Positions 1 through 64,000 of a stretch of DNA of 64,000 bases are shown piece after piece. Where the stretch lies: positions 3,241,001 to 3,305,000 of the forward strand of contig NZ_CP036498.1 in the NCBI RefSeq assembly GCF_018279705.1. Reading direction: 5' to 3'. The notes below the pieces were generated by a model that saw only the letters and a program-made list of their open reading frames with translations, had not been told where the DNA came from and made no database searches. The first letter of the stretch is position 1, and every line of letters starts with the position of its first letter. The position numbers and the translations under genes were made by a program. The DNA is from Tardiphaga alba. Its GTDB lineage: Bacteria > Pseudomonadota > Alphaproteobacteria > Rhizobiales > Xanthobacteraceae.

Positions 1-126
1 GACATAGAGCAGGAAAAAATTCATCCAGGCCAGGCCGGACTCGGGCAGGCTCTTCACCTTGCCGCAGGCAAAGCCGATGAAGATCAGGCCGAAATACGGT
101 AATGCGAGATTGAGGACATCCATCAT
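1..126 (-). CDS. AEC-family transporter, N-terminal fragment
   Basis: The first 42 codons of a gene that continues off the left edge. The peptide begins MMDVLNLALPYFGLIFIGF and continues through a GKVKSLPESGLAWMNFFLLYV-type second helix, which fits the auxin efflux carrier/malonate-transporter (AEC) family of secondary carriers. These have about ten membrane helices and export or import organic acids across the inner membrane. Two adjacent ATG codons are possible starts; I used the outer one. Substrate cannot be inferred from this fragment. The family call rests on the N-terminal pattern only. Confidence 0.6.
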   Translation of the reverse strand, partial: MMDVLNLALPYFGLIFIGFACGKVKSLPESGLAWMNFFLLYV

Positions 127-526
127 GGGCCGGCATTCGCCTTTTGCTTCTGGCCCATTGGTGGGAAACCCAATGTTTTGGACTTATGAGCCAATGCTAT
201 TACGATCTAACGAGGAATTAATACCAAACCGAATGGCATAAGCCCATTGCGCTGCCGTCGATGCTCGCCCGAACCATAAGGCCTCCCATTCCCCACCGAT
301 CGCGCTTCGCCACGACAGCGGCAACGCATTCGCACGGAATCAAATCGATTCAAAGATCTAGCAGTCTGTTACCTCGCACCAAGCGAGCTGTCGAAGCCCG
401 TTTGATGCAACAGGAACGGAACGCAGGGCTAGGAACCATTCCCGATGGCCAGGGACCGCTCGGTCTTCAAAGCATCGCCCGCTTGAAGATCGCCTCAGTG
501 CGGCCGCCGGCCGCCGCTTCTTCGGA
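127..526. other. Intergenic region upstream of the AEC gene
   Basis: About 400 bases with no convincing gene. The part next to the AEC start is relatively AT-rich and contains an imperfect dyad (cattggtggg / cccaatg, about 158-174) that could be a regulator site. The part nearer 500 is GC-rich debris next to the sigma-factor remnant. Short open frames here have no recognisable features. Confidence 0.4.
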
Positions 527-739
527 TCATACCCGGCCGAGCTTTCGCGCACAGTGCTTCAACGCGTTGCTGAGGTCGATCTCAACCATACGCGCGCTCA
601 CACCCAGCTCGGTGGCGATCTCGACATAGGGCTTGTTTTTGACCATTGCAGCGGAGCGGATTACAGGCTGGTCCGCGCCGTCCATAATCGGCTGCCACAC
701 GCCAGCGCCCGCCGCATTCTCTGCAGCGAGCGCCTGCCG
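527..739 (-). pseudogene. Remnant of a FecI-like ECF sigma factor (region 4)
   Basis: An open frame ending at a TGA at 527 encodes a recognisable sigma region-4 helix-turn-helix: YVEIATELGVSARMVE followed by DLSNALKHCARKLGRV. It resembles the C-terminus of the intact sigma factor at 39727-40272 (HTDIAARFGISPRMVEKEL, then ALHHCAQRLG). Sequence before the HTH is degenerate (an ATG at 685 leaves only about 52 codons). Region 2 is missing, so it cannot be a working sigma factor. It lies on the same strand just beyond the stop of adhesin 1, where a further regulatory module would begin, and I infer it is what remains of one. Confidence 0.55.
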
Positions 740-754
740 TCACGGCGTTGACGA

Positions 755-3700
755 TCACAATCGTCGCCGCTCTCCCGCGAGAAGCTCCATCTTCTCCTCA
801 TCCGTCAGCGACTTCATCTGCTCGGGCGTGATTGGACCGCTTCCGATGACACGGACCGTATCGGACTTTTTCTCGTTGAGTTCGGTCCGCTGCTCATTGC
901 GCCGACGCTTGTTGTCTTCGTCGCCGTCGCCACTTCCCCCGCCATAGCCCAACACTTCCACGATGATCACCGACGGCTGCGCGTTCGCGCTTTGCGCTGG
1001 TGCTGCCGCCTGCTGCGTCGCTGCCGCGGCATTGCTGCTCGACAGCGAGCCGCTGATACTTGGCGCCTGCACGGTGGGAACACCGGTCGCCGTGCCCTGC
1101 CCAGAGATATTCGCGGCATTGACGATCTGCAGCGCCGCGAGGTTCAGATTGCCGGCAAAGCGGATGCCGGCTTCACCGGCGTCGATGACGCCGAGCGGTG
1201 CGATCAGGTCGACATCGCCGGGCGGCTTTTCCGGGAACGGAATGCTGGCAATGCCCGCACCCGCAGACGGCGCCACCGGCGACAGCGCGACATTGCCATA
1301 GTTGTCATAGACGCGGCGCGACGGAGCGAACAGCACCGTGGTCTTGGCGCCGCGGCCGGCATTGATGTCGCCGGTCGCGGTCCATGCCAGGATATTGCCA
1401 CCGAAGGTCGTCATGATGCGCGACAGGCCGAGCAGCACGCTGCCATCGCTATACATCTGGATGTTGCCCTCGCCCTGGGTCATCACGCCTGCCGAAGGCG
1501 GCGGCTGGTCGCCTTCGACGCCGAGGGTGATCTGGCCGCCCGGTGCCAGCATCTGGATGTCGCCGCCGAAATTGGTGCGAATGCCGGAGCCGTCGAACAT
1601 CGTGATGTCGCCGAGATAGGCCGTGGGCTTGCCAGCGTCATCGGTTGCAGGGAACAGCGCCGCAATCATCTCGCGGCCGCGCAGATAGCTCTGATAGCGC
1701 GGGCTTTCAGGATTGTTGTATTCGCGGCCGCCAGCGGTCAGTTCGGCGTAATAGACCTGCCGCAGGAAGACGCGCTGCTGTTCGGGTGCCAGCCCGGTGA
1801 AATAGTCTCGCGCCTCAGCGTCATCCTTGGCGACGAAGCCGTAGCGCTGCTGCAGCCATGCCGTCAGGTCCTTCTCATAGGTCTTGGCGACTTTACCCGA
1901 GCCATCCAGCGGCGTGCCGGTTGGCAACTGGTTGGCCGGATCGAGATAGCGCAGCAGTGCCTGCCACGCCGGGCCTTCCGGTCCGGTGCCGGCCATCACG
2001 ACGATGCTGGCCCCAGGGCGCTTGTCGCCGGCGATCAGCGGCCCGACGCTGGTCAACGAACCTGCATCGCCCTGATAGATGTTGCGGCCGGCCGTTACTT
2101 CCAGCGTGCCCGGCCCACCGATCTGCCAATTCGCATAAGTAAGGTCGCGCCCGGCCTGGATGATGGAGACGTCGGTTGCGTTATTGTTGACGATCAGACC
2201 TCCGCTGCCGACGATGTCGCGGCCGGCACGGATGCGTGCGGACGTCGCGCCGACATACCAGGTGAGGATCGACCGGCCCGTAGTCGCGTTGAAATTCAGC
2301 ACCTCGCCCGATTCCAGACCGAGAATGTCGCCGCCGACCGCATAGAACAGCGCAGGCGACTGGCTGCCCGCATGCAGATCGCGGCTGCCAAGCGTGTTCG
2401 GACCGAATGCGAACAGCGCCGCGCCGCCGCTATTGCTCGCCTGGCTGTTGAATCCGCCGCCACTGGTGAGGGTTCCTTCGCGGCTCGTATTCGAGAGCAG
2501 GACGCCGACCGGCGAGCCACCGCGCCCGACAAAGGCCGGGTTGAACGGGGTCGGGATCGGCGTGTCGGCGCCGGACATGCTGATCGTATAGCCGCCGCCG
2601 AACAGCGAGTTGGCCGCGAGGAATTCGAGCGCACCGGACGAGGACGGTGCCAGCACGATCCCCTGCTCGGACGTCTTGGTGTCGCCGGCCACGGCCAGTC
2701 CGTAATAGATACTGCCCGATGCCGCCGTGGCGCGCAGGATTGACGGATAGGTGGTGCGGATGTCGCCCTGCAACGTGTTGGCATAGTTCGTGTTGCGTTG
2801 GCCGACGATGGTGCCGGGCGTCACGTTGCCGCCGATGCTGAACAGGTTGATCGCGGTGCGATCCGTCCATAGCGAGAACCAGCTTTCGCCATCGCCAGTG
2901 TAGGACACGCCGCCCGCCTTGAACGCCTGCGTGTTGATCACCGGCACGCGACCGGGATCGCTGACGCCGGAGATCACGAGATCTCCCGGCGTGTTGAGAT
3001 AGACCGCGCTGTCGCCGGGCATGAGCACCAGACCCGCGGCGCTGATGGCGCGCCCGGCCGCGAACGGATCGCTGGCGCGGATATCCTTGTGATCGCGCGT
3101 CCCGTAAGCGAGATCGACGGTGCCGACGGCACCAGCCATCACCGAGGTCAGGCCGCGTAGATTGATCAGTGCGCCGTTCAGCTCCGTATACTGCTGATTA
3201 TTGCCGAGGCTGCCGCCCTGGGTGGCCTTGAGATTCGGATTGACCGTTCCGACGACCTGCAGCGTGAGATCGCCGCCGCCCGTGAGCGTCAGGTTGCCGG
3301 CGGCATCCACGCGGCCGGTGCTGCCGATGGCGGCCACCAGGCCCTCACTGCCCGGATAGTTCACCAGATTGGCAGTCCCCTCCGTGATGATGCCAGCATC
3401 GCCGGCGGCGCGGATGGTGAGGTTGCCACCGCCCAGCGTGCCCAATCCGGTGAAGCCGACAATGAACGGATCGGTCAGCGCATTGCTGAAGGGATTGCGG
3501 ACATAAGTGCCGAAATTGATCCACCAGGCCGTCGCCATGCCATCCGCGCTGCGATCGGCGCTGCCGGTGCCCTGGCGCCAGAGCCAGTTGCCGACGCCGA
3601 CCGTGCCGAGCTGCGAGCGGTTGCTGGAGGAAATGCCGCCAAGGATGTTGCCGATGAAATTGCCGCCGACTGCGATGTCGAGATTGCCGCCGTGGTCAGG

Positions 3701-6700
3701 ATACCAGGCCTGATAGGCCGCATCCGCCGCCGCGCGATACTTGGTGTCATTCTCCTGGGTGCCGAGCAGGAAGCCGTTGTACAGGCCGCGACCGAGATCG
3801 AACGGGTCGTTGCCATTGGCGTCGGTTAGCGTCACCGAGCGCGCGCCGGCGGTATAGACGCCGAACAGCGACTCCATACGGAAGTCGCCGGCCGCCGCCA
3901 TGGCGAGATCGCCGGTGCCGGTGCGCACCACGCTGAATAGCGGCGCTAGAACGGTGTGTTGCGTGGTTTCAGGCGAAACCGTTTCGAACTTGTTGCACCA
4001 GGTCGGCCTGACCCTGCATTGGGCTTCTTGATTCTTCGGAACAGGCTGCCCCTCGACACGATTGCCGGTGGCTAGGGACGTCCATGTATAGGAAATGACT
4101 ATGCTCGCCGGAATGGTGACCACATTCGTCATTGCATGGCTGTCGGCGAGGATGATCGAGCCACTCGCACCGGGCATCGTGGCGCGACGATCCGCTGAGC
4201 CGAGATCGGCACCGGCCGTGAACTGCATGTCCCAGCTCGTGCTACCCTCGCCCAGCATCGGCGCCAGCGCCCAGTTGCGGCCCGGCACGCCATTCACCAC
4301 CGGCCGCAGGTCGATCGGCTTGTTGTCGATGAGTTCGACAGCGGTGCCACCCGGCACCACCGAGCCGCGCGGGATCGCGACCGTGGCATTGGCGGTGATC
4401 GTAGCCGGCAAGGCAAAGCCCTTCGGCCAGATCAGCGGACCGACCGAGGCGTCGCTGCGCAGTGCCGTGCCGGCGCCGAGCTTCATGCCGCTGGTGATCA
4501 CGATATCCTGCTGGATCACCTTGCCGGCCGCATGCGCGATGCTGCCATCGACATTGTAGACATTGCCGCGCAGCACTGATCCGACCGGCAGCGTATAATT
4601 GGCCGTCAGTGTCACATCGATTGGCAGGATGACACCCGACGGCAGCGTCATCGCGTCGGTCGACACGTCGTAACCGAGCGTGGCGCCGCGCGGGAATACG
4701 GTGCCCTTGTCGAGCACCACGCCATCGATCGGAATCGACACATCGGCGCCAAACGGCGTAAAGGGCTGGTTGAACTGGTCGCGCCATTCGACGAGATACC
4801 AGCCATCGTCGTTCGGCGTGGCCGGCGGCGGCGCAAAACCGTCATTGACGCTGCCATAGATGCTGATGTTGCCTTTGGCGCGGATCGCCAGCGCGCCCGG
4901 CTCGCCATAGCCGCGGCGGACGTCATTGAGAACGTCGGCATCAGGGCCGTAACGATAATTCGACAGATCGAGATCGCCCACGATGGTGAGATCGCCATTG
5001 GGATTGTCGGCGCTGACCCGGCTGGTGATCTCCATGCCCGGACGCAGATGATAGGCGCCGAGCCCGCTCAGCTTCGCACGCAGCGTTCCATTGGCGAGCG
5101 CACGGTCGATGAAGGCGCGATTGTCGTCGTCGAGATCGTCGAGATAGGCCTGGGTGATGTCCTGCGGCTTGTGGCCGGTCACGTCCGGCGCCGCAGCGAG
5201 CGGCGCATCGTCATAGATGCGGAACGCATTGACGGCGATGGTCTTGGCGCCGCGGATCCCCGGCGAACCAAGCACATTGATGGCGACGTCATCAGCGCCA
5301 TCGTCGCCGCGGGTGCCCGCGGCCACGCCACTGCCGCCGAGACGCGGCGCATTCAGCGCCAGCGTGCCGCGCGCAACACCATCGTTCCGATAGGCCGACG
5401 CACCGGCCGCCTCATCGGTGCCGGCGCGCAGATCGATCACTGCGCCGGCTGCGAGCGTCAAGGTGCCCTGTCGCGTGGTGAGATCAACGATGGCACGGTT
5501 TGGCGCGTCGATGATCTTGCCATAGCTGTCGAAACGCAGGCGCGTGCCATGGGCATCAAGCGTGCCGTTGATGACGAGATCGTTCATCGCCATCAAGCGG
5601 ATGGTGCCTACCTGCGCGCCGCTGGCATCGATGGTGCCATTCACCGTGAGGCTGCCGTCGTCGAGGACGATCTCGACGGTGCGGGCCTTCACCTCATTGC
5701 CGACCGTGAGATCGCCCTGCTTGATCTGGAAGCGGCGGGCACCGAATACTTCGCCGTCGGTGAGGCGGGCATTCAGGCCGGCAAAGTCGACAATGGTCTG
5801 GGCCCGTAGCGTGACCTCGGCGCGATCATACGGCACGAACGTGCCGCCCGCGTCATATTCGCCGCTGGCCGAGCCGATAATGCGACCGGCCAGATCGATG
5901 CGGCCGGCACCGGTGCCGAGCGCGGTCGCCTGCAAGGTGCCGGCGCGGTTATTGACCGCCGAAAGATCGATCGACGATCCCGCAGCCTGAACGATATCGC
6001 CCGACGTGCTCGACAGGACGATCGCTCCGCCATTGCTGTAGCGGGTCTGCTCGAAGAACGAGACAGCGCGACCGGACAGGTCGATCTGCGCATTGTTGCT
6101 GAGCGACAGCAACTGATCGGCGGTCACCGACAACTTGCCGGAAGCGAGTGCGATATTGCCATCGATGGTGACATTGCGGCCGGTCAACGCCAGTTCGGCG
6201 CCGAGCGCGTCGCGCTTGGGGGCCGCGGCACCCTGTGACGAGAACAGGATGTCGCCGCCCGCAGTGATGCGATTGACCGAGCCGGCCTCACCGGTGAGCA
6301 CCGGCGCGAACAGATTGAGATCGCCGCCGCTATAGCTGTAGCCGCTGCCGGGCGTGTAGCTGCCTTGCTGATGATAGACGCTGAGCGAGCCTTTCAGATT
6401 GGCCGAGATGTTTTCGCTGGCATGCAGATTGACCGTGCTGAAACCGAGTGCGACGCGATCCGCCGAATAAGGGACGGCCGGCTGGGTGTTCGGGCCATAG
6501 CCGAACACGATGCGTTTGGCCGAGATGTCGAGCATGCTGCTGCCGAGCAGGCTGCCGATCGCAGCGCCGGGCGTGTTCGGAATATTCGAGCCGCCACTCA
6601 CGGGCGATGGCTGTTCCGACAGGCCGGTCCAGACGAATTCGCCGGTGGAGATGATCGCCTTGTCGGTGGCCGAACCATAGCCATAGATGGCCGGCGTTCC

Positions 6701-9700
6701 CAGCACCAGTCGCTCGATCGAGGACTGGCCGGTGGCGACATCAAGCGTATCGAGCGCCACCGAGCCGTACATATTTACGGACTCGCGGGCGTTCAGCACC
6801 AGCGTTTTCACCGCCGGAATGCCCGCTCCCTTGTTGCCCGCGAGCAAGCTGGCCAGGATATTCTGGTTCATCGACATGCCGGACGGCAACTGGCCATTGG
6901 CGGCCGCCTGCGCCAGCGCCGCATCGCTGCCGAGGTTCACCGACGACACGGACAGCGCCAGATTCTCGGCGCCGTAACGAACATTGTCCGCGAAGGTGAA
7001 TGCCTTGTCGGTGCCGACCGCAATCGTGCCACGCGCCAGAATCGTGGTCTCACCGCTGCAAGCGCCGGTCGCGCATTCGCCGATCCGGATCGTGCCGGGC
7101 TGCTGGCCGCCATTGGAGACAGGCGCCAGCATGTTGATCCAACCATTGGACACCGCGAACACGCTGGCATTGCCGGTCGAGAACACGATGCCGTCATCGG
7201 AGTCGTAAGCGGCTGCCCCGCTGGCCAACGTATTGATCGATGCGCCCTGCTCCACCACGATGCCATCGCGGCCGGAGATCAGGACAACTTCCGCGCCGGT
7301 GAGCACAGCGCCGCTGCGCACTGTCGTGCTCCATCCGTTGGTGCTGTAGGTCGCCACGGTTCCGGCATAGGTCAGGTCGAGCTCACCGCCGATCAACAGC
7401 CGCGGCGCGCCGAACGCATTGAGCTCATCGGCATGAACGGACGTGCCCGTGAAACCGGCTGAGGGGAGTTGACCCTTACCGAGGATCTCGACGTCGAAAC
7501 CGGTCAGCGCGACGGTGCCGCCATAACCGACGCTACCGGCAGCCGGCGCGAACAATGCGCGGCCATCGAACTGCAGCAGCGGCGCGTCGGCGCGCTGCTT
7601 CGAATAGCCGAAAGCGAGCACGAGATTATGCGCATCGGCAAGGATCTCGCCGCGCGTGCCGCCGCGCCGAGCCGAGTCCGCAAGGACAAAGGCATCGTAG
7701 CCCATCGTGTTGTAGCTCGAATGCAGACGCATCGCATCGGACGGCGTAACGATCACGCGGCTGGCCAGCGCCGACCGGATCGACGTATTGGCAACGCCGA
7801 GATAGCCATTCGAGACATAGGAGCCCGTCTCGATCGCAGCCGTGACATTCGGACCGGTATGCGCTGCGCCGATCTCGATACGGAATGCGCCCGGCAGCAA
7901 TGCGTAATTCGCCGGCATCAACGTATAGGTACCAGCCTTCAGGCCGCCGACATCCGACGGCAGCGTGATCTGCTGGCCGAGAGCCGGACCGCTCGCTTCG
8001 AGCCCCGTCGGCGCGATACTGCCGGCATAGGTCGGGACGATGGCATAGACGTTATTCTTGGCCGAACTGAAATCGAAACCTGGATTGGCATTGGCCAGCG
8101 GCGTGCGGATCACATCCACCGAACCGCCGCGGCCGCTGACGAAGCCGGCGCCGACGAGTTCACCGCCGCCGGACAGATCGAGGATCGCACCGCTGTGGCC
8201 GATGACACTGTCGCCGGACAACGAGATTTGCGACGCGCCGAGCGCACGCGGCGTGATCGTCGTGCCTGCCACGCTGTAGCTCTGGCCATCGGCCGTGCCG
8301 CCGTAAGGCATCAATAGCCCGGCAGCACTCACCGATGTGATACTGCCAGGCAAGAGGTGCAGATTTGCGGATGTCACCGACGCGTTGGTGACATTCGTTC
8401 CAAGCACCAGCGTTCCCATCGGGGCGCGAACGACACCGCCCTGACGCACGGTGTGCGCGCCGAGCGACAGGCTGCCGAACAGCGAATAAGGCGCAGCAAT
8501 ATCTCCATCGCGCCCGCGCCGAATCTCCAGGACGCGGCCCGGCGCATAACCCGCCACGATCTGCGCCGAGACGCCGGTGTCGGGATAGATCTGCGCTGCC
8601 GTGATGGTGAGATCGCCTGGCGTATGCAGCTCCGTACCCACACCGATGCCGCGTCCGGTCAAACCGCCAAGCAGACGCAGATCACCGCGGCTGACCATTT
8701 CGACGGAATCGAAGCCGCGGCGGTCCATCACGACAGCCGGCCCGTTGAGCATTGCGACCTCACCGCGCGCGCCAAAGCCGACGCGGTCGCGCACATCGAT
8801 ATGATCCGCCTGCACGCGGAAGGTGGCATCGCTGCTGCGTGCAGAAGCGCCGTCTCGCCAAGTCACCGTCGGAAGGATCTGGAAATCACCTGGGATGCGT
8901 GTTGGCGCCGCCAGCCTGACATAAGACGAAGCCAGCGATATCTGCGCATTGGACTCCGCGGCCTCGCTCAGGGCGTAAGCGCCACCGTAAAGGCGAATAC
9001 TCTGTGCCAGGGAGAGCGTGACATTACCGTCGAACGACAGAATGCCATCCACCAGCAGAGACAGATTGCCGAAGCCACCAGCGGTGATCTGATCAACGCC
9101 AAGCCGACCGACGCCATAAGCCAGCGTCGCATCGGCTTCACCGAACTTCATATCGGCAGACAGGCCGCTCCCGCGATTCACTTGTGACAGTACGAATTCG
9201 CGCGGTACGCGGACCTCGTTGTCTGCTTGATAGGCGGCGCTGGTCGAGTAGATCGACGTCTCGAGCGCGATCGCCAGCGTGCCGCCGGCTGCCGACGCAC
9301 CACCGGCCTGCGCACGGAGCGTGCCATCGAGATACAAGCTATGCGCAGATTTCAGCACGATAGTGCCGCCATTGCTGGCGACCTCGATCGGGGTGTGTCC
9401 ATTGGGACCGGAAACGTCGAGCATCGCGCGCGTCCCCGACGCATCAAGCAATGCACCGGGCCGGATGACGACGGCGATGTCTTGAGTCAGGCCGTCGCCG
9501 GTCGCCTCCCAATCATGGCCGCCACCAATCGCGATGGTGCCGCCCGCCTGGACGCTGCCATAGCGGCCCTGTCCGACCGCCGCGCGCGCCGCGACATCGA
9601 GCACCGCGTTGTCGCCGATCCAGATCGAGCGCCGATGCGCATGCTGCGACACATTTTGCGGCGAATAGGCCAGCGGTCCGTCGATATTGATATTGATGTT

Positions 9701-12700
9701 GCCGCCGAAGGCATTCAGTCGTCCCTCGACATCGATCTCGCTCAACCCTCCGCCGAACAGGCTGATGCTACGACCAGGATCGACCGAGACCACGGCATTT
9801 TTGCCGATGACGATGTCACAGCCCTTCTCGAGCAACTGTGAGCGCAAGACGAGATCGGCGCCGGCGCGCTGGGTCAGCGTGCGCTTGGCCGGATTGTCGA
9901 GATACAGCGGCGCCTGCACGACCTGCAATGCGGCACGATCGCCGGCAGCCAGAGCAGAAGTGTCCTGCACCTGATAAACCGGCGCGATCACCTCGACGTG
10001 GGTGCCATCGGCGACGGTAACGCCGCCATAGCCATTGATGTCGTATTTGGCGAAGCCGCGACGGAAGAAGTCGGGCGTCAGCAGCAACGCTCCGTTGGCC
10101 ACAGCCGATCCCGCTGCCGCGATCAACACCGACGAGGTTGAGATCGTCAACGCGCCGGCGCCGCTGATGCCATAGCCGCGAAGCTCACCATCAAGGCGCA
10201 AGGACCCAGCGGTGGCACCGGCATTGATCGACTGGCCGGCCACCAGCGTCACGCTGCCACCCTTACCTCCCTGGATTTTGCCGTTCACCAGCAACGCCGC
10301 GCCCGAGGAGACATCGATCAGCGCATCACGCTCGATGACCATATCGCGCGTCACCTGCAGATCGACCGTTCCACCATCGAGAAGGCCCAGCAAGGCGGAG
10401 GCGCTGCCGTCGGCCGCCACGCCGCCGACGAGGCCCGAAACATCGATGGTCGCGCCTGCTCGCAGCGTCAGCGACGGCTGGGCACCATTGACCAGTTCCT
10501 CTGTCGCGGCCCCGTCGCGAACCGACTTGAACTGGTTGGTCGATGTCACCCGTCCGCCATGCGCCGTGACATTTCCTTTGATGTCGATGGACGCTGCCGT
10601 CATGTCGAGCGCACCACCATTGGCGAGCGTCAGGCTGCCGTCGATCGTGATGCTGCCGCGGGTGCCAAGATCGAGCCCGCCGAGCCGCTGGCCGCTGAGG
10701 CGGTTTGCGTCAAACCAGACCGTGTTGACGCGATCGGCTGCGAGCAGGCTATCGACGGAAAGATTGCTGGCGATGTCCGCAATCGCGCCGATGCGGATAT
10801 CGGTATCGTAGAGATCCCAGCGCCCGATCCGCGAATAGTCGGCAAGGCCGAGCGTACCGGCCAGCGGCACCGCGTCCTGCACCTGCTTATAGCCATCGGC
10901 GACATTGGCGGCGCGTGTCGAGGTCTGGCGCTCGCCCTTGATGACATCGGCAATGATGTCGGCTTCCATGACGGCGGTCGGTGTCGAAAGATTCAGCCGG
11001 CCGGCATCGCGGCCGGCCGTATAGCCATCCTCATAGCGCCAGCTTGTCGAGCGGTCGAACACCGAGCTCCAGATCTCGGTGAGCTGGTCGGAGACACGGC
11101 CCTGGATGTTATGCGTACGCGAGAAGCCGCCGGCGATGCCAACGAACTTCATGTCGGCCGGTGCATTGTCGAAACTATAGATACGGCCATCGGAGCCGAT
11201 CAGCTTGGTCGAATAGATCTTGCCGCCGTCATAGCTGACCGACCCGCCGGAAATATCGAAACGCGCGCCCTGCTGCGCAATAACGTCATTTGCCGCCAGC
11301 GTAATGGTGCCGCCGACTGCCGACCATTCGCCAATCGTGTGCTTGATATTGGCGAGATAACCGCCGACTTCCAGCAATCCACCTTTGGTGTAGTAGCGAT
11401 AGCCGCTATAGCCGCCGGTGCCGTCGGCCAGCAAAGTGAGATTGCGAATATCGATCCACACATCCTTATTGACCAGCAGGCCGCTATCGCGGTTCTGCGG
11501 GCTGTCGCGCAATTCATTGCCCTGGACATTGACCAGCACCTGATTGGCCGACATCGGCAGCAATACGCCGCGCACGCCGGAGACGTCGATATTGGCGCCG
11601 CTCTCGACAAAGATGCGCTCCTTGGCGCTGACCGAGATCTGGCCGCCTTGCGCCATGGTCTGCGACTTGTTCTGGAACGTGACCTTGCCGCCGGTGACGA
11701 TCTCGATACGCGACTGATCCTGCCGGTCGGTCATCCGCGACAGATTGTCGAACAGACCGAGCGTGGCCTGGGCGCGGTCAACATCAGCCTGAGGCGAGGC
11801 TTTGATCAAAGCGTCGCGCTGACCATCGAGTGCGGTCTCGGAGCTGTCGAGTTCGGGCAGGATGGCAGTCAGCGCATTGGCGCCGAGCGTGATGCGGCCT
11901 TGCGAGTCGTTGGCCGAGTTGAGCAGATGAATGGTGCCGCGGGTATTGACCGACGTGGTCGCGATCATCACGCCGCTCTGGTTCAGCGTGCGGCCGGCCA
12001 GCGTGATGTCGCCCTGTTGTGCAAGGATCAGGCCGCTATTATCGACGCGGCCACTGGTGCTCCCATTGAGAATCTGCGGTGCGATCTCGATGCCGCGCGT
12101 GGTCGATATGGTGTTGCCGGTGGTGCTAAAGCCACGGCGCAGGGCAAAACTGTCGCCCGCAGCCAGAAGCGTCTGCCCCTTCGGCGTGGAAATCGTACCG
12201 GCATTGCTGACTTCCGAACCGATCATCAGCACGAAGCCGCCGCCGGAATTCACGGACGCCGGCGCATTGGTGGCGATCGAAGCGCCAGACTGCACCACGA
12301 CCTTGCCGCCGGCCGCGGTGAAGTTCGGCACATAATTGTTATTTACTTGCGTGCTGAAGATGCCGTTGGTGCGGAACAGATCGGTATCGATATCGGCCGT
12401 CGAGGCAATCAGCGAGCCGACATTGACCTGGCTGTTGCCACCAAAAACAATGCCGTTGCGATTGATCACCAGCACTTGGCCGTCGGCCTTGATATTGCCG
12501 AGGATCTGGCTCGGCGCAATGGCACCGCTGACGCGATTGAGCGCAGTCCAGCTGCTATTGCCCTGTTGGTCGAACGTCAGCGTGGTGAGCGCGCCGACAT
12601 TGAAACTCTGCCAGTCGAGGATCGCCTGCTGGGTGGTCTGACGGATATTGACCTGGGTCTGTCCCGCTGCATCGATGCTCTGGGTCGGGCTGTTCGCACC

Positions 12701-13093
12701 ACTCCAGTTCTGCGGCATATGCGGCAGCAGGCCACCGGCGCCGAGACCGTTCGGAACCGGTATTGACGCCTGGGCAGCGGCAGCAGCAGCGCGCGCTGCG
12801 GCCTGCACAGCCTGCATGTCCTGAACCGCCCGCGCCGCGCGCGTCAGCGAGTCCTGCGATTGCCGCGCGGCTGCCGCGGCCTGCCGAGCAGCCTGTGCGG
12901 CGGCATCAGACGCGATGTTCGGCGCCGAAACCACTCCCCCTGCGCTGCCACCGTTCAAGGATCGCGCTTGAACCGCCGGTGAGGCGGCGAACAGGGTCAG
13001 CACGCTGGCGCCTGCCAGGAATACAGCGTTCCGCATGGCGCGAAGCTTGGAACCGGTCACGATCGAGGACGAAGAGGCGGCACGGACGGACAT
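755..13093 (-). CDS. Giant TPS-type filamentous haemagglutinin exoprotein (adhesin 1)
   Basis: A 4112-residue predicted surface or secreted adhesin. In order: an N-terminal signal peptide (about 1-43, cleavage after AVQA); an Ala/Gln-rich helical stretch (about 45-115); a two-partner-secretion domain (about 125-390) with the hallmark NRNGIVFGGNSQVNVG near residue 210; then a long beta-helix-like Gly/Ala/Asp-rich body. Around 3670-3850 is the DUF3739-like block typical of this haemagglutinin family (LRGREMIAALF). A charged C-terminal tail follows a QPSVIIVEVLGYGGG motif. TPS exoproteins cross the outer membrane through a TpsB pore; no TpsB gene is in this window. Cysteines are rare and partly paired (CATGAC near 2006; a pair near 3028). 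The gene is last in the STN/sigma/FecR operon with a 172-base gap before it, so it may also have its own promoter. It is a paralogue of the protein at 26008-38501. The target and ligand are unknown. Confidence 0.85.
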   Translation of the reverse strand: MSVRAASSSSIVTGSKLRAMRNAVFLAGASVLTLFAASPAVQARSLNGGSAGGVVSAPNIASDAAAQAARQAAAAARQSQDSLTRAARAVQDMQAVQAAARAAAAAAQASIPVPNGLGAGGLLPHMPQNWSGANSPTQSIDAAGQTQVNIRQTTQQAILDWQSFNVGALTTLTFDQQGNSSWTALNRVSGAIAPSQILGNIKADGQVLVINRNGIVFGGNSQVNVGSLIASTADIDTDLFRTNGIFSTQVNNNYVPNFTAAGGKVVVQSGASIATNAPASVNSGGGFVLMIGSEVSNAGTISTPKGQTLLAAGDSFALRRGFSTTGNTISTTRGIEIAPQILNGSTSGRVDNSGLILAQQGDITLAGRTLNQSGVMIATTSVNTRGTIHLLNSANDSQGRITLGANALTAILPELDSSETALDGQRDALIKASPQADVDRAQATLGLFDNLSRMTDRQDQSRIEIVTGGKVTFQNKSQTMAQGGQISVSAKERIFVESGANIDVSGVRGVLLPMSANQVLVNVQGNELRDSPQNRDSGLLVNKDVWIDIRNLTLLADGTGGYSGYRYYTKGGLLEVGGYLANIKHTIGEWSAVGGTITLAANDVIAQQGARFDISGGSVSYDGGKIYSTKLIGSDGRIYSFDNAPADMKFVGIAGGFSRTHNIQGRVSDQLTEIWSSVFDRSTSWRYEDGYTAGRDAGRLNLSTPTAVMEADIIADVIKGERQTSTRAANVADGYKQVQDAVPLAGTLGLADYSRIGRWDLYDTDIRIGAIADIASNLSVDSLLAADRVNTVWFDANRLSGQRLGGLDLGTRGSITIDGSLTLANGGALDMTAASIDIKGNVTAHGGRVTSTNQFKSVRDGAATEELVNGAQPSLTLRAGATIDVSGLVGGVAADGSASALLGLLDGGTVDLQVTRDMVIERDALIDVSSGAALLVNGKIQGGKGGSVTLVAGQSINAGATAGSLRLDGELRGYGISGAGALTISTSSVLIAAAGSAVANGALLLTPDFFRRGFAKYDINGYGGVTVADGTHVEVIAPVYQVQDTSALAAGDRAALQVVQAPLYLDNPAKRTLTQRAGADLVLRSQLLEKGCDIVIGKNAVVSVDPGRSISLFGGGLSEIDVEGRLNAFGGNININIDGPLAYSPQNVSQHAHRRSIWIGDNAVLDVAARAAVGQGRYGSVQAGGTIAIGGGHDWEATGDGLTQDIAVVIRPGALLDASGTRAMLDVSGPNGHTPIEVASNGGTIVLKSAHSLYLDGTLRAQAGGASAAGGTLAIALETSIYSTSAAYQADNEVRVPREFVLSQVNRGSGLSADMKFGEADATLAYGVGRLGVDQITAGGFGNLSLLVDGILSFDGNVTLSLAQSIRLYGGAYALSEAAESNAQISLASSYVRLAAPTRIPGDFQILPTVTWRDGASARSSDATFRVQADHIDVRDRVGFGARGEVAMLNGPAVVMDRRGFDSVEMVSRGDLRLLGGLTGRGIGVGTELHTPGDLTITAAQIYPDTGVSAQIVAGYAPGRVLEIRRGRDGDIAAPYSLFGSLSLGAHTVRQGGVVRAPMGTLVLGTNVTNASVTSANLHLLPGSITSVSAAGLLMPYGGTADGQSYSVAGTTITPRALGASQISLSGDSVIGHSGAILDLSGGGELVGAGFVSGRGGSVDVIRTPLANANPGFDFSSAKNNVYAIVPTYAGSIAPTGLEASGPALGQQITLPSDVGGLKAGTYTLMPANYALLPGAFRIEIGAAHTGPNVTAAIETGSYVSNGYLGVANTSIRSALASRVIVTPSDAMRLHSSYNTMGYDAFVLADSARRGGTRGEILADAHNLVLAFGYSKQRADAPLLQFDGRALFAPAAGSVGYGGTVALTGFDVEILGKGQLPSAGFTGTSVHADELNAFGAPRLLIGGELDLTYAGTVATYSTNGWSTTVRSGAVLTGAEVVLISGRDGIVVEQGASINTLASGAAAYDSDDGIVFSTGNASVFAVSNGWINMLAPVSNGGQQPGTIRIGECATGACSGETTILARGTIAVGTDKAFTFADNVRYGAENLALSVSSVNLGSDAALAQAAANGQLPSGMSMNQNILASLLAGNKGAGIPAVKTLVLNARESVNMYGSVALDTLDVATGQSSIERLVLGTPAIYGYGSATDKAIISTGEFVWTGLSEQPSPVSGGSNIPNTPGAAIGSLLGSSMLDISAKRIVFGYGPNTQPAVPYSADRVALGFSTVNLHASENISANLKGSLSVYHQQGSYTPGSGYSYSGGDLNLFAPVLTGEAGSVNRITAGGDILFSSQGAAAPKRDALGAELALTGRNVTIDGNIALASGKLSVTADQLLSLSNNAQIDLSGRAVSFFEQTRYSNGGAIVLSSTSGDIVQAAGSSIDLSAVNNRAGTLQATALGTGAGRIDLAGRIIGSASGEYDAGGTFVPYDRAEVTLRAQTIVDFAGLNARLTDGEVFGARRFQIKQGDLTVGNEVKARTVEIVLDDGSLTVNGTIDASGAQVGTIRLMAMNDLVINGTLDAHGTRLRFDSYGKIIDAPNRAIVDLTTRQGTLTLAAGAVIDLRAGTDEAAGASAYRNDGVARGTLALNAPRLGGSGVAAGTRGDDGADDVAINVLGSPGIRGAKTIAVNAFRIYDDAPLAAAPDVTGHKPQDITQAYLDDLDDDNRAFIDRALANGTLRAKLSGLGAYHLRPGMEITSRVSADNPNGDLTIVGDLDLSNYRYGPDADVLNDVRRGYGEPGALAIRAKGNISIYGSVNDGFAPPPATPNDDGWYLVEWRDQFNQPFTPFGADVSIPIDGVVLDKGTVFPRGATLGYDVSTDAMTLPSGVILPIDVTLTANYTLPVGSVLRGNVYNVDGSIAHAAGKVIQQDIVITSGMKLGAGTALRSDASVGPLIWPKGFALPATITANATVAIPRGSVVPGGTAVELIDNKPIDLRPVVNGVPGRNWALAPMLGEGSTSWDMQFTAGADLGSADRRATMPGASGSIILADSHAMTNVVTIPASIVISYTWTSLATGNRVEGQPVPKNQEAQCRVRPTWCNKFETVSPETTQHTVLAPLFSVVRTGTGDLAMAAAGDFRMESLFGVYTAGARSVTLTDANGNDPFDLGRGLYNGFLLGTQENDTKYRAAADAAYQAWYPDHGGNLDIAVGGNFIGNILGGISSSNRSQLGTVGVGNWLWRQGTGSADRSADGMATAWWINFGTYVRNPFSNALTDPFIVGFTGLGTLGGGNLTIRAAGDAGIITEGTANLVNYPGSEGLVAAIGSTGRVDAAGNLTLTGGGDLTLQVVGTVNPNLKATQGGSLGNNQQYTELNGALINLRGLTSVMAGAVGTVDLAYGTRDHKDIRASDPFAAGRAISAAGLVLMPGDSAVYLNTPGDLVISGVSDPGRVPVINTQAFKAGGVSYTGDGESWFSLWTDRTAINLFSIGGNVTPGTIVGQRNTNYANTLQGDIRTTYPSILRATAASGSIYYGLAVAGDTKTSEQGIVLAPSSSGALEFLAANSLFGGGYTISMSGADTPIPTPFNPAFVGRGGSPVGVLLSNTSREGTLTSGGGFNSQASNSGGAALFAFGPNTLGSRDLHAGSQSPALFYAVGGDILGLESGEVLNFNATTGRSILTWYVGATSARIRAGRDIVGSGGLIVNNNATDVSIIQAGRDLTYANWQIGGPGTLEVTAGRNIYQGDAGSLTSVGPLIAGDKRPGASIVVMAGTGPEGPAWQALLRYLDPANQLPTGTPLDGSGKVAKTYEKDLTAWLQQRYGFVAKDDAEARDYFTGLAPEQQRVFLRQVYYAELTAGGREYNNPESPRYQSYLRGREMIAALFPATDDAGKPTAYLGDITMFDGSGIRTNFGGDIQMLAPGGQITLGVEGDQPPPSAGVMTQGEGNIQMYSDGSVLLGLSRIMTTFGGNILAWTATGDINAGRGAKTTVLFAPSRRVYDNYGNVALSPVAPSAGAGIASIPFPEKPPGDVDLIAPLGVIDAGEAGIRFAGNLNLAALQIVNAANISGQGTATGVPTVQAPSISGSLSSSNAAAATQQAAAPAQSANAQPSVIIVEVLGYGGGSGDGDEDNKRRRNEQRTELNEKKSDTVRVIGSGPITPEQMKSLTDEEKMELLAGERRRL

Positions 13094-13177
13094 GAATAAC
13101 CATTCCCAGAACTGACGTTAGAAGCTCGAGTCACCCCACGGTCATGCGTTGAGGCTCGAAAAAACGCTTTCATGGAG

Positions 13178-13207
13178 TCAGACGGAGGTGCCGCGCGCCG
13201 TGTGACA
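13178..13207 (-). promoter_or_regulatory. Candidate ECF-type promoter upstream of adhesin 1
   Basis: In the gap between fecR and adhesin 1, the minus strand carries TGTCACA followed 16 bases later by CGTCT, a spacing and a CGTC-type -10 element common among ECF sigma promoters. A similar pair (TGTGACA and CGTCT) lies upstream of adhesin 2. Its spacing differs by ten bases, so this is only suggestive. Proposed recognition by the linked sigma factor is inference. Confidence 0.25.
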
Positions 13208-13265
13208 GGGAGTGAAAGAAAAATTTAAGAAAGAGGCAGCGATCGCAAGCATGACAAGATCACGT

Positions 13266-14288
13266 TCAACTCAGCACGACGATCCCTGCGGGATAGCGCG
13301 TGACTGTCAGCTTGAACGTATTTTCCACTTGCGCGAGCGCCTGCTCCATCTGGTCGATGCGAAAGCGACCGCTGAGCAATCGCTGTCCTTGCGCAGCATT
13401 GCTCAGAATGATCCGACCGGATCTGTAGCGGTTCATCTCCTCCACCGCTTCGGACAGCGGCGTATTGCGAAATGTCACGATGCCGCGGCGCCATTCCGAC
13501 ACCGCGGCCGGATCGATCGCATCGATTTCGCCGACACGGAGGCCACCATAGGAGACCCGCTGCCTTGCATTGAGCTCTGCGACCTGCGTGCCGCTTTCGA
13601 CCCTCAGCCGGCCCTCCAGACATGTCACGACCGTTTGCGCGCCGGCGCCAAAGGTGCGCAGTTCGAATTGGCCGGCTTCGCTGACGATCTTGCCGTCTGC
13701 GGCAAACACTGCAAGCGCACGCGACGCACTGCCTGGCGCTTTGAAGGATGCTTCACCCGCGATCAGTTCGATGCGTTCCTCCGTGGCGGTTGCGGGACGA
13801 ACTGCAAGGCTTGTCTGGGTATTCAGCGCGATCTCGACATCGCCGGCAAAGGCGACCGTGCGCTGCTCACCGGTGCCGGTGCGGAAATCCGCCCGCATTT
13901 CGGAGACGGAGGGCCACAACCCAAGAGGCGGTCTTATGGCGCCGTAGATCGCCGCACCGCCGATCGAAGCAAAGGCGGCGCCTAGCATCACGCGCCGGGT
14001 CATCACCGCACGCTGCCGGCCATATTCCTGAAGCGGCGCCATGAAATTTGCGTCGGCGCCGTATTTGGCGCGGCCCACCACCGCCATCCGCTGCCAGATG
14101 CGCTCGGCCTCCTCATAGGCTGTCTGGTGATGCGGATCCTGCATGCGCCATCGCTGCGCGCTCGCGATCTCTTCCGCTGTCGCAGCCCCCGAAGCGAGCT
14201 TCTGAACCCAGCCAACTGCCTGCTGCTCGATCTGGCTCAGATTGGACCTGTGATGCTCGCTCATCTGTCGTGATACCGCTGACGCCAT
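13266..14288 (-). CDS. FecR-like anti-sigma/signal-transducing regulator 1
   Basis: A 340-residue inner-membrane regulator expected to bind and control the adjacent FecI-like sigma factor. The N-terminal ~90 residues form the cytoplasmic anti-sigma part (DUF4880-like, with QAVGWVQKLASG and WRMQDPHHQTAYEEAERIW). A single hydrophobic segment follows at about 95-115, preceded by TRR. Then come the periplasmic FecR domain (RTGTGEQRTVAFAGDVEIALNT region, LIAGEASF, VTCLEGRLRVES) and a C-terminal STN-interacting region ending AGIVVLS. It sits between sigma factor 1 (74-base gap) and adhesin 1. The ATG at 14288 has a weak ribosome-binding site; an in-frame ATG at 14264 is also possible. The RR before the membrane segment recalls Tat-type signals reported for other FecR proteins. 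Confidence 0.85.
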   Translation of the reverse strand: MASAVSRQMSEHHRSNLSQIEQQAVGWVQKLASGAATAEEIASAQRWRMQDPHHQTAYEEAERIWQRMAVVGRAKYGADANFMAPLQEYGRQRAVMTRRVMLGAAFASIGGAAIYGAIRPPLGLWPSVSEMRADFRTGTGEQRTVAFAGDVEIALNTQTSLAVRPATATEERIELIAGEASFKAPGSASRALAVFAADGKIVSEAGQFELRTFGAGAQTVVTCLEGRLRVESGTQVAELNARQRVSYGGLRVGEIDAIDPAAVSEWRRGIVTFRNTPLSEAVEEMNRYRSGRIILSNAAQGQRLLSGRFRIDQMEQALAQVENTFKLTVTRYPAGIVVLS

Positions 14289-14362
14289 GACCGAATATCG
14301 GGATGGCAGTTCTCCTGTGTTTCCATTAGCTCAGACGTTTATGCCGCGCCGAATGTGACATC

Positions 14363-14875
14363 TCAGCCCATCAATTCCTTGCAACGCGACAAACAATATT
14401 CGTGGGCACGGACCAACTCCCTGGCAACCGTCCGACGCGTGATCCGCATCTGTTTGGCGATGACGTCATGCGGGATATTTCCCACGCGCGCCGCAAGGAA
14501 GATCGCACGCTGTCGCGCCGGAAGCTCGGACACGATGGTCTCGAACGCATCGATCTCGGTCCTCGCAATCATCTCCTCTTCCGGCGTCGGCTTGTCATCC
14601 GGGATTTCCAGAGCCAGATCGAGCTCGACACTTCGCCGGTGCCGCTTTTCCTTCCGGTGCAAATCGATGGCCGCATTCAGCGCGGTGCGGAACAGATAAT
14701 TCTCCGGTCGCGCGATCTCCCTGTCCGTCCGCCCCGTGGCGAGGCGGATCCAGGCGTCGTGCATCGCCTCGTCGGCGAGATCGGCTGAACCAAGCCGCCG
14801 GGTCAACCGCTTTTTCAGATCGGTGTAATCCTCGCTGAACAGCCGGCGCATCACCGTTTTCGCCAGACCGCTCAT
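14363..14875 (-). CDS. FecI-like ECF sigma factor 1
   Basis: A 170-residue extracytoplasmic-function sigma factor, which directs RNA polymerase to a small regulon. Region 2 is seen in the first ~85 residues (LKKRLTRRLGSADLADEAMHDAW, then ENYLFRTALNAAIDLHRK). Region 4 is at about 115-165 (LPARQRAIFLAARVGNIPHD, HTH around IAKQMRITRRTVARELVRA). Its ATG overlaps the stop codon of the upstream STN-TonB_C gene by four bases (ATGA), so the two are translationally coupled, exactly as in the second copy of the module. The fecR gene follows on the same strand. Its most likely targets are this operon and adhesin 1, by inference from linkage. Confidence 0.87.
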   Translation of the reverse strand: MSGLAKTVMRRLFSEDYTDLKKRLTRRLGSADLADEAMHDAWIRLATGRTDREIARPENYLFRTALNAAIDLHRKEKRHRRSVELDLALEIPDDKPTPEEEMIARTEIDAFETIVSELPARQRAIFLAARVGNIPHDVIAKQMRITRRTVARELVRAHEYCLSRCKELMG

Positions 14876-15606
14876 CGCACGCCACCCTGCGCGCGACGAT
14901 GGGGCTCAGTGGCGTCACAATCGGATTTGGCGCCCGGTGATTGCGGCGTGAACAGCAGACGGATCGGCTGAACGAAGCCCGCCGGCGGCGGCTCCCGAAA
15001 GTGGATCCGACGCAGTGCGCTGTTGATGGCGTGGTCAGTCTCAGGCTGTCCAACACTCCCAAGCTTGAGAAAATCCTGCACCGTGCCGTCCGGCGCAATC
15101 CAAAACACCGTGACGAGGCGATATTGGCCCGGCCTCGCATGAGGAATCCGGCAAAGCGTCTCCAAAACATCCTGTTGCACAAGCGCATAATAGCGCCGAT
15201 CCGGGCGATCCTGCCCTGATCGTCGCTCCGGAATTGGTTCCAGTACGTATGTCTCTTCGGCAACGAAACGCGCTGTCAGACCTGTTCCGACGAGCATCTG
15301 AGCCAATGCCGCCTCTGGCGTCGCGCGCCCCTCGACGCCGCCCGAGAACCGGCCGTCCACGACCCCGCCTTCGTACAGCGCCTCTTTGCCAGTCACATCG
15401 CCATAGCGAATGAGCGCCGAACCAAGCGGTTGCGCGGCAATCGAGAAATGAAACATCGGCTCTGCGGCCACGCAGGTCGTTATGGCGGCGTGCGCGAGCA
15501 GGAGGGCGCCGTAGATGCCGCCCGAGATCGACGCGCCCCTGCGCTTCGCCCCATTCCGCTTCAAGTCTGGAAATGGCTTACTGGCGATGTCGGCTCGCTG
15601 AGGCAT
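14872..15606 (-). CDS. Exported STN-TonB_C fusion protein 1
   Basis: About 244 residues. After a positively charged start and one hydrophobic export/anchor segment (about 27-48, GGIYGALLLAHAAITTCVAA) comes an STN domain (secretin/TonB short N-terminal domain; FHFSIAAQPLGSALIRYGDVT, EGRATPEAALAQMLVGTGL, ETYVLEPI) at about 52-125. The C-terminal half resembles the TonB C-terminal fold: FWIAPDGTVQDFLKLGSVG followed by AINSALRRIHFREPPPAGF. STN domains normally form the signalling plug extension of TonB-dependent receptors and contact FecR. Here there is no receptor barrel, so this small periplasmic protein may carry the signal instead. It is the first gene of the module and overlaps the sigma gene by four bases. 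ATG at 15606 is preferred; a GTG two codons upstream (15612) is possible. Confidence 0.72.
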   Translation of the reverse strand: MPQRADIASKPFPDLKRNGAKRRGASISGGIYGALLLAHAAITTCVAAEPMFHFSIAAQPLGSALIRYGDVTGKEALYEGGVVDGRFSGGVEGRATPEAALAQMLVGTGLTARFVAEETYVLEPIPERRSGQDRPDRRYYALVQQDVLETLCRIPHARPGQYRLVTVFWIAPDGTVQDFLKLGSVGQPETDHAINSALRRIHFREPPPAGFVQPIRLLFTPQSPGAKSDCDATEPHRRAQGGVR

Positions 15607-16162
15607 TCTCACTGCTCAACCGGCGAGGAGCAGCTCAGGATCTGCGCCGATAAGTCTCTGCGACGGCTCCGGTCACGCCGCCAACAAACGCGGCGGAAAC
15701 TAGGCGCGCCTCATTGCAGATTTACGACAAGCGGGAGACTGTGGGCGGGCGCGACCATCACGTCGCTGTCCCTTTGGCCGTCTGGCCGTTCGGATGGCAT
15801 CAGGGTAGAAGCAGTACAGCGCGATTAGGCCTGTTTTAAAAATGGCAGGTCAAGGGCTGGTAGGTGATCGGCTGAAGCCGATGTCCGCCATGCGCCCCAA
15901 TACCAGCCATCGCCTCATTCCAGGTGTCTGACCGAAGATGATGTTGAGTTATTTCAAAATCTTACGGAGGTGCCACGAGAGTAAACAATCGGATTGCTTC
16001 AGCGGAAATGTTCAAAACGCTCGGCGATTCTGAACGATAGGAATCCATCGCCTGCCAACGGACCAATGCCGCATCCTTGGCTTTTAAGGCGTTATTTTGA
16101 GACAGACTCTTAGGGGAATAATTCGGTACTCGATGCAACTCTTGCGACGCTGATTATAGCAT
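15607..16162. other. Intergenic region between two minus-strand operons
   Basis: About 555 bases separating the end of the M20 hydrolase operon from the start of the STN/sigma/FecR operon. I see no gene with coding character. The stretch close to 15600-15760 should hold the promoter of the STN gene. A short hairpin (ATCGGCTGAAGCCGAT, 15869-15884) is present. The AT-richer part near 16090-16150 shows no clear terminator for a convergent transcript. Confidence 0.4.
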
Positions 16163-17299
16163 TCACTTTGCTACCGCCTCTGCCAGAGCAACCCAATAGT
16201 CGATTCCGAAAGGGAGAGCGTCGTCGTTGAAGTCGAAGTTTGGATTGTGAAGGATGCGATCGCGCTCCATCGTACCGTTTCCGATCCACAAGTAGCATCC
16301 GGGCACTTCCTGCAGCATGAAGGCGAAATCCTCGGCGCCCATGGTGGCGGGAATTTCCTTTTTCACCCGATCCGTGCCGACTAGTCTCTGCACGACCTCG
16401 CCGCAGGCTGCAGTCCATTCCGGCGTGTTGACTAAGACAGGATAACGCCGGTCATAAATGATATTGGCAACGCATCCCAAACCGCCGCAGATGCTGCTCA
16501 CGACCGACCGCAGCCGGGCCTCGATGAGGTCGCGCACGCCTTGATCGAGCGCACGCGTGGTTCCGCGCAGCACCGCGCTGTCTGGAATAACGTTCCATGA
16601 CGCGCCGCCTTTCATCTCGGTGATGCTGACCACGGCCGCATCGAGCGGATCGACGGAGCGGCTGACGATGCTCTGGACGGCTGAAATGATCTGGCCAGCC
16701 GCAACGATGGGATCCGCGCCCAAATGCGGGCGGGCCGCATGGGTGCCCTTTCCTTCGATTGTGATCTCGAAGACATCGAAGGATGCCATCGAAGGCCCGC
16801 TACGCAGCGCAAAACTGCCGATGTCCAGGCCGGGTCGCGTATGCATTCCGAAAACGGCATCGGCGGGAAAGCGCTTGAACAACCCATCCTCGATCATCCG
16901 CTTGCCACCGCCTTCGTTCTCTTCGGCTGGCTGGAAGACGAACTGGATCGTACCGGACAGGTCGCGCTGCGCGAGATGACGGGCGGCGCCGAGCAGCATG
17001 GCCGTGTGGCCGTCATGACCGCAGGCATGCATCTTGCCGCGGATGCGAGATGCATGCGCGAAGCGATTGGCTTCCTGGATATCGAGTGCATCCATATCAG
17101 CACGAAACGACACGGTCCGGCCGCCGCCGGTGCCGCGTTTGACGCCGACGACACCAGTGCCGCCGATGCCTTCGGTCACCTCGAGGCCAAAGCTGCGCAG
17201 CTTCTCGGCGACGAAACGGCTCGTCTCAAACTCCTCGAAAGCGGTTTCGGGATGGGCGTGCAGGTGATGCCGCCATGCTCTGACGTCTGACAGATCCAC
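16163..17299 (-). CDS. M20-family amidohydrolase (hippurate hydrolase/aminoacylase type)
   Basis: A 378-residue metal-dependent amidohydrolase that probably cleaves an N-acyl amino acid or related amide in the cytoplasm. Family signatures: RRHLHAHPE-like start (WRHHLHAHPETAFEEFET), the metal-binding block KMHACGHDGHTAML (about 88-101), catalytic glutamates in QPAEENEGGG, GTHAARPHLGADPI in the dimerisation domain, and a C-terminal ATMGAEDFAFM. The GTG at 17299 is supported by an AAAGGA ribosome-binding site seven bases upstream. It is the last gene of the minus-strand operon, 37 bases after the acyl-CoA ligase. An amide-bond hydrolase with a CoA ligase suggests release and activation of a carboxylic acid from an imported conjugate. 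The exact substrate is unknown. Confidence 0.85.
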   Translation of the reverse strand: MDLSDVRAWRHHLHAHPETAFEEFETSRFVAEKLRSFGLEVTEGIGGTGVVGVKRGTGGGRTVSFRADMDALDIQEANRFAHASRIRGKMHACGHDGHTAMLLGAARHLAQRDLSGTIQFVFQPAEENEGGGKRMIEDGLFKRFPADAVFGMHTRPGLDIGSFALRSGPSMASFDVFEITIEGKGTHAARPHLGADPIVAAGQIISAVQSIVSRSVDPLDAAVVSITEMKGGASWNVIPDSAVLRGTTRALDQGVRDLIEARLRSVVSSICGGLGCVANIIYDRRYPVLVNTPEWTAACGEVVQRLVGTDRVKKEIPATMGAEDFAFMLQEVPGCYLWIGNGTMERDRILHNPNFDFNDDALPFGIDYWVALAEAVAK

Positions 17300-17336
17300 C
17301 AGCGTTCCTTTCTATTGCAGAGATTCCAAGGCGCGA

Positions 17337-18824
17337 TCAGATGGACCGTGCGGCGCGTTCGCAGAGTTGGCGACGATCGACCTTGTTGGTGGCAGCCAGC
17401 GGCAACTCGTCCAGGAAGAACACACGGCGCGGATGCTGATAGGCGGGCGCATGCGCCAGCACATAGTCCTTGATGGCCTTCTCGGAGAGATCGGCGTCCT
17501 TCCGGGGTACAACGAAGGCGACCGGCTTCTGGCCCTTGAGTTCGTCCGGTACCGGCACCACGCAGGCCTGCATGACGCCCGGGACCTGCTCAATGACCTT
17601 TTCGACCTCACCGGGATAGATGTTCTCGCCGCCGCAATTGAACATGTCATCGACGCGGCCGACGAAATAATAGCAGCCCTCCGCATCGGTGCGGAACGCG
17701 TCGCCGGATTTGTACCAGCCATCCGGGGTCAGCGCCTCGGCCGTCTTTTCCGGCATGTTGAGATAGCCGAGCATATTGGCCGGCGTGCGCATCCAGAGCT
17801 CGCCTTCGGCAGCGTCATGTCCGTCCACATCGACGATGCGTACTTCAACATCCTTCAAAGGCCAGCCGAGACCATCACCGCCCGGCAGCGTGCGATTTTG
17901 CGTCGGCCCGAACACGATCGGCCCCGCTTCCGTGGTGCCATATCCGCCGGCGACACCGGCATTCGGGAATGTGCGATGAACCGCATCATAGAGCTGCTGC
18001 GTGGCGGGGGCCGAACCCATGCGCACATAGCGGACTCGCGACGTATCGATGCCGGCCAGCGCGCTCGTCTCACGGGTCAGCATGGCCATCATGGTCGGCA
18101 CCGAGGTGATCCAGGTAACGCCGAACCGGCCAATGGCATCGATAAACGACTTGGCCTCGAACTGCGGCATCAGCACCACGCTGGCATGGGCGCAGATCGC
18201 GAATTTGCAAGAACCAAGCGCATTCATGTGAAACAGCGGCGCCGCCACGATCAGGCGTTCGTCCTCGAAGGAGGCACGGGCGGCCACGCGGATCGTCAGC
18301 GCCCAGATCTGGCCGTCATGAGAGAGTTGCACGCCTTTCGGCCGGCCGGTGGAACCGGACGTATAGAGGATCATCGCACAGGTGCCATGCGGCGGCTCGA
18401 AAGTGTCGAACGGGCCGGGATCCAGAAACGCGTCCCATTCAGGTCCGTCGAGGCGGACGGTCGGCAGACCGCCGGGAACGAGCGATGCACGGTCGCCATC
18501 GACGAAGGCCAGCTTCGCCGAGCAATCGGAGAGGATGAAAGCGACCCCATCGGCGGACAGCTTGTGGTTCACCGGCACTGCGATCATCCCGGCCCGCATG
18601 ATCGCGAAATAAGCGATGATGAACTCGGCGCGATTGACGCTCATGATCGCGACGCTGTCGCCGCGCTTAAGGCCCTTGTGGACCAGCCCGCGCGCGCACG
18701 CATCCGACAACCGATCGAGGTCGCCATGTGAAAATTCCCTCGCCTCTCCGCCGGAACAGTCGATCAGTGCGACCGCTTGCTGGTTCTTCGAGGGATCGAC
18801 GAGCTTACCGAGATTCTTCCACAT
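17337..18824 (-). CDS. AMP-dependent acyl-CoA synthetase/ligase
   Basis: A 495-residue member of the ANL adenylate-forming superfamily, which activates a carboxylic acid with ATP and then forms its CoA thioester. The phosphate-binding loop is clear (MILYTSGSTGRPKGVQLSH, about 152-170). Also seen are GYGTTEAGP, the WYKSGDAFRTD hinge region, a GEVEKVIEQ block, and a C-terminal lysine in AATNKVDRRQL in the expected position of the catalytic lysine. Length and motifs are normal for a medium/long-chain or aromatic acyl-CoA ligase. It lies between the ABC permease and the M20 hydrolase in a compact operon, so its substrate is likely the acid brought in or released by the neighbouring genes. Confidence 0.88.
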   Translation of the reverse strand: MWKNLGKLVDPSKNQQAVALIDCSGGEAREFSHGDLDRLSDACARGLVHKGLKRGDSVAIMSVNRAEFIIAYFAIMRAGMIAVPVNHKLSADGVAFILSDCSAKLAFVDGDRASLVPGGLPTVRLDGPEWDAFLDPGPFDTFEPPHGTCAMILYTSGSTGRPKGVQLSHDGQIWALTIRVAARASFEDERLIVAAPLFHMNALGSCKFAICAHASVVLMPQFEAKSFIDAIGRFGVTWITSVPTMMAMLTRETSALAGIDTSRVRYVRMGSAPATQQLYDAVHRTFPNAGVAGGYGTTEAGPIVFGPTQNRTLPGGDGLGWPLKDVEVRIVDVDGHDAAEGELWMRTPANMLGYLNMPEKTAEALTPDGWYKSGDAFRTDAEGCYYFVGRVDDMFNCGGENIYPGEVEKVIEQVPGVMQACVVPVPDELKGQKPVAFVVPRKDADLSEKAIKDYVLAHAPAYQHPRRVFFLDELPLAATNKVDRRQLCERAARSI

Positions 18825-18886
18825 GGCGTGACTTGCTTCGATGATATCTGAATGATGTAAGGCTGCGGTTGCGGATGTCGACGCGG

Positions 18887-19668
18887 TTATTCGGACAACG
18901 ATTTCATGCCGCCGCTGCGGTCCCAGAAGACCAACCTGTGCTGCAGCATCTTGATGATCTGGCTGCCGCCGATGCCGAGCACGGCGAGGCTTATCAGTGC
19001 CGCGAACATGGTGCTGGTGTCCAGCGTGGTGGTCGCCGCATTGATCAAGAAGCCGAGGCCTTCAGAGGACGACACGAATTCGGCAACGACGGCACCGATC
19101 AGGCCAAGTACGATCGAGATCTGCAGGCCGGCGAAAATATGGCTGGCCGCCGATGGAATCTTGATCCGGGTCAGGACGTGCCAGCGGCTCGCCGAAAACG
19201 CGCGCATCAGGTCGAGCAGCGACGGATCGGTCGCCTTCAGACCCACTGCCGTGTTGATGAACATCGGGAAGAAGCAGACCAGGCCCACCATGACGGCCTT
19301 CGAGCCGAGGCCAAAACCGAACCAGACCAGGATCAGCGGCGCCAGAGCCACCTTCGGCATCGACTGCAGGCCGAGCACGAAGGGATACAGCAGACGCTCC
19401 AGCCAGCGGAACTCGGCGAACAGCACGCCCATCACGAAGGCCAGCGAACACCCCCGATATAGCCGAGCATCATAGACGACAGCGTAAATCCGAAATCCTT
19501 CCAATAGGCGCCGTCGATATAGCCACGCTTCAGGGCTGCAATCACGCTGTCGAGCGGCGGCAGGACGTAGTTCGGTACACCCCAATAACGAACGGCGGCG
19601 ACCCATAGTGCCAGCAGCACGGCCAGCAGGAGCAGCGGATAGACGACAGATTTCAATCGCTCGTTCAT
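18887..19668 (-). pseudogene. NitT/TauT-type ABC transporter permease, frameshifted
   Basis: An inner-membrane permease of the SsuC/TauC family, split between two frames. The N-terminal part (from ATG 19668, MNERLKSVVYPLLLLAVLLALW) reads to GYIGG, then shifts frame at a C5 run at 19451-19455 (G5 on the coding strand). The other frame carries the rest, with FAEFRWLERLLYPFVLGLQ, MPKVALAPLILVWFGFGLG (the EAA-type cytoplasmic loop) and FVSSSEGLGFLI. Adding one G restores GYIGGCSLAFVMGV and a 260-residue protein of normal family length. Either the gene is recently broken or the run is undercalled. It partners the ATPase and binding protein immediately upstream in the operon. Confidence 0.8.
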
Positions 19669-19686
19669 GCTATCTCTCACTTACTC

Positions 19687-20478
19687 TCACTTGGCGCGCG
19701 GCGAGAACATCGCGCGGAGTTCTGCACACAGTTCGGCAAATGCCGGCAGGCCCATGGTTTCTTCCGTGCGCGGCAGCGGCAGTTCGATATTGACGTCGCG
19801 CATGATGCGCGCGGGACGTGGCGACAGCACGAGCACCCGCGACGACAGGAACACGGCTTCCGGAATCGAATGGGTGATGAAGATCACGGATTTCCGAGTA
19901 TCCATCCAAATACGCTGCAATTCGACCATCATATGCTCGCGCGTCATCGCATCGAGCGCCGCGAACGGCTCATCCATCAGGAGCAGGCTCGGATCATGCA
20001 CAAGTCCGCGCGCGATGCCGACACGCTGTTGCATGCCGCCCGAAAGTTCGTGCGGATAGTGCTTCTCGAACTTCTCCAGCCCCATCAGTTCGAGCAATTC
20101 GCGGGCACGCGCCCTGCCCTTGTCAAGATCCATGCCTAAGGTCCGGATCGGAAGCAGAATATTGTCGATCACATTCTGCCAGGGCAGCAGCGTCGCCTGC
20201 TGGAATACGATACCGACGTCACGGCGGGGACCGGTGATCGGCCGACCATCGAGTTCGGCCACGCCGGAGGATGGCGGCAGCAACCCCGCCGCCACCTTCA
20301 GCAAGGTGGATTTACCGCAACCCGACGGGCCGAGGATCGAGAGAAACTCGCCTTTTTCGAGCGTCGTCGTGAAGTCTTCGAGCGCCTTCGTCTTACCGCG
20401 CGACGAACTATACGTCACATCGAGATTTTTGGTCTGGAAGACTGGCTCGCCCACCTTGATTCCCCGTTCGTGCATCAT
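19687..20478 (-). CDS. NitT/TauT-type ABC transporter ATP-binding protein
   Basis: A 263-residue cytoplasmic ATPase that powers the adjacent permease. Walker A is GPSGCGKST, the Q-loop lies in VFQQATLLPW, the ABC signature is LSGGMQQR, Walker B is LLLMDEPFAALD, and the switch histidine is in IFITHSIPEA. These match the SsuB/TauB subfamily. A longer open frame runs upstream to 20631, but the ATG at 20478 follows the stop of the binding-protein gene by four bases and gives the usual family length. The solute is probably a small organic anion (sulfonate, nitrate-like or carboxylate), as inferred from the family. Confidence 0.9.
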   Translation of the reverse strand: MMHERGIKVGEPVFQTKNLDVTYSSSRGKTKALEDFTTTLEKGEFLSILGPSGCGKSTLLKVAAGLLPPSSGVAELDGRPITGPRRDVGIVFQQATLLPWQNVIDNILLPIRTLGMDLDKGRARARELLELMGLEKFEKHYPHELSGGMQQRVGIARGLVHDPSLLLMDEPFAALDAMTREHMMVELQRIWMDTRKSVIFITHSIPEAVFLSSRVLVLSPRPARIMRDVNIELPLPRTEETMGLPAFAELCAELRAMFSPRAK

Positions 20479-20482
20479 TGGA

Positions 20483-21559
20483 TCAGTCCTTGAAGGCCTT
20501 CGCCTGGGCGACGATCTTCGCGGCATCGAAGTCTGAGAATTTTGGCACCAGCGCATTGGTGTAGCAATTCTCCACATCGACGGTCTTCGGCTCGAGTTGG
20601 CCGCCCTCATGCAGGGCCTCGGCGAAATCAAGCCAGACCTTCTGGTCGAAGCTGCCCCACTGGCGCGGCTTACCGGTCGGGAAGCTGAGCATCTTGTCGA
20701 AGCGCGCCGAGAAGATCTTCACGCCATCGGCGAGGACCTTCGCTTCGTCGCCGCTCGGCTTGGTGTTCGGATATTCCTTCCAGAACAGTTTGACGCAGGC
20801 CTCGCGATTGGCCTCGCAGAACACCGTCGCCTTGGCGATGGCGCGACCGAAACCGGCCAGCACTTCCGGCTTGTCGCGGATCATGTCCTCATGCGCCACG
20901 AAGCCATTGCTGAACAGGGCCTCGTAACGCGGGAGTTGTGGCAGACGGCGGATCTTGGTGCCCTCTGCTTCCAGCGTCGCGTGCTGGGCGTCGAACAGGT
21001 TCAGCACGTCGATGCGTTTGCTAGTGAGGGCGAGGAAGGCGGCACTCCCGACGCCGACAGGCACCATGGTGGCGTTGACACCGAGATCCTTGAACGCCGC
21101 CTTGGTGATCGGCACATTGCCGAAGGTCATCGCGCCGACGCCGACGGTCTTGCCGTTCAGATCCTTCAACGACTTGAGTGGTGAGTCGTCGAGGACGGCG
21201 AACTCCCATCCCGAACTACGGGTGGCGTTGTAGAAGTATTTGATCGGGAGCTTTTCCTTGCCCGGCGCACGCGACAGGATCAGCGTGTCGGGATTTGGAT
21301 AGCCGATGTCGACGCGCTTCGCCAGCATCTGCGGCATCAGCGTGCCGGTGCCCTTGAAGCCCATCAGTTCGACATCCAGCCCTTCTTCGGCGAAATAGCC
21401 GAGCCGCTTGGCGGCGACCATGGGCACCTGCGACAACGTCATCTCGGTGACGTTGCCATACACGATCTTGGTCGATGCGGCGCTCGCCTGCCCGGCCATC
21501 AAGGCGGATGCTGCTGTCACCAGCAACAGGCGCGAAAGTCTCAAACGAAACGTGCTCAT
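20483..21559 (-). CDS. ABC transporter periplasmic substrate-binding protein (NMT1/TauA type)
   Basis: A 358-residue periplasmic binding protein. The signal peptide ends at about residue 27 (LLLVTAASALMAGQASA). The mature part shows the family pattern of two lobes: GYFAEEGLDVELMGFKGTG near the start, KSLKDLNGKTVGVGAM at the lobe hinge, and VNATMVPVGVGSAAFLALTSKRIDVLN. The ATG at 21559 is preferred over an in-frame TTG at 21580 because it starts the signal peptide directly. It delivers ligand to the permease and ATPase downstream. Placement next to a thioesterase, an MDR reductase and a CoA ligase suggests a carboxylated or aromatic substrate, unproven. Confidence 0.87.
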   Translation of the reverse strand: MSTFRLRLSRLLLVTAASALMAGQASAASTKIVYGNVTEMTLSQVPMVAAKRLGYFAEEGLDVELMGFKGTGTLMPQMLAKRVDIGYPNPDTLILSRAPGKEKLPIKYFYNATRSSGWEFAVLDDSPLKSLKDLNGKTVGVGAMTFGNVPITKAAFKDLGVNATMVPVGVGSAAFLALTSKRIDVLNLFDAQHATLEAEGTKIRRLPQLPRYEALFSNGFVAHEDMIRDKPEVLAGFGRAIAKATVFCEANREACVKLFWKEYPNTKPSGDEAKVLADGVKIFSARFDKMLSFPTGKPRQWGSFDQKVWLDFAEALHEGGQLEPKTVDVENCYTNALVPKFSDFDAAKIVAQAKAFKD

Positions 21560-21576
21560 GCAAATACCCCGTTCTC

Positions 21577-22008
21577 TCAACCTGTAATGGGAACGTACGT
21601 CCCGCGACCGATCGCGACCAGTTTGCGGTCTTCAGAGAAGATGTCGATGTCGATGACCGCCGACGTTCTTCCTGTCTTTCGTACGACTGCAACACCTTCA
21701 AGAAACGCGCCAACTCCGGGGCGAAGATAGTCGATCCGCAGATTCATCGTCGGCACACCGCCACCGACCATCATGCCGATGGCGAAATCGCCGACGACAT
21801 CGATCAGCGCGGCGATCGCACCGCCGTGAAATTGCTGCGTTCCCTCCCGGCGTTCGTATTCGGGACGCAGCGGCATGCGCACGGCAAATTCGCTCTTGTC
21901 GTGATCGACGCGCAGGACTTCGAGATTCATGAAGTTGATGAAAGGCGATCTTGCGAAGATTGCCTCGATATCAGGCTTCTGAAGCTTTTTTACTTCGGAT
22001 CCGCTCAT
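21577..22008 (-). CDS. PaaI-type hot-dog acyl-CoA thioesterase
   Basis: A 143-residue hot-dog-fold protein of the PaaI group, expected to hydrolyse an acyl- or aryl-CoA thioester and free trapped CoA during catabolism. The family core is visible: RSPFINFMNLEVL, the catalytic-region QQFHGGAIAALIDVVGDFA (the HGG.. segment of PaaI enzymes), MNLRIDYLRPGVGAFLEG and a C-terminal GRGTYVPI. A longer frame extends upstream, but the ATG at 22008 overlaps the stop of the MDR gene by four bases (ATGA), which indicates translational coupling and sets this start. It is part of the same minus-strand operon as the ligase and transporter. Confidence 0.85.
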   Translation of the reverse strand: MSGSEVKKLQKPDIEAIFARSPFINFMNLEVLRVDHDKSEFAVRMPLRPEYERREGTQQFHGGAIAALIDVVGDFAIGMMVGGGVPTMNLRIDYLRPGVGAFLEGVAVVRKTGRTSAVIDIDIFSEDRKLVAIGRGTYVPITG

Positions 22009-23018
22009 GGTTTGATCAAAACCTTTCCGAACAGATGACGGTCTTCCATGTGCTTGAACGCATCGTTGATGTCGGCGAGACCATAGGTGCGATCGATGAC
22101 CGGCTTCAGTTTGCCGCCGCGCACGAGATCGAGCAGGCTCGTCAGGTCGTCGCGGGCCCAGCCGTTGGAGCCGAGAATCTGCAGTTCGTAGCTCCAGATG
22201 AAACGCAGGTCTTCCTTCGGATCGTAACCGGCGGTGGCGCCGCAAGTCAGAATGCGGCCACCACGATGCAGCGTGCGTAGCGACTTCACCCAGGTATCGC
22301 CGCCGGTGAAATTGACGACGACATCCATGCCCTTTTCATAGAGGCGACGATGGGGCTTGCCGAATTCGGCGAAGACCCACTTCATGAAATCGTCTTTCTT
22401 GTAGTCGACGACATGATCGGCGCCGAGTTCTTTCAGGCGCGCGAGCTTCTCGGGGCTCGACGCCGCAGCGACCACTTCGGCGCCTGCGAGCTTGGCGAGT
22501 TGCACGCAGCATGTGCCGACGCCGCCGGATGCGCCGAGCACCAGGACCTTTTCGCCGGCCTTCACCTTACCGATCGTCACCATCATGCGCCACGCGGTGC
22601 CATAGGCCACCGGCAGACAGGCCGCGACGTCGTAGCTGACATCGTCGGGCAGACGCACCAGATGATGATCCGGGACGGCGCAATATTCGGCCAGGCCACC
22701 ATGGCGCGCTTCGCCTAGGACGCCGCCGAACGTCTTGCGATCCGACGGATCGATCATGACGCGATCGCCGACTTTCCAGCCGCCCTCGACGCCCTCACCC
22801 ACCTCGACAATCTCGCCGGCGAAATCCAGCGCCATGATCATCGGCATTGGCACCGTGATGCCGGGCATGCCGTTGCGCGTGAAGACGTCGTGATAGTTCA
22901 GCGTGGCAGCGTGAACCTTAATGACGACTTCGCCGGAAGCAGGCTTCGGATCGGGGAAATTGGTTTCATATTTGATCGAGCCCGGACCGCCGTGCTCATA
23001 GATAACTGCAGCTTTCAT
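22005..23018 (-). CDS. MDR-superfamily zinc-type alcohol dehydrogenase/quinone oxidoreductase
   Basis: A 337-residue medium-chain dehydrogenase/reductase. The N-terminal GroES-like domain carries AATLNYHDVFTRNGMPG and ALDFAGEIVEVGEGV. The Rossmann domain carries LVLGASGGVGTCCVQLAKLAGAEVVAAASSPEK-like sequence (GASGGVG near 151) for NAD(P)H binding. The structural-zinc cysteine cluster is absent, closer to quinone/enoyl reductases than to classical zinc alcohol dehydrogenases. The start has a strong AGGAAGAGG ribosome-binding site. Its 3' end overlaps the thioesterase start. The role is reduction or oxidation of an intermediate in the operon's pathway; the substrate is unknown. Confidence 0.85.
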   Translation of the reverse strand: MKAAVIYEHGGPGSIKYETNFPDPKPASGEVVIKVHAATLNYHDVFTRNGMPGITVPMPMIMALDFAGEIVEVGEGVEGGWKVGDRVMIDPSDRKTFGGVLGEARHGGLAEYCAVPDHHLVRLPDDVSYDVAACLPVAYGTAWRMMVTIGKVKAGEKVLVLGASGGVGTCCVQLAKLAGAEVVAAASSPEKLARLKELGADHVVDYKKDDFMKWVFAEFGKPHRRLYEKGMDVVVNFTGGDTWVKSLRTLHRGGRILTCGATAGYDPKEDLRFIWSYELQILGSNGWARDDLTSLLDLVRGGKLKPVIDRTYGLADINDAFKHMEDRHLFGKVLIKP

Positions 23019-23036
23019 CTGCCTCTTCCTTCGTCT

Positions 23037-23927
23037 TCACGCCGTTTGAACAAAAACAAGAATGCTGTGGCTCGCTTCGGTCGGAGCGACCCAGATGGAA
23101 TCGTCGGAGTCCAGCGATGCTCCGGCGACGAACGGTACGTCGTTGCGATCGAGATGCGCCTTCAAATCCGGCAGAGACCTTACGCCGATGCACGCGGCGC
23201 CGACACGGTTCACGGGATGACCGTTCGCCACAGGAGAGACCGCGCGCATCGTCGCCTCGGTCATGACCCAGATGCTGCCATGGGCCATCGCGAAACGATA
23301 TGCGTCATTCTGGGATACCGGCGGGCCCATGACCAGCGCCAGACGTTTCAATGCTGAATCCACATCGTTTGTGACCAGATACGTGGAACGAAGCTCTTCC
23401 GCGCCGTTCGGATGCAGCATGAGATGCTGCTGCCACAGCACCTCCCGCGTGTCGTGTTCGATCACGATGAAGCGCGCATCCGGGTAATCGTGCGAATCGA
23501 GATAGACATTGCGAAACCGAGCGCGCCGGACATCCTCGTCGGATGCGCCGAATGCCGCATCCCGTTCGAGCGTGATCGGCTTCGCCGCAGCAACACCGCG
23601 CGCGGCCAGTTCCGCCTGCATGATGTCCGCCGACTGGCACGCAAGTGCAACGATGTGCAGCCCCTCATAGGTGGACACCATCTGCTTGACGTTGCTGGGA
23701 AGCGCATCATCAACGAGGCCGAGCAGTTCGAAATAGCCTCGCCGGAACATGGCGCAGTGATTGCCCGATCCCCACGGCACCACCGGGCCGCCGGGAACGA
23801 CCGAGCCGGCATGCATGCTGCGCGACGACAGATTGAAACCCAGCCGGGCGAAGGCCGCCCTCGCCTTCTCGAGATCGCGAACGGCAAGACCAAGATGATC
23901 GAGCGCTAGTTCGGAAACCACAGCCAT
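23037..23927 (-). CDS. VOC-superfamily (glyoxalase-like) protein
   Basis: A 296-residue protein with a beta-alpha-beta-beta-beta pattern of the vicinal-oxygen-chelate superfamily: LDHLGLAVRDLEKARAAFARLGF at the start, a mid-protein GNHCAMFRRGYFELLGLVD, and a second lobe in the C-terminal half. It resembles the glyoxalase_3-like group, whose members include ring-cleavage-like and lyase-like enzymes; the reaction is not assignable. The ATG at 23927 has a GGGAGGA site upstream and removes a spurious N-terminal extension. It is followed after 18 bases by the MDR gene, so it is co-transcribed with the catabolic operon. Confidence 0.75.
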   Translation of the reverse strand: MAVVSELALDHLGLAVRDLEKARAAFARLGFNLSSRSMHAGSVVPGGPVVPWGSGNHCAMFRRGYFELLGLVDDALPSNVKQMVSTYEGLHIVALACQSADIMQAELAARGVAAAKPITLERDAAFGASDEDVRRARFRNVYLDSHDYPDARFIVIEHDTREVLWQQHLMLHPNGAEELRSTYLVTNDVDSALKRLALVMGPPVSQNDAYRFAMAHGSIWVMTEATMRAVSPVANGHPVNRVGAACIGVRSLPDLKAHLDRNDVPFVAGASLDSDDSIWVAPTEASHSILVFVQTA

Positions 23928-23959
23928 TCCAGATCCTCCCCTATGGTGTTGCGCTACGG

Positions 23960-25162
23960 CTATGCTGCCGTTTCGACACAAAGCGCGGAATCCAGTGCGC
24001 CGCACATGTCCTCGATGAGGTCCTGGACGTCCTCCAGTCCCGCATGGATCCGGAGCAGCGGCCCATCGCATCCGCCAGTGGGTACGCATCGCTTCGGCGG
24101 ATCGACCAGCAGCGCTAGGCTCTCGAAGCCGCCCCATGACAGGCCGATGCCGAACAGATTGAAATTCTTGAACAGTATCGACAGTTGGCTGCGCGACATC
24201 GGCTTGAGGACAACGCCGAACAGACCACTGGCGCCGCGGAAATCGCGCTGCCAGATCGCATGACCCGGATCGTGCGGCAGGCCGGGATGTATGACCCGGG
24301 CAACGGCGGCATGCGCCTGCAGGGCTTCGGCCAGCCGCAGCCCGCTCTCATGATGTTGCTTCATGCGCACCGACAAAGTGCGCAGCCCGCGCAAAGCGAG
24401 GAAGATATCGTCGGGACCGGCCGTCTCGCCGAAGTCATGCGCGGCGGCCTGCAGCGCCGGCCACGCCCGCTCATTCGCCGTGGCGATGCCGAGCAATGCA
24501 TCAGAATGTCCCACGATATATTTGGTGGCGGCCTGGATGGAGATATCCACGCCGTGCTCGAACGGCTTGAAGAACAGCGGCGTCGCCCAAGTATTGTCGA
24601 GCACGACGAACGCATCCTGCCGATGCGCCACCTCGGCGATGGCCGGAATGTCCTGAATTTCGAATGTCATCGAGCCCGGCGATTCAACAAAGACAACGCG
24701 CGTCGCGGGCTTGAACCGGGCGATCAGATCGGCGGTGTCGCTGGGCGCGAAATATTCGACGTCGATCCCTAACCGCTTAAGCACCCGCTCGGCGAAAATC
24801 CGCGTCGGCCCATAGACGCTGTCGCTGATCAGCAGGTGGTCCCCGACCTTCAGGAGTCCCAACAGAGCATGGGTGCAGGCCGACAGACCGGACGGAAACA
24901 GGATCGACCGATAACCGCCCTCGAGGTCGCAAACAGCCGCCTCGAGCGACCGCGTCAGTGGGGAACCGAAACGGCCATAATTGGCCATCGGATTGTCTTG
25001 GGTCTTCTTCGATTCCCAGTCTTCGAGCGTGTCCGACAAAATGGTCGATCCGCGGTAGATGGGTACGTTGACCATGCCGCAATGCTCTGACGGCGCCCGA
25101 CCGGTATGGGCAAGGCGCGTATCGAGTTCAAAAGGCTTCTTCCGCCGCGGCAACAATCGCAT
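23960..25162 (-). CDS. Cys/Met-metabolism PLP enzyme (cystathionine beta-lyase-like)
   Basis: A 400-residue pyridoxal-phosphate enzyme of the cystathionine gamma-synthase/beta-lyase family. Visible features: NYGRFGSPLTRSLEAAVCDLE, LFPSGLSACTHALL, the cofactor-contacting Asp in VVLDNTWATPLFF, the Schiff-base lysine in QAATKYIVGHSD (about 220), and C-terminal LSWGGFESLA. These match MetC-type lyases, which cleave C-S bonds of cystathionine or related thioethers. As the first gene of a catabolic operon it may act on an S-conjugate rather than in methionine synthesis; this is inference. ATG at 25162 is used; an in-frame ATG at 25201 is possible. An Lrp/AsnC regulator is divergent. Confidence 0.82.
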   Translation of the reverse strand: MRLLPRRKKPFELDTRLAHTGRAPSEHCGMVNVPIYRGSTILSDTLEDWESKKTQDNPMANYGRFGSPLTRSLEAAVCDLEGGYRSILFPSGLSACTHALLGLLKVGDHLLISDSVYGPTRIFAERVLKRLGIDVEYFAPSDTADLIARFKPATRVVFVESPGSMTFEIQDIPAIAEVAHRQDAFVVLDNTWATPLFFKPFEHGVDISIQAATKYIVGHSDALLGIATANERAWPALQAAAHDFGETAGPDDIFLALRGLRTLSVRMKQHHESGLRLAEALQAHAAVARVIHPGLPHDPGHAIWQRDFRGASGLFGVVLKPMSRSQLSILFKNFNLFGIGLSWGGFESLALLVDPPKRCVPTGGCDGPLLRIHAGLEDVQDLIEDMCGALDSALCVETAA

Positions 25163-25286
25163 TTCCAGCACTTTCGTCGTTCTAATGCGCGAAATATACA
25201 TCCTGAAATGCGGGCGTAATTTGCAAAATCATGCTGGCTTATGCACGCTACCTGCAATATTATTCCTCTCTGATATCAGATTGAGG
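25163..25286. promoter_or_regulatory. Divergent promoter region of lyase operon and Lrp-type regulator
   Basis: A relatively AT-rich 124-base gap between two divergent genes. A divergently transcribed Lrp/AsnC gene next to a metabolic operon usually acts on this shared region. I see AT-rich runs (gcaatattattcc near 25253) compatible with an Lrp-type site but no unambiguous palindrome. Confidence 0.4.
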
Positions 25287-25775
25287 ATGTTCATACTCAT
25301 GTCACGTGGAGAAAAGCTGGATCGGTTCGATCGTGAAATCCTTGCGCATCTCCAGGAGGATTCGACCGTGTCCGTTGCCGAACTGGCCGAGCGGGTCGGC
25401 CTGACCTCGACACCCTGCTGGCGCCGGATCCAGCGACTTGAGGAGCGCGGGGTGATCAAGAAGCGGGTGACGCTTCTGGAGCCGAAGCAGATCAATCTCA
25501 GTTTCACTGTCTTCATCTCGATCCGCACCCGCGAGCACCGGTTCGACTGGTTCGAGAACTTCCACAAACTGGTCAGCGAAATCCCGGAAGTCACCGAATT
25601 CCACCGCGTCGCGGGCAGTACCGACTATTTGCTGAAGGTGGTCGTGTCCGACATGGACGGCTATGACCATATCTATAAGACACTCATCAAGGGCGCAGAC
25701 CTTGCAGACGTAACGTCCATGTTCGTGATCGAAGAGATCAAGCACACGACGTCACTGCCGCTCACGCACGCATGA
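25287..25775 (+). CDS. Lrp/AsnC-family transcriptional regulator
   Basis: A 162-residue regulator. The N-terminal winged HTH starts LDRFDREILAHLQED and contains the recognition helix region STPCWRRIQRLEERGVIKK. The C-terminal RAM/effector domain includes VPEVTEFHRVAGSTDYLLKV-like sequence (EVTEFHRVAGSTDYLLKVVV) and a final FVIEEIKHTTSLPL, the standard AsnC-family ending. ATG 25287 (with AGG just upstream) or 25299 are the likely starts; an open frame reaching further upstream has no family similarity. It is transcribed away from the lyase/ABC/ligase operon, so it is the likely sensor-regulator of that pathway, with an amino acid or pathway metabolite as effector. Confidence 0.87.
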   Translation: MFILMSRGEKLDRFDREILAHLQEDSTVSVAELAERVGLTSTPCWRRIQRLEERGVIKKRVTLLEPKQINLSFTVFISIRTREHRFDWFENFHKLVSEIPEVTEFHRVAGSTDYLLKVVVSDMDGYDHIYKTLIKGADLADVTSMFVIEEIKHTTSLPLTHA

Positions 25776-25833
25776 AATTCGAAGCCGAGACCGGCTTTCG
25801 ACACATCGAAGGGTCTGTCAGCTAGGCCGGGAA

Positions 25834-25891
25834 CTGCGCCGCGGCAGGCCGCAATGTTCGGTGCAGACACGGCTCCGCCAGCGCTGCCGCC
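25834..25891 (-). pseudogene. 58-bp stub of a third adhesin N-terminus
   Basis: On the minus strand this patch encodes GGSAGGAVSAPNIA, the sequence that follows the signal peptide of adhesin 2. At nucleotide level 25848-25891 matches 38341-38384 at 43 of 44 positions, and the match continues to 25834 after a two-base deletion. Sequence on either side is unrelated to the adhesin. It lies immediately downstream of adhesin 2 in the same orientation. It looks like the residue of a deleted third adhesin gene or a small duplication. Confidence 0.7.
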
Positions 25892-25953
25892 AGGAGCGGA
25901 CATTCGGAACGTCGAGCGCCCCGCCATCACTCATTCGTATTTTGCGTCTTTGT

Positions 25954-25985
25954 GTCGATGAGCAATCAGACAATTGCTCATCGAC
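25954..25985 (-). terminator. Stem-loop downstream of adhesin 2
   Basis: A perfect 12-bp inverted repeat (GTCGATGAGCAA / TTGCTCATCGAC) with an 8-base loop, 22 bases past the adhesin 2 stop codon. The position fits a transcription terminator. The minus strand lacks a good U-run after the stem; the plus strand has a short GATTTT. Confidence 0.5.
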
Positions 25986-26007
25986 GATTTTCAGGGTCAC
26001 CAGCGCA

Positions 26008-29000
26008 TCAGCGAACGAGCCGACGCCTCTCCTCCGGGGTGAGCTGATCCAGCGCCGCCTGCTCCAGTCTGCCGGCGCCGAGCACCTGGACCGGACTGTT
26101 CGGGTTTTGCGTGCGGCGCTCATCGCGCGGTTCGGTACGCAACTGCTCACGCTTCCTTTCGTCGTCATCCCCGCTGCCTCCGCCATAGCCGAGCACTTCG
26201 ACGATGATCACCGATGGCTGTGTATTGGCTGACTGCGTCGGGGTCGCTGTCTGCTGGGTCGCAGCGGCGGCATTCGAGGTGGACAATGCAGCGGAGATGC
26301 TCGGCGCCTGCACGACAGGAATGCCCGCGCTGCTGCCCTGCACCTGGATATTCGCCGCATTCAACACCTGCAGTGCGGCAAGATTGACGTTGCCCGAGAC
26401 GCGGATCCCGGCCTCGCCGGCGTCGATGGTGCCGAGCGGCGCGATCAGGTCGATGTCGCCGGCCTCCACTTCCGGGATCGGATTGAGCGTCGCGATGCCG
26501 GCGCCCGAGGACGGCGTCACCGGTGCCAGCGTGACATTGCCATACATGTCCATCGTCCGGCGCGGTGGCGTGTAAAGGATCGTGCTCTTGGCGCCGCGGC
26601 CGGCATTGATGTCGCCAGTCGCAGACCACGCCAGAATGTCACCGCCGAAGGTCGTCATCATACGCGACAGGCCGAGCAAGACGCTTCCTTGCGAATAGAT
26701 CTGGATGTTCCCGCTGCCTTGCGTCACGAGTCCCGCTGTGGCGCCCGGCACCACGCCTTCGACGCCAACGATCACCTGTCCCCCGGTGCCATCATCTGGA
26801 TGTCGCCGCCGAACAAGGTCCGCACCGAGCCGTCGCGCGTGCGGCGCACGCTGTCATTGACCATGGTCACGGGATTGTAGACGTCCTCGAAATATTCCGT
26901 GCTGAACAGCGTGATGTCGCCAGTGCGGACGATTGCACTGCCGTCCGCATTCTTCTCCGGGAACAGGGTCGCAATCATCTCGCGGCCACGCAAATAGGAG
27001 CCGAAGCGCTTCGACGTCGGATCGTTGTAGTCACGCCCGCCCGCGCGCAGTTCGGCGTAATAGATCTCGCGCAGGAAGATGCGCTGCTGCTCCGGCGCAA
27101 GGGCGTCGAAATAAGCGAGGTTTTCTTCGGCGCTGCCGTCGTGCCCGTAGCGGGCCTTCAGCCAGTCGGCGAGTTCCTTGCCATAGGACTTCACAGCCTT
27201 GCCGGGCTGATCCGCCAGCGGCATGTCTGGATTGGCGAGGTTCGCCGGATCGAGATAGCGCGTGCGAACCGCAGCCCAGTTCGCGTCCGACATGCCCGCC
27301 GCCACGAACACGCTGGCACCGGGTCGGTTGTCGCCGGCGATGATCGATCCCAGCGAGGTGATCGCGCCGCGATCTTCCTGGCGGATGTTGCGTGCAGCCG
27401 TCACTTCGAGCGTGCCGGGGCCGGCGATATCGAACGAGCTGAAGATGATGTCACGGCCCGCGGACACGATCGACACATCCGTCTCGGACGAGTGGGCGAT
27501 CAGGTTGCCGGTGGAGCGACCGCCCATGCCGGTGGTCGGCATATAGGTGAACTGACCGATATTGGTCCCGCTGTTGACGATGTCACGACCGGCCTTGATC
27601 CAGACAGGCCCGCCGGCTTCGTAAAGTGTTCGGCCGTTCAGGGCGTCGGTGAAGCTTGTCAGAACCTCGCCCGTTCGAAGGCCGACGATGTCTCCCGACA
27701 GCGCATAGAAACGCGCCGGCTGCAGATCGTAGAGACCGGAAGCGGTATTGGGGCCGAAGGCGAACATGTTGTTGGCCATCTGGAAAGCCAGCGGACTGAG
27801 ATTGCTCATGGTCGCCGGGTTAAATGGGGTCGGGACAACCGATACATCCGCGCTCGACCGTGTGATCGCGTGGCCACCGGCATAGATCGAGTTGCCGGCG
27901 AGAAGCTCAAGCTCTCCATACGGCGATGGCGCCAGCATGAGCGAGTAGCCCAGAGGCTTGCCACCCTGCCGAACCGCGGAGGCCCCTGCATAGATGCTGC
28001 CTGATGGCGCGGCGGCGCGCAGGATCGCGGGATAAACGAACCGTGCGCCGGTCGCACCCGCCATCGCATTGGGAGCAATCTCCGACCCGGCCTCGCCCAG
28101 TTGAATGCTCGGTGTGAGATTGCCGCCCGCAGCAAACAGATCGATCGAGGTCCGGTCCGTCCAAAGGCTGAACCAGGGATTGGACCCACGAACCGCAGGA
28201 TCGATGCTCGGCAGGCGACCACCGTCCCAAACACCTCCGGCGACGAGATCGCCGCGCGACGTCAGGCTGAACGTGGAGTCGCCCGGCATCAGCATCAAAC
28301 CGCCGCCCGCCAGCGCCCAGGTCGACGTGAACGGATCGTAGGCGCGCACTTCCTTGGGATCCTGGAATGCCGCGAACGGACCATAGCGAAGCTCGACATT
28401 GCCATGCGCCCCCGCCTGGATCGCGGCATGACCGCGCAGATTGGCAGCGAGACCGCTCAAACCCAGGTTGAGATATTCGGGCGTCGGATTGCTCGAGCCC
28501 GGGACCATTTCCATATGCGCGAACCGGTTCGGATTGATCCCGCCGCCGATGCGGACATCCATGTCGCCGCCGCCGGTCAACAGCAATTCGCCATTGGCAT
28601 TGACGCGGCCGGTCGAAGCGACGGCCAGTACAAGCCCCTGGCTGCGCGGATACACCTTGGTATCGACGCGGCCCGGGCTGAGCACGTCGATGGTGCCGGC
28701 GCCGCCGCGCACATCGACCTGCAGATCGCCGCCGCCGAGCGTGCCGTAACCGGTGAAGCCGACAAGATAGGGATAGTCGCTGAACGGCTGAGTGTCGTTC
28801 CGCCCGGCAACGTAGCTGCCGAAATTGATCCACCACGCCGCGCCATTCGCAGCGCCGGCGACATCCCCCTGCCGCCACAGCCAGTTGGCCGGATCCGCAC
28901 TCGAATTCTGCCCGTGCCGGCTTCCTTCGGCACCGAAGACGCCGCCCTGCGTCCATGAATCGCCGGTGAGATTTCCGCCGGCTTTCAGCAGCAGGTTGCC

Positions 29001-32000
29001 GCCGAGTTCGGGATACCAGGCGCGATAAGTGGCATCGGCACCACTGACGAGACTTTCATAGTCGGAGGCACCATCGCCCAGAACCGAGCCGTTCCGCGTG
29101 ACACGGGGGGCGCTGAAGACCGGATCCACGTTCCGCGACTGCGTGCCCGCGGTGTAGACACCGTAGGACGAGCGCATCGCGATATTGCCGCCGGTGACAA
29201 TATCGAGATCACCGATGCCGGTGCGCAGGACGCTGAACATCGGCGTGATCGGATTCACTTCGGCGAGAACGCCATTGCCGCCGATGCTGACGCACTGACC
29301 GCTTTCCGCTAGACAGACATTGTAGCTGGGATCGAGTGCCCACTCATCGACTGGCTTGCCGGGCGTGCCGCTAAACTGATTACCGGGAGCCCACAGCCAC
29401 GAGACCTTCACGCATTGTCCGGGTTCCTGCAAGCAGACATTGTAATCCGGGTCGAGCGCCCAATCATCGACCGGCGTGCCGGGCACGCCGCTCATATAGT
29501 TGCCCTCCGCCCAGTACCAGACGCCGCCGCCTTCGAACCGATCGACTTTCGAGAAGTGCGTATCGGCAAGCGTGAGATGGCCATTGGCATCGCGCGGGCG
29601 AAGCATCCTGGTATCTGCGGCCTCGATGTCTGCACCGGCGACGAAGCGCATCGACCAGGATTGCGAGCCGGCGGGCAGCATCGAGGCAACCGCCCAATTG
29701 GCGCCCTGACGTCCGTTCGAGTCAGCTGGCCTGAGATTCACCTTGATGGCGTCAGCCGGCAGTTTCAGATCGGCCTGGGAGGGAATGAGGCCTCCCATGG
29801 GCAGGGTCACATCGCCGTTGATCGTCGCGACCGCAGGCAGCGCCACGCCCTTCGGCCAGATCATGGCGCGGAGCGATGCGCTGACGGGAACGATGAAACC
29901 GGCGCCGAGACGGGTATTGGCAGCGAGCGTCACGTCAACGGCGAGACGCGTGCCCTTGGCGTACAATAGCGTCGTGCCATTGGCGGCGAAGATATCTCCA
30001 GCGAGAATCGTGTTGGCTGGAAGCGTGATGCTGCCGTTGAGAACTCCCTCGACAGGCAGCTGCGTGCCCGCAGGGACCGTCATCGCCTTGATCGGCAGAT
30101 TGTAGTTCAACGCGCGGCCAGCGGGATAGGTCGTGCCATCGGCAAGCGTCACGTTGCCGTTCGGCACGACGACGTCGCCGCCGTAAGAGAGAAGCCCCGG
30201 ACGCAGCAGCCAACCATCATTATCGGGGGTTTCCGGCGGCGGCGCGAAGCCGTCATTGATCGAGCCGTAGATGTCGAGATTGCCGCCGGCACGAATGGTC
30301 AATTTGCCTACTTCGCCCGAGCCGTAGATGCCGGAGCGCTGGAAGTTCGGATTGACGCCCTGATAGCGGTAGCCGGACAGATCGAGATCGCCGACCACCA
30401 CGAGGTCGCCATCTGCGGTCGCACTGACGATCTCGACGCCCGATCGGAGATGGAAAGCGTCTCGATAAGCGGCGTTGTTAAGACCGGCGAGCTTGCCGTT
30501 CATCAGCGCATTGCTACCGAGCGCGTTGGCGACGAAGAGTATGCTCTCGTTGTGTTTCTGATCCAGATAGGCCTGGGTGATCTGCTGATATGGGCGCCCG
30601 CTTGCTGCCGGGTCCGTGCCATAGGCGGCATCGCTGTAGCGCTGCACCGCATTGACCGCGATGGAGCGCGCGCCCTGAATGGTGATGCTGCCGCTGGCGT
30701 CGATATCCACATCTCCGCTCGTTGCACCGCCAAGGCGCGGCACATTGAGCTCCAGCGTGCCGCGCGCGACGCCGTCGTGCTGGCTCGGACCGGTGCCGGA
30801 TGCGGCAGCGGTGCCATGGCGTAAGTCGATCCGCGCGCCGGATGCGAGGGTCAGCCGCCCCGTACCGGAGCTCAGCTCCACGATCGCCCGGTTCGGGCTA
30901 TCGATGATCTTGCCGTAGCTATCGACGCGTAGAATCGTACCATGTGCGTCGAGCAACGCACTGCCGGCGATGGTCAGTCCGTTCTTCGCTGCGAGGCGAA
31001 TGATGCCAACTTCGGCGCCACTGGCATCCACCGTACCGGTGACCGTCAGATGACCGCTATCGAGCGAGACGTTGATCTCGCTGGCTCGCAGTTCATTACC
31101 GATGACGAGATCACCCTGCTTCAGCTGGAAGCCGCGGCCGCCGGTCATGTTGCCGTCGTTGAGACGCGCGTTGAGCGCCGCGAACCTGTCGCTGAGCGTG
31201 CCTGTGCCGCCGAGATGCTGCGCCCTGATATCGACAAAACCCGCACGGTACGGCACCAGCGTGCCGCCGGCATCGTATTGCCCGCCCGCGGAGCCGAGAA
31301 TGCGGCCGGCGAGATCGACAGTGCCCGCACTGCTCCCCAGCGCCGACGCGGTGAGGCGACCGGCGTGATTGTACTTCGCCGACAGGTCGATCACCGCGCC
31401 TGCATGTTGGGTGATGTCGCCATCCTTGCTTTCGAGAACGACATCGCCGCCCCAGGAGAATTTCTTCACGTCATCGAAGCTGACCTCGCGGCCCGACAGA
31501 TCGAGCTGTGCCGCATCCGTGAGTACGATGTTGCCCGTAGCACTGACCGTGAAGCGGCCGGACGGCAGCACCACGGCACTCGCCAATGTGACGCTTTGGC
31601 CGGTCAGCGCCAGTTCGGCGCCAAGGTTTTTGGCTCCAAGGCTTTCCGCGCCGAGGATTGTGCCTGCCGCGCCGTTCGACACGACACTGATCGCCCCGCC
31701 CGCCGTGATGCTGTTCACCGATCCGGCCTCGCCGGTCAGCAGCGGCGCTGAGATCGTCAGATTGCCGCCCGTATAGGAATAGCCCTCGCCCGGTACATAG
31801 GCCCCCTGGCTTTGATAGAACGCGACGCTTCCCTTGTGATTGGCGGTGATGCGCTCGCTGGCATTGAGATTCACCTGAGCGAACCCGAGCGCGAGACGCC
31901 CCACATCTTCGATCCCGCTGATCTGTACATTCGGGCCATAACCGAAGGTGATGCGCTCGGCATCGATGTTGAGCGCGCCCTGCCCGGTGCCCGCCCCGCC

Positions 32001-35000
32001 TGCAATGACCGAGCCCGGTGTCCGCGCCAAGCCGCTCCACACCAGATTTTCGGTACGGATCGTCGCGACATCGCTGGAGCTGCCCGCGCCGTAGATCGCC
32101 GGCGTGCCGAACACCAGATTGGCGATGCGCGATGTGCCGTCTGCCGCGTAAGTGTCGAGCGTCACAGTGCCGAAAATGTTGACGGCCGAACTGGCGTTCA
32201 GCTTGAGGCTTTCCAGCGCCGGAGCGCCGGCCGAAACATCGCCACGCAACAGCCGGTCGAGAACCTCCTGGTTCAGCATCAGGCCCGATGGCAACACGCC
32301 CGCGGCGCTCGCCGCCGCCAGTGCCGCGCTGGTGCCGATGTTCAACGCCCCCACACCGATCGACAGATTTCGCGTACCGTAACGCACATTGTCGCCGAGT
32401 TCGAACCGGTTCGTCGTTGCAAACGCGATCGTCCCTTCGGAATACAAGGTCGTCGGCGCATTGCAATTGCCACTCGCCCCGCACGTCCCAATCAGAATGG
32501 CGCCTTGCGATGTAACCGTTGCATTTGAGGGAAGGACTTCGATCACGCCATTGGAAACCGCCAGCATCGAGCCGCCGGCATTCAACGTCGGCTGCGGCGT
32601 GTAGATGAAGCCGTCGCGTGAATCGAATGGCGTCGCGCCCATTCCCAACGTGCTGATCCCGGCGCCTGCCTCGATCGTAATCGCGCCTTGTGCACCGGAC
32701 TGGACCAGCAGCACTTCGGCCGCGCGGAGCAAGGTGCCCTCGCGCAGGATAATGTTTCTGGCGTTCATCGAGCTTTGCAGGAAGGTGAAATAGTTGCCCT
32801 GCTGGCCGTATCTGACCTCGGCTGTCGCACCGATGGTCAACCGGTTGGCCGCCAGCGCGTTGAGATCGTCTGCATAAAGCGAGACGCCGCTGAAGCCAGC
32901 CGTCGCACTTTGTCCCGCGGCCAGAATTTCGAACGAACTTGCCGAAACGCCGGTGACATTTGCCGATCCCGCATAGCCGCCCGTTGCGGCGCTGAAATCG
33001 ACCGCGCCGTCGAATTGCAACGCATTGGTACCGGCGCCAGGCCGCAAATAGAGGTGCAGGCTCTTGCCGTCCAGCGGCATCATCGCTCGCGGCGTGCCAA
33101 GACGCGCCGCATCCGCCACAGCAAACTGCGCGTAGGTCGTTTCATTGAACTGCGAAAGCGTGCGAACGACATTGGCCGATGTGAGGATCACCTGCCGGGA
33201 GAGACTGTCCCTGATCGCAGTATTGGCAAAACCCAGCCGGCCGCTGGCCATATAGGAGCCGTTTGGCAAAGCCGCGTTTCCGGCAAGGCCGCGCGGGTCA
33301 GCCGCAGTCGGGATCTCGACGCGGAAAGCTCCTGGCAACAACGCATAGGTCGCGGGCATCAAGGTGTAGGTGCCGGCCGGAAGGCCCGGAATGCTGCCGT
33401 CAAGCGTGATCTGCTGACCGACCAGCGGATTTCCAGTGCCGACTTCCGGCGTGACCGGCGCATAGCCTGCGCCATGGCTTGGCACGATCGCATAGACTGC
33501 ATTGCCGTCGGCGCTATAGCCATTCGCCGGATTCGCCGCGATGAGCGGATTGCGCAGCACATCGACGGAACCACCGCGTCCCGACACGAAGCCCGCCCCC
33601 TTCAGATCGCCGCCGCCGGACAGGTCGATCAATGCGCCTTCCCGGACATCGACCGACTCGCCGTAGAGGAAGACGCCACGCGTCGCAGATACCGCGCCTT
33701 CGAGCGCAACCTTGTTTCCGTCATAGAGCCAGTCGATGCCATCGACCGTGCCGCCATATGGCATGACCAGGCCGCGCGAACTCGTCGAGGTGATGCTGCT
33801 CGGAAGCAGGTTCACGTTCTTTGCCGAATAGCTCGCGATACGTCCGAAACTGATGGTGCCCAGTGGCGCCCGGATGATGCCGCCCTGATCGATCCTCGCG
33901 GCATCCAATGTCAGTTGCCCGAACGCCGAATAGGGCATGTTCGGGATATCACCGGTCGTACGTGATATGGTCAGGATGCGAGCCGGATCGAAATCGGCAC
34001 TATTGCCGCGCCAACCGGCAATGATCGTCGCATTGGCGCCCGTCACCGGATAGATCTGCGCCGCCGCCAGATTCAAACCGCCGGTCACATAGGCGCGGCC
34101 TGAACCGAAGCGCAGATCGCCCGAACTGATCAGCGACACCTGATCGAAGCCTCGCCGGTCGATGATCTGATTGCTCGCGCTGGTGATGCCGGGGATCGTC
34201 AACCGACCACCCGTGCCGAAACCGGAGCCTGCGACGACGTCGATCAAACCGGCCTTGAGTTCCAGGCTGCCGGTAACAGCCTGCTGAGATGTCTGCAGCT
34301 TGCTGTCACCGTAATGCATGCCGGTCCGATCAATCGGAACGTTGGAGTTGGAAAGATCAGAGCCAGCCACGCGAATGATCGATGCGGCGAGTTTGACATG
34401 ACTGTTCGCGGATGCTCCCTCCGACCAGCCGAGCGAACCCGCATAAAGGTTGAGCGCCAGGCCGAGCGACAGATCCACATTGCCGTCGAAGGCGATCATG
34501 CCGCTGCTGTGCAGCGTCAGCGTATCGAAGCCGCCGTCCCTGACCTTGTCGACGCCGAGGCGTGCATGGCCGTAGACCAGACCATCGGCAGCAGCGGACG
34601 GATCGATGTTCTGCGGGAGCAGACTTGGCCCCTGGCGCTCCGCGACAATCAGTTCGCGGATGCGCCGTATACGCTCGGGGGTGCCGCCAACGACCACCTG
34701 ACTGCCGATCCCGACCGTCAGGCTACCACCAGCTGCGCCCTTTCCACCTGCCTGAGCTCGCATGGTGCCGTCGAGATAGAGGCCGTTCGATGACGCCAGC
34801 ACGATCTCGCCGCCATTGCTGGTCACATCGACGGCGCCGCGACCGGCAACATCCAGAACTGCATGGGCGCCTGACGCATCGAGCAGCGCGCCTTCGCGCA
34901 CGACAACGAACAGGCTGGATCCTGCGATGCTGCCGTCTTCAGGATTGACGCGATTGCCGATCAGGATGCTTCCGCCCGCACCAACCGATCCGTAGCGCCG

Positions 35001-38000
35001 ACCACTCAGATCCTGCGCGGTTACCGCGCGGCCCGCCACATCGAGCACAGCACGTTCGCCGATCCAGACCGACGTGCCGGCTGCCGCGACGGTGTTAGTG
35101 CCCACGCCACCCAATTCGATACGTCCACCGGCCGCTTGAAGCCGACCATCGACGGTCAACTGTCCAGCGCTCCGCAACGTGATCGCCTGGCCGGGATCGA
35201 CCGTGATCGCCGCCATGTCGGCAATGTGAAGCACTGTGGCGCTTGCGATCGAGGACGCATTGCCTGCCTGGAGCAGCACGCTGGCGCCGTCACGCTGCTC
35301 CAACAGCCCGGTGCGCGGATTCTCGGTGTAGACGGGCGGCGTCCAGAGCTCGAGGGCTGCGGATGCCGGTGCGCCAGTGGCGACATCGAAAGCACGATCA
35401 CTCGGGCGATAGACCGGTCGCTCGACCTCGATATGGGTCCCGCTCGCGACCGTCAGGCTGCCGCGCGTAATGACTTCATAATTCGCAAAGCCACTACGGA
35501 AAAGCGAGGCATCGAGATCGGTGCCAATCGTCAATGTTCGACCGAAGCCGAGTCTCAGCGTTCCGCTGCCCGACACGCCGAAGCCTTGCAACCGGCCATC
35601 GAGTTGCAAATCTCCTGTCGAGCTGCCGATGCCCGCCTCCAGGGTGATATTGCCAGCTGCCCCGCCCTTCAACGTGCCATTGGCCTGAAGCGCGGCCCCC
35701 GACGACACGTCGATCACACTTCCTGATGCAATCGACACGTCTCGAGAATTTTGAAGAAGGACAACGCCACCGTCGACATAGGCCGCCTTGAGGTAGTCGT
35801 CGCGGTTCAGGAGCGCATTGACCCACAAGCCGGTCACATCGAGGGTTGAACCGGTGCGCACATCGATACGCGACGTGCCGCCAGGTGTCGTCAGGACAAC
35901 TGTCGTCCCGCCCCGGACGTCCGGCCGGAACGAGTTGCTCGCGGTGATATCGCCTCCGCGCACTGTGATGTTCGCCGCGATATCGATAATTGGCGCAACA
36001 AGATTGAGCTTTCCGCCAACCGCCATTTCGACATTGCTGTCGATGACGATGCTGCCGCTTGTTGCCAAATCGAGACCGCCGAGCTGCTGCTGCTTCAGCC
36101 AGCCGGCATCCAGCCAAAGTGTATTGGCACGACCTGCAGGCGTGGCGCTTCCAGCATCAAGACCAGCCGTGACATCTGAAATGTCGCCGATCCGGACATC
36201 CGTATCGAACACGCCCGTTCGACCGAGACTGGTGTATCGCCCGAACGCCAGCGTGCCGTTTTGCGCGGGTGTGGTCTGGGTCGCCTTATAGCCATCTGTG
36301 ATGCCACTGCTTCGCTTGTTCGCCTGATAGGTGCCGGCAACCGTATCGGCGACGATCGTCGCTGAAATCATGCTGGTCGCTGCTGACAGGTTAAGCCGGC
36401 CCGCATCGCGACCGACGGTGTATCCGTCTTCCCAGCGCAGCGAGGTGCGTCCGCGATCGAAGACCGACGTCCAGATCTCCGTGAGGCGCTCGTCTGCCTG
36501 CCCCTGGATGTTATGCGTGCGGCGGAAGCCGCCGGCATAACCGGCATAGCCGAGATAGCCCGGCGCGTTGTCCACGCTGTAGCGGCGACCGTCGTTGCCG
36601 ATCAGATTGGTGGAGCGCAGCCAGCCGCCGGCATAGTCGAGCGAGCCGCCGGAAATGTCGAACACCGCGCCCCGCTGCGCGATCACTTCTGGCGCCGACA
36701 GCGTGATGGTGCCGCCCACGGCGGTCCATTCGCCGATCCCATGCGCCGTGTTGGTGAGATAACCACCGACTTCGAGCAGCCCGCCAGCCGTGTAGTAACG
36801 ATCGCCGTTGTAACCACCGGTGCCATCCGGCACCAGCGTCAGCGTGCGAACGTCGATCCAGACGTCGTTGTTCTTGAGCGTATCGGAATCGCGATTTTGC
36901 GGGCTGTCGCGCAGTTCGTTGCCCTGCACGTTGACTTTGACGTTGTTGGATTCCATCGTCAGGGCGACGTTACGCACGCCGGACACGTCAAGCCGCGCGC
37001 CATCTTCAGTGAAGATGCGCTGGCCTGCCGTTGCCGCAATCTGGCCGCCTTGCGCAGCCGTGTACGAATTCCCCTTGAAGACGATATTGCCGCCGGTGAC
37101 GATCTCGATGCGCGACTGGTCCTGACGATCAGCCAGCAGCGACAGATTGTTGAACACCGCATGCGCCGCGCGCTGCGCATTGGCGGTGGCCGAGGCGGCG
37201 ATCAACGCGTCGCGTTGCCCGTTGAGTGCCGTCTCCTTGCTGTCCAGTTCGGGCAGGATGGCCGTCAGACTGCCGGCGTCGAGCGTGATGCTGCCATCGC
37301 CGTCATTGGTCGCGTTCAGGAGGTGAATTGTCCCTCGCGTGTTCACCGACGTGGTCGCGATCAGAGCGCCATCCTGGGTGATGGTGCGACCGGCCAGCGT
37401 GATATCGCCTTGTTGCGCGAAGATGAGACCGCTATTGCCGACAATACCGCGGGTAGCGCCCGCCGCGATGGTCGGAGCGATCTCGATGCCACGCGTAGTC
37501 GAGATTGCGTTGCCGGCGGTGGTGAAACCTTGGCGCAGATTGAAGCTGTCACCGGCAGCGAGGATCGTCTGTCCCTTTGGCGTGCCGATCGACCCGGCAT
37601 TGCTCACCTCGGTGCCCATCATCAGGACGAAGCCGCCACCTGACGTCACCGACGATGGGGCGCGTGTATTGATCGTGGCGCCCGCTTCCACGAAAATCTT
37701 TCCGGCGATGGCGCCCACGCCGCCTGCTCCTGCGGCGGTGAAACTCGGAATCCAGCTGTTGCCCGACTGCGCGCTGAAAATGCCGTGCGCCCGGAAATGA
37801 GCATCGTCGATATCGGCCGTGGAGGCGATCAGCGAGCCGACATTCACCTGGCTGTTGCCGCCGAAGATGATGCCGCTTCGATTGATCACATAGACATGGC
37901 CGTCAGCTTTGATATTGCCGAGGATCTGGCTCGGCGCGGTGGCGTTGTTAACGCGGTTGAGCGCGACCCAGCTGCTGTTGCCACCCTGATCGAAAGTCAA

Positions 38001-38501
38001 CGTGGTGCGCGCGCCGATGTTGAAACTTTCCCAGTTCAGAATCGCCTGTTGGACACGCTGGCGAATATTGACCTGGGTCTGTCCGTTACCATCGACACTC
38101 TGGGTCGGCGTGTCGGCGGCATTGTTCCAGTTATATCCTCCCTGATCCAGGCCACCGGCTCCGAGGCCATTCGGGATCGCGAGCGGTGCCCGCGTAGAAA
38201 CCTGCGCCGCCGCTGCCGCAGCCCGCGCAGCAGACTGCACCGCCTGAATGTCCTGCACGGCGCGCGCTGCTCGTGCCAATGACTGTTGGCTTTGCTGGGC
38301 TGCTGCAGCCGCCTGCCGCGCCGCCTGCGCCGCGGCATCGGCCGCAATGTTCGGTGCAGAGACGGCTCCGCCAGCGCTGCCGCCGTTGAGCGAACGGGCA
38401 TGAACCAGCGGCGCGGACATCAAGAGGGCGACGGCGCTGACCGTCGTCAGCAAAGCGCCGGAACGCGAAAACACCTGATGCTTGTTGAAATTCGACGCCA
38501 T
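26008..38501 (-). CDS. Giant TPS-type filamentous haemagglutinin exoprotein (adhesin 2), frameshifted near the C-terminus
   Basis: A paralogue of adhesin 1. The first frame gives 3909 residues: signal peptide (about 1-35), Ala/Gln-rich helix (36-110), TPS domain with NRSGIIFGGNSQVNVG near 207, long beta-helix body, and a DUF3739-like block (about 3700-3840, LRGREMIATLF). It then stops after GGDIQMMAPGDR because of a one-base deficit in a C5 run at 26780-26784. The remaining 255 codons (from 26775 to 26008) continue the family sequence in another frame: VGVEGVVPG, then GNIQIYSQGSVLLGLSRMMTTFGG and the QPSVIIVEVLGYGGG tail. Restoring one G gives a 4164-residue protein colinear with adhesin 1. 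It contains two tandem Cys-bearing segments (PDYNVCLQEPGQC and PSYNVCLAESGQC, about 3014-3074). ATG 38501 has an AAGGGG site. No TpsB partner is nearby. Confidence 0.85.
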
Positions 38502-38667
38502 GATTGCCCCTTACACGGCGCGACAGAACGCACCGACACCATTCCTGCGAAGGGACCGAGGCAGAACACATCGATATCCGCGATTGCGGCCGGCAATTTC
38601 TATTGCCGAACCGTCAATCGCGCATGACAGACACGTCCCTGCTCCCGTCTCTTCTCGTGATTGCCCG

Positions 38668-38707
38668 TAAGACGGTTGGAGGCAGGGCCGGACTGAACCG
38701 TGTCACA
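38668..38707 (-). promoter_or_regulatory. Candidate regulatory elements upstream of adhesin 2
   Basis: In the 228-base gap between fecR 2 and adhesin 2, the minus strand has TGTGACACGG and, downstream, CCGTCTTA, echoing TGTCACACGG and CCGTCTGA upstream of adhesin 1. The gap between the two elements is ten bases longer here, so this arrangement is not a standard promoter spacing. It may be a shared regulator site. Confidence 0.2.
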
Positions 38708-38729
38708 AATATTTCGTATGTAAATCGGC

Positions 38730-39698
38730 TCAGGACAGGACGACAATGGCGCCGGGCAGTGACGTGACCTTGGCACCGTAAGCTTCCCGGACCAGCGCGA
38801 TCAGATCGTCCACACGGTTGATCGCGATACGTGCATCGACCGCGCGCCGGCCAAGCGCTTCATTCATCAGAACGATGCGCCCATTGCGATAGCGGTTGGC
38901 TTCATCGACCACCTCGGCAAGCGGCGTTTGCCGGAATACCAGTTGCCCGTCTCGCCAGGCCATCACGATGGCCGGATCAACCGTCACGGCCGCGCCGACC
39001 ACGCCATCCGCATAAGCCAGCTGCCTGCCAGCGCGCAGGTCGGCCGATCGTCCCGCATATTCAACCACGAGCGCTCCGCGGTGGCAGGTGACCACCGACC
39101 GACCGGCATCACATCGCAAATTGAATTGCGCGTCTGCAGCATGAACGAGACCGCCAGCGGCGCGCACCGTCAGCGCTCCTGTTTGCATCGACGATACCGA
39201 TATCGCAGCTTCACCCGCGATCAACTCGATCTGTCGTTCACTCGATCTCGGGCTTATGTTCAGGCTGCTGCGTGTGTTCAGCTCAACCGTAACGCCCTCC
39301 CCCATGGCGATCTCGCGGCGCTCGGCCGTGCGGGTTCGATAATCCGCTGCGAGCTCCTGGGGCGACGGCCACAGCTCCATGGGCGGGCGAGCGACCAGAT
39401 AACCGGCACCGGCAACGGAAGCGGCGATGGCTCCGCCAAGAAACCAGCGTCGTGACGGCACGCCGCGTTGTGACGCCAGATGGGTCGTGACTGGCGCGAC
39501 GGCCGGCAGCCGGGCAGCTGTCTCAAGACGATCCCACAGCAAATTCGCTTCGGCAAAAGCCCGCGCATGCGCGGCGCTGCGACCGCACCACGCCTTCAGC
39601 GCCCGCGCATCCGCTGCGGTGGCGTCGCCTGACGTCAGGCGCATGAGCCATGCCTGCGCCTCACCTTCCAGCGCCTGCGTCCCGCCCGCATTCGTCAT
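38730..39698 (-). CDS. FecR-like anti-sigma/signal-transducing regulator 2
   Basis: A 322-residue homologue of the regulator at 13266-14288. The cytoplasmic anti-sigma part is at about 1-75 (EGEAQAWLMRLTSGDATAAD, then LKAWCGRSAAHARAFAEA). A hydrophobic segment at about 83-105 is preceded by SRR (SRRWFLGGAIAASVAGAGYL). The periplasmic FecR domain includes ELNTRSSLNISPRSSERQIE, LIAGEAAISVSS and VTCHRGALVVEYAG. The C-terminal STN-interacting part ends GAIVVLS, as in copy 1. ATG 39698 has an AAAGAGGA ribosome-binding site. It starts 28 bases after sigma factor 2 and should relay the STN signal to it. The SRRWFL motif fits a Tat-like export signal. Confidence 0.85.
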   Translation of the reverse strand: MTNAGGTQALEGEAQAWLMRLTSGDATAADARALKAWCGRSAAHARAFAEANLLWDRLETAARLPAVAPVTTHLASQRGVPSRRWFLGGAIAASVAGAGYLVARPPMELWPSPQELAADYRTRTAERREIAMGEGVTVELNTRSSLNISPRSSERQIELIAGEAAISVSSMQTGALTVRAAGGLVHAADAQFNLRCDAGRSVVTCHRGALVVEYAGRSADLRAGRQLAYADGVVGAAVTVDPAIVMAWRDGQLVFRQTPLAEVVDEANRYRNGRIVLMNEALGRRAVDARIAINRVDDLIALVREAYGAKVTSLPGAIVVLS

Positions 39699-39726
39699 GG
39701 GGTCCTCTTTTTCAGCCACCGTCCCC

Positions 39727-40272
39727 CTATGACTCTTTTGAACCGCCGGGACCGAACCGGCGAACAACTTTTCTTCCGAGCCGCTGTGCGCAATGGTGCA
39801 AGGCTTGGGCGAGCTCCTTCTCGACCATGCGCGGCGAGATGCCGAACCGCGCCGCAATATCGGTATGTTTCATCTCGTCGATCCGCGCGAGCAGGAAGAT
39901 TGCCTTGCGCCTCGGCGTCAATTCGTTGAGCGCTGCCGCAAGAGCATCCATTTCCCGCCGGGCATCCGCAATCCGTTCAGGATCGAGCATATGGTCCATC
40001 ATATGGCGCAGGGCATCGACCTCGGCTGCAGACAGTTTGCGGTTATCCGCCTCCTTCCTGTCGGCAGCCTCGTTGAGCGCCATCCGAAACAGATAGGATT
40101 CCGGCTTCTGGATCGCGCTGGCATCGCCGATGCGCTCCAACCGCAGCCAGGTCTCGTGCAGCACCTCGATAGCCAACGCGTCGGAGCCGAGCCGGCGGCG
40201 CAACCGCTCCCGAAAGCGTTGATATTTGTCCTCGAAAATAGCCCGCATGCGGACGGTCGAATTCTCCGTCAT
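39727..40272 (-). CDS. FecI-like ECF sigma factor 2
   Basis: A 181-residue ECF sigma factor. Region 2: YQRFRERLRRRLGSDALAIE, then PESYLFRMALNEAADRKEAD. Region 4: LTPRRKAIFLLARIDEMKH and the HTH IAARFGISPRMVEKELAQAL. It is similar to, but clearly diverged from, sigma factor 1, and is closer to the remnant at 527-739. ATG 40272 overlaps the stop of the STN gene by four bases, the same coupling as in copy 1. It probably controls its own operon and adhesin 2, by linkage. Confidence 0.86.
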   Translation of the reverse strand: MTENSTVRMRAIFEDKYQRFRERLRRRLGSDALAIEVLHETWLRLERIGDASAIQKPESYLFRMALNEAADRKEADNRKLSAAEVDALRHMMDHMLDPERIADARREMDALAAALNELTPRRKAIFLLARIDEMKHTDIAARFGISPRMVEKELAQALHHCAQRLGRKVVRRFGPGGSKES

Positions 40273-40942
40273 GGCGTAGCCGCGGGTCCGATTGCGCAAT
40301 GCGCGCGGGCAACGTCGCCGCGCAGGATCATCGTGACCGGTTGCGGCAGGCCGGCCGGGGGCGGCGCGACACGGATCCGCATGATCCGCTCGGACAGCAT
40401 GGCGCGGCGCCCGTCATCCAGCATTGTGACCACATGGACCGCATCGACCGCACCAGCCGGTCCGACCCATACCTGCACAACCCCCGCTCTGCGCCGAGAT
40501 CGACGTAGGGGTCGTTGCAGAGCGAGCGTTCGGTCTGGTCCTGAATACGCGCAAAATATGCGCTATACACGCCGTTGCCGCGGCTCTCCGACGGTCCGTC
40601 CATCACCGCTTCCGGCGTATTCGGACCAACCGCAAAGGCGGTGTCATTGACGCGCCGGAATGACAGGCCAGTACCAGCAAGAAGGATGCGCAAAGCGTCC
40701 TGCGGCAAAAGCCTTCCTTTGACCTTGGAAGAGGTCCTGTTCCGCGCAATCTCCGCATCGACCAGAGCGGCCATTCCAGCCTGATCCGCGAATTCGGCAA
40801 GTGCGGCCACCAGCGCTTGTGCTTGAATGTCGTAACTTCGAACACCGCTCAAAGCTGACACCGGGCCACCAAGCAACAGAACTGTAACGACAGCAGCAAG
40901 GCGAATGACAACGCCCTGACGCGCAACACACGGCGCGGGCAT
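40269..40942 (-). pseudogene. Exported STN-TonB_C fusion protein 2, frameshifted
   Basis: The counterpart of the protein at 14872-15606. It has a signal peptide (about 1-32, AAVVTVLLLGGPVSALSG), an STN domain (YDIQAQALVAALAEFADQAG, PQDALRILLAGTGLSFRR, FAVGP) and the beginning of the C-terminal domain (NDPYVDLGAERG). The frame is then lost at a C5 run (40481-40485). In the next frame the TonB_C-like half continues (VQVWVGPAGAVDAVHVV, then IMRIRVAPPPAGLPQPVT) and ends at 40269, overlapping the sigma start. One additional G yields a normal 224-residue protein, so this is either a recent mutation or a sequencing error. ATG 40942 follows an AAGGGTGA site. Confidence 0.72.
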
Positions 40943-41151
40943 CGAATATCACCCTTGGGTTACGCGAGTTCACGGCAGTAGGCACGTACCTAAGGGACTA
41001 TTGTAACAGTTAGATGTCAGTGCAATCTCGATCGCTTATGGCATCCAAGCGTCCGCTTTGCGCGACTGCACCATGATCGATGGAAACGCGGGACCTGGAT
41101 AAGACCGTATTCGGCACGCGAGAGCGAAAGAAACGCGCTTCGCAAAAGGCC

Positions 41152-41712
41152 CTAGAGTTGATCTGCGCGCAAGATCTCAACCGAGGGATCTGGACCTGCA
41201 TCCGCATACGCAACATGCACAGCGCGGCGACCGGCAAGCGCGGTTTGCGACACGCAAGTTGTCCAGGCAAGACGGCAATCATCGTAGCTCTCGATGAGCC
41301 GGTTCACCGGGTGGCGTTCTGCGGCAACCAGCGTCTGCATGGCGGTGCGGTGTTTGCCGGCGTCCCGACTGCCTCTGCTGCAATTGCAGAACTTGCAGGC
41401 CATGGCCTTGGCCGCCTTGTCGATGGTTGCCACATGCTGGTTGAGATGTCGGCCGGATCCCGACACCCCGGCTTCGATGCGCAGGCGCACGCGGGCGGCG
41501 TCCTTGTTCTCACGCTCCGGAATGAATGTAGGTCCGTCGCAATAAAAACATGCGCCGTTCTGTTCGTGCCAAAGGCCGAACAACCTGATGTTACGATCCC
41601 TGCCGTTGTCGCTCACGATCTCAATCCAAACCAACTTCCAAGCAACCTGCTGCGGCCGCCCCTCGATGCGTCCGTCGCGAGGACAATTATCCGGATATGG
41701 GATGCCACGCAC
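41152..41712 (-). CDS. HNH-like zinc-binding protein
   Basis: An open frame of 186 codons with a pattern like HNH endonucleases: LFGLWHEQNGACFYCDGPTF (first CxxC), then MACKFCNCSRGSR (second CxxCN) and KHRTAMQTLVAAERHPVNR. The segment between the pairs (HLNQHVATIDKAAKAMAC) is shorter than the usual His-containing DHxxP..GG stretch, so the nuclease centre may be damaged. The start (GTG 41712) is uncertain and lacks a ribosome-binding site; flanking codons do not look strongly coding. It could be a decayed gene. An antisense open frame on the plus strand has no recognisable features. Confidence 0.4.
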   Translation of the reverse strand: MRGIPYPDNCPRDGRIEGRPQQVAWKLVWIEIVSDNGRDRNIRLFGLWHEQNGACFYCDGPTFIPERENKDAARVRLRIEAGVSGSGRHLNQHVATIDKAAKAMACKFCNCSRGSRDAGKHRTAMQTLVAAERHPVNRLIESYDDCRLAWTTCVSQTALAGRRAVHVAYADAGPDPSVEILRADQL

Positions 41713-41983
41713 ATGTCATGCAAATCACGGCAAGCAAAGCGCCCACTGACGCCACGCGCCGCATTCATTTCATTGCTCGGGGTCAGCCGACAGAATAGTC
41801 CCTGGACCGGCGATTTTAAAGTCTCGAAATATACCGCGCGATCAGAGCGTTACGCGCGGTCCGGCGCGAGCCTCTTGAAGGCTGTTACGGTCATCTGACG
41901 GCTCATCGGTATCCGGCCGGGCTGTCGCAAAACCGTCGTTTTGCCTCTAGCATCGGCCACAATCCTGGTCTATTCGACCAGAC

Positions 41984-42316
41984 ATGATTAAAGCGCGGAC
42001 CGCCAAATTCCAGATCGGACAGATCGTCCGCCACCGGGTCTATTCATTCCGGGGCGTGGTGTTCGATATCGACCCGGTGTTCAACAACACCGAGGAATGG
42101 TGGCTGTCGATCCCGGAAGAAGTGCGTCCGCACAAGGATCAGCCCTTCTATCACCTGCTGGCGGAAAATTCGGACTCCGAATATGTCGCCTATGTCTCCG
42201 AACAGAATCTTGTCCCGGACGAGTCCGGCGAGCCGATCCGGCATTCGCAGGTCGCCGAGATCTTCGTCAAAGACAAGAGCGGCGGTTACCGCCAGCGCAA
42301 TCCGTCGCTGAACTGA
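41984..42316 (+). CDS. hspQ: Heat-shock protein HspQ (YccV-type)
   Basis: A 110-residue protein with the full YccV/HspQ pattern: KFQIGQIVRHRVYSFRGVV, FDIDPVFNNTEEWW, PFYHLLAENSDSEYVAYV, SEQNLVPDESGEPIRHSQV. In E. coli this family binds hemimethylated DNA and acts as a Lon protease specificity factor; in alphaproteobacteria it is a conserved single-copy gene. It appears monocistronic. The 270 bases upstream presumably hold its promoter, but I see no clear heat-shock -35/-10 pair. Confidence 0.9.
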   Translation: MIKARTAKFQIGQIVRHRVYSFRGVVFDIDPVFNNTEEWWLSIPEEVRPHKDQPFYHLLAENSDSEYVAYVSEQNLVPDESGEPIRHSQVAEIFVKDKSGGYRQRNPSLN

Positions 42317-42415
42317 CGATACCCCATCGGCCGGGCCTGCCGCCAAGGCGGAGCAGCATAGGTTTTCGCTCCGCTCATCCATTCAAGGATCGAAATTCCC
42401 CAAGCCCTTCTCCAC

Positions 42416-42530
42416 CCCTCATGGTGAGGAGCGCGCCCTTGCGCGCGTCTCGAACCATGAGCTGGCCTGACGCCAAAGTCTGCGGCCATCCTTCGAGACG
42501 CGGCCGAGAGGCCGCTCCTCAGGATGAGGG
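42416..42530. repeat. Intergenic palindromic repeat
   Basis: An imperfect inverted repeat running from CCTCATGGTGAGGAGCGCG to GGCCGCTCCTCAGGATGAGG, with an inner GCGTCTCGAACCATGAG / CATCCTTCGAGACGCG pair. Its form resembles the mobile-looking intergenic repeats I associate with Bradyrhizobium-type genomes. It sits in the gap between hspQ and the convergent IalB gene. Confidence 0.65.
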
Positions 42531-42551
42531 CCGGATGTATAGCCCCCAACA

Positions 42552-42584
42552 GAAAAAGGCGCCCATCGCTGGGCGCCTTTTGGT
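42552..42584 (-). terminator. Rho-independent terminator for the IalB gene
   Basis: An AAAAGGCGCCC / GGGCGCCTTTT stem with a six-base loop and T-runs on both sides, 20 bases past the IalB stop. It is strong on the minus strand and could also stop plus-strand hspQ transcripts. Confidence 0.85.
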
Positions 42585-42601
42585 TTGTCTGGCCGAACCG
42601 C

Positions 42602-43417
42602 TTACTTGGCGGCTGGATTGGCCGGAGCTGCCGGGGCAGCGCCGCCTGCAGGCTGCTGCGCTTCGAGCTTGGCGCGGGCTTCAGCCGCACGCTTCTGCAG
42701 CTCTTCCTGCAGCTTCTTCTGGGTTTCTTCGAACACCTTCGGATCGGTCGGCGGGCCATCATAGGCTTTGGCGAATTCGGCCAGCGGCAGCGGCAGCGTC
42801 AGCGGTGCGCCGTTGGAATTGATCGCCTGCACGACGAGGTTCTGGCCCTTCTTCATATTGGCCAGCAGCTCCGGGGTGACTTCGTAGTCCGACATGCAGC
42901 CGTTCTGGAAGCAGATCACATAGGGGCTCTGCGCCGGTGCATTGCTGTCGACGATCACGCGGGTGCCGTGCACGAGCTGCATGCCGAGCGGCAGCGTCAC
43001 GCGCAGGATCTTCTTCGGCTCGCCTTCCGGCTCGATGATGACGGCGGCGATGACGGGCTGACCCGACTCGATGCGGCCGTCCTTGCCGGTGAAGCACACC
43101 TGCTTGGCGTTGGCGTCCTGGCCCTTGAGGCAGAACTTGGTCCACGGCGCGTAGATCAGCTGAACCTGCTGCTGCTCACCCTGCGGCTGCTGCGGCGCAG
43201 CCTGCTGGGCGGGAGCGGCCGGGGCAGCCTTGGGGGCAGCTTTCGGCGCAGCCTTCGGGGCCGGTGCAGCCTTTTGGGCGGGAGCGCCCGGAGCGGGTGC
43301 AGGAGCCTGAGCGAACGCGTCCGGAGCGACCACAGCGGCGGTCAGAGCCGTCGCCGCGAGAAGCGCGACGCCCCGCCCGCGCGGCAACACCGACGCAGCC
43401 AAGAGACGGAAATTCAT
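42602..43417 (-). CDS. Invasion-associated locus B (IalB) family periplasmic protein
   Basis: A 271-residue exported protein. A signal peptide (about 1-36, ending AVVAPDAFAQA) is followed by a low-complexity Ala/Pro/Gln linker (about 37-80) and an IalB domain: YAPWTKFCLKGQDANAKQVC, then GRIESGQPVIAAVIIEPEG, LRVTLPLGMQLVHGTRV, VICFQNGCMSDYEVT and LVVQAINSNGAPLTLPLPL. Paired cysteines fit periplasmic disulfides. A charged, coiled C-terminal tail (ETQKKLQEELQKRAAEARAKL) is followed by an Ala/Pro end. The ATG at 43417 begins the signal peptide; an in-frame ATG at 43450 is possible. The family is named after a Bartonella invasion protein, but in free-living rhizobiales its role is unsettled. Confidence 0.87.
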   Translation of the reverse strand: MNFRLLAASVLPRGRGVALLAATALTAAVVAPDAFAQAPAPAPGAPAQKAAPAPKAAPKAAPKAAPAAPAQQAAPQQPQGEQQQVQLIYAPWTKFCLKGQDANAKQVCFTGKDGRIESGQPVIAAVIIEPEGEPKKILRVTLPLGMQLVHGTRVIVDSNAPAQSPYVICFQNGCMSDYEVTPELLANMKKGQNLVVQAINSNGAPLTLPLPLAEFAKAYDGPPTDPKVFEETQKKLQEELQKRAAEARAKLEAQQPAGGAAPAAPANPAAK

Positions 43418-43643
43418 TGCGGAAAACCCTTTCTGAACGGAGGCGCTCATATCCCGGAGGCGGCGCTGTCAGTCACCCGTTGCCGGGTGTCTCGCTGCCG
43501 ATTACGGCCGTTACGTGACAGGCCGCGCCGCCCTCGTCAATTGCCCGCACTCCAATACAGCGGCGGGCGAAAAGATCAATGGCAACAGGCCGATTTGATG
43601 CGTGCTACGCATGGCCAATACACAGCCATGATAGGGTTCCTGG

Positions 43644-45505
43644 GTGAATTGGACCGAATCAAATCATTCAAAACTGTGGCGACGGCGGTGGGCGCACGGC
43701 CTGCTTGCAGCCGTGACTGCGCTCTCCGTCATCGCCGATCGCGCGGTCGCCGATTCCGGGCCCCGGCATGCCATCGCCATGCATGGGCAGCCGGCTTTGC
43801 CAGCCGATTTCCAGTACATGCCTTATGTCAATCCGAACGCCGCGAAAGGCGGACGGATCACCTGGGGCGTGCTGGGCACGTTCGACAGTCTGAACCCGTT
43901 TATCGTCCGCGGCATCGCCGTGCAGCAGATGCGCGGCTATGTCACCGAGAGCCTGCTGGCCCGCGGCCAGAACGAGCCTTTCACGCTGTACGGCCTGCTC
44001 GCCGAGAGTGTCGAGACCGACGATGACCGGACCTATGTGACTTTCCGCGTCCACCCCAAAGCGCGGTTCTCCGATGGCAAGCCGGTCACGGCGGAGGATG
44101 TCCTGTTTTCCTGGCATCTCCTGAAGGAGCGCGGCCGGCCGCATTTTCGGCAGTACTTTGGCAAGGTCACCAAAGCCGAGCTGCAAGACCCGCTCACCAT
44201 CCGTTTCGATATCGCTGAAGCCAAAGATCGCGAATTGCCGCTGATCCTCGGCCTGATGCCGATCCTCCCCAAGCATGCCGTCAATCCGGAGACTTTCGAG
44301 GATACGTCGATGGCTCCGCCGCTGGGGTCGGGGCCGTATACCGTCACCCATGTGCGGCCTGGCGCCAGCGTGACCCTGACCCGCAATCCCGATTATTGGG
44401 GCCGCGACCTGCCGGTCAGTCGGGGCTGTGGAATTTCGATGAGCTGCGCATCGATTACTACCGGGAATCGAACGGCATGTTCGAGGCCTTCACCCGCGGC
44501 CTCTATGATTTTCGGGTCGAGAACGAACCGCTGCGCTGGCACGAGGGCTACAATTTCGCGGCCGTGAAGTCCGGTCAGGTGATCCGCGACAGCATCACGA
44601 CCGGCCTGCCGAAGCCGTCGGAATTTTTCGTCTTCAACACCCGCCGACCGGTCTTTGCCGATATCCGTGTTCGTCGTGCACTGACGCTGTTGTTCGATTT
44701 CGAATGGATCAATCGCAACTACTTCTTCGATCTCTATGCACGATCCGGCGGGATTTTTGCCGGCTCCGACCTGTCCGCCTATGGCCGCCCCGCAGACGAC
44801 CGCGAGCGCGCGCTGCTGAAACCCTATGCCGCGCAAATCCCGGCCGATATCATGGACGGCAGCTATCGCCTCCCCGCCAGCGACGGCTCCGGCCGCGACC
44901 GCCCGGCGCTACGCACGGCGCTCACGCTGCTGAAAGATGCCGGCTATCGCCTCGACAACAATGTCCTGCGCAAGACCTCCGACAGGACGCCGCTGAGCTT
45001 CGAGATCCTCGTCACCTCCCGCGATCAGGAACGTATCGCCCTGACCTATGCGCGCGATCTCAAACGCGCCGGCATCACCGCCACAATCCGCGCGGTGGAC
45101 GGCGTGCAATTCGACCAGCGCCGCATCAATTACGAATTCGACATGCTGCCGAACCGCTGGGACAATTCGCTGTCACCCGGCAACGAGCAGGCCTTTTACT
45201 GGGGCTCGGACGCCGCAGACGTGCCCGGCACCCGCAATTACATGGGCGCCAAGGACCCAGCCATCGACGCCATGATCGAGGAGATGCTGAAAGCCCGCGA
45301 GCGGACGGATTTCGTCGCTGCCGTCCGCGCGCTTGACCGCGCATGGATGTCCGGGGCCTACGCGATCCCCCTGTACAACGTGCGTGAACAATGGCTCGCG
45401 CGATGGAATCGGATAGAACGGCCATCGACCACCGCGCTTGTCGGCACCCTGCCGGAGACATGGTGGGCCAGACCGCCGACACCTGCTCCGCCCGACCGGA
45501 AGTGA
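43644..45505 (+). pseudogene. YejA-type peptide ABC transporter solute-binding protein, frameshifted
   Basis: A family-5 extracellular solute-binding protein for oligopeptides. The first frame (GTG 43644) has a signal peptide (about 10-36), the YejA-type segment LPADFQYMPYVNPNAAKGG, FDSLNPFIVRGIA, and YVTFRVHPKARFSDGKPVTAEDV. It shifts after NPDYWGRDLPVSRG at a G4 run (44422-44425). The next frame continues LWNFDELRIDYYRESNGMFEAF and RRALTLLFDFEWINRNYFF to the end at 45505. Adding one G gives 620 residues, the usual family length. No permease or ATPase genes are adjacent. The following gene starts five bases later, so the two form an operon. Confidence 0.8.
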
Positions 45506-45509
45506 TGCC

Positions 45510-47012
45510 GTGACCTCAGCCAGCAATTCGCCCACCCTCGATGGACTGTTTCGCCGCTCGCTGCTCCGGCAGCCGGAGGCGCTGGCCCTGGTCGATCCCG
45601 CTGACAAAATGCGCGTGACGCAGACACCGCCACAGCGCCTGACCTTTGCCCAGGCGGATCGCGAGATCAACGCGCTGACCGCACATTTCATCGATATGGG
45701 CCTGCCGCCGGGCTCGGTGATCGCCCTGCAGCTCCCCAATACGGTGGAGTTCGTGCTGACGGTACTCGCCGCACACCGCGCCGGGCTGGTTGCCGCGCTG
45801 CTGCCGCAGCTCTGGCGCCAGCACGATCTCACCACGGCGCTGAATCGCTCCGGCGCCCGCGCCATCGTGACGTCGAGCCGGATCGATGGCGTCAGCCACG
45901 CCGACCTCGTCATGAACGCCGCCGCCGAAGCCTTCTCGATTCGCTATGTCGGCGGGTTCGGCAGCGATCTCCCCGAAGGCATGACCCCGCTCGACCATGT
46001 ACTGGCCGGCCCGTTCATGGAGCCGCTGCCGCCGGCACCGGACGCGCGCAGCGCGGCCATCATCACATTCGACATCACCGCCGACGGTTTTCGCGCCGTC
46101 CCGCGCACGCATCTCAATCTGATTTCGGGCGGCCTCGCCGTTTTCCTCGAAAGCGGCATGCCGCAGGGCGCGACAGTGATGTCGGCATTGGTGCCGTCGT
46201 CCTTCGGCCATCTCGCCTCATCGCTGGTCACGTGGCTGCTGTCAGGCGGCGTGCTGTCGCTGCATCATCCGTTCGACAGCGCGGTGCTCGAGCGCGAGAT
46301 CGTCGATGGCGGATGCGACGTCCTGATTGCCCCCGCCCCATTCGCGCAGGGGCTTGCCGATGCCGGCCTGCTCGACCGTGCGCCGATGCTCAAGCATGTC
46401 ATCGGCCTGTGGCGCGCGCCGGAGCAGGTGGAAAGCTCCGCGGCCTGGCCGGCCACACAGGCTGCTTTCACCGATGTCTATCTGTTCGGCGAGGCCGGCT
46501 TGTTTGGCGCCATTCGTGGCAGCGATGGCCTGCCCGCAACCATCATGCCCGGCCCTCACGGCGCACCGCGGGCTGCTGCAGGTTCGGCAGTGGCTGGCGA
46601 AACCCTGATGACACCACGCGGCACGCTCGGCCTGCGCGGACCCATGGTACCCGTACTCGCCTATACCGCGCAGGCGGATGCCAGCAATGGACTGATCCCG
46701 GCCAAGCCGCTGGACTATGTGGACACCGGCTATCAGGCGCGGCTCGATCGGGGCACCGGCGCACTGCATGTGACGGCGCCGCCGTCCGGCGTAATGTCCG
46801 TGGGCGGCTATCGCTTTCTCGCGCAGGACCTCGGCGAATGGGCCAAGCGGCTCGGCGACAATGCCATGCTCACGGCCCTGCCCGACCGCCTCAGCGGCTA
46901 CCGCCTCGCCGGCCGCGCCAGCGACAATGGCTGCGCGCGCGAAGCGCTCAACGAGCTCGGCCTCAATCCGTTGATGGTCGAAGCATTCAGGGACCGGGCG
47001 AGCGCGGAGTAG
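45510..47012 (+). CDS. Degenerate acyl-CoA synthetase-like (ANL superfamily) protein
   Basis: About 500 residues with the overall layout of an AMP-dependent synthetase: TFAQADREINALTAHFIDMGLPPG, ALQLPNTVEFVLTVLAAHRAGLVAALL, YLFGEAGLFGAI. The ATP-binding loop (normally TSGTTGxPKG) is replaced by IITFDITADGFRAVPRTH, and the C-terminus lacks the PxxxxGK catalytic lysine. It is therefore probably not a normal acyl-CoA ligase; it may be a non-catalytic or repurposed member. GTG at 45510 is chosen because it lies five bases after the YejA-like gene and begins the family similarity. Confidence 0.6.
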   Translation: MTSASNSPTLDGLFRRSLLRQPEALALVDPADKMRVTQTPPQRLTFAQADREINALTAHFIDMGLPPGSVIALQLPNTVEFVLTVLAAHRAGLVAALLPQLWRQHDLTTALNRSGARAIVTSSRIDGVSHADLVMNAAAEAFSIRYVGGFGSDLPEGMTPLDHVLAGPFMEPLPPAPDARSAAIITFDITADGFRAVPRTHLNLISGGLAVFLESGMPQGATVMSALVPSSFGHLASSLVTWLLSGGVLSLHHPFDSAVLEREIVDGGCDVLIAPAPFAQGLADAGLLDRAPMLKHVIGLWRAPEQVESSAAWPATQAAFTDVYLFGEAGLFGAIRGSDGLPATIMPGPHGAPRAAAGSAVAGETLMTPRGTLGLRGPMVPVLAYTAQADASNGLIPAKPLDYVDTGYQARLDRGTGALHVTAPPSGVMSVGGYRFLAQDLGEWAKRLGDNAMLTALPDRLSGYRLAGRASDNGCAREALNELGLNPLMVEAFRDRASAE

Positions 47013-47876
47013 CTTGGGCCCTGCATCGAAAACACGAGCAATCTCAGCACGGGTTCACTGCTTGCCATTGACCGCCCATGCCGGTCACGGCGGTGGTCTA
47101 ATTGGCCTTAAGTTCATCACAGATGAACGAAAGGCAGCTGGATGAATAGCAAACACGTGTTCCCCAGACCGAACTCCTCCTGCGACCATAAGATCCTGAT
47201 CGCTAAGCCGCAGCTGAGGACGGTTGAGCGAGAACTGGCACGCCGTAAGGCAGCCGACTGCTCGCATCTTATGCGCGACCGTCGCCGTGGATATTCGCGA
47301 GGCTAGCCATGAGTGCCGCGCAGTCTTCCCACGACGCCCTCTCAGGCTCTCGCGACTTAGACTATGGAGCGCGCTCTATATCTGAGCATGAGCTCTGCAT
47401 CGGAAAGTCCGACGTTCATGCCATCAGACCACAAGATATTCACCGTCATCTCTGTGACAGGAAACTCTCAACTGCAGGCAGGGATTTCAATGACTGTGCG
47501 GTGCCAGTCGCAGCGCAAGCGGATCAAATACTGTCGCGGAAAACGTATTGATTGCTACTGAGACGTTTAGCAGCGTCACCGCCCCGAGTTCCCGCAGCGG
47601 AGCTTCCGTCGGAGCTGGATCAACATAAACGCAGAATGCAGTGGCACTGGCTCTGCGGGCAGACCGGCAGCGGCGCTGCTTGTGGAGAAAACAGGTGCGT
47701 TACACGCAATCGAGGCGGCGCTAACACAGGTACTGGCGTCGCTGGACTGCTCGGTTCAGGCGCCATCTTGATAGTGTTCAGAACAAAACTATCAGGGCGC
47801 AGAGAGCATTGCGGTCGCAGGTGCGAAAGACAGCAATGGCATAGCGCGCAAGTCAGCTCTCTAGCCGCTGAATACC
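47013..47876. other. Gene-poor accessory region with one possible small ORF
   Basis: About 860 bases with lower GC and weak coding signal between the adenylate-forming gene and the methyltransferase. The best candidate is a 54-codon frame at 47142-47306 (plus strand, ATG after AAGGCAG, MNSKHVFPRPNSSCDHKILI), unrecognised. A Gly/Ala/Ser-rich frame fragment around 47540-47640 may be debris. This is probably the left edge of the accessory island ending near 50480. Confidence 0.35.
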
Positions 47877-48416
47877 TTACTTCTTGACGGTGACCAAGAA
47901 GTCGTTTGGCAAATAGGAGTGATCAACCGATCCGAATTCTTCAGGGTCACAATAGTGAGCTTGTATATTTCGTTTAGGCGAGCGGGTTGAAGTCAGCGTG
48001 TAGCAAATGCCTTTCTTAGCTGATTTCATCATTAGTGATGTTAGCAAGTTGAACCGATCCTGCCAGAATTTTTGCTCATGGCCAAATAGACCTACAGCAA
48101 CAATCCAATCAGCCTCAGGCGGAGGCACTGTAGCGATATCAGCACAAACGAATGCTGCCTCTGAATGGCAAAGGCGCGCTTCTTCAACGAAGCTAGGAAC
48201 AATGTCTATGCCGGTGTACCGCGCGTGTGAAATTCCGAGTTCTTTGATACGCGCGAGCAAGCCGCCTGCGCCACAGCCGACATCGAGTATTGAATTAAGC
48301 CTTGGATCAGTCGCCGCGATTACGGCATCGTATCGCCTGGTCGCGCCTTCTTGATTCCCCCAAAACCGCGTTTTGGCAGGTTTGCCTTCATAGTACGTCC
48401 GCTCGTCGAAGAACAT
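47877..48416 (-). CDS. Class I SAM-dependent methyltransferase
   Basis: A 179-residue methyltransferase. Motif I is ILDVGCGAGGLLARI (about 43-57), followed by the acidic YTGIDIVPSFVEEA, motif II VCADIATVPPPEADWIVAVG and a C-terminal beta segment DFLVTVKK. It resembles small trans-aconitate/UbiG-like methyltransferases, but the substrate is not evident. The gene has a lower GC content than the core genes around it and stands alone within accessory DNA, which suggests acquisition by transfer. No ribosome-binding site is obvious at the ATG. Confidence 0.75.
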   Translation of the reverse strand: MFFDERTYYEGKPAKTRFWGNQEGATRRYDAVIAATDPRLNSILDVGCGAGGLLARIKELGISHARYTGIDIVPSFVEEARLCHSEAAFVCADIATVPPPEADWIVAVGLFGHEQKFWQDRFNLLTSLMMKSAKKGICYTLTSTRSPKRNIQAHYCDPEEFGSVDHSYLPNDFLVTVKK

Positions 48417-48722
48417 TCACGGACACTACACTAACCCTTCTGAGCGAGGCAACACGAAGCGGCGATTCTGCAGTTCGGCGTGCGGGTGGGTTGCCGCTTA
48501 TCGGCCGTCTATCCCACCATCCAGCATGGCTACAACCGACCTTTCATTCATGAATGCCGCGGCCACTCGAACCGGAAACAATCCGGTCACGGCGTTTTCC
48601 GTAACGTAGGTTCTGTGGCTACTATCGCATTGAAAGGTTAACAGAATTTTGTCAAATTAGAGCAGTTCACCTATCGGAGGCAGCCGGCCGAGATCGAAAA
48701 ACTTGATCGGATCGACGCCACG

Positions 48723-49124
48723 GTGCAGAGGAGCCCGCAGGAGCCTTGGACTGGGGCGTGCGCGCTGCCGACAGACGTGCGGGAAATTCGCGCGCTCGAG
48801 GTTTCAGGGTGTACGGTCAAGTATGAAGTCCACGGATCGACCCTTCTTTGCGACCCATCGGAGGATGCGGAGGTCATCCTGCACTATATCTGGCGGGGAC
48901 CAGAAAGCGCTTGGCCCGCATGGTATCGTGAGGGAATGATCCAGCGGTGCGAGGCGATATTCTTGCAGGGCGTCGGAGAGCGCTATCGCAAAGCTTTGGC
49001 GCGGACGATTCCGCTAGCGACCGATTCAAAATTGCGGAAAACCGCGATGCGTAGTCGCAGCCGCCGCGAGATCCCAGTATTTAACCAATCCTGCGCGCGG
49101 ATCTTCAACGTCGGCCGCCGATAA
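48723..49124 (+). pseudogene. Prophage tail protein remnant (tail tubular protein A-like)
   Basis: An open frame with coding-like sequence CALPTDVREIRALEVSG, VKYEVHGSTLLCDPSEDA, EVILHYIWRGPESAWPAW and YREGMIQRCEAIFLQGVG. This pattern (ALPxDxxRIR.. then a KYEVEG..ILCD..LxLRYI.R block) is what I recall for podovirus tail-tubular/head-tail adaptor proteins. The N-terminal part is poorly preserved and the C-terminus runs into basic low-quality sequence. I treat it as a decayed phage gene. The family match is from memory and needs a profile search. Confidence 0.45.
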
Positions 49125-49154
49125 TTCGCGGCCACGGCTCGCTGAGGTGATGCC

Positions 49155-49858
49155 ATGCCTCGGCGCAAATCCCTGCAGATAAGTTTCTCGGCCGGCGAGC
49201 TCTCGCCCGAAATTGCTATGCGGGGCGTCTGGCTAATCTTCCTGGGCCCGCGCGCCTCGTCGATTTCGTCGTCTATCAAACAACGAGTTTGTGCCGCCAG
49301 GCGTTGCCGCTAACGCCGTTTGCACTGACTGGCTCGATTACCTTGACAATAAGCGGATCTGTCGCGTTCTCACCGCAGCGCATGTCGGTCAGTATATCCG
49401 ATACTTAGGTAAGACTTGCTTGACAACGGCTGTCGCAATCGATGGACTGTCGTGCGCGGTGACTGTCATCGAGCCCCTTCCGCGAACGCAGACGTTAACC
49501 GTGTCAAATTCGTCGAGCTTCGCGTTTGGTGAGGTGATCGAAGGTGGGACATCGAGCGCGAAGAGCCTCGTGACTGGCATCCCGAACGCTACGCACATCC
49601 TGGCGATAATTATTGAAAAGCTAGCATCACTTGCCTCGTCCGCCCCCTGACCGACTCGAATGCAGTCACGATCGCATCGGGCGTTGTAGGCGCCACGCCA
49701 GGCGCGTATCGAACGGCGACTCCGCCATGAATATCCTGCGCTTGGTCTCGAAATTCGGCGCGACTTTCGAAATCGAACGGCACGCCGCGCTTCATACCCG
49801 GACTGCATACGGCTACAAACGATCCTACAAATCGTGGGGTTCAGCAACGTAGCGCCCG
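49155..49858 (+). pseudogene. Multiply frameshifted prophage tail/structural gene debris
   Basis: The segment begins MPRRKSLQISFSAGELSPEI, a start typical of phage tail-tubular B or packaging-related proteins, directly downstream of the tail-A-like remnant as in podoviruses. The frame breaks within 20 codons. Later pieces in other frames (ARLVDFVVYQTTSL; HVGQYIRYLGKTCLTTAVA; EVIEGGTSSAKSL; TDSNAVTIASGVVGATPG) read as successive parts of the same kind of protein. At least three frame changes are needed, so this is an old pseudogene. Confidence 0.45.
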
Positions 49859-50073
49859 CAGAGGTTGTCGCGATCTCAAGCCAATACCATCCAAGCCTCC
49901 GCTCACGAGCGCGGGCAGCTTTCCGTGACTTTAGCGCAAGCCTTTCAGTTCGAGCTGACCTTGTGCCAAAAAGACGTGATCGGCAAACGGGCGCCGATGG
50001 ATGACAATGCCTCGTCGGATGTCATGGGTTGAAGTGGGTTCTAAGCCCTCACTGAGAAGAAATCGATGCCGAC

Positions 50074-50477
50074 ATGATCCTGCGCCACCAGATGTCCAAG
50101 GCGCGCAGGGCCAAGGTACTCGAGTTCGACATCAAGCTCTACTCGATGGTGGCCGAGGAATTGGCTAAAGTGCCGGAAGATCGCCGATCTAGCCCGATCA
50201 TCGTCAGCGAGATAAACGGTCGATCGTGGAAGCAGCCAGCATTTCGCCAGCAGTGGCGTGAAGCCGCCAAGACGGCGAAAATTCCGTCATTGATCCGCAA
50301 CATGGATAGCCGCGCCGGTGAGGCAAGCGAGATGATCGATATCAAGGACGACAACTTGGAGAAACACACAAGCAGGCCAGTCACGCGAGCATCGTAACCA
50401 CCCAGCGCTACAGCCGCGAAGCTCTGAAGAGCAACAGCGAGGTTGCCATTCTGAGATGTACCAAAAACGAAGCATGA
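50074..50477 (+). pseudogene. Tyrosine recombinase (integrase) C-terminal remnant, frameshifted
   Basis: The first frame (50074-50397) reads VLEFDIKLYSMVAEELAKVP, SPIIVSEINGRSWKQPAF, FRQQWREAAKTAKIP and RNMDSRAGEASEMID, the catalytic-domain pattern of phage-type integrases. The end of the domain is in another frame: ASHASIVTTQRYSREALK, containing the active-site His region and the Tyr nucleophile, ending at 50477. The N-terminal half is absent. It lies at the right edge of the accessory region with the prophage debris and probably came with it. Confidence 0.65.
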
Positions 50478-50606
50478 CCTAGACCTTGAACTCGACTGAA
50501 CGAAAGCAAGTAAAATCAACGTCGTTACTCGCCCAATACATTGACCGCGCATTAACGACATCACGCTAGCGTGACCCTACTTATCTCCGTCAGGGTCCAC
50601 GCGCGC

Positions 50607-51845
50607 ATGTCCGATCAGGCGACCATCGTTGCCATTTCCAATCAGCAACCTGCGCCCTTTGCGACAGCCCTGGCCGAGAGCAACATCTTTCCGGTGGTCG
50701 ATGCCACATGGGCCGATGCGCTCGATGCCGTGGCGCGCGTCCAACCGGCTGCGGTGGTCGCCTCGGCGACGGCCGAGGACATGCCGGCCTTTGAAAAGCT
50801 GACCGCAAGGCTCGGCGCACGCCAGCCCTACATCCCGCTGATCGCCATTGATCCCGTGACGGCTTTGCCTGGACACGCCATCCCGCTCACCGGAGACCGC
50901 GGCCAGTTCGAACGACTGAGCGCCCGGCTGCGCAATGCGCTGCGGATCCGCACGCTGCACGCCACTGTGTTGCGCCGGCTCACGGCCGACAATCTCCACA
51001 GCTTCACGACCAATGCGCCCGACCCGCTCGACGATGCGACGGTCATGCTGGTCGGCCGCAGCGGCAGCCATGCTGCGCTGTCGGTCGCGCTCGGCGCGCA
51101 TGTCAGCCTGGTCGGCGCACTGAGTATCGAGGCCGCCGCCAAACACCTCAATGCGCGTGACCTCGACGGCATCGTGATCGGCGACGGATTTACACCGCGC
51201 GTGATCGATGCCTTCCTCACGGTGCTGACGGAAGACCCGCGCTTCCGCAGCCTGCCCGTCATCGTGACGGCGCCGGGCCTCGCGCAAAGTTACGACCTCG
51301 CCAATTTCGAGATGGTCACCGGCGAGGCCGATGACGTCACCCGGATCGCCTTGCCCCTGGTGCGGCAGCGCGCCTTCGAGGCACGACTGAACCGCACGCT
51401 GCGCTCCATCGATTCCGAAGGCCTGATCGATGCCGCGACCGGCCTGCTGACGCTACAGGCGTTCGAACGCGACCTTGCGACCGCGGTCTATCACACCCAG
51501 ACGCGCGGTGGCGGCCTCTCTGCCGCACGCTTCACGTTCAAGGACATATCGCTGCGCGCGCAACGCGACGCCGCCCGGATCATCAGCCGGCTGATGCGCA
51601 AGATCGACTTCGGGACGCTTTGCGAAGATGGATCGATCATCGTGATGTTCGCGGAGACCGATCCGCGCAATGCGCACATGATCGCGCGACGCCTGTCAGC
51701 CGTGATGAAGCACACCATGCACGGCCCCAAGCGCGATGCGCGCAACGACCCGCGCGTGAAGGTGACCGGAATGAATCCGGACGACACCGCAAAATCTCTG
51801 ATGGAGCGTCTGCAGGAGCAGACCAGCCAGCGCGCGGCTTCATGA
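50607..51845 (+). CDS. Degenerate GGDEF/receiver-like signalling protein
   Basis: A 412-residue cytoplasmic protein. The N-terminal ~230 residues contain two alpha/beta segments resembling response-regulator receiver folds (TIVAISNQQPAPFATALAES; ATVMLVGRSGSHAALSVALG). The C-terminal third resembles a GGDEF domain: GLIDAATGLLTLQAFERDLA corresponds to the DxLTGLxNR entry, and the GGDEF loop position reads CEDGSIIVMFAET, so the catalytic signature is lost. A diguanylate cyclase activity is unlikely; effector binding or a structural role is possible. ATG 50607 is preferred over upstream frame extension. Confidence 0.65.
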   Translation: MSDQATIVAISNQQPAPFATALAESNIFPVVDATWADALDAVARVQPAAVVASATAEDMPAFEKLTARLGARQPYIPLIAIDPVTALPGHAIPLTGDRGQFERLSARLRNALRIRTLHATVLRRLTADNLHSFTTNAPDPLDDATVMLVGRSGSHAALSVALGAHVSLVGALSIEAAAKHLNARDLDGIVIGDGFTPRVIDAFLTVLTEDPRFRSLPVIVTAPGLAQSYDLANFEMVTGEADDVTRIALPLVRQRAFEARLNRTLRSIDSEGLIDAATGLLTLQAFERDLATAVYHTQTRGGGLSAARFTFKDISLRAQRDAARIISRLMRKIDFGTLCEDGSIIVMFAETDPRNAHMIARRLSAVMKHTMHGPKRDARNDPRVKVTGMNPDDTAKSLMERLQEQTSQRAAS

Positions 51846-51916
51846 CAATTCCGCAATGAGCGGAACGATGCTCATTGCCTCGTATTGTTGGGGTATCCGA
51901 AACGGAGACGACAACA

Positions 51917-52333
51917 ATGAAAAAACTCGCAATCATCACCACCTCGCTCGCCTTGCTCGCCTCCCCGGCGCTGGCGCAGTCAACCACCACGACGACCACG
52001 GCTCCGGCCGCAGCCACCACGGGTGCAGCGCCAGCCGAGGCAAAGTATTCGACGGTGTCGAAGGATGAAATGTTCTCGTCCAAGCTCAAGGGCCTGAACA
52101 TCACCAATCAGGCGAATGAAACCGTCGGCGAAATCACCGACCTTGCCATCAAGAACAATCAGGTCGACGCCATGATCCTGTCCGTCGGCGGCTTCCTCGG
52201 CGTCGGCGAGCGTTATGTCGCGGTATCGCCAGCATCCGTGAAGGTCAGCCTCAAGGACAACAAGTGGGTGGCGACCATGAACACCACCAAGGATGCGCTG
52301 AAGGCTGCTCCGGAATTCAAGTATCCGAAGTAA
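51917..52333 (+). CDS. Exported PRC-barrel domain protein
   Basis: A 138-residue protein with a clear signal peptide (MKKLAIITTSLALLASPALA), a Thr/Ala-rich linker (about 21-42) and a PRC-barrel domain (SSKLKGLNITNQANETVGEI, DLAIKNNQVDAMILSVGGFL, GVGERYVAVSPASVKV). Exported PRC-barrel proteins are common in Rhizobiales; they are often stress-associated, with no defined activity. The ATG has a GGAG site. It is convergent with mfd, and a terminator follows immediately. Confidence 0.85.
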   Translation: MKKLAIITTSLALLASPALAQSTTTTTTAPAAATTGAAPAEAKYSTVSKDEMFSSKLKGLNITNQANETVGEITDLAIKNNQVDAMILSVGGFLGVGERYVAVSPASVKVSLKDNKWVATMNTTKDALKAAPEFKYPK

Positions 52334-52353
52334 GATTGCGTAGTTCGGACGAA

Positions 52354-52390
52354 GGGCCGCCAGCGGAAACGCTTGCGGCCTTTTGTTTTG
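52354..52390 (+). terminator. Rho-independent terminator after the PRC-barrel gene
   Basis: A GGCCGCCAGCG / CGCTTGCGGCC stem (one mismatch) with a GAAA loop, followed by TTTTGTTTTG, 20 bases after the stop codon. Confidence 0.85.
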
Positions 52391-52397
52391 CTTTGAC

Positions 52398-52480
52398 TGT
52401 AGGGTGGGCAAAGCGCAGCGTGCCCACCACGACCAGCTGTGCATTTGAAGGTGGGCACGCTGCGCTTTGCCCACCCTACA
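52398..52480. repeat. 31-bp perfect inverted repeat between convergent genes
   Basis: Left arm 52398-52428 (TGTAGGGTGGGCAAAGCGCA...) and right arm 52450-52480 are perfect reverse complements over 31 bases, separated by 21 bases. The unit ends three bases before the mfd stop codon. It has the form of an interspersed palindromic repeat and may also help terminate mfd transcripts. Confidence 0.9.
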
Positions 52481-52483
52481 AAA

Positions 52484-55400
52484 TCACGCCGCCTTCTTGC
52501 CGCTCTCCGCGAGGTTTGCGAGATCACGCAGGATATCCGTCGCGCCTTCGAGGCGATCTTCCGGCGTATCCCATTCCTGCAGGAACACCACCTTCATGTC
52601 CGGGCGTACCTTCGCCGCAGCGCCGTAACGACGGATGAAGGCCACCAGTTTTTCCGGCTCGGCAAAGCTGTTGTCGCGGAAGACCAGCGACATGCCCTTC
52701 GGGCCGGCATCGACCTTCTCGACATTGGCGCGGCGGCAATAGGATTTGATCGCGGCGATCTTGAAGAGGTAACGCACCTCGTCCGGTAGAACGCCAAAAC
52801 GGTCGCGCAGTTCGGCGGCAAAGCTCTCGATCTCCTCGTCGGTGTCGAGATCGGCGAGACGACGATACAACGATAGCCGCACCGACAGATCGGCGACGAA
52901 ATCGTCGGGGATCATCACCGGCATGCCCAGCGTAATACTCGGCGACCACCTGTCGGCGATCGGCTCGGAGATGCCGGACTTGAGCGCGAGGATCGCCTCT
53001 TCCAGCATCGATTGGTACAGTTCGAAACCGACTTCCTTGATATGGCCGGACTGCTCCTCGCCAAGCAGATTGCCGGCGCCGCGGATGTCGAGATCGTGCG
53101 ACGCCAGCTGGAATCCTGCGCCGAGGTTTTCCAGCGACTGCAGCACCTTCAGGCGACGCTCCGCCTGCCCGGTGATCTTCTGCTGCGCCGGCAGCGTGAA
53201 CAGCGCATAGGCGCGCAGCTTGGAACGGCCGACACGGCCGCGCAGCTGATAGAGCTGCGCGAGACCGAACATATCGGCGCGGTGGATGATCAGCGTATTG
53301 GCATTCGGGATATCGAGGCCGGATTCCACGATCGTGGTGGACAGCAGGATGTCGTATTTGCCGTCATAGAAGGCCGACATGATATCCTCGATGACGGTCG
53401 GCGCCATCTGGCCATGGGCCACGGCGACTTTCATCTCCGGCACATGCTTGTCGAGGAAATCCTTCACCCCGGCGAGATCCTCGATACGCGGCACGACATA
53501 GAAGGCCTGCCCGCCGCGATAGCGTTCGCGCAGCAGCGCTTCGCGGATCATCAGCGGATCGTGCGGCGCCACGAAGGTGCGGACGGCGAGACGATCGACC
53601 GGCGCCGAGGCGATGATCGAGAGATCGCGCACGCCGGTCAGCGCAAGCTGCAACGTACGCGGGATCGGCGTTGCCGAGAGCGTCAGCACATGAACATTGG
53701 CACGGAGCTGCTTGAGCCGCTCCTTATGCGTCACGCCAAAATGCTGTTCCTCGTCCACCACGACAAGGCCGAGATCCTTGAACTTGATCGACTTGCCGAG
53801 CAGCGCATGGGTGCCGACGACGATATCGACGGAACCATCGGCGAGGCCTTTCTTCGTGGCCGACAGTTCCTTCGGCGTCACCAGGCGCGAGGCCTGCGCG
53901 ACATTCACGGGGAAACCGCGGAAACGCTCGGCAAAGTTCTTGGCGTGCTGACGAGCAAGCAGCGTGGTCGGCACCACAACGGCGACCTGCTTGCCTTCCA
54001 TCGCGACGCCAAAGGTGGCGCGCATGGCGACTTCCGTCTTGCCGAAGCCGACATCGCCGCAGATCAGGCGATCCATCGGCTTGCCGCTTTCGAGATCATG
54101 CAGCGCCGCGTCGATGGCGTTCTGCTGATCCTCGGTTTCCTCATAGGGGAAGCGCGCGCAGAATTCGTCATACTGCTCGCGCGGGATCGAGATCTTTTCG
54201 GTCTCGCGCAGATGGCGCTCGGCCGCGATCTTGATGAGTTCGCCGGCGATTTCCTGAATGCGGTTCTTGAGTTTTGCTTTCCGGGCCTGCCAGCCGGAGC
54301 CGCCGAGTTTGTCGAGTTCGACATTCGTCTGGTCGGAGCCGTAGCGCGACAGCAGCTCGATATTCTCGACCGGCAGATAGAGCTTGGTCTCGTTGGCGTA
54401 GCGCAGTTCGAGACAGTCATGCGGTGCTCCGCCGACTTCGAGCGTCTGCAGGCCGACGAAGCGGCCGATGCCGTGCTCGACATGAACCACGATATCGCCG
54501 GCCGAAAGCGAGGTGACTTCGGATATGAAATTATCGAGTTTGCGGCTCGCCTTGCGCGGGCGCACGAGGCGATCGCCGAGAATGTCCTGCTCGCTGATGA
54601 CGGCGACGTTATCGGTCTCGAAGCCCGATTCCATGCCGACCACGGCCAGCGACGCCTCGTTGCGCGGCACGGCGTTCACGGCACGCCAGGAATTCACCAT
54701 CTGCAGATTGAGCAGCTTGTGATCCTTGAGCATGCTCGCCATGCGGTCGCGAGAGCCTTCGCTCCAGAGTGCCACGACCACCTTCTTGCGCGCCGATTGC
54801 AGCGACTGGATATGCGCAACGACACGTTCGAACACGTTGACGGAACTGTCGGCACGCTCCGGCGCGAAGTCGCGGCCTTGCCGCGCACCGGCATCAACCG
54901 TATCCGCAGTGCCCTCAGGCACCGCAAACGGCGACAGCCGCGCCACGGCGCGCTCGCGCAGCCGCTGCTTCCACTCGTCTTCGGAGAGATACAGCCGGTC
55001 CGGCGGCAACGGCTTGTAAATGGCGCCGCCGCCGGCCATGCCCATGGCGTCCTTGCGGGCCTCGTAATAATCTTGGATCTGCTTGAAGCGCTCGCTGGCC
55101 GCGTCTTCGGCCAGCGACTGCATCACGATGGGCGTGCGATCGAAATAATCGAACAGCGTGTCCATCTTCTCCTGGAACAGCGGCAGCCAATGCTCCATGC
55201 CGGGATGGCGACGGCCTTCGCTGACGGCCTCATAGAGCTGGTCGTCTCGCTCGGGCGCGCCGAATTCGGCGACATAGCCCATGCGGAAGCGGCGGATGGT
55301 CTCGGTGATGAGCTGGAATTCGGACACCGGCACGAGATCGAGGCCACGCATCGTGAGTTCGGTGCGCTGCGTTTCGGCATCGAAGGTGCGGATGGATTCC

Positions 55401-56005
55401 AGGCTGTCGCCGAAAAAGTCGAACCGCACGGGCATTTCCAGCCCGGCGGGAAACAGATCGAGGATGCCGCCGCGGACGGCATATTCACCGGGCTCGCGCA
55501 CCGTGGAGGAGCGGCTGTAGCCGTTGTGTTCGAGCCAGGCGACGATGTTGTCCATCGGCACCACATTGCCCGGCGCCACCGACAGCGCCTGCGCCGCGAC
55601 GATGTCGCGTGTCGGCACCCGCTGCACCATGGCGTTCACGGTGGTCAGCACGATCATCGGCTTGTCGCTGCCGGTGAGGCGCGACAGCTGCGCCAGCGCC
55701 GTCATGCGCTGGGCGAGAACGCCGGCGAAGGGCGAGACGCGGTCGTAAGGCTGGCAGTCCCAGGCCGGGAATTGCAGCACCGGCAGATCCGGCGCGAAGA
55801 ATTGCAGCGCGCGCGCAAGCTGCTGCATGCGCGGGCCGTCGCGGCACACGACCGCGAGGCTCACCGCCGGCGGCTTCGGCTTGGCGGCGACGGCACGGGC
55901 GAGATCGGCAACGATCAGGCCTTCGGCGCCTTCGCTCACATTGGCAAAGGTCAGCGCCTTGCCGGGCAGGAGCTGCGAGGCCGGCGAGGCAACAGGAGAT
56001 TTCAT
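52484..56005 (-). CDS. mfd: Transcription-repair coupling factor Mfd
   Basis: An 1173-residue ATP-dependent translocase that removes RNA polymerase stalled at DNA damage and recruits UvrA. The N-terminal UvrB-homology part includes VLQFPAWDCQPYDRVSPFAG and GGILDLFPAG. The RNA-polymerase-interaction region includes VVHVEHGIGRFVGLQTLE. The helicase core has Walker A GDVGFGKTEVAMRA (about 645-660), DEEQHFGV motif II (about 750), TLSATPIPRTLQ, the TRG motif area QLRGRVGRSKLRAYALF, and a C-terminal TRCF domain (LPDEVRYLFKIAAIKSYCR). Full length is normal. Its ATG overlaps the stop of sdhE by four bases, so the two are coupled. Confidence 0.97.
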   Translation of the reverse strand: MKSPVASPASQLLPGKALTFANVSEGAEGLIVADLARAVAAKPKPPAVSLAVVCRDGPRMQQLARALQFFAPDLPVLQFPAWDCQPYDRVSPFAGVLAQRMTALAQLSRLTGSDKPMIVLTTVNAMVQRVPTRDIVAAQALSVAPGNVVPMDNIVAWLEHNGYSRSSTVREPGEYAVRGGILDLFPAGLEMPVRFDFFGDSLESIRTFDAETQRTELTMRGLDLVPVSEFQLITETIRRFRMGYVAEFGAPERDDQLYEAVSEGRRHPGMEHWLPLFQEKMDTLFDYFDRTPIVMQSLAEDAASERFKQIQDYYEARKDAMGMAGGGAIYKPLPPDRLYLSEDEWKQRLRERAVARLSPFAVPEGTADTVDAGARQGRDFAPERADSSVNVFERVVAHIQSLQSARKKVVVALWSEGSRDRMASMLKDHKLLNLQMVNSWRAVNAVPRNEASLAVVGMESGFETDNVAVISEQDILGDRLVRPRKASRKLDNFISEVTSLSAGDIVVHVEHGIGRFVGLQTLEVGGAPHDCLELRYANETKLYLPVENIELLSRYGSDQTNVELDKLGGSGWQARKAKLKNRIQEIAGELIKIAAERHLRETEKISIPREQYDEFCARFPYEETEDQQNAIDAALHDLESGKPMDRLICGDVGFGKTEVAMRATFGVAMEGKQVAVVVPTTLLARQHAKNFAERFRGFPVNVAQASRLVTPKELSATKKGLADGSVDIVVGTHALLGKSIKFKDLGLVVVDEEQHFGVTHKERLKQLRANVHVLTLSATPIPRTLQLALTGVRDLSIIASAPVDRLAVRTFVAPHDPLMIREALLRERYRGGQAFYVVPRIEDLAGVKDFLDKHVPEMKVAVAHGQMAPTVIEDIMSAFYDGKYDILLSTTIVESGLDIPNANTLIIHRADMFGLAQLYQLRGRVGRSKLRAYALFTLPAQQKITGQAERRLKVLQSLENLGAGFQLASHDLDIRGAGNLLGEEQSGHIKEVGFELYQSMLEEAILALKSGISEPIADRWSPSITLGMPVMIPDDFVADLSVRLSLYRRLADLDTDEEIESFAAELRDRFGVLPDEVRYLFKIAAIKSYCRRANVEKVDAGPKGMSLVFRDNSFAEPEKLVAFIRRYGAAAKVRPDMKVVFLQEWDTPEDRLEGATDILRDLANLAESGKKAA

Positions 56006-56292
56006 CAGACCTTGTCCAGATTGCGGAACTCTTTGATCCGCTCGAACAGCGGCGTGTGGTATTCCGGCGCCAGCTGGGTGTCGCCGACAAAGGCCGGATA
56101 GAGTTCGGGATCCTCAAGGGCGATCAGTGCTTCGAGCTGGGTGAGCTCCAAATCTGCGAGAATGCCGATCTCGGCATCGGCAAAGCGGCCGAGGATCAGG
56201 TCCATCTCGCGCGTGCCGCGATGCCAGCAGCGATACAAAAGCCGCTTGCGGCGATCATCCAGCCCGTTGCTCGATCGTGTCGTACCCGTCAT
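56005..56292 (-). CDS. sdhE: FAD assembly factor SdhE (DUF339)
   Basis: A 95-residue cytoplasmic protein of the SdhE/Sdh5 family, which helps attach FAD to succinate dehydrogenase. The family signature RGTREMDLILGRFAD (RGxxEmD) is at about 25-39, followed by LEALIALEDPELYPAF. ATG 56292 gives the normal family length; a longer frame upstream is not conserved-looking. It is the first gene of a two-gene operon with mfd and is divergent from recG. Confidence 0.92.
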   Translation of the reverse strand: MTGTTRSSNGLDDRRKRLLYRCWHRGTREMDLILGRFADAEIGILADLELTQLEALIALEDPELYPAFVGDTQLAPEYHTPLFERIKEFRNLDKV

Positions 56293-56471
56293 TCGTTCGT
56301 TCCCAAGCGGCTGAAGTTCAACGCCAAAAGCCCGGACATGCCGGGCCGGGTGCATATAGCGAGCGCCTGCCCCGTTGTCAGCACCTCACGCACGCAAAGC
56401 GGGCCTGCGCGGATTGCTTTCGCTCCAAAATGCCGCCAAGTCTGGCGGTATCCGGCGAATTCTGCCGTTCC

Positions 56472-58589
56472 ATGAGTCGGTCCATGCGCCCAGAAGTCCT
56501 CAACGCCCTGTTCGCACCGATCACGGCCATGACCGGGATCGGCCCCAAACAGGAAAAACTGTTCCGCTTCCTGCTCGGTCGCGACGAGACCCCGCGCATC
56601 GTCGATCTGCTGCTGCACCTGCCCGCGAGCGTCATCGACCGCCGCCAGCGGCCGAAGATCAACGAGGCCGAGATCGGCGCCATGGTGACGCTGGAGGTCA
56701 TCGTCGAGCGTCATCGCCCGCCGCCGCCCGGCCGCTCCCGCGCGCCTCATCTGGTCTACTGCGCCGACGATACCGGCACGGTGATCCTGACCTATTTCCG
56801 CACCTATCCCGGCCAGATCGAGAAACTGCTGCCCGAGGGTGAGAAGCGCTACGTCTCCGGCACCACGCAGCTGTTCGACGGCATGCTGCAGATGACCCAT
56901 CCCGATCGCGTGGTGGATGAGGAAGGATTTGCCAAGCTCACCGGCATCGATGCGGTCTATCCGCTCACACAAGGGCTCGCGATCACCGCGCTGCGCAAGG
57001 CGATCGCGCAGGCGCTGACCAAGCTGCCGGACCTGCCGGAATGGATCGGCGCCGACGTCCTTCGTCGCTGCAAGTTTCCATCCTTTGCGGACGCGCTCCA
57101 GCGCGTGCACGTCCCGCAGGAACTGACCGACATCCTGCCGGACGGCCCGTTCTGGTCGCGCCTTGCCTATGACGAGCTGCTGGCCGGCCAGCTCGCGCTG
57201 GCGCTGGTGCGCGCGCAGTTGCGGCGTCCGGCCGGCGACCGCAATGCCGGCGATGGCGCATTGCGCCGGAAAATCATCGATGCCCTGCCCTATGCGCTGA
57301 CGCCGTCGCAGCAGCAGGCATCGGCCGCCATCGCTGATGATCTCACGCAGCCCGTGCGCATGCTGCGCCTGCTGCAGGGCGATGTCGGCTCGGGCAAGAC
57401 GGTGGTCGCACTGCTTGCTGCGGCGGCCGTGGCGGAGGTCGGCAAGCAGACCGCCCTGATGGCGCCCACGGAAATCCTCGCGCGCCAGCACGTCAAGACC
57501 ATCGCACCGCTGGCCGAACGGGCCGGCCTCACCGTCGCGATCCTGACGGGCCGCGAAAAGGGCCGCGAGCGCAAGGACATTTTGGCGCGGCTGGAGTCTG
57601 GCGAGATCGATTTTCTCGTCGGCACCCATGCGCTGATCCAGGACGACGTGATCTTCAAGTCGCTCGCCCTCGCCGTGGTCGATGAGCAGCATCGCTTCGG
57701 CGTGCGCGAGCGCCTCGCACTCACCAACAAAGGCAACGCCGTGGACGTGCTGGTGCTGTCGGCGACGCCGATCCCGCGCACGCTGGTGCTGACCTATTTC
57801 GGCGACATGGACATTTCCGAGCTGCGTGAAAAGCCCGCCGGACGCCAGCCCATCGAGACGCGAACGTTTTCCGCGAGCCGCCTGCAGGAGATCATCGACG
57901 GCGTCGGCCGTGCGGTGGACAGCGGCAAGCTGATCTACTGGATCGTGCCACTGGTCGAAGAGTCCGAGATGGACGGCCCAAAACTCACCAATGCCGAGGA
58001 GCGTTTCGAAAGCCTGCAGCAGCGTTTCGGCGACAAGGTCGGCCTCGTCCATGGCCGCATGCGCGGGCCGGAAAAGGACGCCGCCATGGCGCGCTTTGCT
58101 GCCGGCGAAACACAGATCCTCGTGGCCACCACGGTGGTGGAAGTCGGCGTCGATGTGCCGGCGGCAACCATCATGGTCATCGAGAATGCCGAGCGTTTCG
58201 GCCTCGCGCAATTGCATCAGCTGCGCGGCCGCATCGGCCGCGGCTCAGAAACATCGACCTGCCTGCTGCTCTATCGCGAGCCGCTGGGCGAGATCGCCAA
58301 GAAGCGCCTCACGGTGATCAAGGATTCGACCGATGGTTTTCGGATCGCCGAGGAAGACCTCAAGCTGCGCGGCGAAGGCGATGTGCTGGGCACGCGGCAA
58401 TCAGGCCTGCCCGGCTATCGCATCGCGCGCTCGGAAGTGCATGCGCAGCTGATCACGCAAGCCCGTGACGAGGCGCTGCGGATCATGAAGGACAACCCGA
58501 AACTCACGGGTGAACGCGGCGAAGCGCTGCGCTGCCTGCTCTATCTGTATGAGCGCGATGAAGCGATTTCGCTGCTCGGTGCTGGATAG
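56472..58589 (+). CDS. recG: ATP-dependent DNA helicase RecG
   Basis: A 705-residue helicase that remodels stalled forks and branched DNA. The N-terminal wedge/OB part includes FLLHLPASVIDR-like DLLLHLPASVIDRRQRPKI and YFRTYPGQIEKLLPEGEKRY. Helicase motifs: Walker A LLQGDVGSGKTVVAL (about 303-317), VVDEQHRFGVRERLAL (about 402), SATPIPRTLVLTYFGD, and the C-terminal ATTVVEVGVDVPAATIMV, QLRGRIGRGS and EEDLKLRGEGDVLGTRQSG. ATG 56472 or the in-frame ATG at 56484 are likely starts. It is divergent from the sdhE-mfd operon across a ~180-base promoter region. Confidence 0.96.
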   Translation: MSRSMRPEVLNALFAPITAMTGIGPKQEKLFRFLLGRDETPRIVDLLLHLPASVIDRRQRPKINEAEIGAMVTLEVIVERHRPPPPGRSRAPHLVYCADDTGTVILTYFRTYPGQIEKLLPEGEKRYVSGTTQLFDGMLQMTHPDRVVDEEGFAKLTGIDAVYPLTQGLAITALRKAIAQALTKLPDLPEWIGADVLRRCKFPSFADALQRVHVPQELTDILPDGPFWSRLAYDELLAGQLALALVRAQLRRPAGDRNAGDGALRRKIIDALPYALTPSQQQASAAIADDLTQPVRMLRLLQGDVGSGKTVVALLAAAAVAEVGKQTALMAPTEILARQHVKTIAPLAERAGLTVAILTGREKGRERKDILARLESGEIDFLVGTHALIQDDVIFKSLALAVVDEQHRFGVRERLALTNKGNAVDVLVLSATPIPRTLVLTYFGDMDISELREKPAGRQPIETRTFSASRLQEIIDGVGRAVDSGKLIYWIVPLVEESEMDGPKLTNAEERFESLQQRFGDKVGLVHGRMRGPEKDAAMARFAAGETQILVATTVVEVGVDVPAATIMVIENAERFGLAQLHQLRGRIGRGSETSTCLLLYREPLGEIAKKRLTVIKDSTDGFRIAEEDLKLRGEGDVLGTRQSGLPGYRIARSEVHAQLITQARDEALRIMKDNPKLTGERGEALRCLLYLYERDEAISLLGAG

Positions 58590-58616
58590 TCGGGCAACGT
58601 GTTTTTGCTCGGGAGC

Positions 58617-58651
58617 CCGTCGCACGACGACACGATGTTGCCGTGCGACGG
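58617..58651 (+). repeat. Hairpin downstream of recG
   Basis: A 10-bp inverted repeat (CCGTCGCACG / CGTGCGACGG) with a 15-base loop, 27 bases after the recG stop. No T-run follows, so I list it as a hairpin rather than a terminator. The rest of 58590-58949 is the direct repeat listed next and otherwise non-coding sequence. Confidence 0.5.
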
Positions 58652-58700
58652 TGATCCGGCCTCTAGTTCTCTCGCTCTAGACTACCACTACGCTTGCCTC

Positions 58701-58821
58701 GCATCCGGTATAGCTGTCCGACCATTGGATCGCCCATGGCAACAGTACCGGGACATCCCGGTGATCTCGTCAGGGATGGTGGCAAGAGCCTGGCTTTCGT
58801 TGGCACAGCGTGGGCAAACGT
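58701..58821 (+). repeat. Direct repeat, copy A (left border of islet)
   Basis: About 120 bases nearly identical to 61371-61491 (for example ACCATTGGATCGCCCATGGC, then GTGATCTCGTCAGGGATGGT). Each copy contains the dyad ACCGGGACATCCCGGT. The two copies bracket the GNAT/hepT/mntA/Fic genes in the same orientation. A short partial echo (gcgtgggcaaacgatgac) occurs near 60045. Confidence 0.85.
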
Positions 58822-58949
58822 CAACGACCCTGCCCTTCAAGAATAAAGCCCGCCGTCGCCTTTGGCGCAGGCTGATCGTTTGCAGCCGAAGTGCTGCGAA
58901 CGATGACTGCCTCACAGTTTTTTTTTGAAAACGTAACCTGCCAAACAAG

Positions 58950-59411
58950 TCAGCACAGGTCCGCAGCGCTACGCTTCATCTGGAATTTGACGCCGACCTC
59001 ACCGACCACCACAAACCCAAGCCGCTCGTAGAGCCTGCGTGCCGGATTATTTTTCAGCACAGTCAGGAAAATCGGTACACCCATCTTCGACCATCTCGCC
59101 AGAAGATGCTCAAGCACATGCGTACCAATGCCTTTTCCTTGGTGGTCAGGCGCAATGAAGAACTGCTGAAGCAAAACTCCTGTCTTTGTGATTTGTGCCT
59201 CAAACCAACCGATGGCTTGCCCCTCGAAAACGATGACCTCCGAAGCTTCGGTCGTCCATTGTGACGCGAAACTTTCACGTTGCTTTGCATCGTCCCACGT
59301 CATGAGCTCCGCCGCGTAGGGCTCCATGGTCGCGACATAGAGATCAAGCGCCATCGCAAAGTCGCTCTGCTGAGCCGGCTTAAGTTCAAGTCCACTAGCT
59401 ATCCTATGCAT
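58950..59411 (-). CDS. GNAT-family N-acetyltransferase
   Basis: A 153-residue acetyltransferase. The acetyl-CoA-binding motif is FFIAPDHQGKGIGTHVLEHL (about 91-110, Q/RxxGxG/A), followed by LTVLKNNPARRLYERLGFVV, the usual C-terminal GNAT half. The substrate is unknown; family members acetylate antibiotics, tRNA, proteins or small amines. It starts six bases downstream of the end of the broken hepT on the same strand, so it may be part of the mntA-hepT transcript. Confidence 0.82.
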   Translation of the reverse strand: MHRIASGLELKPAQQSDFAMALDLYVATMEPYAAELMTWDDAKQRESFASQWTTEASEVIVFEGQAIGWFEAQITKTGVLLQQFFIAPDHQGKGIGTHVLEHLLARWSKMGVPIFLTVLKNNPARRLYERLGFVVVGEVGVKFQMKRSAADLC

Positions 59412-59417
59412 GAAGCG

Positions 59418-59683
59418 CTACTCGTCTGCCAATACATCCTGCAAAGCCAGCAGCGCCTCCTTGAGCGGCGGAAGCTCGTTCTTCAACGCATTCCAGATGA
59501 TGCGCTCATCGACATTCTGGTACTTCGACTGGCCTCGGAGATAATCTCGATCCCGCGCTCCAGTGCGGAGCGCAGCACCCATGATCTTTGATAATCCCGA
59601 TCACTCATTCCGCGGATGGCCCGTTCGATCTCCTTGGCGGCATCCAGCATGTCGTGAATGCGGAGCAGAGGGGGACGCGGCAT
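59418..59683 (-). pseudogene. HepT-like (HEPN RNase toxin) gene with internal deletion and frameshift
   Basis: The N-terminal part reads DMLDAAKEIERAIRGMSDRD and VLRSALERGIEIISEASR, as in HepT/DUF86 proteins. The expected central segment, about 30 residues with the RX4-6H catalytic motif, is missing. The C-terminal part follows in another frame: KYQNVDERIIWNALKNELPP, LKEALLALQDVLADE, ending at 59418. Loss of the catalytic His predicts an inactive toxin. Its ATG overlaps the stop of the mntA-like gene by four bases, the usual arrangement of this toxin-antitoxin pair. Confidence 0.7.
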
Positions 59684-59979
59684 CAGAAGACCCGAATGGC
59701 CTCGGCTTCAACCTTCTTGCGGATCAAGGGATGCAGTCCGCTTCTGGTGGTGAGGTCCACATCGACCCCCAACCCTTCCTGCAGCATGCGCTTGGCGGCT
59801 ACCAGGTCAAAGGCGCTGAACCTGCTACGAGGGTTGTAATCCAGGAAGAGGTCGAGATCGCTCTTCGCGTTCGCCTCCTTGCGAGAGGTCGAGCCGAACA
59901 GATAAAGCGAGGTTGCCCCACGCTCTTTGAGAGCGCCGGTAAACGCCCGCAATCTCTTCAGGGCTTCGGTCCGGTTCAT
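59683..59979 (-). CDS. mntA: MntA-like minimal nucleotidyltransferase antitoxin
   Basis: A 98-residue nucleotidyltransferase with the exact GSX10DXD signature: GS at residues 29-30 and D41/D43 (LFGSTSRKEANAKSDLDLFL). In MntA-HepT systems this enzyme inactivates the HepT RNase by AMPylation. ATG 59979 has an AGGA site seven bases upstream; an in-frame TTG lies two codons before. The gene is intact whereas its partner hepT is broken, leaving an apparently orphan antitoxin. Confidence 0.83.
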   Translation of the reverse strand: MNRTEALKRLRAFTGALKERGATSLYLFGSTSRKEANAKSDLDLFLDYNPRSRFSAFDLVAAKRMLQEGLGVDVDLTTRSGLHPLIRKKVEAEAIRVF

Positions 59980-60127
59980 GGTCAAATCCTATCCATAAAC
60001 ATAGGGAGAGCGGCACAGGTGAATTCCAGTGCGGCGGACAGGCGTGGGCAAACGATGACGCCCCTCTTCTGCGATGACGGTACCATATTGCCAAACACCA
60101 TTGGGTCTGAGCGATAGAATATCTTGC

Positions 60128-60180
60128 TATAACTCACCAGAAGTCCGATTATGAGTTATAGAAGGAAGCTCATAACTCAT
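60128..60180. promoter_or_regulatory. Palindromic operator overlapping the Fic gene start
   Basis: TATAACTCA (60128-60136) and its reverse complement TGAGTTATA (60152-60160) are separated by 15 bases. A third half-site, ATAACTCA (60172-60179), runs into the ATG. Repeated half-sites in the -50 to +1 region suggest a repressor operator, possibly for autoregulation. Confidence 0.6.
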
Positions 60181-61282
60181 GCCCTGGATCTGGGAAGACC
60201 CCGATTGGCCTCATTTCTCCTATGACGGCAAACGGCTGGAGAAAGTGGAGGCTGACTTCCTACTGCACTCCGGTGAATTCATCGGAGCCTTCAAGCACGT
60301 CACTCCGGACGACCAGACCAGCCTGCGTATCGAACTCATCAGCGAGGAGGCGCTCAAGACCTCCGAGATCGAGGGAGAACTCCTCGACCGCAACAGCGTC
60401 CAATCATCCCTGCGCTACCAGTTCGGCCTCGCCACGGACCAAAGAGGGGTTCCAGCCGCTGAACGCGGCGTCGTGGACATGATGGTCGATCTCTACCGCA
60501 CCTTCGCTGCGCCCCTCACCCATGAGACACTGTTCAAGTGGCACACGATGCTGATGGCGGACGCCGACTCTATCCGCGTAATCGGCGACTACCGGAAACA
60601 CCCCGATCCGATGCAGGTGGTGTCCGGCCCGATCACGCGCCGCAAGGTTCATTTCGAGGCGCCCCCCTCCGAGCGCATGGCAAAAGAGATGGAGGCCTTC
60701 ATCACCTGGTTCAACGAGACCGCCCCCGGCGGCGCAAACGTGCTGCCCGCATTGACCCGCGCCGGTCTTGCCCACCTCTATTTCGTCAGCATCCATGCGT
60801 TTGAAGATGGCAACGGCCGCATTGCGCGTGCGCTGGCTGAAAAATCGCTCGCCCAGAACCTCGGCCAACCCACGCTCATTGCACTCGCCTACACCATCGA
60901 GCGCAAACGTAAGGCCTACTACGATGCTCTGGAGCACAACAACAAATCCACCGAGGTGACCGACTGGCTGACTTATTTTGCAGAGACCGTTCTCAAAGCC
61001 CAGGACATCACCAACAAGCGCGTCGAGTTCTATGTCGCCAAGACCAAATTCTATGACCGCCTGCGCGATCAGTTCAACGAGCGTCAGCGTAAAGTCATCG
61101 CGCGCATGTTCGAGGAAGGCATCAATGGGTTCAAAGGTGGCCTGAGCGCCGAGAACTACATCAGCATCGCGCATGCGGCGCGCGCCACGACAACACGCGA
61201 CCTACAGGATCTCGTCGCAAAAGGTGCACTCACCCGAACAGGCGAACTAAGGCACACGCGCTATCATCTGAAGCTGGATTAA
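60179..61282 (+). CDS. Fic-family protein (probable AMP-transferase with N-terminal inhibitory helix)
   Basis: A 367-residue Fic protein. The N-terminal domain (about 1-110) resembles DUF4172 and carries the inhibitory motif TSEIEGE (residues 61-67; [S/T]xxxE[G/N]), placing it in the self-inhibited class with an intramolecular helix. The Fic core contains the flap region DYRKHPDPMQVVSG and the catalytic loop HAFEDGNGRIARAL with His at about residue 206 (canonical HPFxDGNGR, here Ala for Pro). A winged-HTH-like C-terminus follows (GLSAENYISIAHAARATTTRDLQDLV, ending HTRYHLKLD). Fic enzymes transfer AMP to target proteins; some act as toxins. An AAGGAAG site precedes the ATG. Neighbours are mntA and the flanking direct repeats. 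Confidence 0.9.
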   Translation: MPWIWEDPDWPHFSYDGKRLEKVEADFLLHSGEFIGAFKHVTPDDQTSLRIELISEEALKTSEIEGELLDRNSVQSSLRYQFGLATDQRGVPAAERGVVDMMVDLYRTFAAPLTHETLFKWHTMLMADADSIRVIGDYRKHPDPMQVVSGPITRRKVHFEAPPSERMAKEMEAFITWFNETAPGGANVLPALTRAGLAHLYFVSIHAFEDGNGRIARALAEKSLAQNLGQPTLIALAYTIERKRKAYYDALEHNNKSTEVTDWLTYFAETVLKAQDITNKRVEFYVAKTKFYDRLRDQFNERQRKVIARMFEEGINGFKGGLSAENYISIAHAARATTTRDLQDLVAKGALTRTGELRHTRYHLKLD

Positions 61283-61370
61283 CCGGGGTTCCACGACACC
61301 CAGCCGTTCGGGTCAAATTTGTGCTGGCCTATCATGCTTGTGCTAATTGTCTTGATGTAGATCGAAATCC

Positions 61371-61491
61371 CCCATCGGGCATAGCTGTCTGACCATTGGA
61401 TCGCCCATGGCAACAGCACCGGGACATCCCGGTGATCTCGTCAGGGATGGTGGAACGAGCCGGCTTTCGTTTGCACGGGCGCGGGCAAACG
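61371..61491 (+). repeat. Direct repeat, copy B (right border of islet)
   Basis: The second copy of the ~120-base element at 58701-58821, in the same orientation, with the same inner dyad ACCGGGACATCCCGGT. The remainder of 61283-61843 has no gene I can support. Confidence 0.85.
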
Positions 61492-61789
61492 ATAATTCCA
61501 ATGCCCGCCTTCGGAATCGAGCGTTGGCAGCCGTTTGAGCAAGGAATAAAGCCGCAATCACACTCCCGGCGCCATTTTTGGCGCCCACGGTTCAATTGTC
61601 AGCATGAGCTATAGAACGCCGCCCTATAGCTCACGGATTCTGAGATCGCGGCTACACACCCGCTATTCATCGAGCAGTGCATCGAATTTGCGAGAGATGA
61701 CCGCATTCGCCTTGTCATTGCCGATCCCCAACTCTGCCCCTGAATTCTGTCCGCTATCGCGACCGGCATGCTCCCCTCCGATTTATACA

Positions 61790-61819
61790 CTTTGACAAAT
61801 TTGGCACTTTCTGTCAAAG
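61790..61819. promoter_or_regulatory. Candidate TetR operator
   Basis: CTTTGACA (61790-61797) and TGTCAAAG (61812-61819) form a perfect 8-bp dyad with a 14-base spacer, 25 bases before the TetR start codon. TTGACA also resembles a -35 element. The site fits autorepression by the adjacent TetR protein. Confidence 0.55.
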
Positions 61820-61843
61820 ACGTCTTATGCGAGTATCTCATTC

Positions 61844-62407
61844 ATGACCAAGCAGCTTTCTCAACAAGAGGCGGAAGCACGTCGCCTGAGCATCCTGACA
61901 GAGGCTCGCTGGTGCTTTCTGAATTTTGGATTCGCGAAGACGTCCTTCGACGACATCGCCAAAAGGGCGCGAATCTCGCGAACGCTGCTCTATAAAATCT
62001 TCAAGGACAAAGAGGACATCTTCACCGCTGTCTTCGCGGAATGGCTCGTTTCGCGCCACCCGGCTGCCAAAGCTGCTGTGACCATGCGAGGCACCGCCCA
62101 AGATCGGCTCTTTGAGGTCTGCCGCCTGATGGTCATCGAACCATGGTCCGACATGATCGGCGCCCCGATGGCTGGAGAGTTCTTCGACGTATGTGAGCGC
62201 ATTGACCCTGAGGTCGAAGCGCTTCACCGGCAGATCGTCATCGAAAGCGCCACTGAAATCCTTGGAGGCGACAGCACATCCGCCGAGGTTTTCACTCTCG
62301 CACTCGACGGCCTTCTCACCGACGAGCCCCCAATACCGGTGCTTGAACAGCGCATCCGGCTTCTCGCCGCGCGCTTCGCTCCGTCCAATAAGAAGGAACG
62401 TAAGTAG
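61844..62407 (+). CDS. TetR-family transcriptional regulator
   Basis: A 187-residue regulator. The N-terminal HTH reads LTEARWCFLNFGFAKTSFDD, then IAKRARISRTLLYKIFKDKE, standard for TetR proteins. The ligand-binding C-terminal domain (about 60-187) is diverse and gives no effector. A dyad lies just upstream. The SDR gene starts one base after the stop codon, so it heads an operon with the SDR and PmtA-like genes and probably represses it until an inducer binds. Confidence 0.9.
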   Translation: MTKQLSQQEAEARRLSILTEARWCFLNFGFAKTSFDDIAKRARISRTLLYKIFKDKEDIFTAVFAEWLVSRHPAAKAAVTMRGTAQDRLFEVCRLMVIEPWSDMIGAPMAGEFFDVCERIDPEVEALHRQIVIESATEILGGDSTSAEVFTLALDGLLTDEPPIPVLEQRIRLLAARFAPSNKKERK

Positions 62408-62408
62408 T

Positions 62409-63317
62409 ATGAGTAAGGAATGGACATTGAAGGATATCCCTTCAATGGCAGGCAAACGCATCATCGTAACCGGTGCGAGTAACGGCATCGGCTGGCACAC
62501 GGCCCTTGAATTGGTGCGCGCCGGAGCTGATGTGACGATCGCTTCCCGCAATGAGGGAAAAGCAGCCGACGCCGCTCGTCGCATTCTATCGGCTGTCCCG
62601 ACCGCCACCGTTCGATCCGACAAGCTTGATCTCGCGCACCCGGACTCGGTTCAATCATTTGCAGAGCGCCAACTTGCTCTTGGAACGCCCCTCGACATCC
62701 TCATCAACAATGCAGGCGTAATGGCGCTACCAGACCGCCGGGAAAGCGTCGATGGTCACGAGATGCAATTTGCCACCAACGTGCTTGGGCCTTATCGCCT
62801 CACCGCCTTACTTCTTCCCGCACTGCTGAAATCATCTTCGCCCCGCGTCGTGACGGTGGCTTCTGGGACTCACGCCATGGGCGGTCCAGTTCCTATTCAA
62901 GACCTTGATGCAAAGCAGGGCTACAAACCGATCAAGACCTACGCAAAAACGAAGCTCGCAAACATTCTCGTTGCAAGGGAGTTCCAACGACGTGCAGGCG
63001 ACCGGCTCCTTTCAGCTTGCAGCCACCCTGGCGCTGCCAAGACCAATCTCTTTGCAGACACCAGCAAGCTCATGCTGCTCTCCGTTTTCGCGATGTATCC
63101 CTTGATTCAAAGCGCAGCTGCTGGTGCCGAACCAACGCTGATGGTTGCCACATCGAAGGACATCAAGCCGGGCGGCTACTACGGCCCTGGTGGTTTCATG
63201 CGACTTCGTGGCCATCCGGCTGAAGATAAGACCGCACCAATTGCCGACGACATCGAGGCTGGACGTATCCTCGTTGAGCAACTTGAGCACATGACCGGCG
63301 TCAAGTTCGAGTTCTAG
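62409..63317 (+). CDS. Short-chain dehydrogenase/reductase (SDR)
   Basis: A 302-residue NAD(P)-dependent oxidoreductase of the retinol-dehydrogenase-like SDR group. Cofactor motif TGASNGIGWHTALEL (TGxxxGxG, about 20-34), ILINNAGVM (about 97), catalytic Ser in VVTVASGTHAMGG and YxxxK in TYAKTKLAN (about 178). The substrate is unknown. ATG 62409 follows the TetR stop by one base; a longer frame upstream overlaps TetR and is not used. Co-transcribed with the PmtA-like gene. Confidence 0.9.
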   Translation: MSKEWTLKDIPSMAGKRIIVTGASNGIGWHTALELVRAGADVTIASRNEGKAADAARRILSAVPTATVRSDKLDLAHPDSVQSFAERQLALGTPLDILINNAGVMALPDRRESVDGHEMQFATNVLGPYRLTALLLPALLKSSSPRVVTVASGTHAMGGPVPIQDLDAKQGYKPIKTYAKTKLANILVAREFQRRAGDRLLSACSHPGAAKTNLFADTSKLMLLSVFAMYPLIQSAAAGAEPTLMVATSKDIKPGGYYGPGGFMRLRGHPAEDKTAPIADDIEAGRILVEQLEHMTGVKFEF

Positions 63318-63333
63318 CCCTTAGGGAAACACG

Positions 63334-63930
63334 ATGAGCACGACGACCACTTGCAACGATTTCTTTGGGTTCTTCCGCGCCTGGATAGCCAATCCCCGCC
63401 GGGTGTCGGCAGTTGCTCCATCGGGTCAATCTCTGGCAAGGCTCATAACAAGCGAGATAAAACCAGGGGATGGCCCTGTCATCGAGCTTGGACCTGGAAC
63501 TGGAGTCTTCACCAAAGCACTCCTCCAACGCGGCGTCTCGGAATCAGAACTTCTGCTCATTGAGTACGGCTCTGACTTCATGCGCTTGCTGCAACAGCGG
63601 TTTCCAAATGCACGCGTGCTATGGATGGATGCTTCGCAGCTTGCGCAGTATGAGCCCTTCATCGCGCCAGCAGGGTCGGTCGTAAGCGGCCTTCCGCTGC
63701 TTTCTATGACGCCCCGCAAGGTAATGGCCATTCTCACTGGCGCCTTCCGTCATATGCGTGATGGAGGCACATTTTATCAGTTCACTTATGGCATAGGCTG
63801 CCCCGTTCCGCGCCCGATCCTGGACAGGCTAGGTCTCAAGGCCAGCCTGGTTGGACGAACAGCCCGCAACGTGCCGCCCGCCTCTGTCTATCGCATTCGT
63901 CGTCGGCAGCCTGTCGCGTACATGACATGA
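63334..63930 (+). CDS. PmtA-like phospholipid N-methyltransferase
   Basis: A 198-residue SAM-dependent methyltransferase of the rhizobial PmtA type, which converts phosphatidylethanolamine to its methylated derivatives at the inner membrane. Features: FFRAWIANPRRVSAVAPSGQ at the start, SAM motif VIELGPGTGVFTKALLQRG (about 49-67), VSGLPLLSMTPRKVMAIL and a C-terminal PPASVYRIRR. The ATG follows a TTAGGGA site. Placement in a TetR-controlled operon with an SDR gene suggests conditional use, so it may be an accessory paralogue rather than the main pmtA. Confidence 0.82.
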   Translation: MSTTTTCNDFFGFFRAWIANPRRVSAVAPSGQSLARLITSEIKPGDGPVIELGPGTGVFTKALLQRGVSESELLLIEYGSDFMRLLQQRFPNARVLWMDASQLAQYEPFIAPAGSVVSGLPLLSMTPRKVMAILTGAFRHMRDGGTFYQFTYGIGCPVPRPILDRLGLKASLVGRTARNVPPASVYRIRRRQPVAYMT

Positions 63931-63937
63931 GGTAACC

Positions 63938-64000
63938 ATGAACACGCTTATTGCCCCGATCCTCGCATTACTGGCGCTCCTGACCGGCGCATCAGCGCAG
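63938..64000 (+). CDS. Start of an exported protein (signal peptide only)
   Basis: The first 21 codons of a gene cut by the window edge: MNTLIAPILALLALLTGASAQ, a typical Sec signal peptide. It begins seven bases after the PmtA-like stop with a GAGG site, so it belongs to the same operon. The mature protein is not visible. Confidence 0.6.
   Translation, partial: MNTLIAPILALLALLTGASAQ

Follow-up and report, generated by a model that had tools for sequence, protein, structure and literature searches.

The window, by which we mean the whole stretch of 64,000 nucleotides of Tardiphaga alba DNA analysed here, encodes a small STN-domain protein ending in a TonB-like domain, a sigma factor, a FecR-type anti-sigma factor and a giant adhesin, and the presence of this set is confirmed. 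The circuit is of the PUMA3 (VreA-VreI-VreR) architecture, in print since 2009, and is no new kind of circuit. We give an even chance to the reading that it is dedicated to the adjoining adhesin, with the adhesin's periplasmic tail being read by the cognate STN protein, which would report through FecR. What is new here is that trios of STN protein, sigma factor and anti-sigma factor ("spokes") match adhesins in number, that spoke adhesins have a specific tail extension, that this tail covaries with the trio, that the C-terminal domain of the sensor is akin to TonB2, the TonB of the TPS operon, and that a separate "hub" sensor occurs with TpsB-ExbBD-TonB. The features of the first copy are:

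14872..15612 (-), STN plus TolA/TonB-fold protein of the spoke type, VreA-like (another possible start is the ATG at 15606)
15235..15459 (-), STN signalling domain (model residues 53-127)
14941..15213 (-), TolA/TonB-like C-terminal domain of the STN protein (model residues 135-225)
14363..14875 (-), ECF sigma factor, VreI-like (ATGA overlap with the STN gene)
13266..14288 (-), FecR-type anti-sigma factor, VreR-like
755..13093 (-), two-partner-secretion (TPS) adhesin, 4112 aa, with TPS domain and DUF3739
935..979 (-), tail motif 1 of this adhesin
758..865 (-), tail motif 2 and C-terminus of this adhesin, within the spoke-specific extension

The trio spans positions 15612-13266 (-) and is followed by the adhesin. 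The original prediction was of a Fec-type sigma/anti-sigma pair in which a small STN and TonB-like protein replaces the receptor, and the domain matches bear it out: in the profile search proposed as its check the 246-aa product gave an STN domain at 30.0 bits, and fold comparison gave a match to the signalling domain of FpvA and a C-terminal domain of the TolA/TonB fold. No TonB-dependent beta-barrel was found on this protein, the 246-aa ORF ending after the TonB-like domain. Its N-terminal stretch is hydrophobic (by eye), and the invariant cysteines of the spoke alignment described below correspond to model residues 155 and 233, in and just past the TolA/TonB-like domain. The STN and sigma genes share 4 bp (ATGA), the four-base overlap first noted, and a FecR-type gene and the 4112-aa adhesin do follow as claimed. 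The anti-sigma factor matches PupR, whose structure was solved with a bound STN domain. No promoter dyad shared between the FecR and adhesin genes scored above shuffles.

The same order had been said to repeat at 38730-40942. The set does recur, at window positions 40942-26008, but the STN gene there has a disrupted reading frame in the part for the C-terminal domain:

40328..40942 (-), second STN protein, frame-disrupted within the C-terminal domain, which goes on in another frame at 40296-40472
39727..40272 (-), second ECF sigma factor
38730..39698 (-), second FecR-type anti-sigma factor (start set at the ATG at 39698)
26772..38501 (-), second TPS adhesin, N-terminal frame, 3909 aa
26008..26775 (-), second adhesin, DUF3739 and tail in a separate frame (motif 1 at 26176-26220, motif 2 at 26011-26100)

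Phase variation driven by repeats was rejected for this copy: positions 26000-41000 hold only two weak tandem repeats, neither of them at a frame break. The genome, a single contig of 5.86 Mb, encodes four TPS-domain adhesins each preceded by an STN-sigma-FecR trio, two of them in the window and the others at loci L007 and L008. Three of the four adhesins are in split frames, with TPS-domain frames of 3912, 2965 and 960 aa and DUF3739 frames of 281, 446 and 859 aa; these splits and the disrupted STN gene may reflect either decay or sequencing error.

A fifth trio heads the hub (locus L019), the order of which is STN protein, TonB1, sigma factor, FecR, TpsB, ExbB fused to a DUF2341 and a laminin-G domain, ExbD, a 161-aa protein, TonB2, Porin_5, PpiC and an ORF named YbjN by position. 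This is near the published order in Pseudomonas aeruginosa, where the operon pdtB-exbB2-exbD2-tonB4 is followed by genes for a putative porin, a YbjN-family protein and a PpiC-type isomerase (PMC4971064; PMC7035377). A second TpsB gene of the T. alba genome (L018:8226-14149) lies away from any trio, its neighbours including one FecR-like gene and one gene like those for CHASE2 signalling proteins (both by eye).

The suggestion that the circuit is new does not hold. The available text of Llamas et al. (2009) already describes VreA with an STN-like and a TolA/TonB-like domain, its 4-bp overlap with the sigma gene, the control by PUMA3 of a TPS system with exbBD, and four PUMA3-like clusters in Rhodopseudomonas palustris, three preceding tpsA and one preceding tpsB (PMC2729926). 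The T. alba system agrees with PUMA3 of P. aeruginosa in its small STN protein without a beta-barrel and with a TolA/TonB-like C-terminal domain, in the order STN-sigma-FecR with the 4-bp sigma overlap, in the FecR-type regulator, in the TPS link, TpsA lying directly downstream of the trio, and in the exbBD link: TpsB stands with ExbB, ExbD, TonB2, Porin_5, PpiC and YbjN behind another trio of the genome, as TpsB does with exbBD, tonB4, porin, YbjN and PpiC in PUMA3. Compared with the R. palustris clusters, our genome has four adhesin trios and one hub trio, and beyond the available text of that paper we describe two kinds of STN protein and the adhesin tail extension (PMC2729926). With signalling of the FecA-FecI-FecR, FpvA and FoxA type the system shares the STN domain, a FecR/PupR-type anti-sigma factor and a FecI-type ECF sigma factor, but it is without the beta-barrel receptor, its STN domain being fused to a TonB/TolA-like domain.

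The 53 distinct STN proteins of the fetched loci comprise 11 of the hub type, with TonB1 adjoining, a linker of 41-44 residues, the motif [DQ]L.L..[LM].V in 11/11 and no cysteine in the C-terminal domain, and 42 of the spoke type, with a linker of 15-31 residues, that motif in 0/42 and at least two cysteines in the C-terminal region in 42/42. The hub protein of T. alba (L019:3789-5299) and ten other hub-type proteins have a conserved insert before the TonB-like domain and an adjoining TonB gene, and the spokes have neither; the insert is disordered in a structure model. When the 42 spoke proteins are aligned the mean column identity is 38%, with nine invariant columns, two of which are the cysteines of the C-terminal region. 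In profile comparisons (hhalign) the spoke C-terminal domain is nearest TonB2 (probability 99.1, against 79 for TonB1), and so is that of the hub type (99.3, against 4 for TonB1). To judge by sequence, the sensor would seem to be a receptor signalling domain fused to the TonB end of the TPS system itself. It shares the fold of, and through hub TonB2 a sequence relation with, the TolA/TonB C-terminal domains (TPS-operon TonB, in the position of P. aeruginosa TonB4); unlike TonB, it shows neither a membrane anchor nor a proline-rich span between the signal region and the STN domain, the STN domain precedes, and the spoke sensors have the two invariant cysteines.

The neighbourhood survey that the original prediction had also proposed found small STN/sigma/FecR trios together with DUF3739 adhesins in 18 genomes. 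It covered 149 genomes of the family, with up to 18 STN and 29 adhesin candidates scored in each, and 398 of the phylum, with up to 7 and 11, small-STN matches in the latter being taken at E 1e-20. Among the matches listed, full-length small STN proteins occur in at least 12 and DUF3739 adhesins in at least 16 of the family genomes, the matches listed in the other family genomes being STN domains in receptor-sized frames or partial matches; in the phylum set a full-length small STN protein is listed for 11 genomes, every one of which falls within the 14/398 with DUF3739. Spoke trios equal DUF3739 adhesins in number in 18/18 genomes (44 and 44 over 10 family genomes, 11 and 11 over 8 others), the counts of adhesins/spokes being:

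Family: G000 4/4 (one spoke frame-disrupted), G004 2/2, G046 3/3, G053 9/9, G075 5/5
Family: G088 7/7, G096 2/2, G100 4/4, G105 3/3, G108 5/5
Family, 1/0: G028, G043, G044, G074, G095, G114
Outside the family: G240, G275, G397, G442, G464 and G533 1/1; G426 2/2; G519 3/3
Outside the family, spoke-less: G300 (two adhesins, one hub-type STN protein), G167, G410, G500

When the ten spoke-less genomes were re-searched and all candidates scored, hub-type proteins were found in G095, G043 and G300 and only partial matches in the rest. The gap between FecR and adhesin is about 11-12.5 kb in G240, G275, G442 and G533; in G533 it contains type II secretion genes (secretin, GspE and GspL), as does the P. 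aeruginosa locus in print. In G464 the trio has its adhesin upstream. A contig scan with one protein returned a single locus, in Bradyrhizobium elkanii WSM2783 (L011). Tandem spoke modules about 15 kb apart, some of them round a hub, were seen in G088:C6 and C8, G100:C3 and G108:C1.

DUF3739 adhesin systems have a common operon, TpsB-ExbB-ExbD-TonB2-Porin_5 (L019:7450-16921, L096, L098, L099 and L221-L224). The results connect two-partner secretion with a dedicated TonB-ExbBD unit, a connection which also exists without the trio: the fetched stretches of G167 and G500 hold TpsB, adhesin, ExbB, ExbD, TonB2 and Porin_5 and no trio, so that the TonB-linked TPS unit occurs without the signalling add-on.

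Adhesins of the family close with motif 1 (consensus PS[VI]I[IL]VE[VI][LV]G[YF]GG), which lies at or near the C-terminus in spoke-less genomes and is diverged outside the family, strongly so in G300. Motif 1 was rejected as a spoke-specific element, having been found on inspection in six spoke-less genomes; motif 2 is what these miss. Spoke adhesins extend 36-75 residues past motif 1, with motif 2 (e.g. YDPNSAFRLLGNGALT), and this C-terminal extension is present in 55/55 distinct tails of 17 spoke genomes and in 0/11 adhesins of 10 spoke-less genomes. The count leaves out three ORFs (two antisense, one ending before the tail) and includes G053 C52:460-756, an orphan at a contig edge with its trio not in view. 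Scored with a leave-one-genome-out profile of the extension, for which 550 shuffles gave a maximum of 12.1 bits and a 95% level of 3.3, the 55 spoke tails reach at least 15.0 bits (median 54.9). Seven spoke-less tails score -4.1 to 6.6 bits, four of them (3.8-6.6) exceeding the 95% shuffle level and lying far under every spoke tail; four more (G167, G500, G410 and the second G300 adhesin) score at most 2.6 bits, and 12 spoke tails re-scored alongside, which are not independent of the profile, score 30.6-69.2 bits. Both tail states occur within one genus, in g44 (G096 as against G074 and G044) and in g28 (G108 as against G028). The PUMA3-like G240 and G533 have two distinct, short tails of 39 residues with low scores (24.6 and 24.7 bits), and one might therefore speculate that tail function is weakened there. 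Like CdrA-type adhesins these are very long TpsA proteins whose C-terminus may remain periplasmic; unlike them, the DUF3739 adhesins have motif 1, and motif 2 solely where spoke circuits occur.

Over 31 spokes the distances of STN protein, sigma factor and FecR intercorrelate (r 0.71-0.78; 0/500 within-genome permutations), and the TPS domain gives r 0.02-0.07 with these three. Tail covariation was measured with 29 modules of 10 genomes, again with within-genome permutations, the tail lying about 12 kb from the trio. Tail distance correlates with that of the STN C-terminal domain (r 0.40), sigma factor (0.44) and FecR (0.40), with 0/1000 permutations each, and with that of the STN N-terminal part (r 0.30, 1/1000); against the STN C-terminal domain, the C-terminal region before the tail gives r 0.08 (202/1000) and the TPS domain r 0.10 (48/1000). 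With the alignment refined, r of the tail is 0.36 for the STN C-terminal domain and, for the mean of the trio distances, 0.40 (0/400). In 17 control windows, each 60 residues long, r ran from -0.04 to 0.14 against the trio and from -0.03 to 0.20 against the STN C-terminal domain, the top value belonging to the last window before the tail (0.20 against that domain, 14/400); two windows in the adhesin N-terminus have r of at most 0.07, yet few permutations reach them (0-30/400). Given the 48/1000 of the TPS domain and the 14/400 of the pre-tail window, the contrast is strong and not absolute. Leaving out one genome at a time the tail keeps r 0.26-0.44, and after controlling for TPS domain and preceding region r is 0.36. 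The module nearest in sigma factor has the nearest tail in 11/29 cases (median rank 2 of 28, the TPS domain having a median rank of 16).

The far end of the adhesin thus seems, from these sequence distances, to have evolved together with its three-gene switch, and no earlier report of such coupling was found in the open literature searched. The original prediction had offered an "adhesin state" as one possible signal, and the covariation of the C-terminal adhesin tail with the trio lends this support for the kind of protein found in the window. TPS-domain distances are 0.42 within genomes and 0.49 between them, which suggests a shared TpsB.

The P. aeruginosa adhesin CdrA is reported to have a periplasmic C-terminal tail (PMC5422565). 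FhaB is a further TPS adhesin with its C-terminal part in the periplasm, and members of the TolA/TonB fold bind peptides. Beside the observed domain build, gene order, equal numbers, kinship of the STN C-terminal domain with hub TonB, and tail presence and covariation, we would set the following scheme. Several adhesins would have one TpsB in common; the adhesin being secreted would keep its C-terminus in the periplasm, where the cognate STN protein would bind the tail extension through its TonB-like domain; and binding would alter the contact of the STN domain with the STN-like end of FecR, and hence sigma release. In this way the secretion state of one given adhesin would be signalled by its circuit, and the sigma factor might be switched either on or off. 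In the available account of the Fox system the receptor signalling domain protects the anti-sigma factor from proteolysis without signal (PMC11637429), and such shielding could be one possible switch. The more particular proposal of adhesin-identity sensing we rate a shade below even. On this proposal, where several giant adhesins have one secretion pore in common, every adhesin would bear a C-terminal address tag; the TonB-like domain of the cognate STN protein would recognise the tag in the periplasm, and that STN protein would set the cognate FecR and sigma factor. Were it true, the cell would know which adhesin occupies the shared pore and could lock it in or shut it off. The available text of the 2009 paper leaves the outer partner of VreA unknown (PMC2729926), and that of a 2020 paper calls its function, "if any", unknown (PMC7035377); pairing and covariation put forward the adhesin's C-terminal stretch as a concrete candidate partner for the VreA-type sensor, and suggest a way in which several giant adhesins could be managed via one pore.

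Since the tail covaries equally with sigma factor, FecR and STN protein, the partner is not singled out. This would suit an arrangement in which the tail acts directly on the periplasmic part of FecR, on a periplasmic protease or on TpsB, the STN protein merely tuning FecR, as would the proteolysis that the periplasmic C-terminal tail of the P. aeruginosa adhesin CdrA is described as undergoing (PMC5422565); we think it unlikely, the STN protein being, among the matches listed, the only TonB/TolA-like fold of the trio, and the gene order being kept in spokes.

It is rather improbable, in our judgement, that the STN protein senses the TonB/ExbBD machine instead, its TonB-like domain pairing or competing with hub TonB and so reporting energisation or occupancy, and the tail being an additional secretion element that travels with the module. 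The kinship of the C-terminal domain with hub TonB2 points that way, as do the TonB1 gene adjoining the hub-type STN gene and the disordered insert confined to hub-type proteins. An "energised TonB" signal had indeed been the other suggestion of the original prediction, and with its adjoining TonB gene and conserved insert the hub-type protein, which is absent from the window, is the better fit to it; the insert, however, did not score as a receptor-type TonB box. By eye the hub insert looks like such a box, but as a firm label for hub inserts or adhesin tails we rejected the term: with a matrix from 37 receptor boxes, scored against the 95% shuffle level, only 2/11 inserts and 4/55 tails exceed that level. 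Sensing of the machine also leaves unexplained why the tail alone, unlike the rest of the adhesin, follows the trio, and why there are as many spokes as adhesins when the hub is shared.

Least probable is that the STN protein is dispensable or decaying, with sigma factor and FecR governed by how strongly they are expressed, as happens through PhoB in P. aeruginosa. Deletion of vreA there, in the available reports, changed neither pdtA/phdA expression in low phosphate (PMC4971064) nor zebrafish virulence (PMC7035377), and its authors doubt the participation of VreA, which also tells against the tail-reading scheme. The second STN gene of the window is frame-disrupted as well. Yet the nine invariant columns and the conserved cysteines of the 42 spokes speak for upkeep of this protein.

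Elsewhere the window encodes a DUF4172-Fic protein (60179-61282), an IalB-family protein (42602-43450) and a TRCF/Mfd-type protein (52484-56005).
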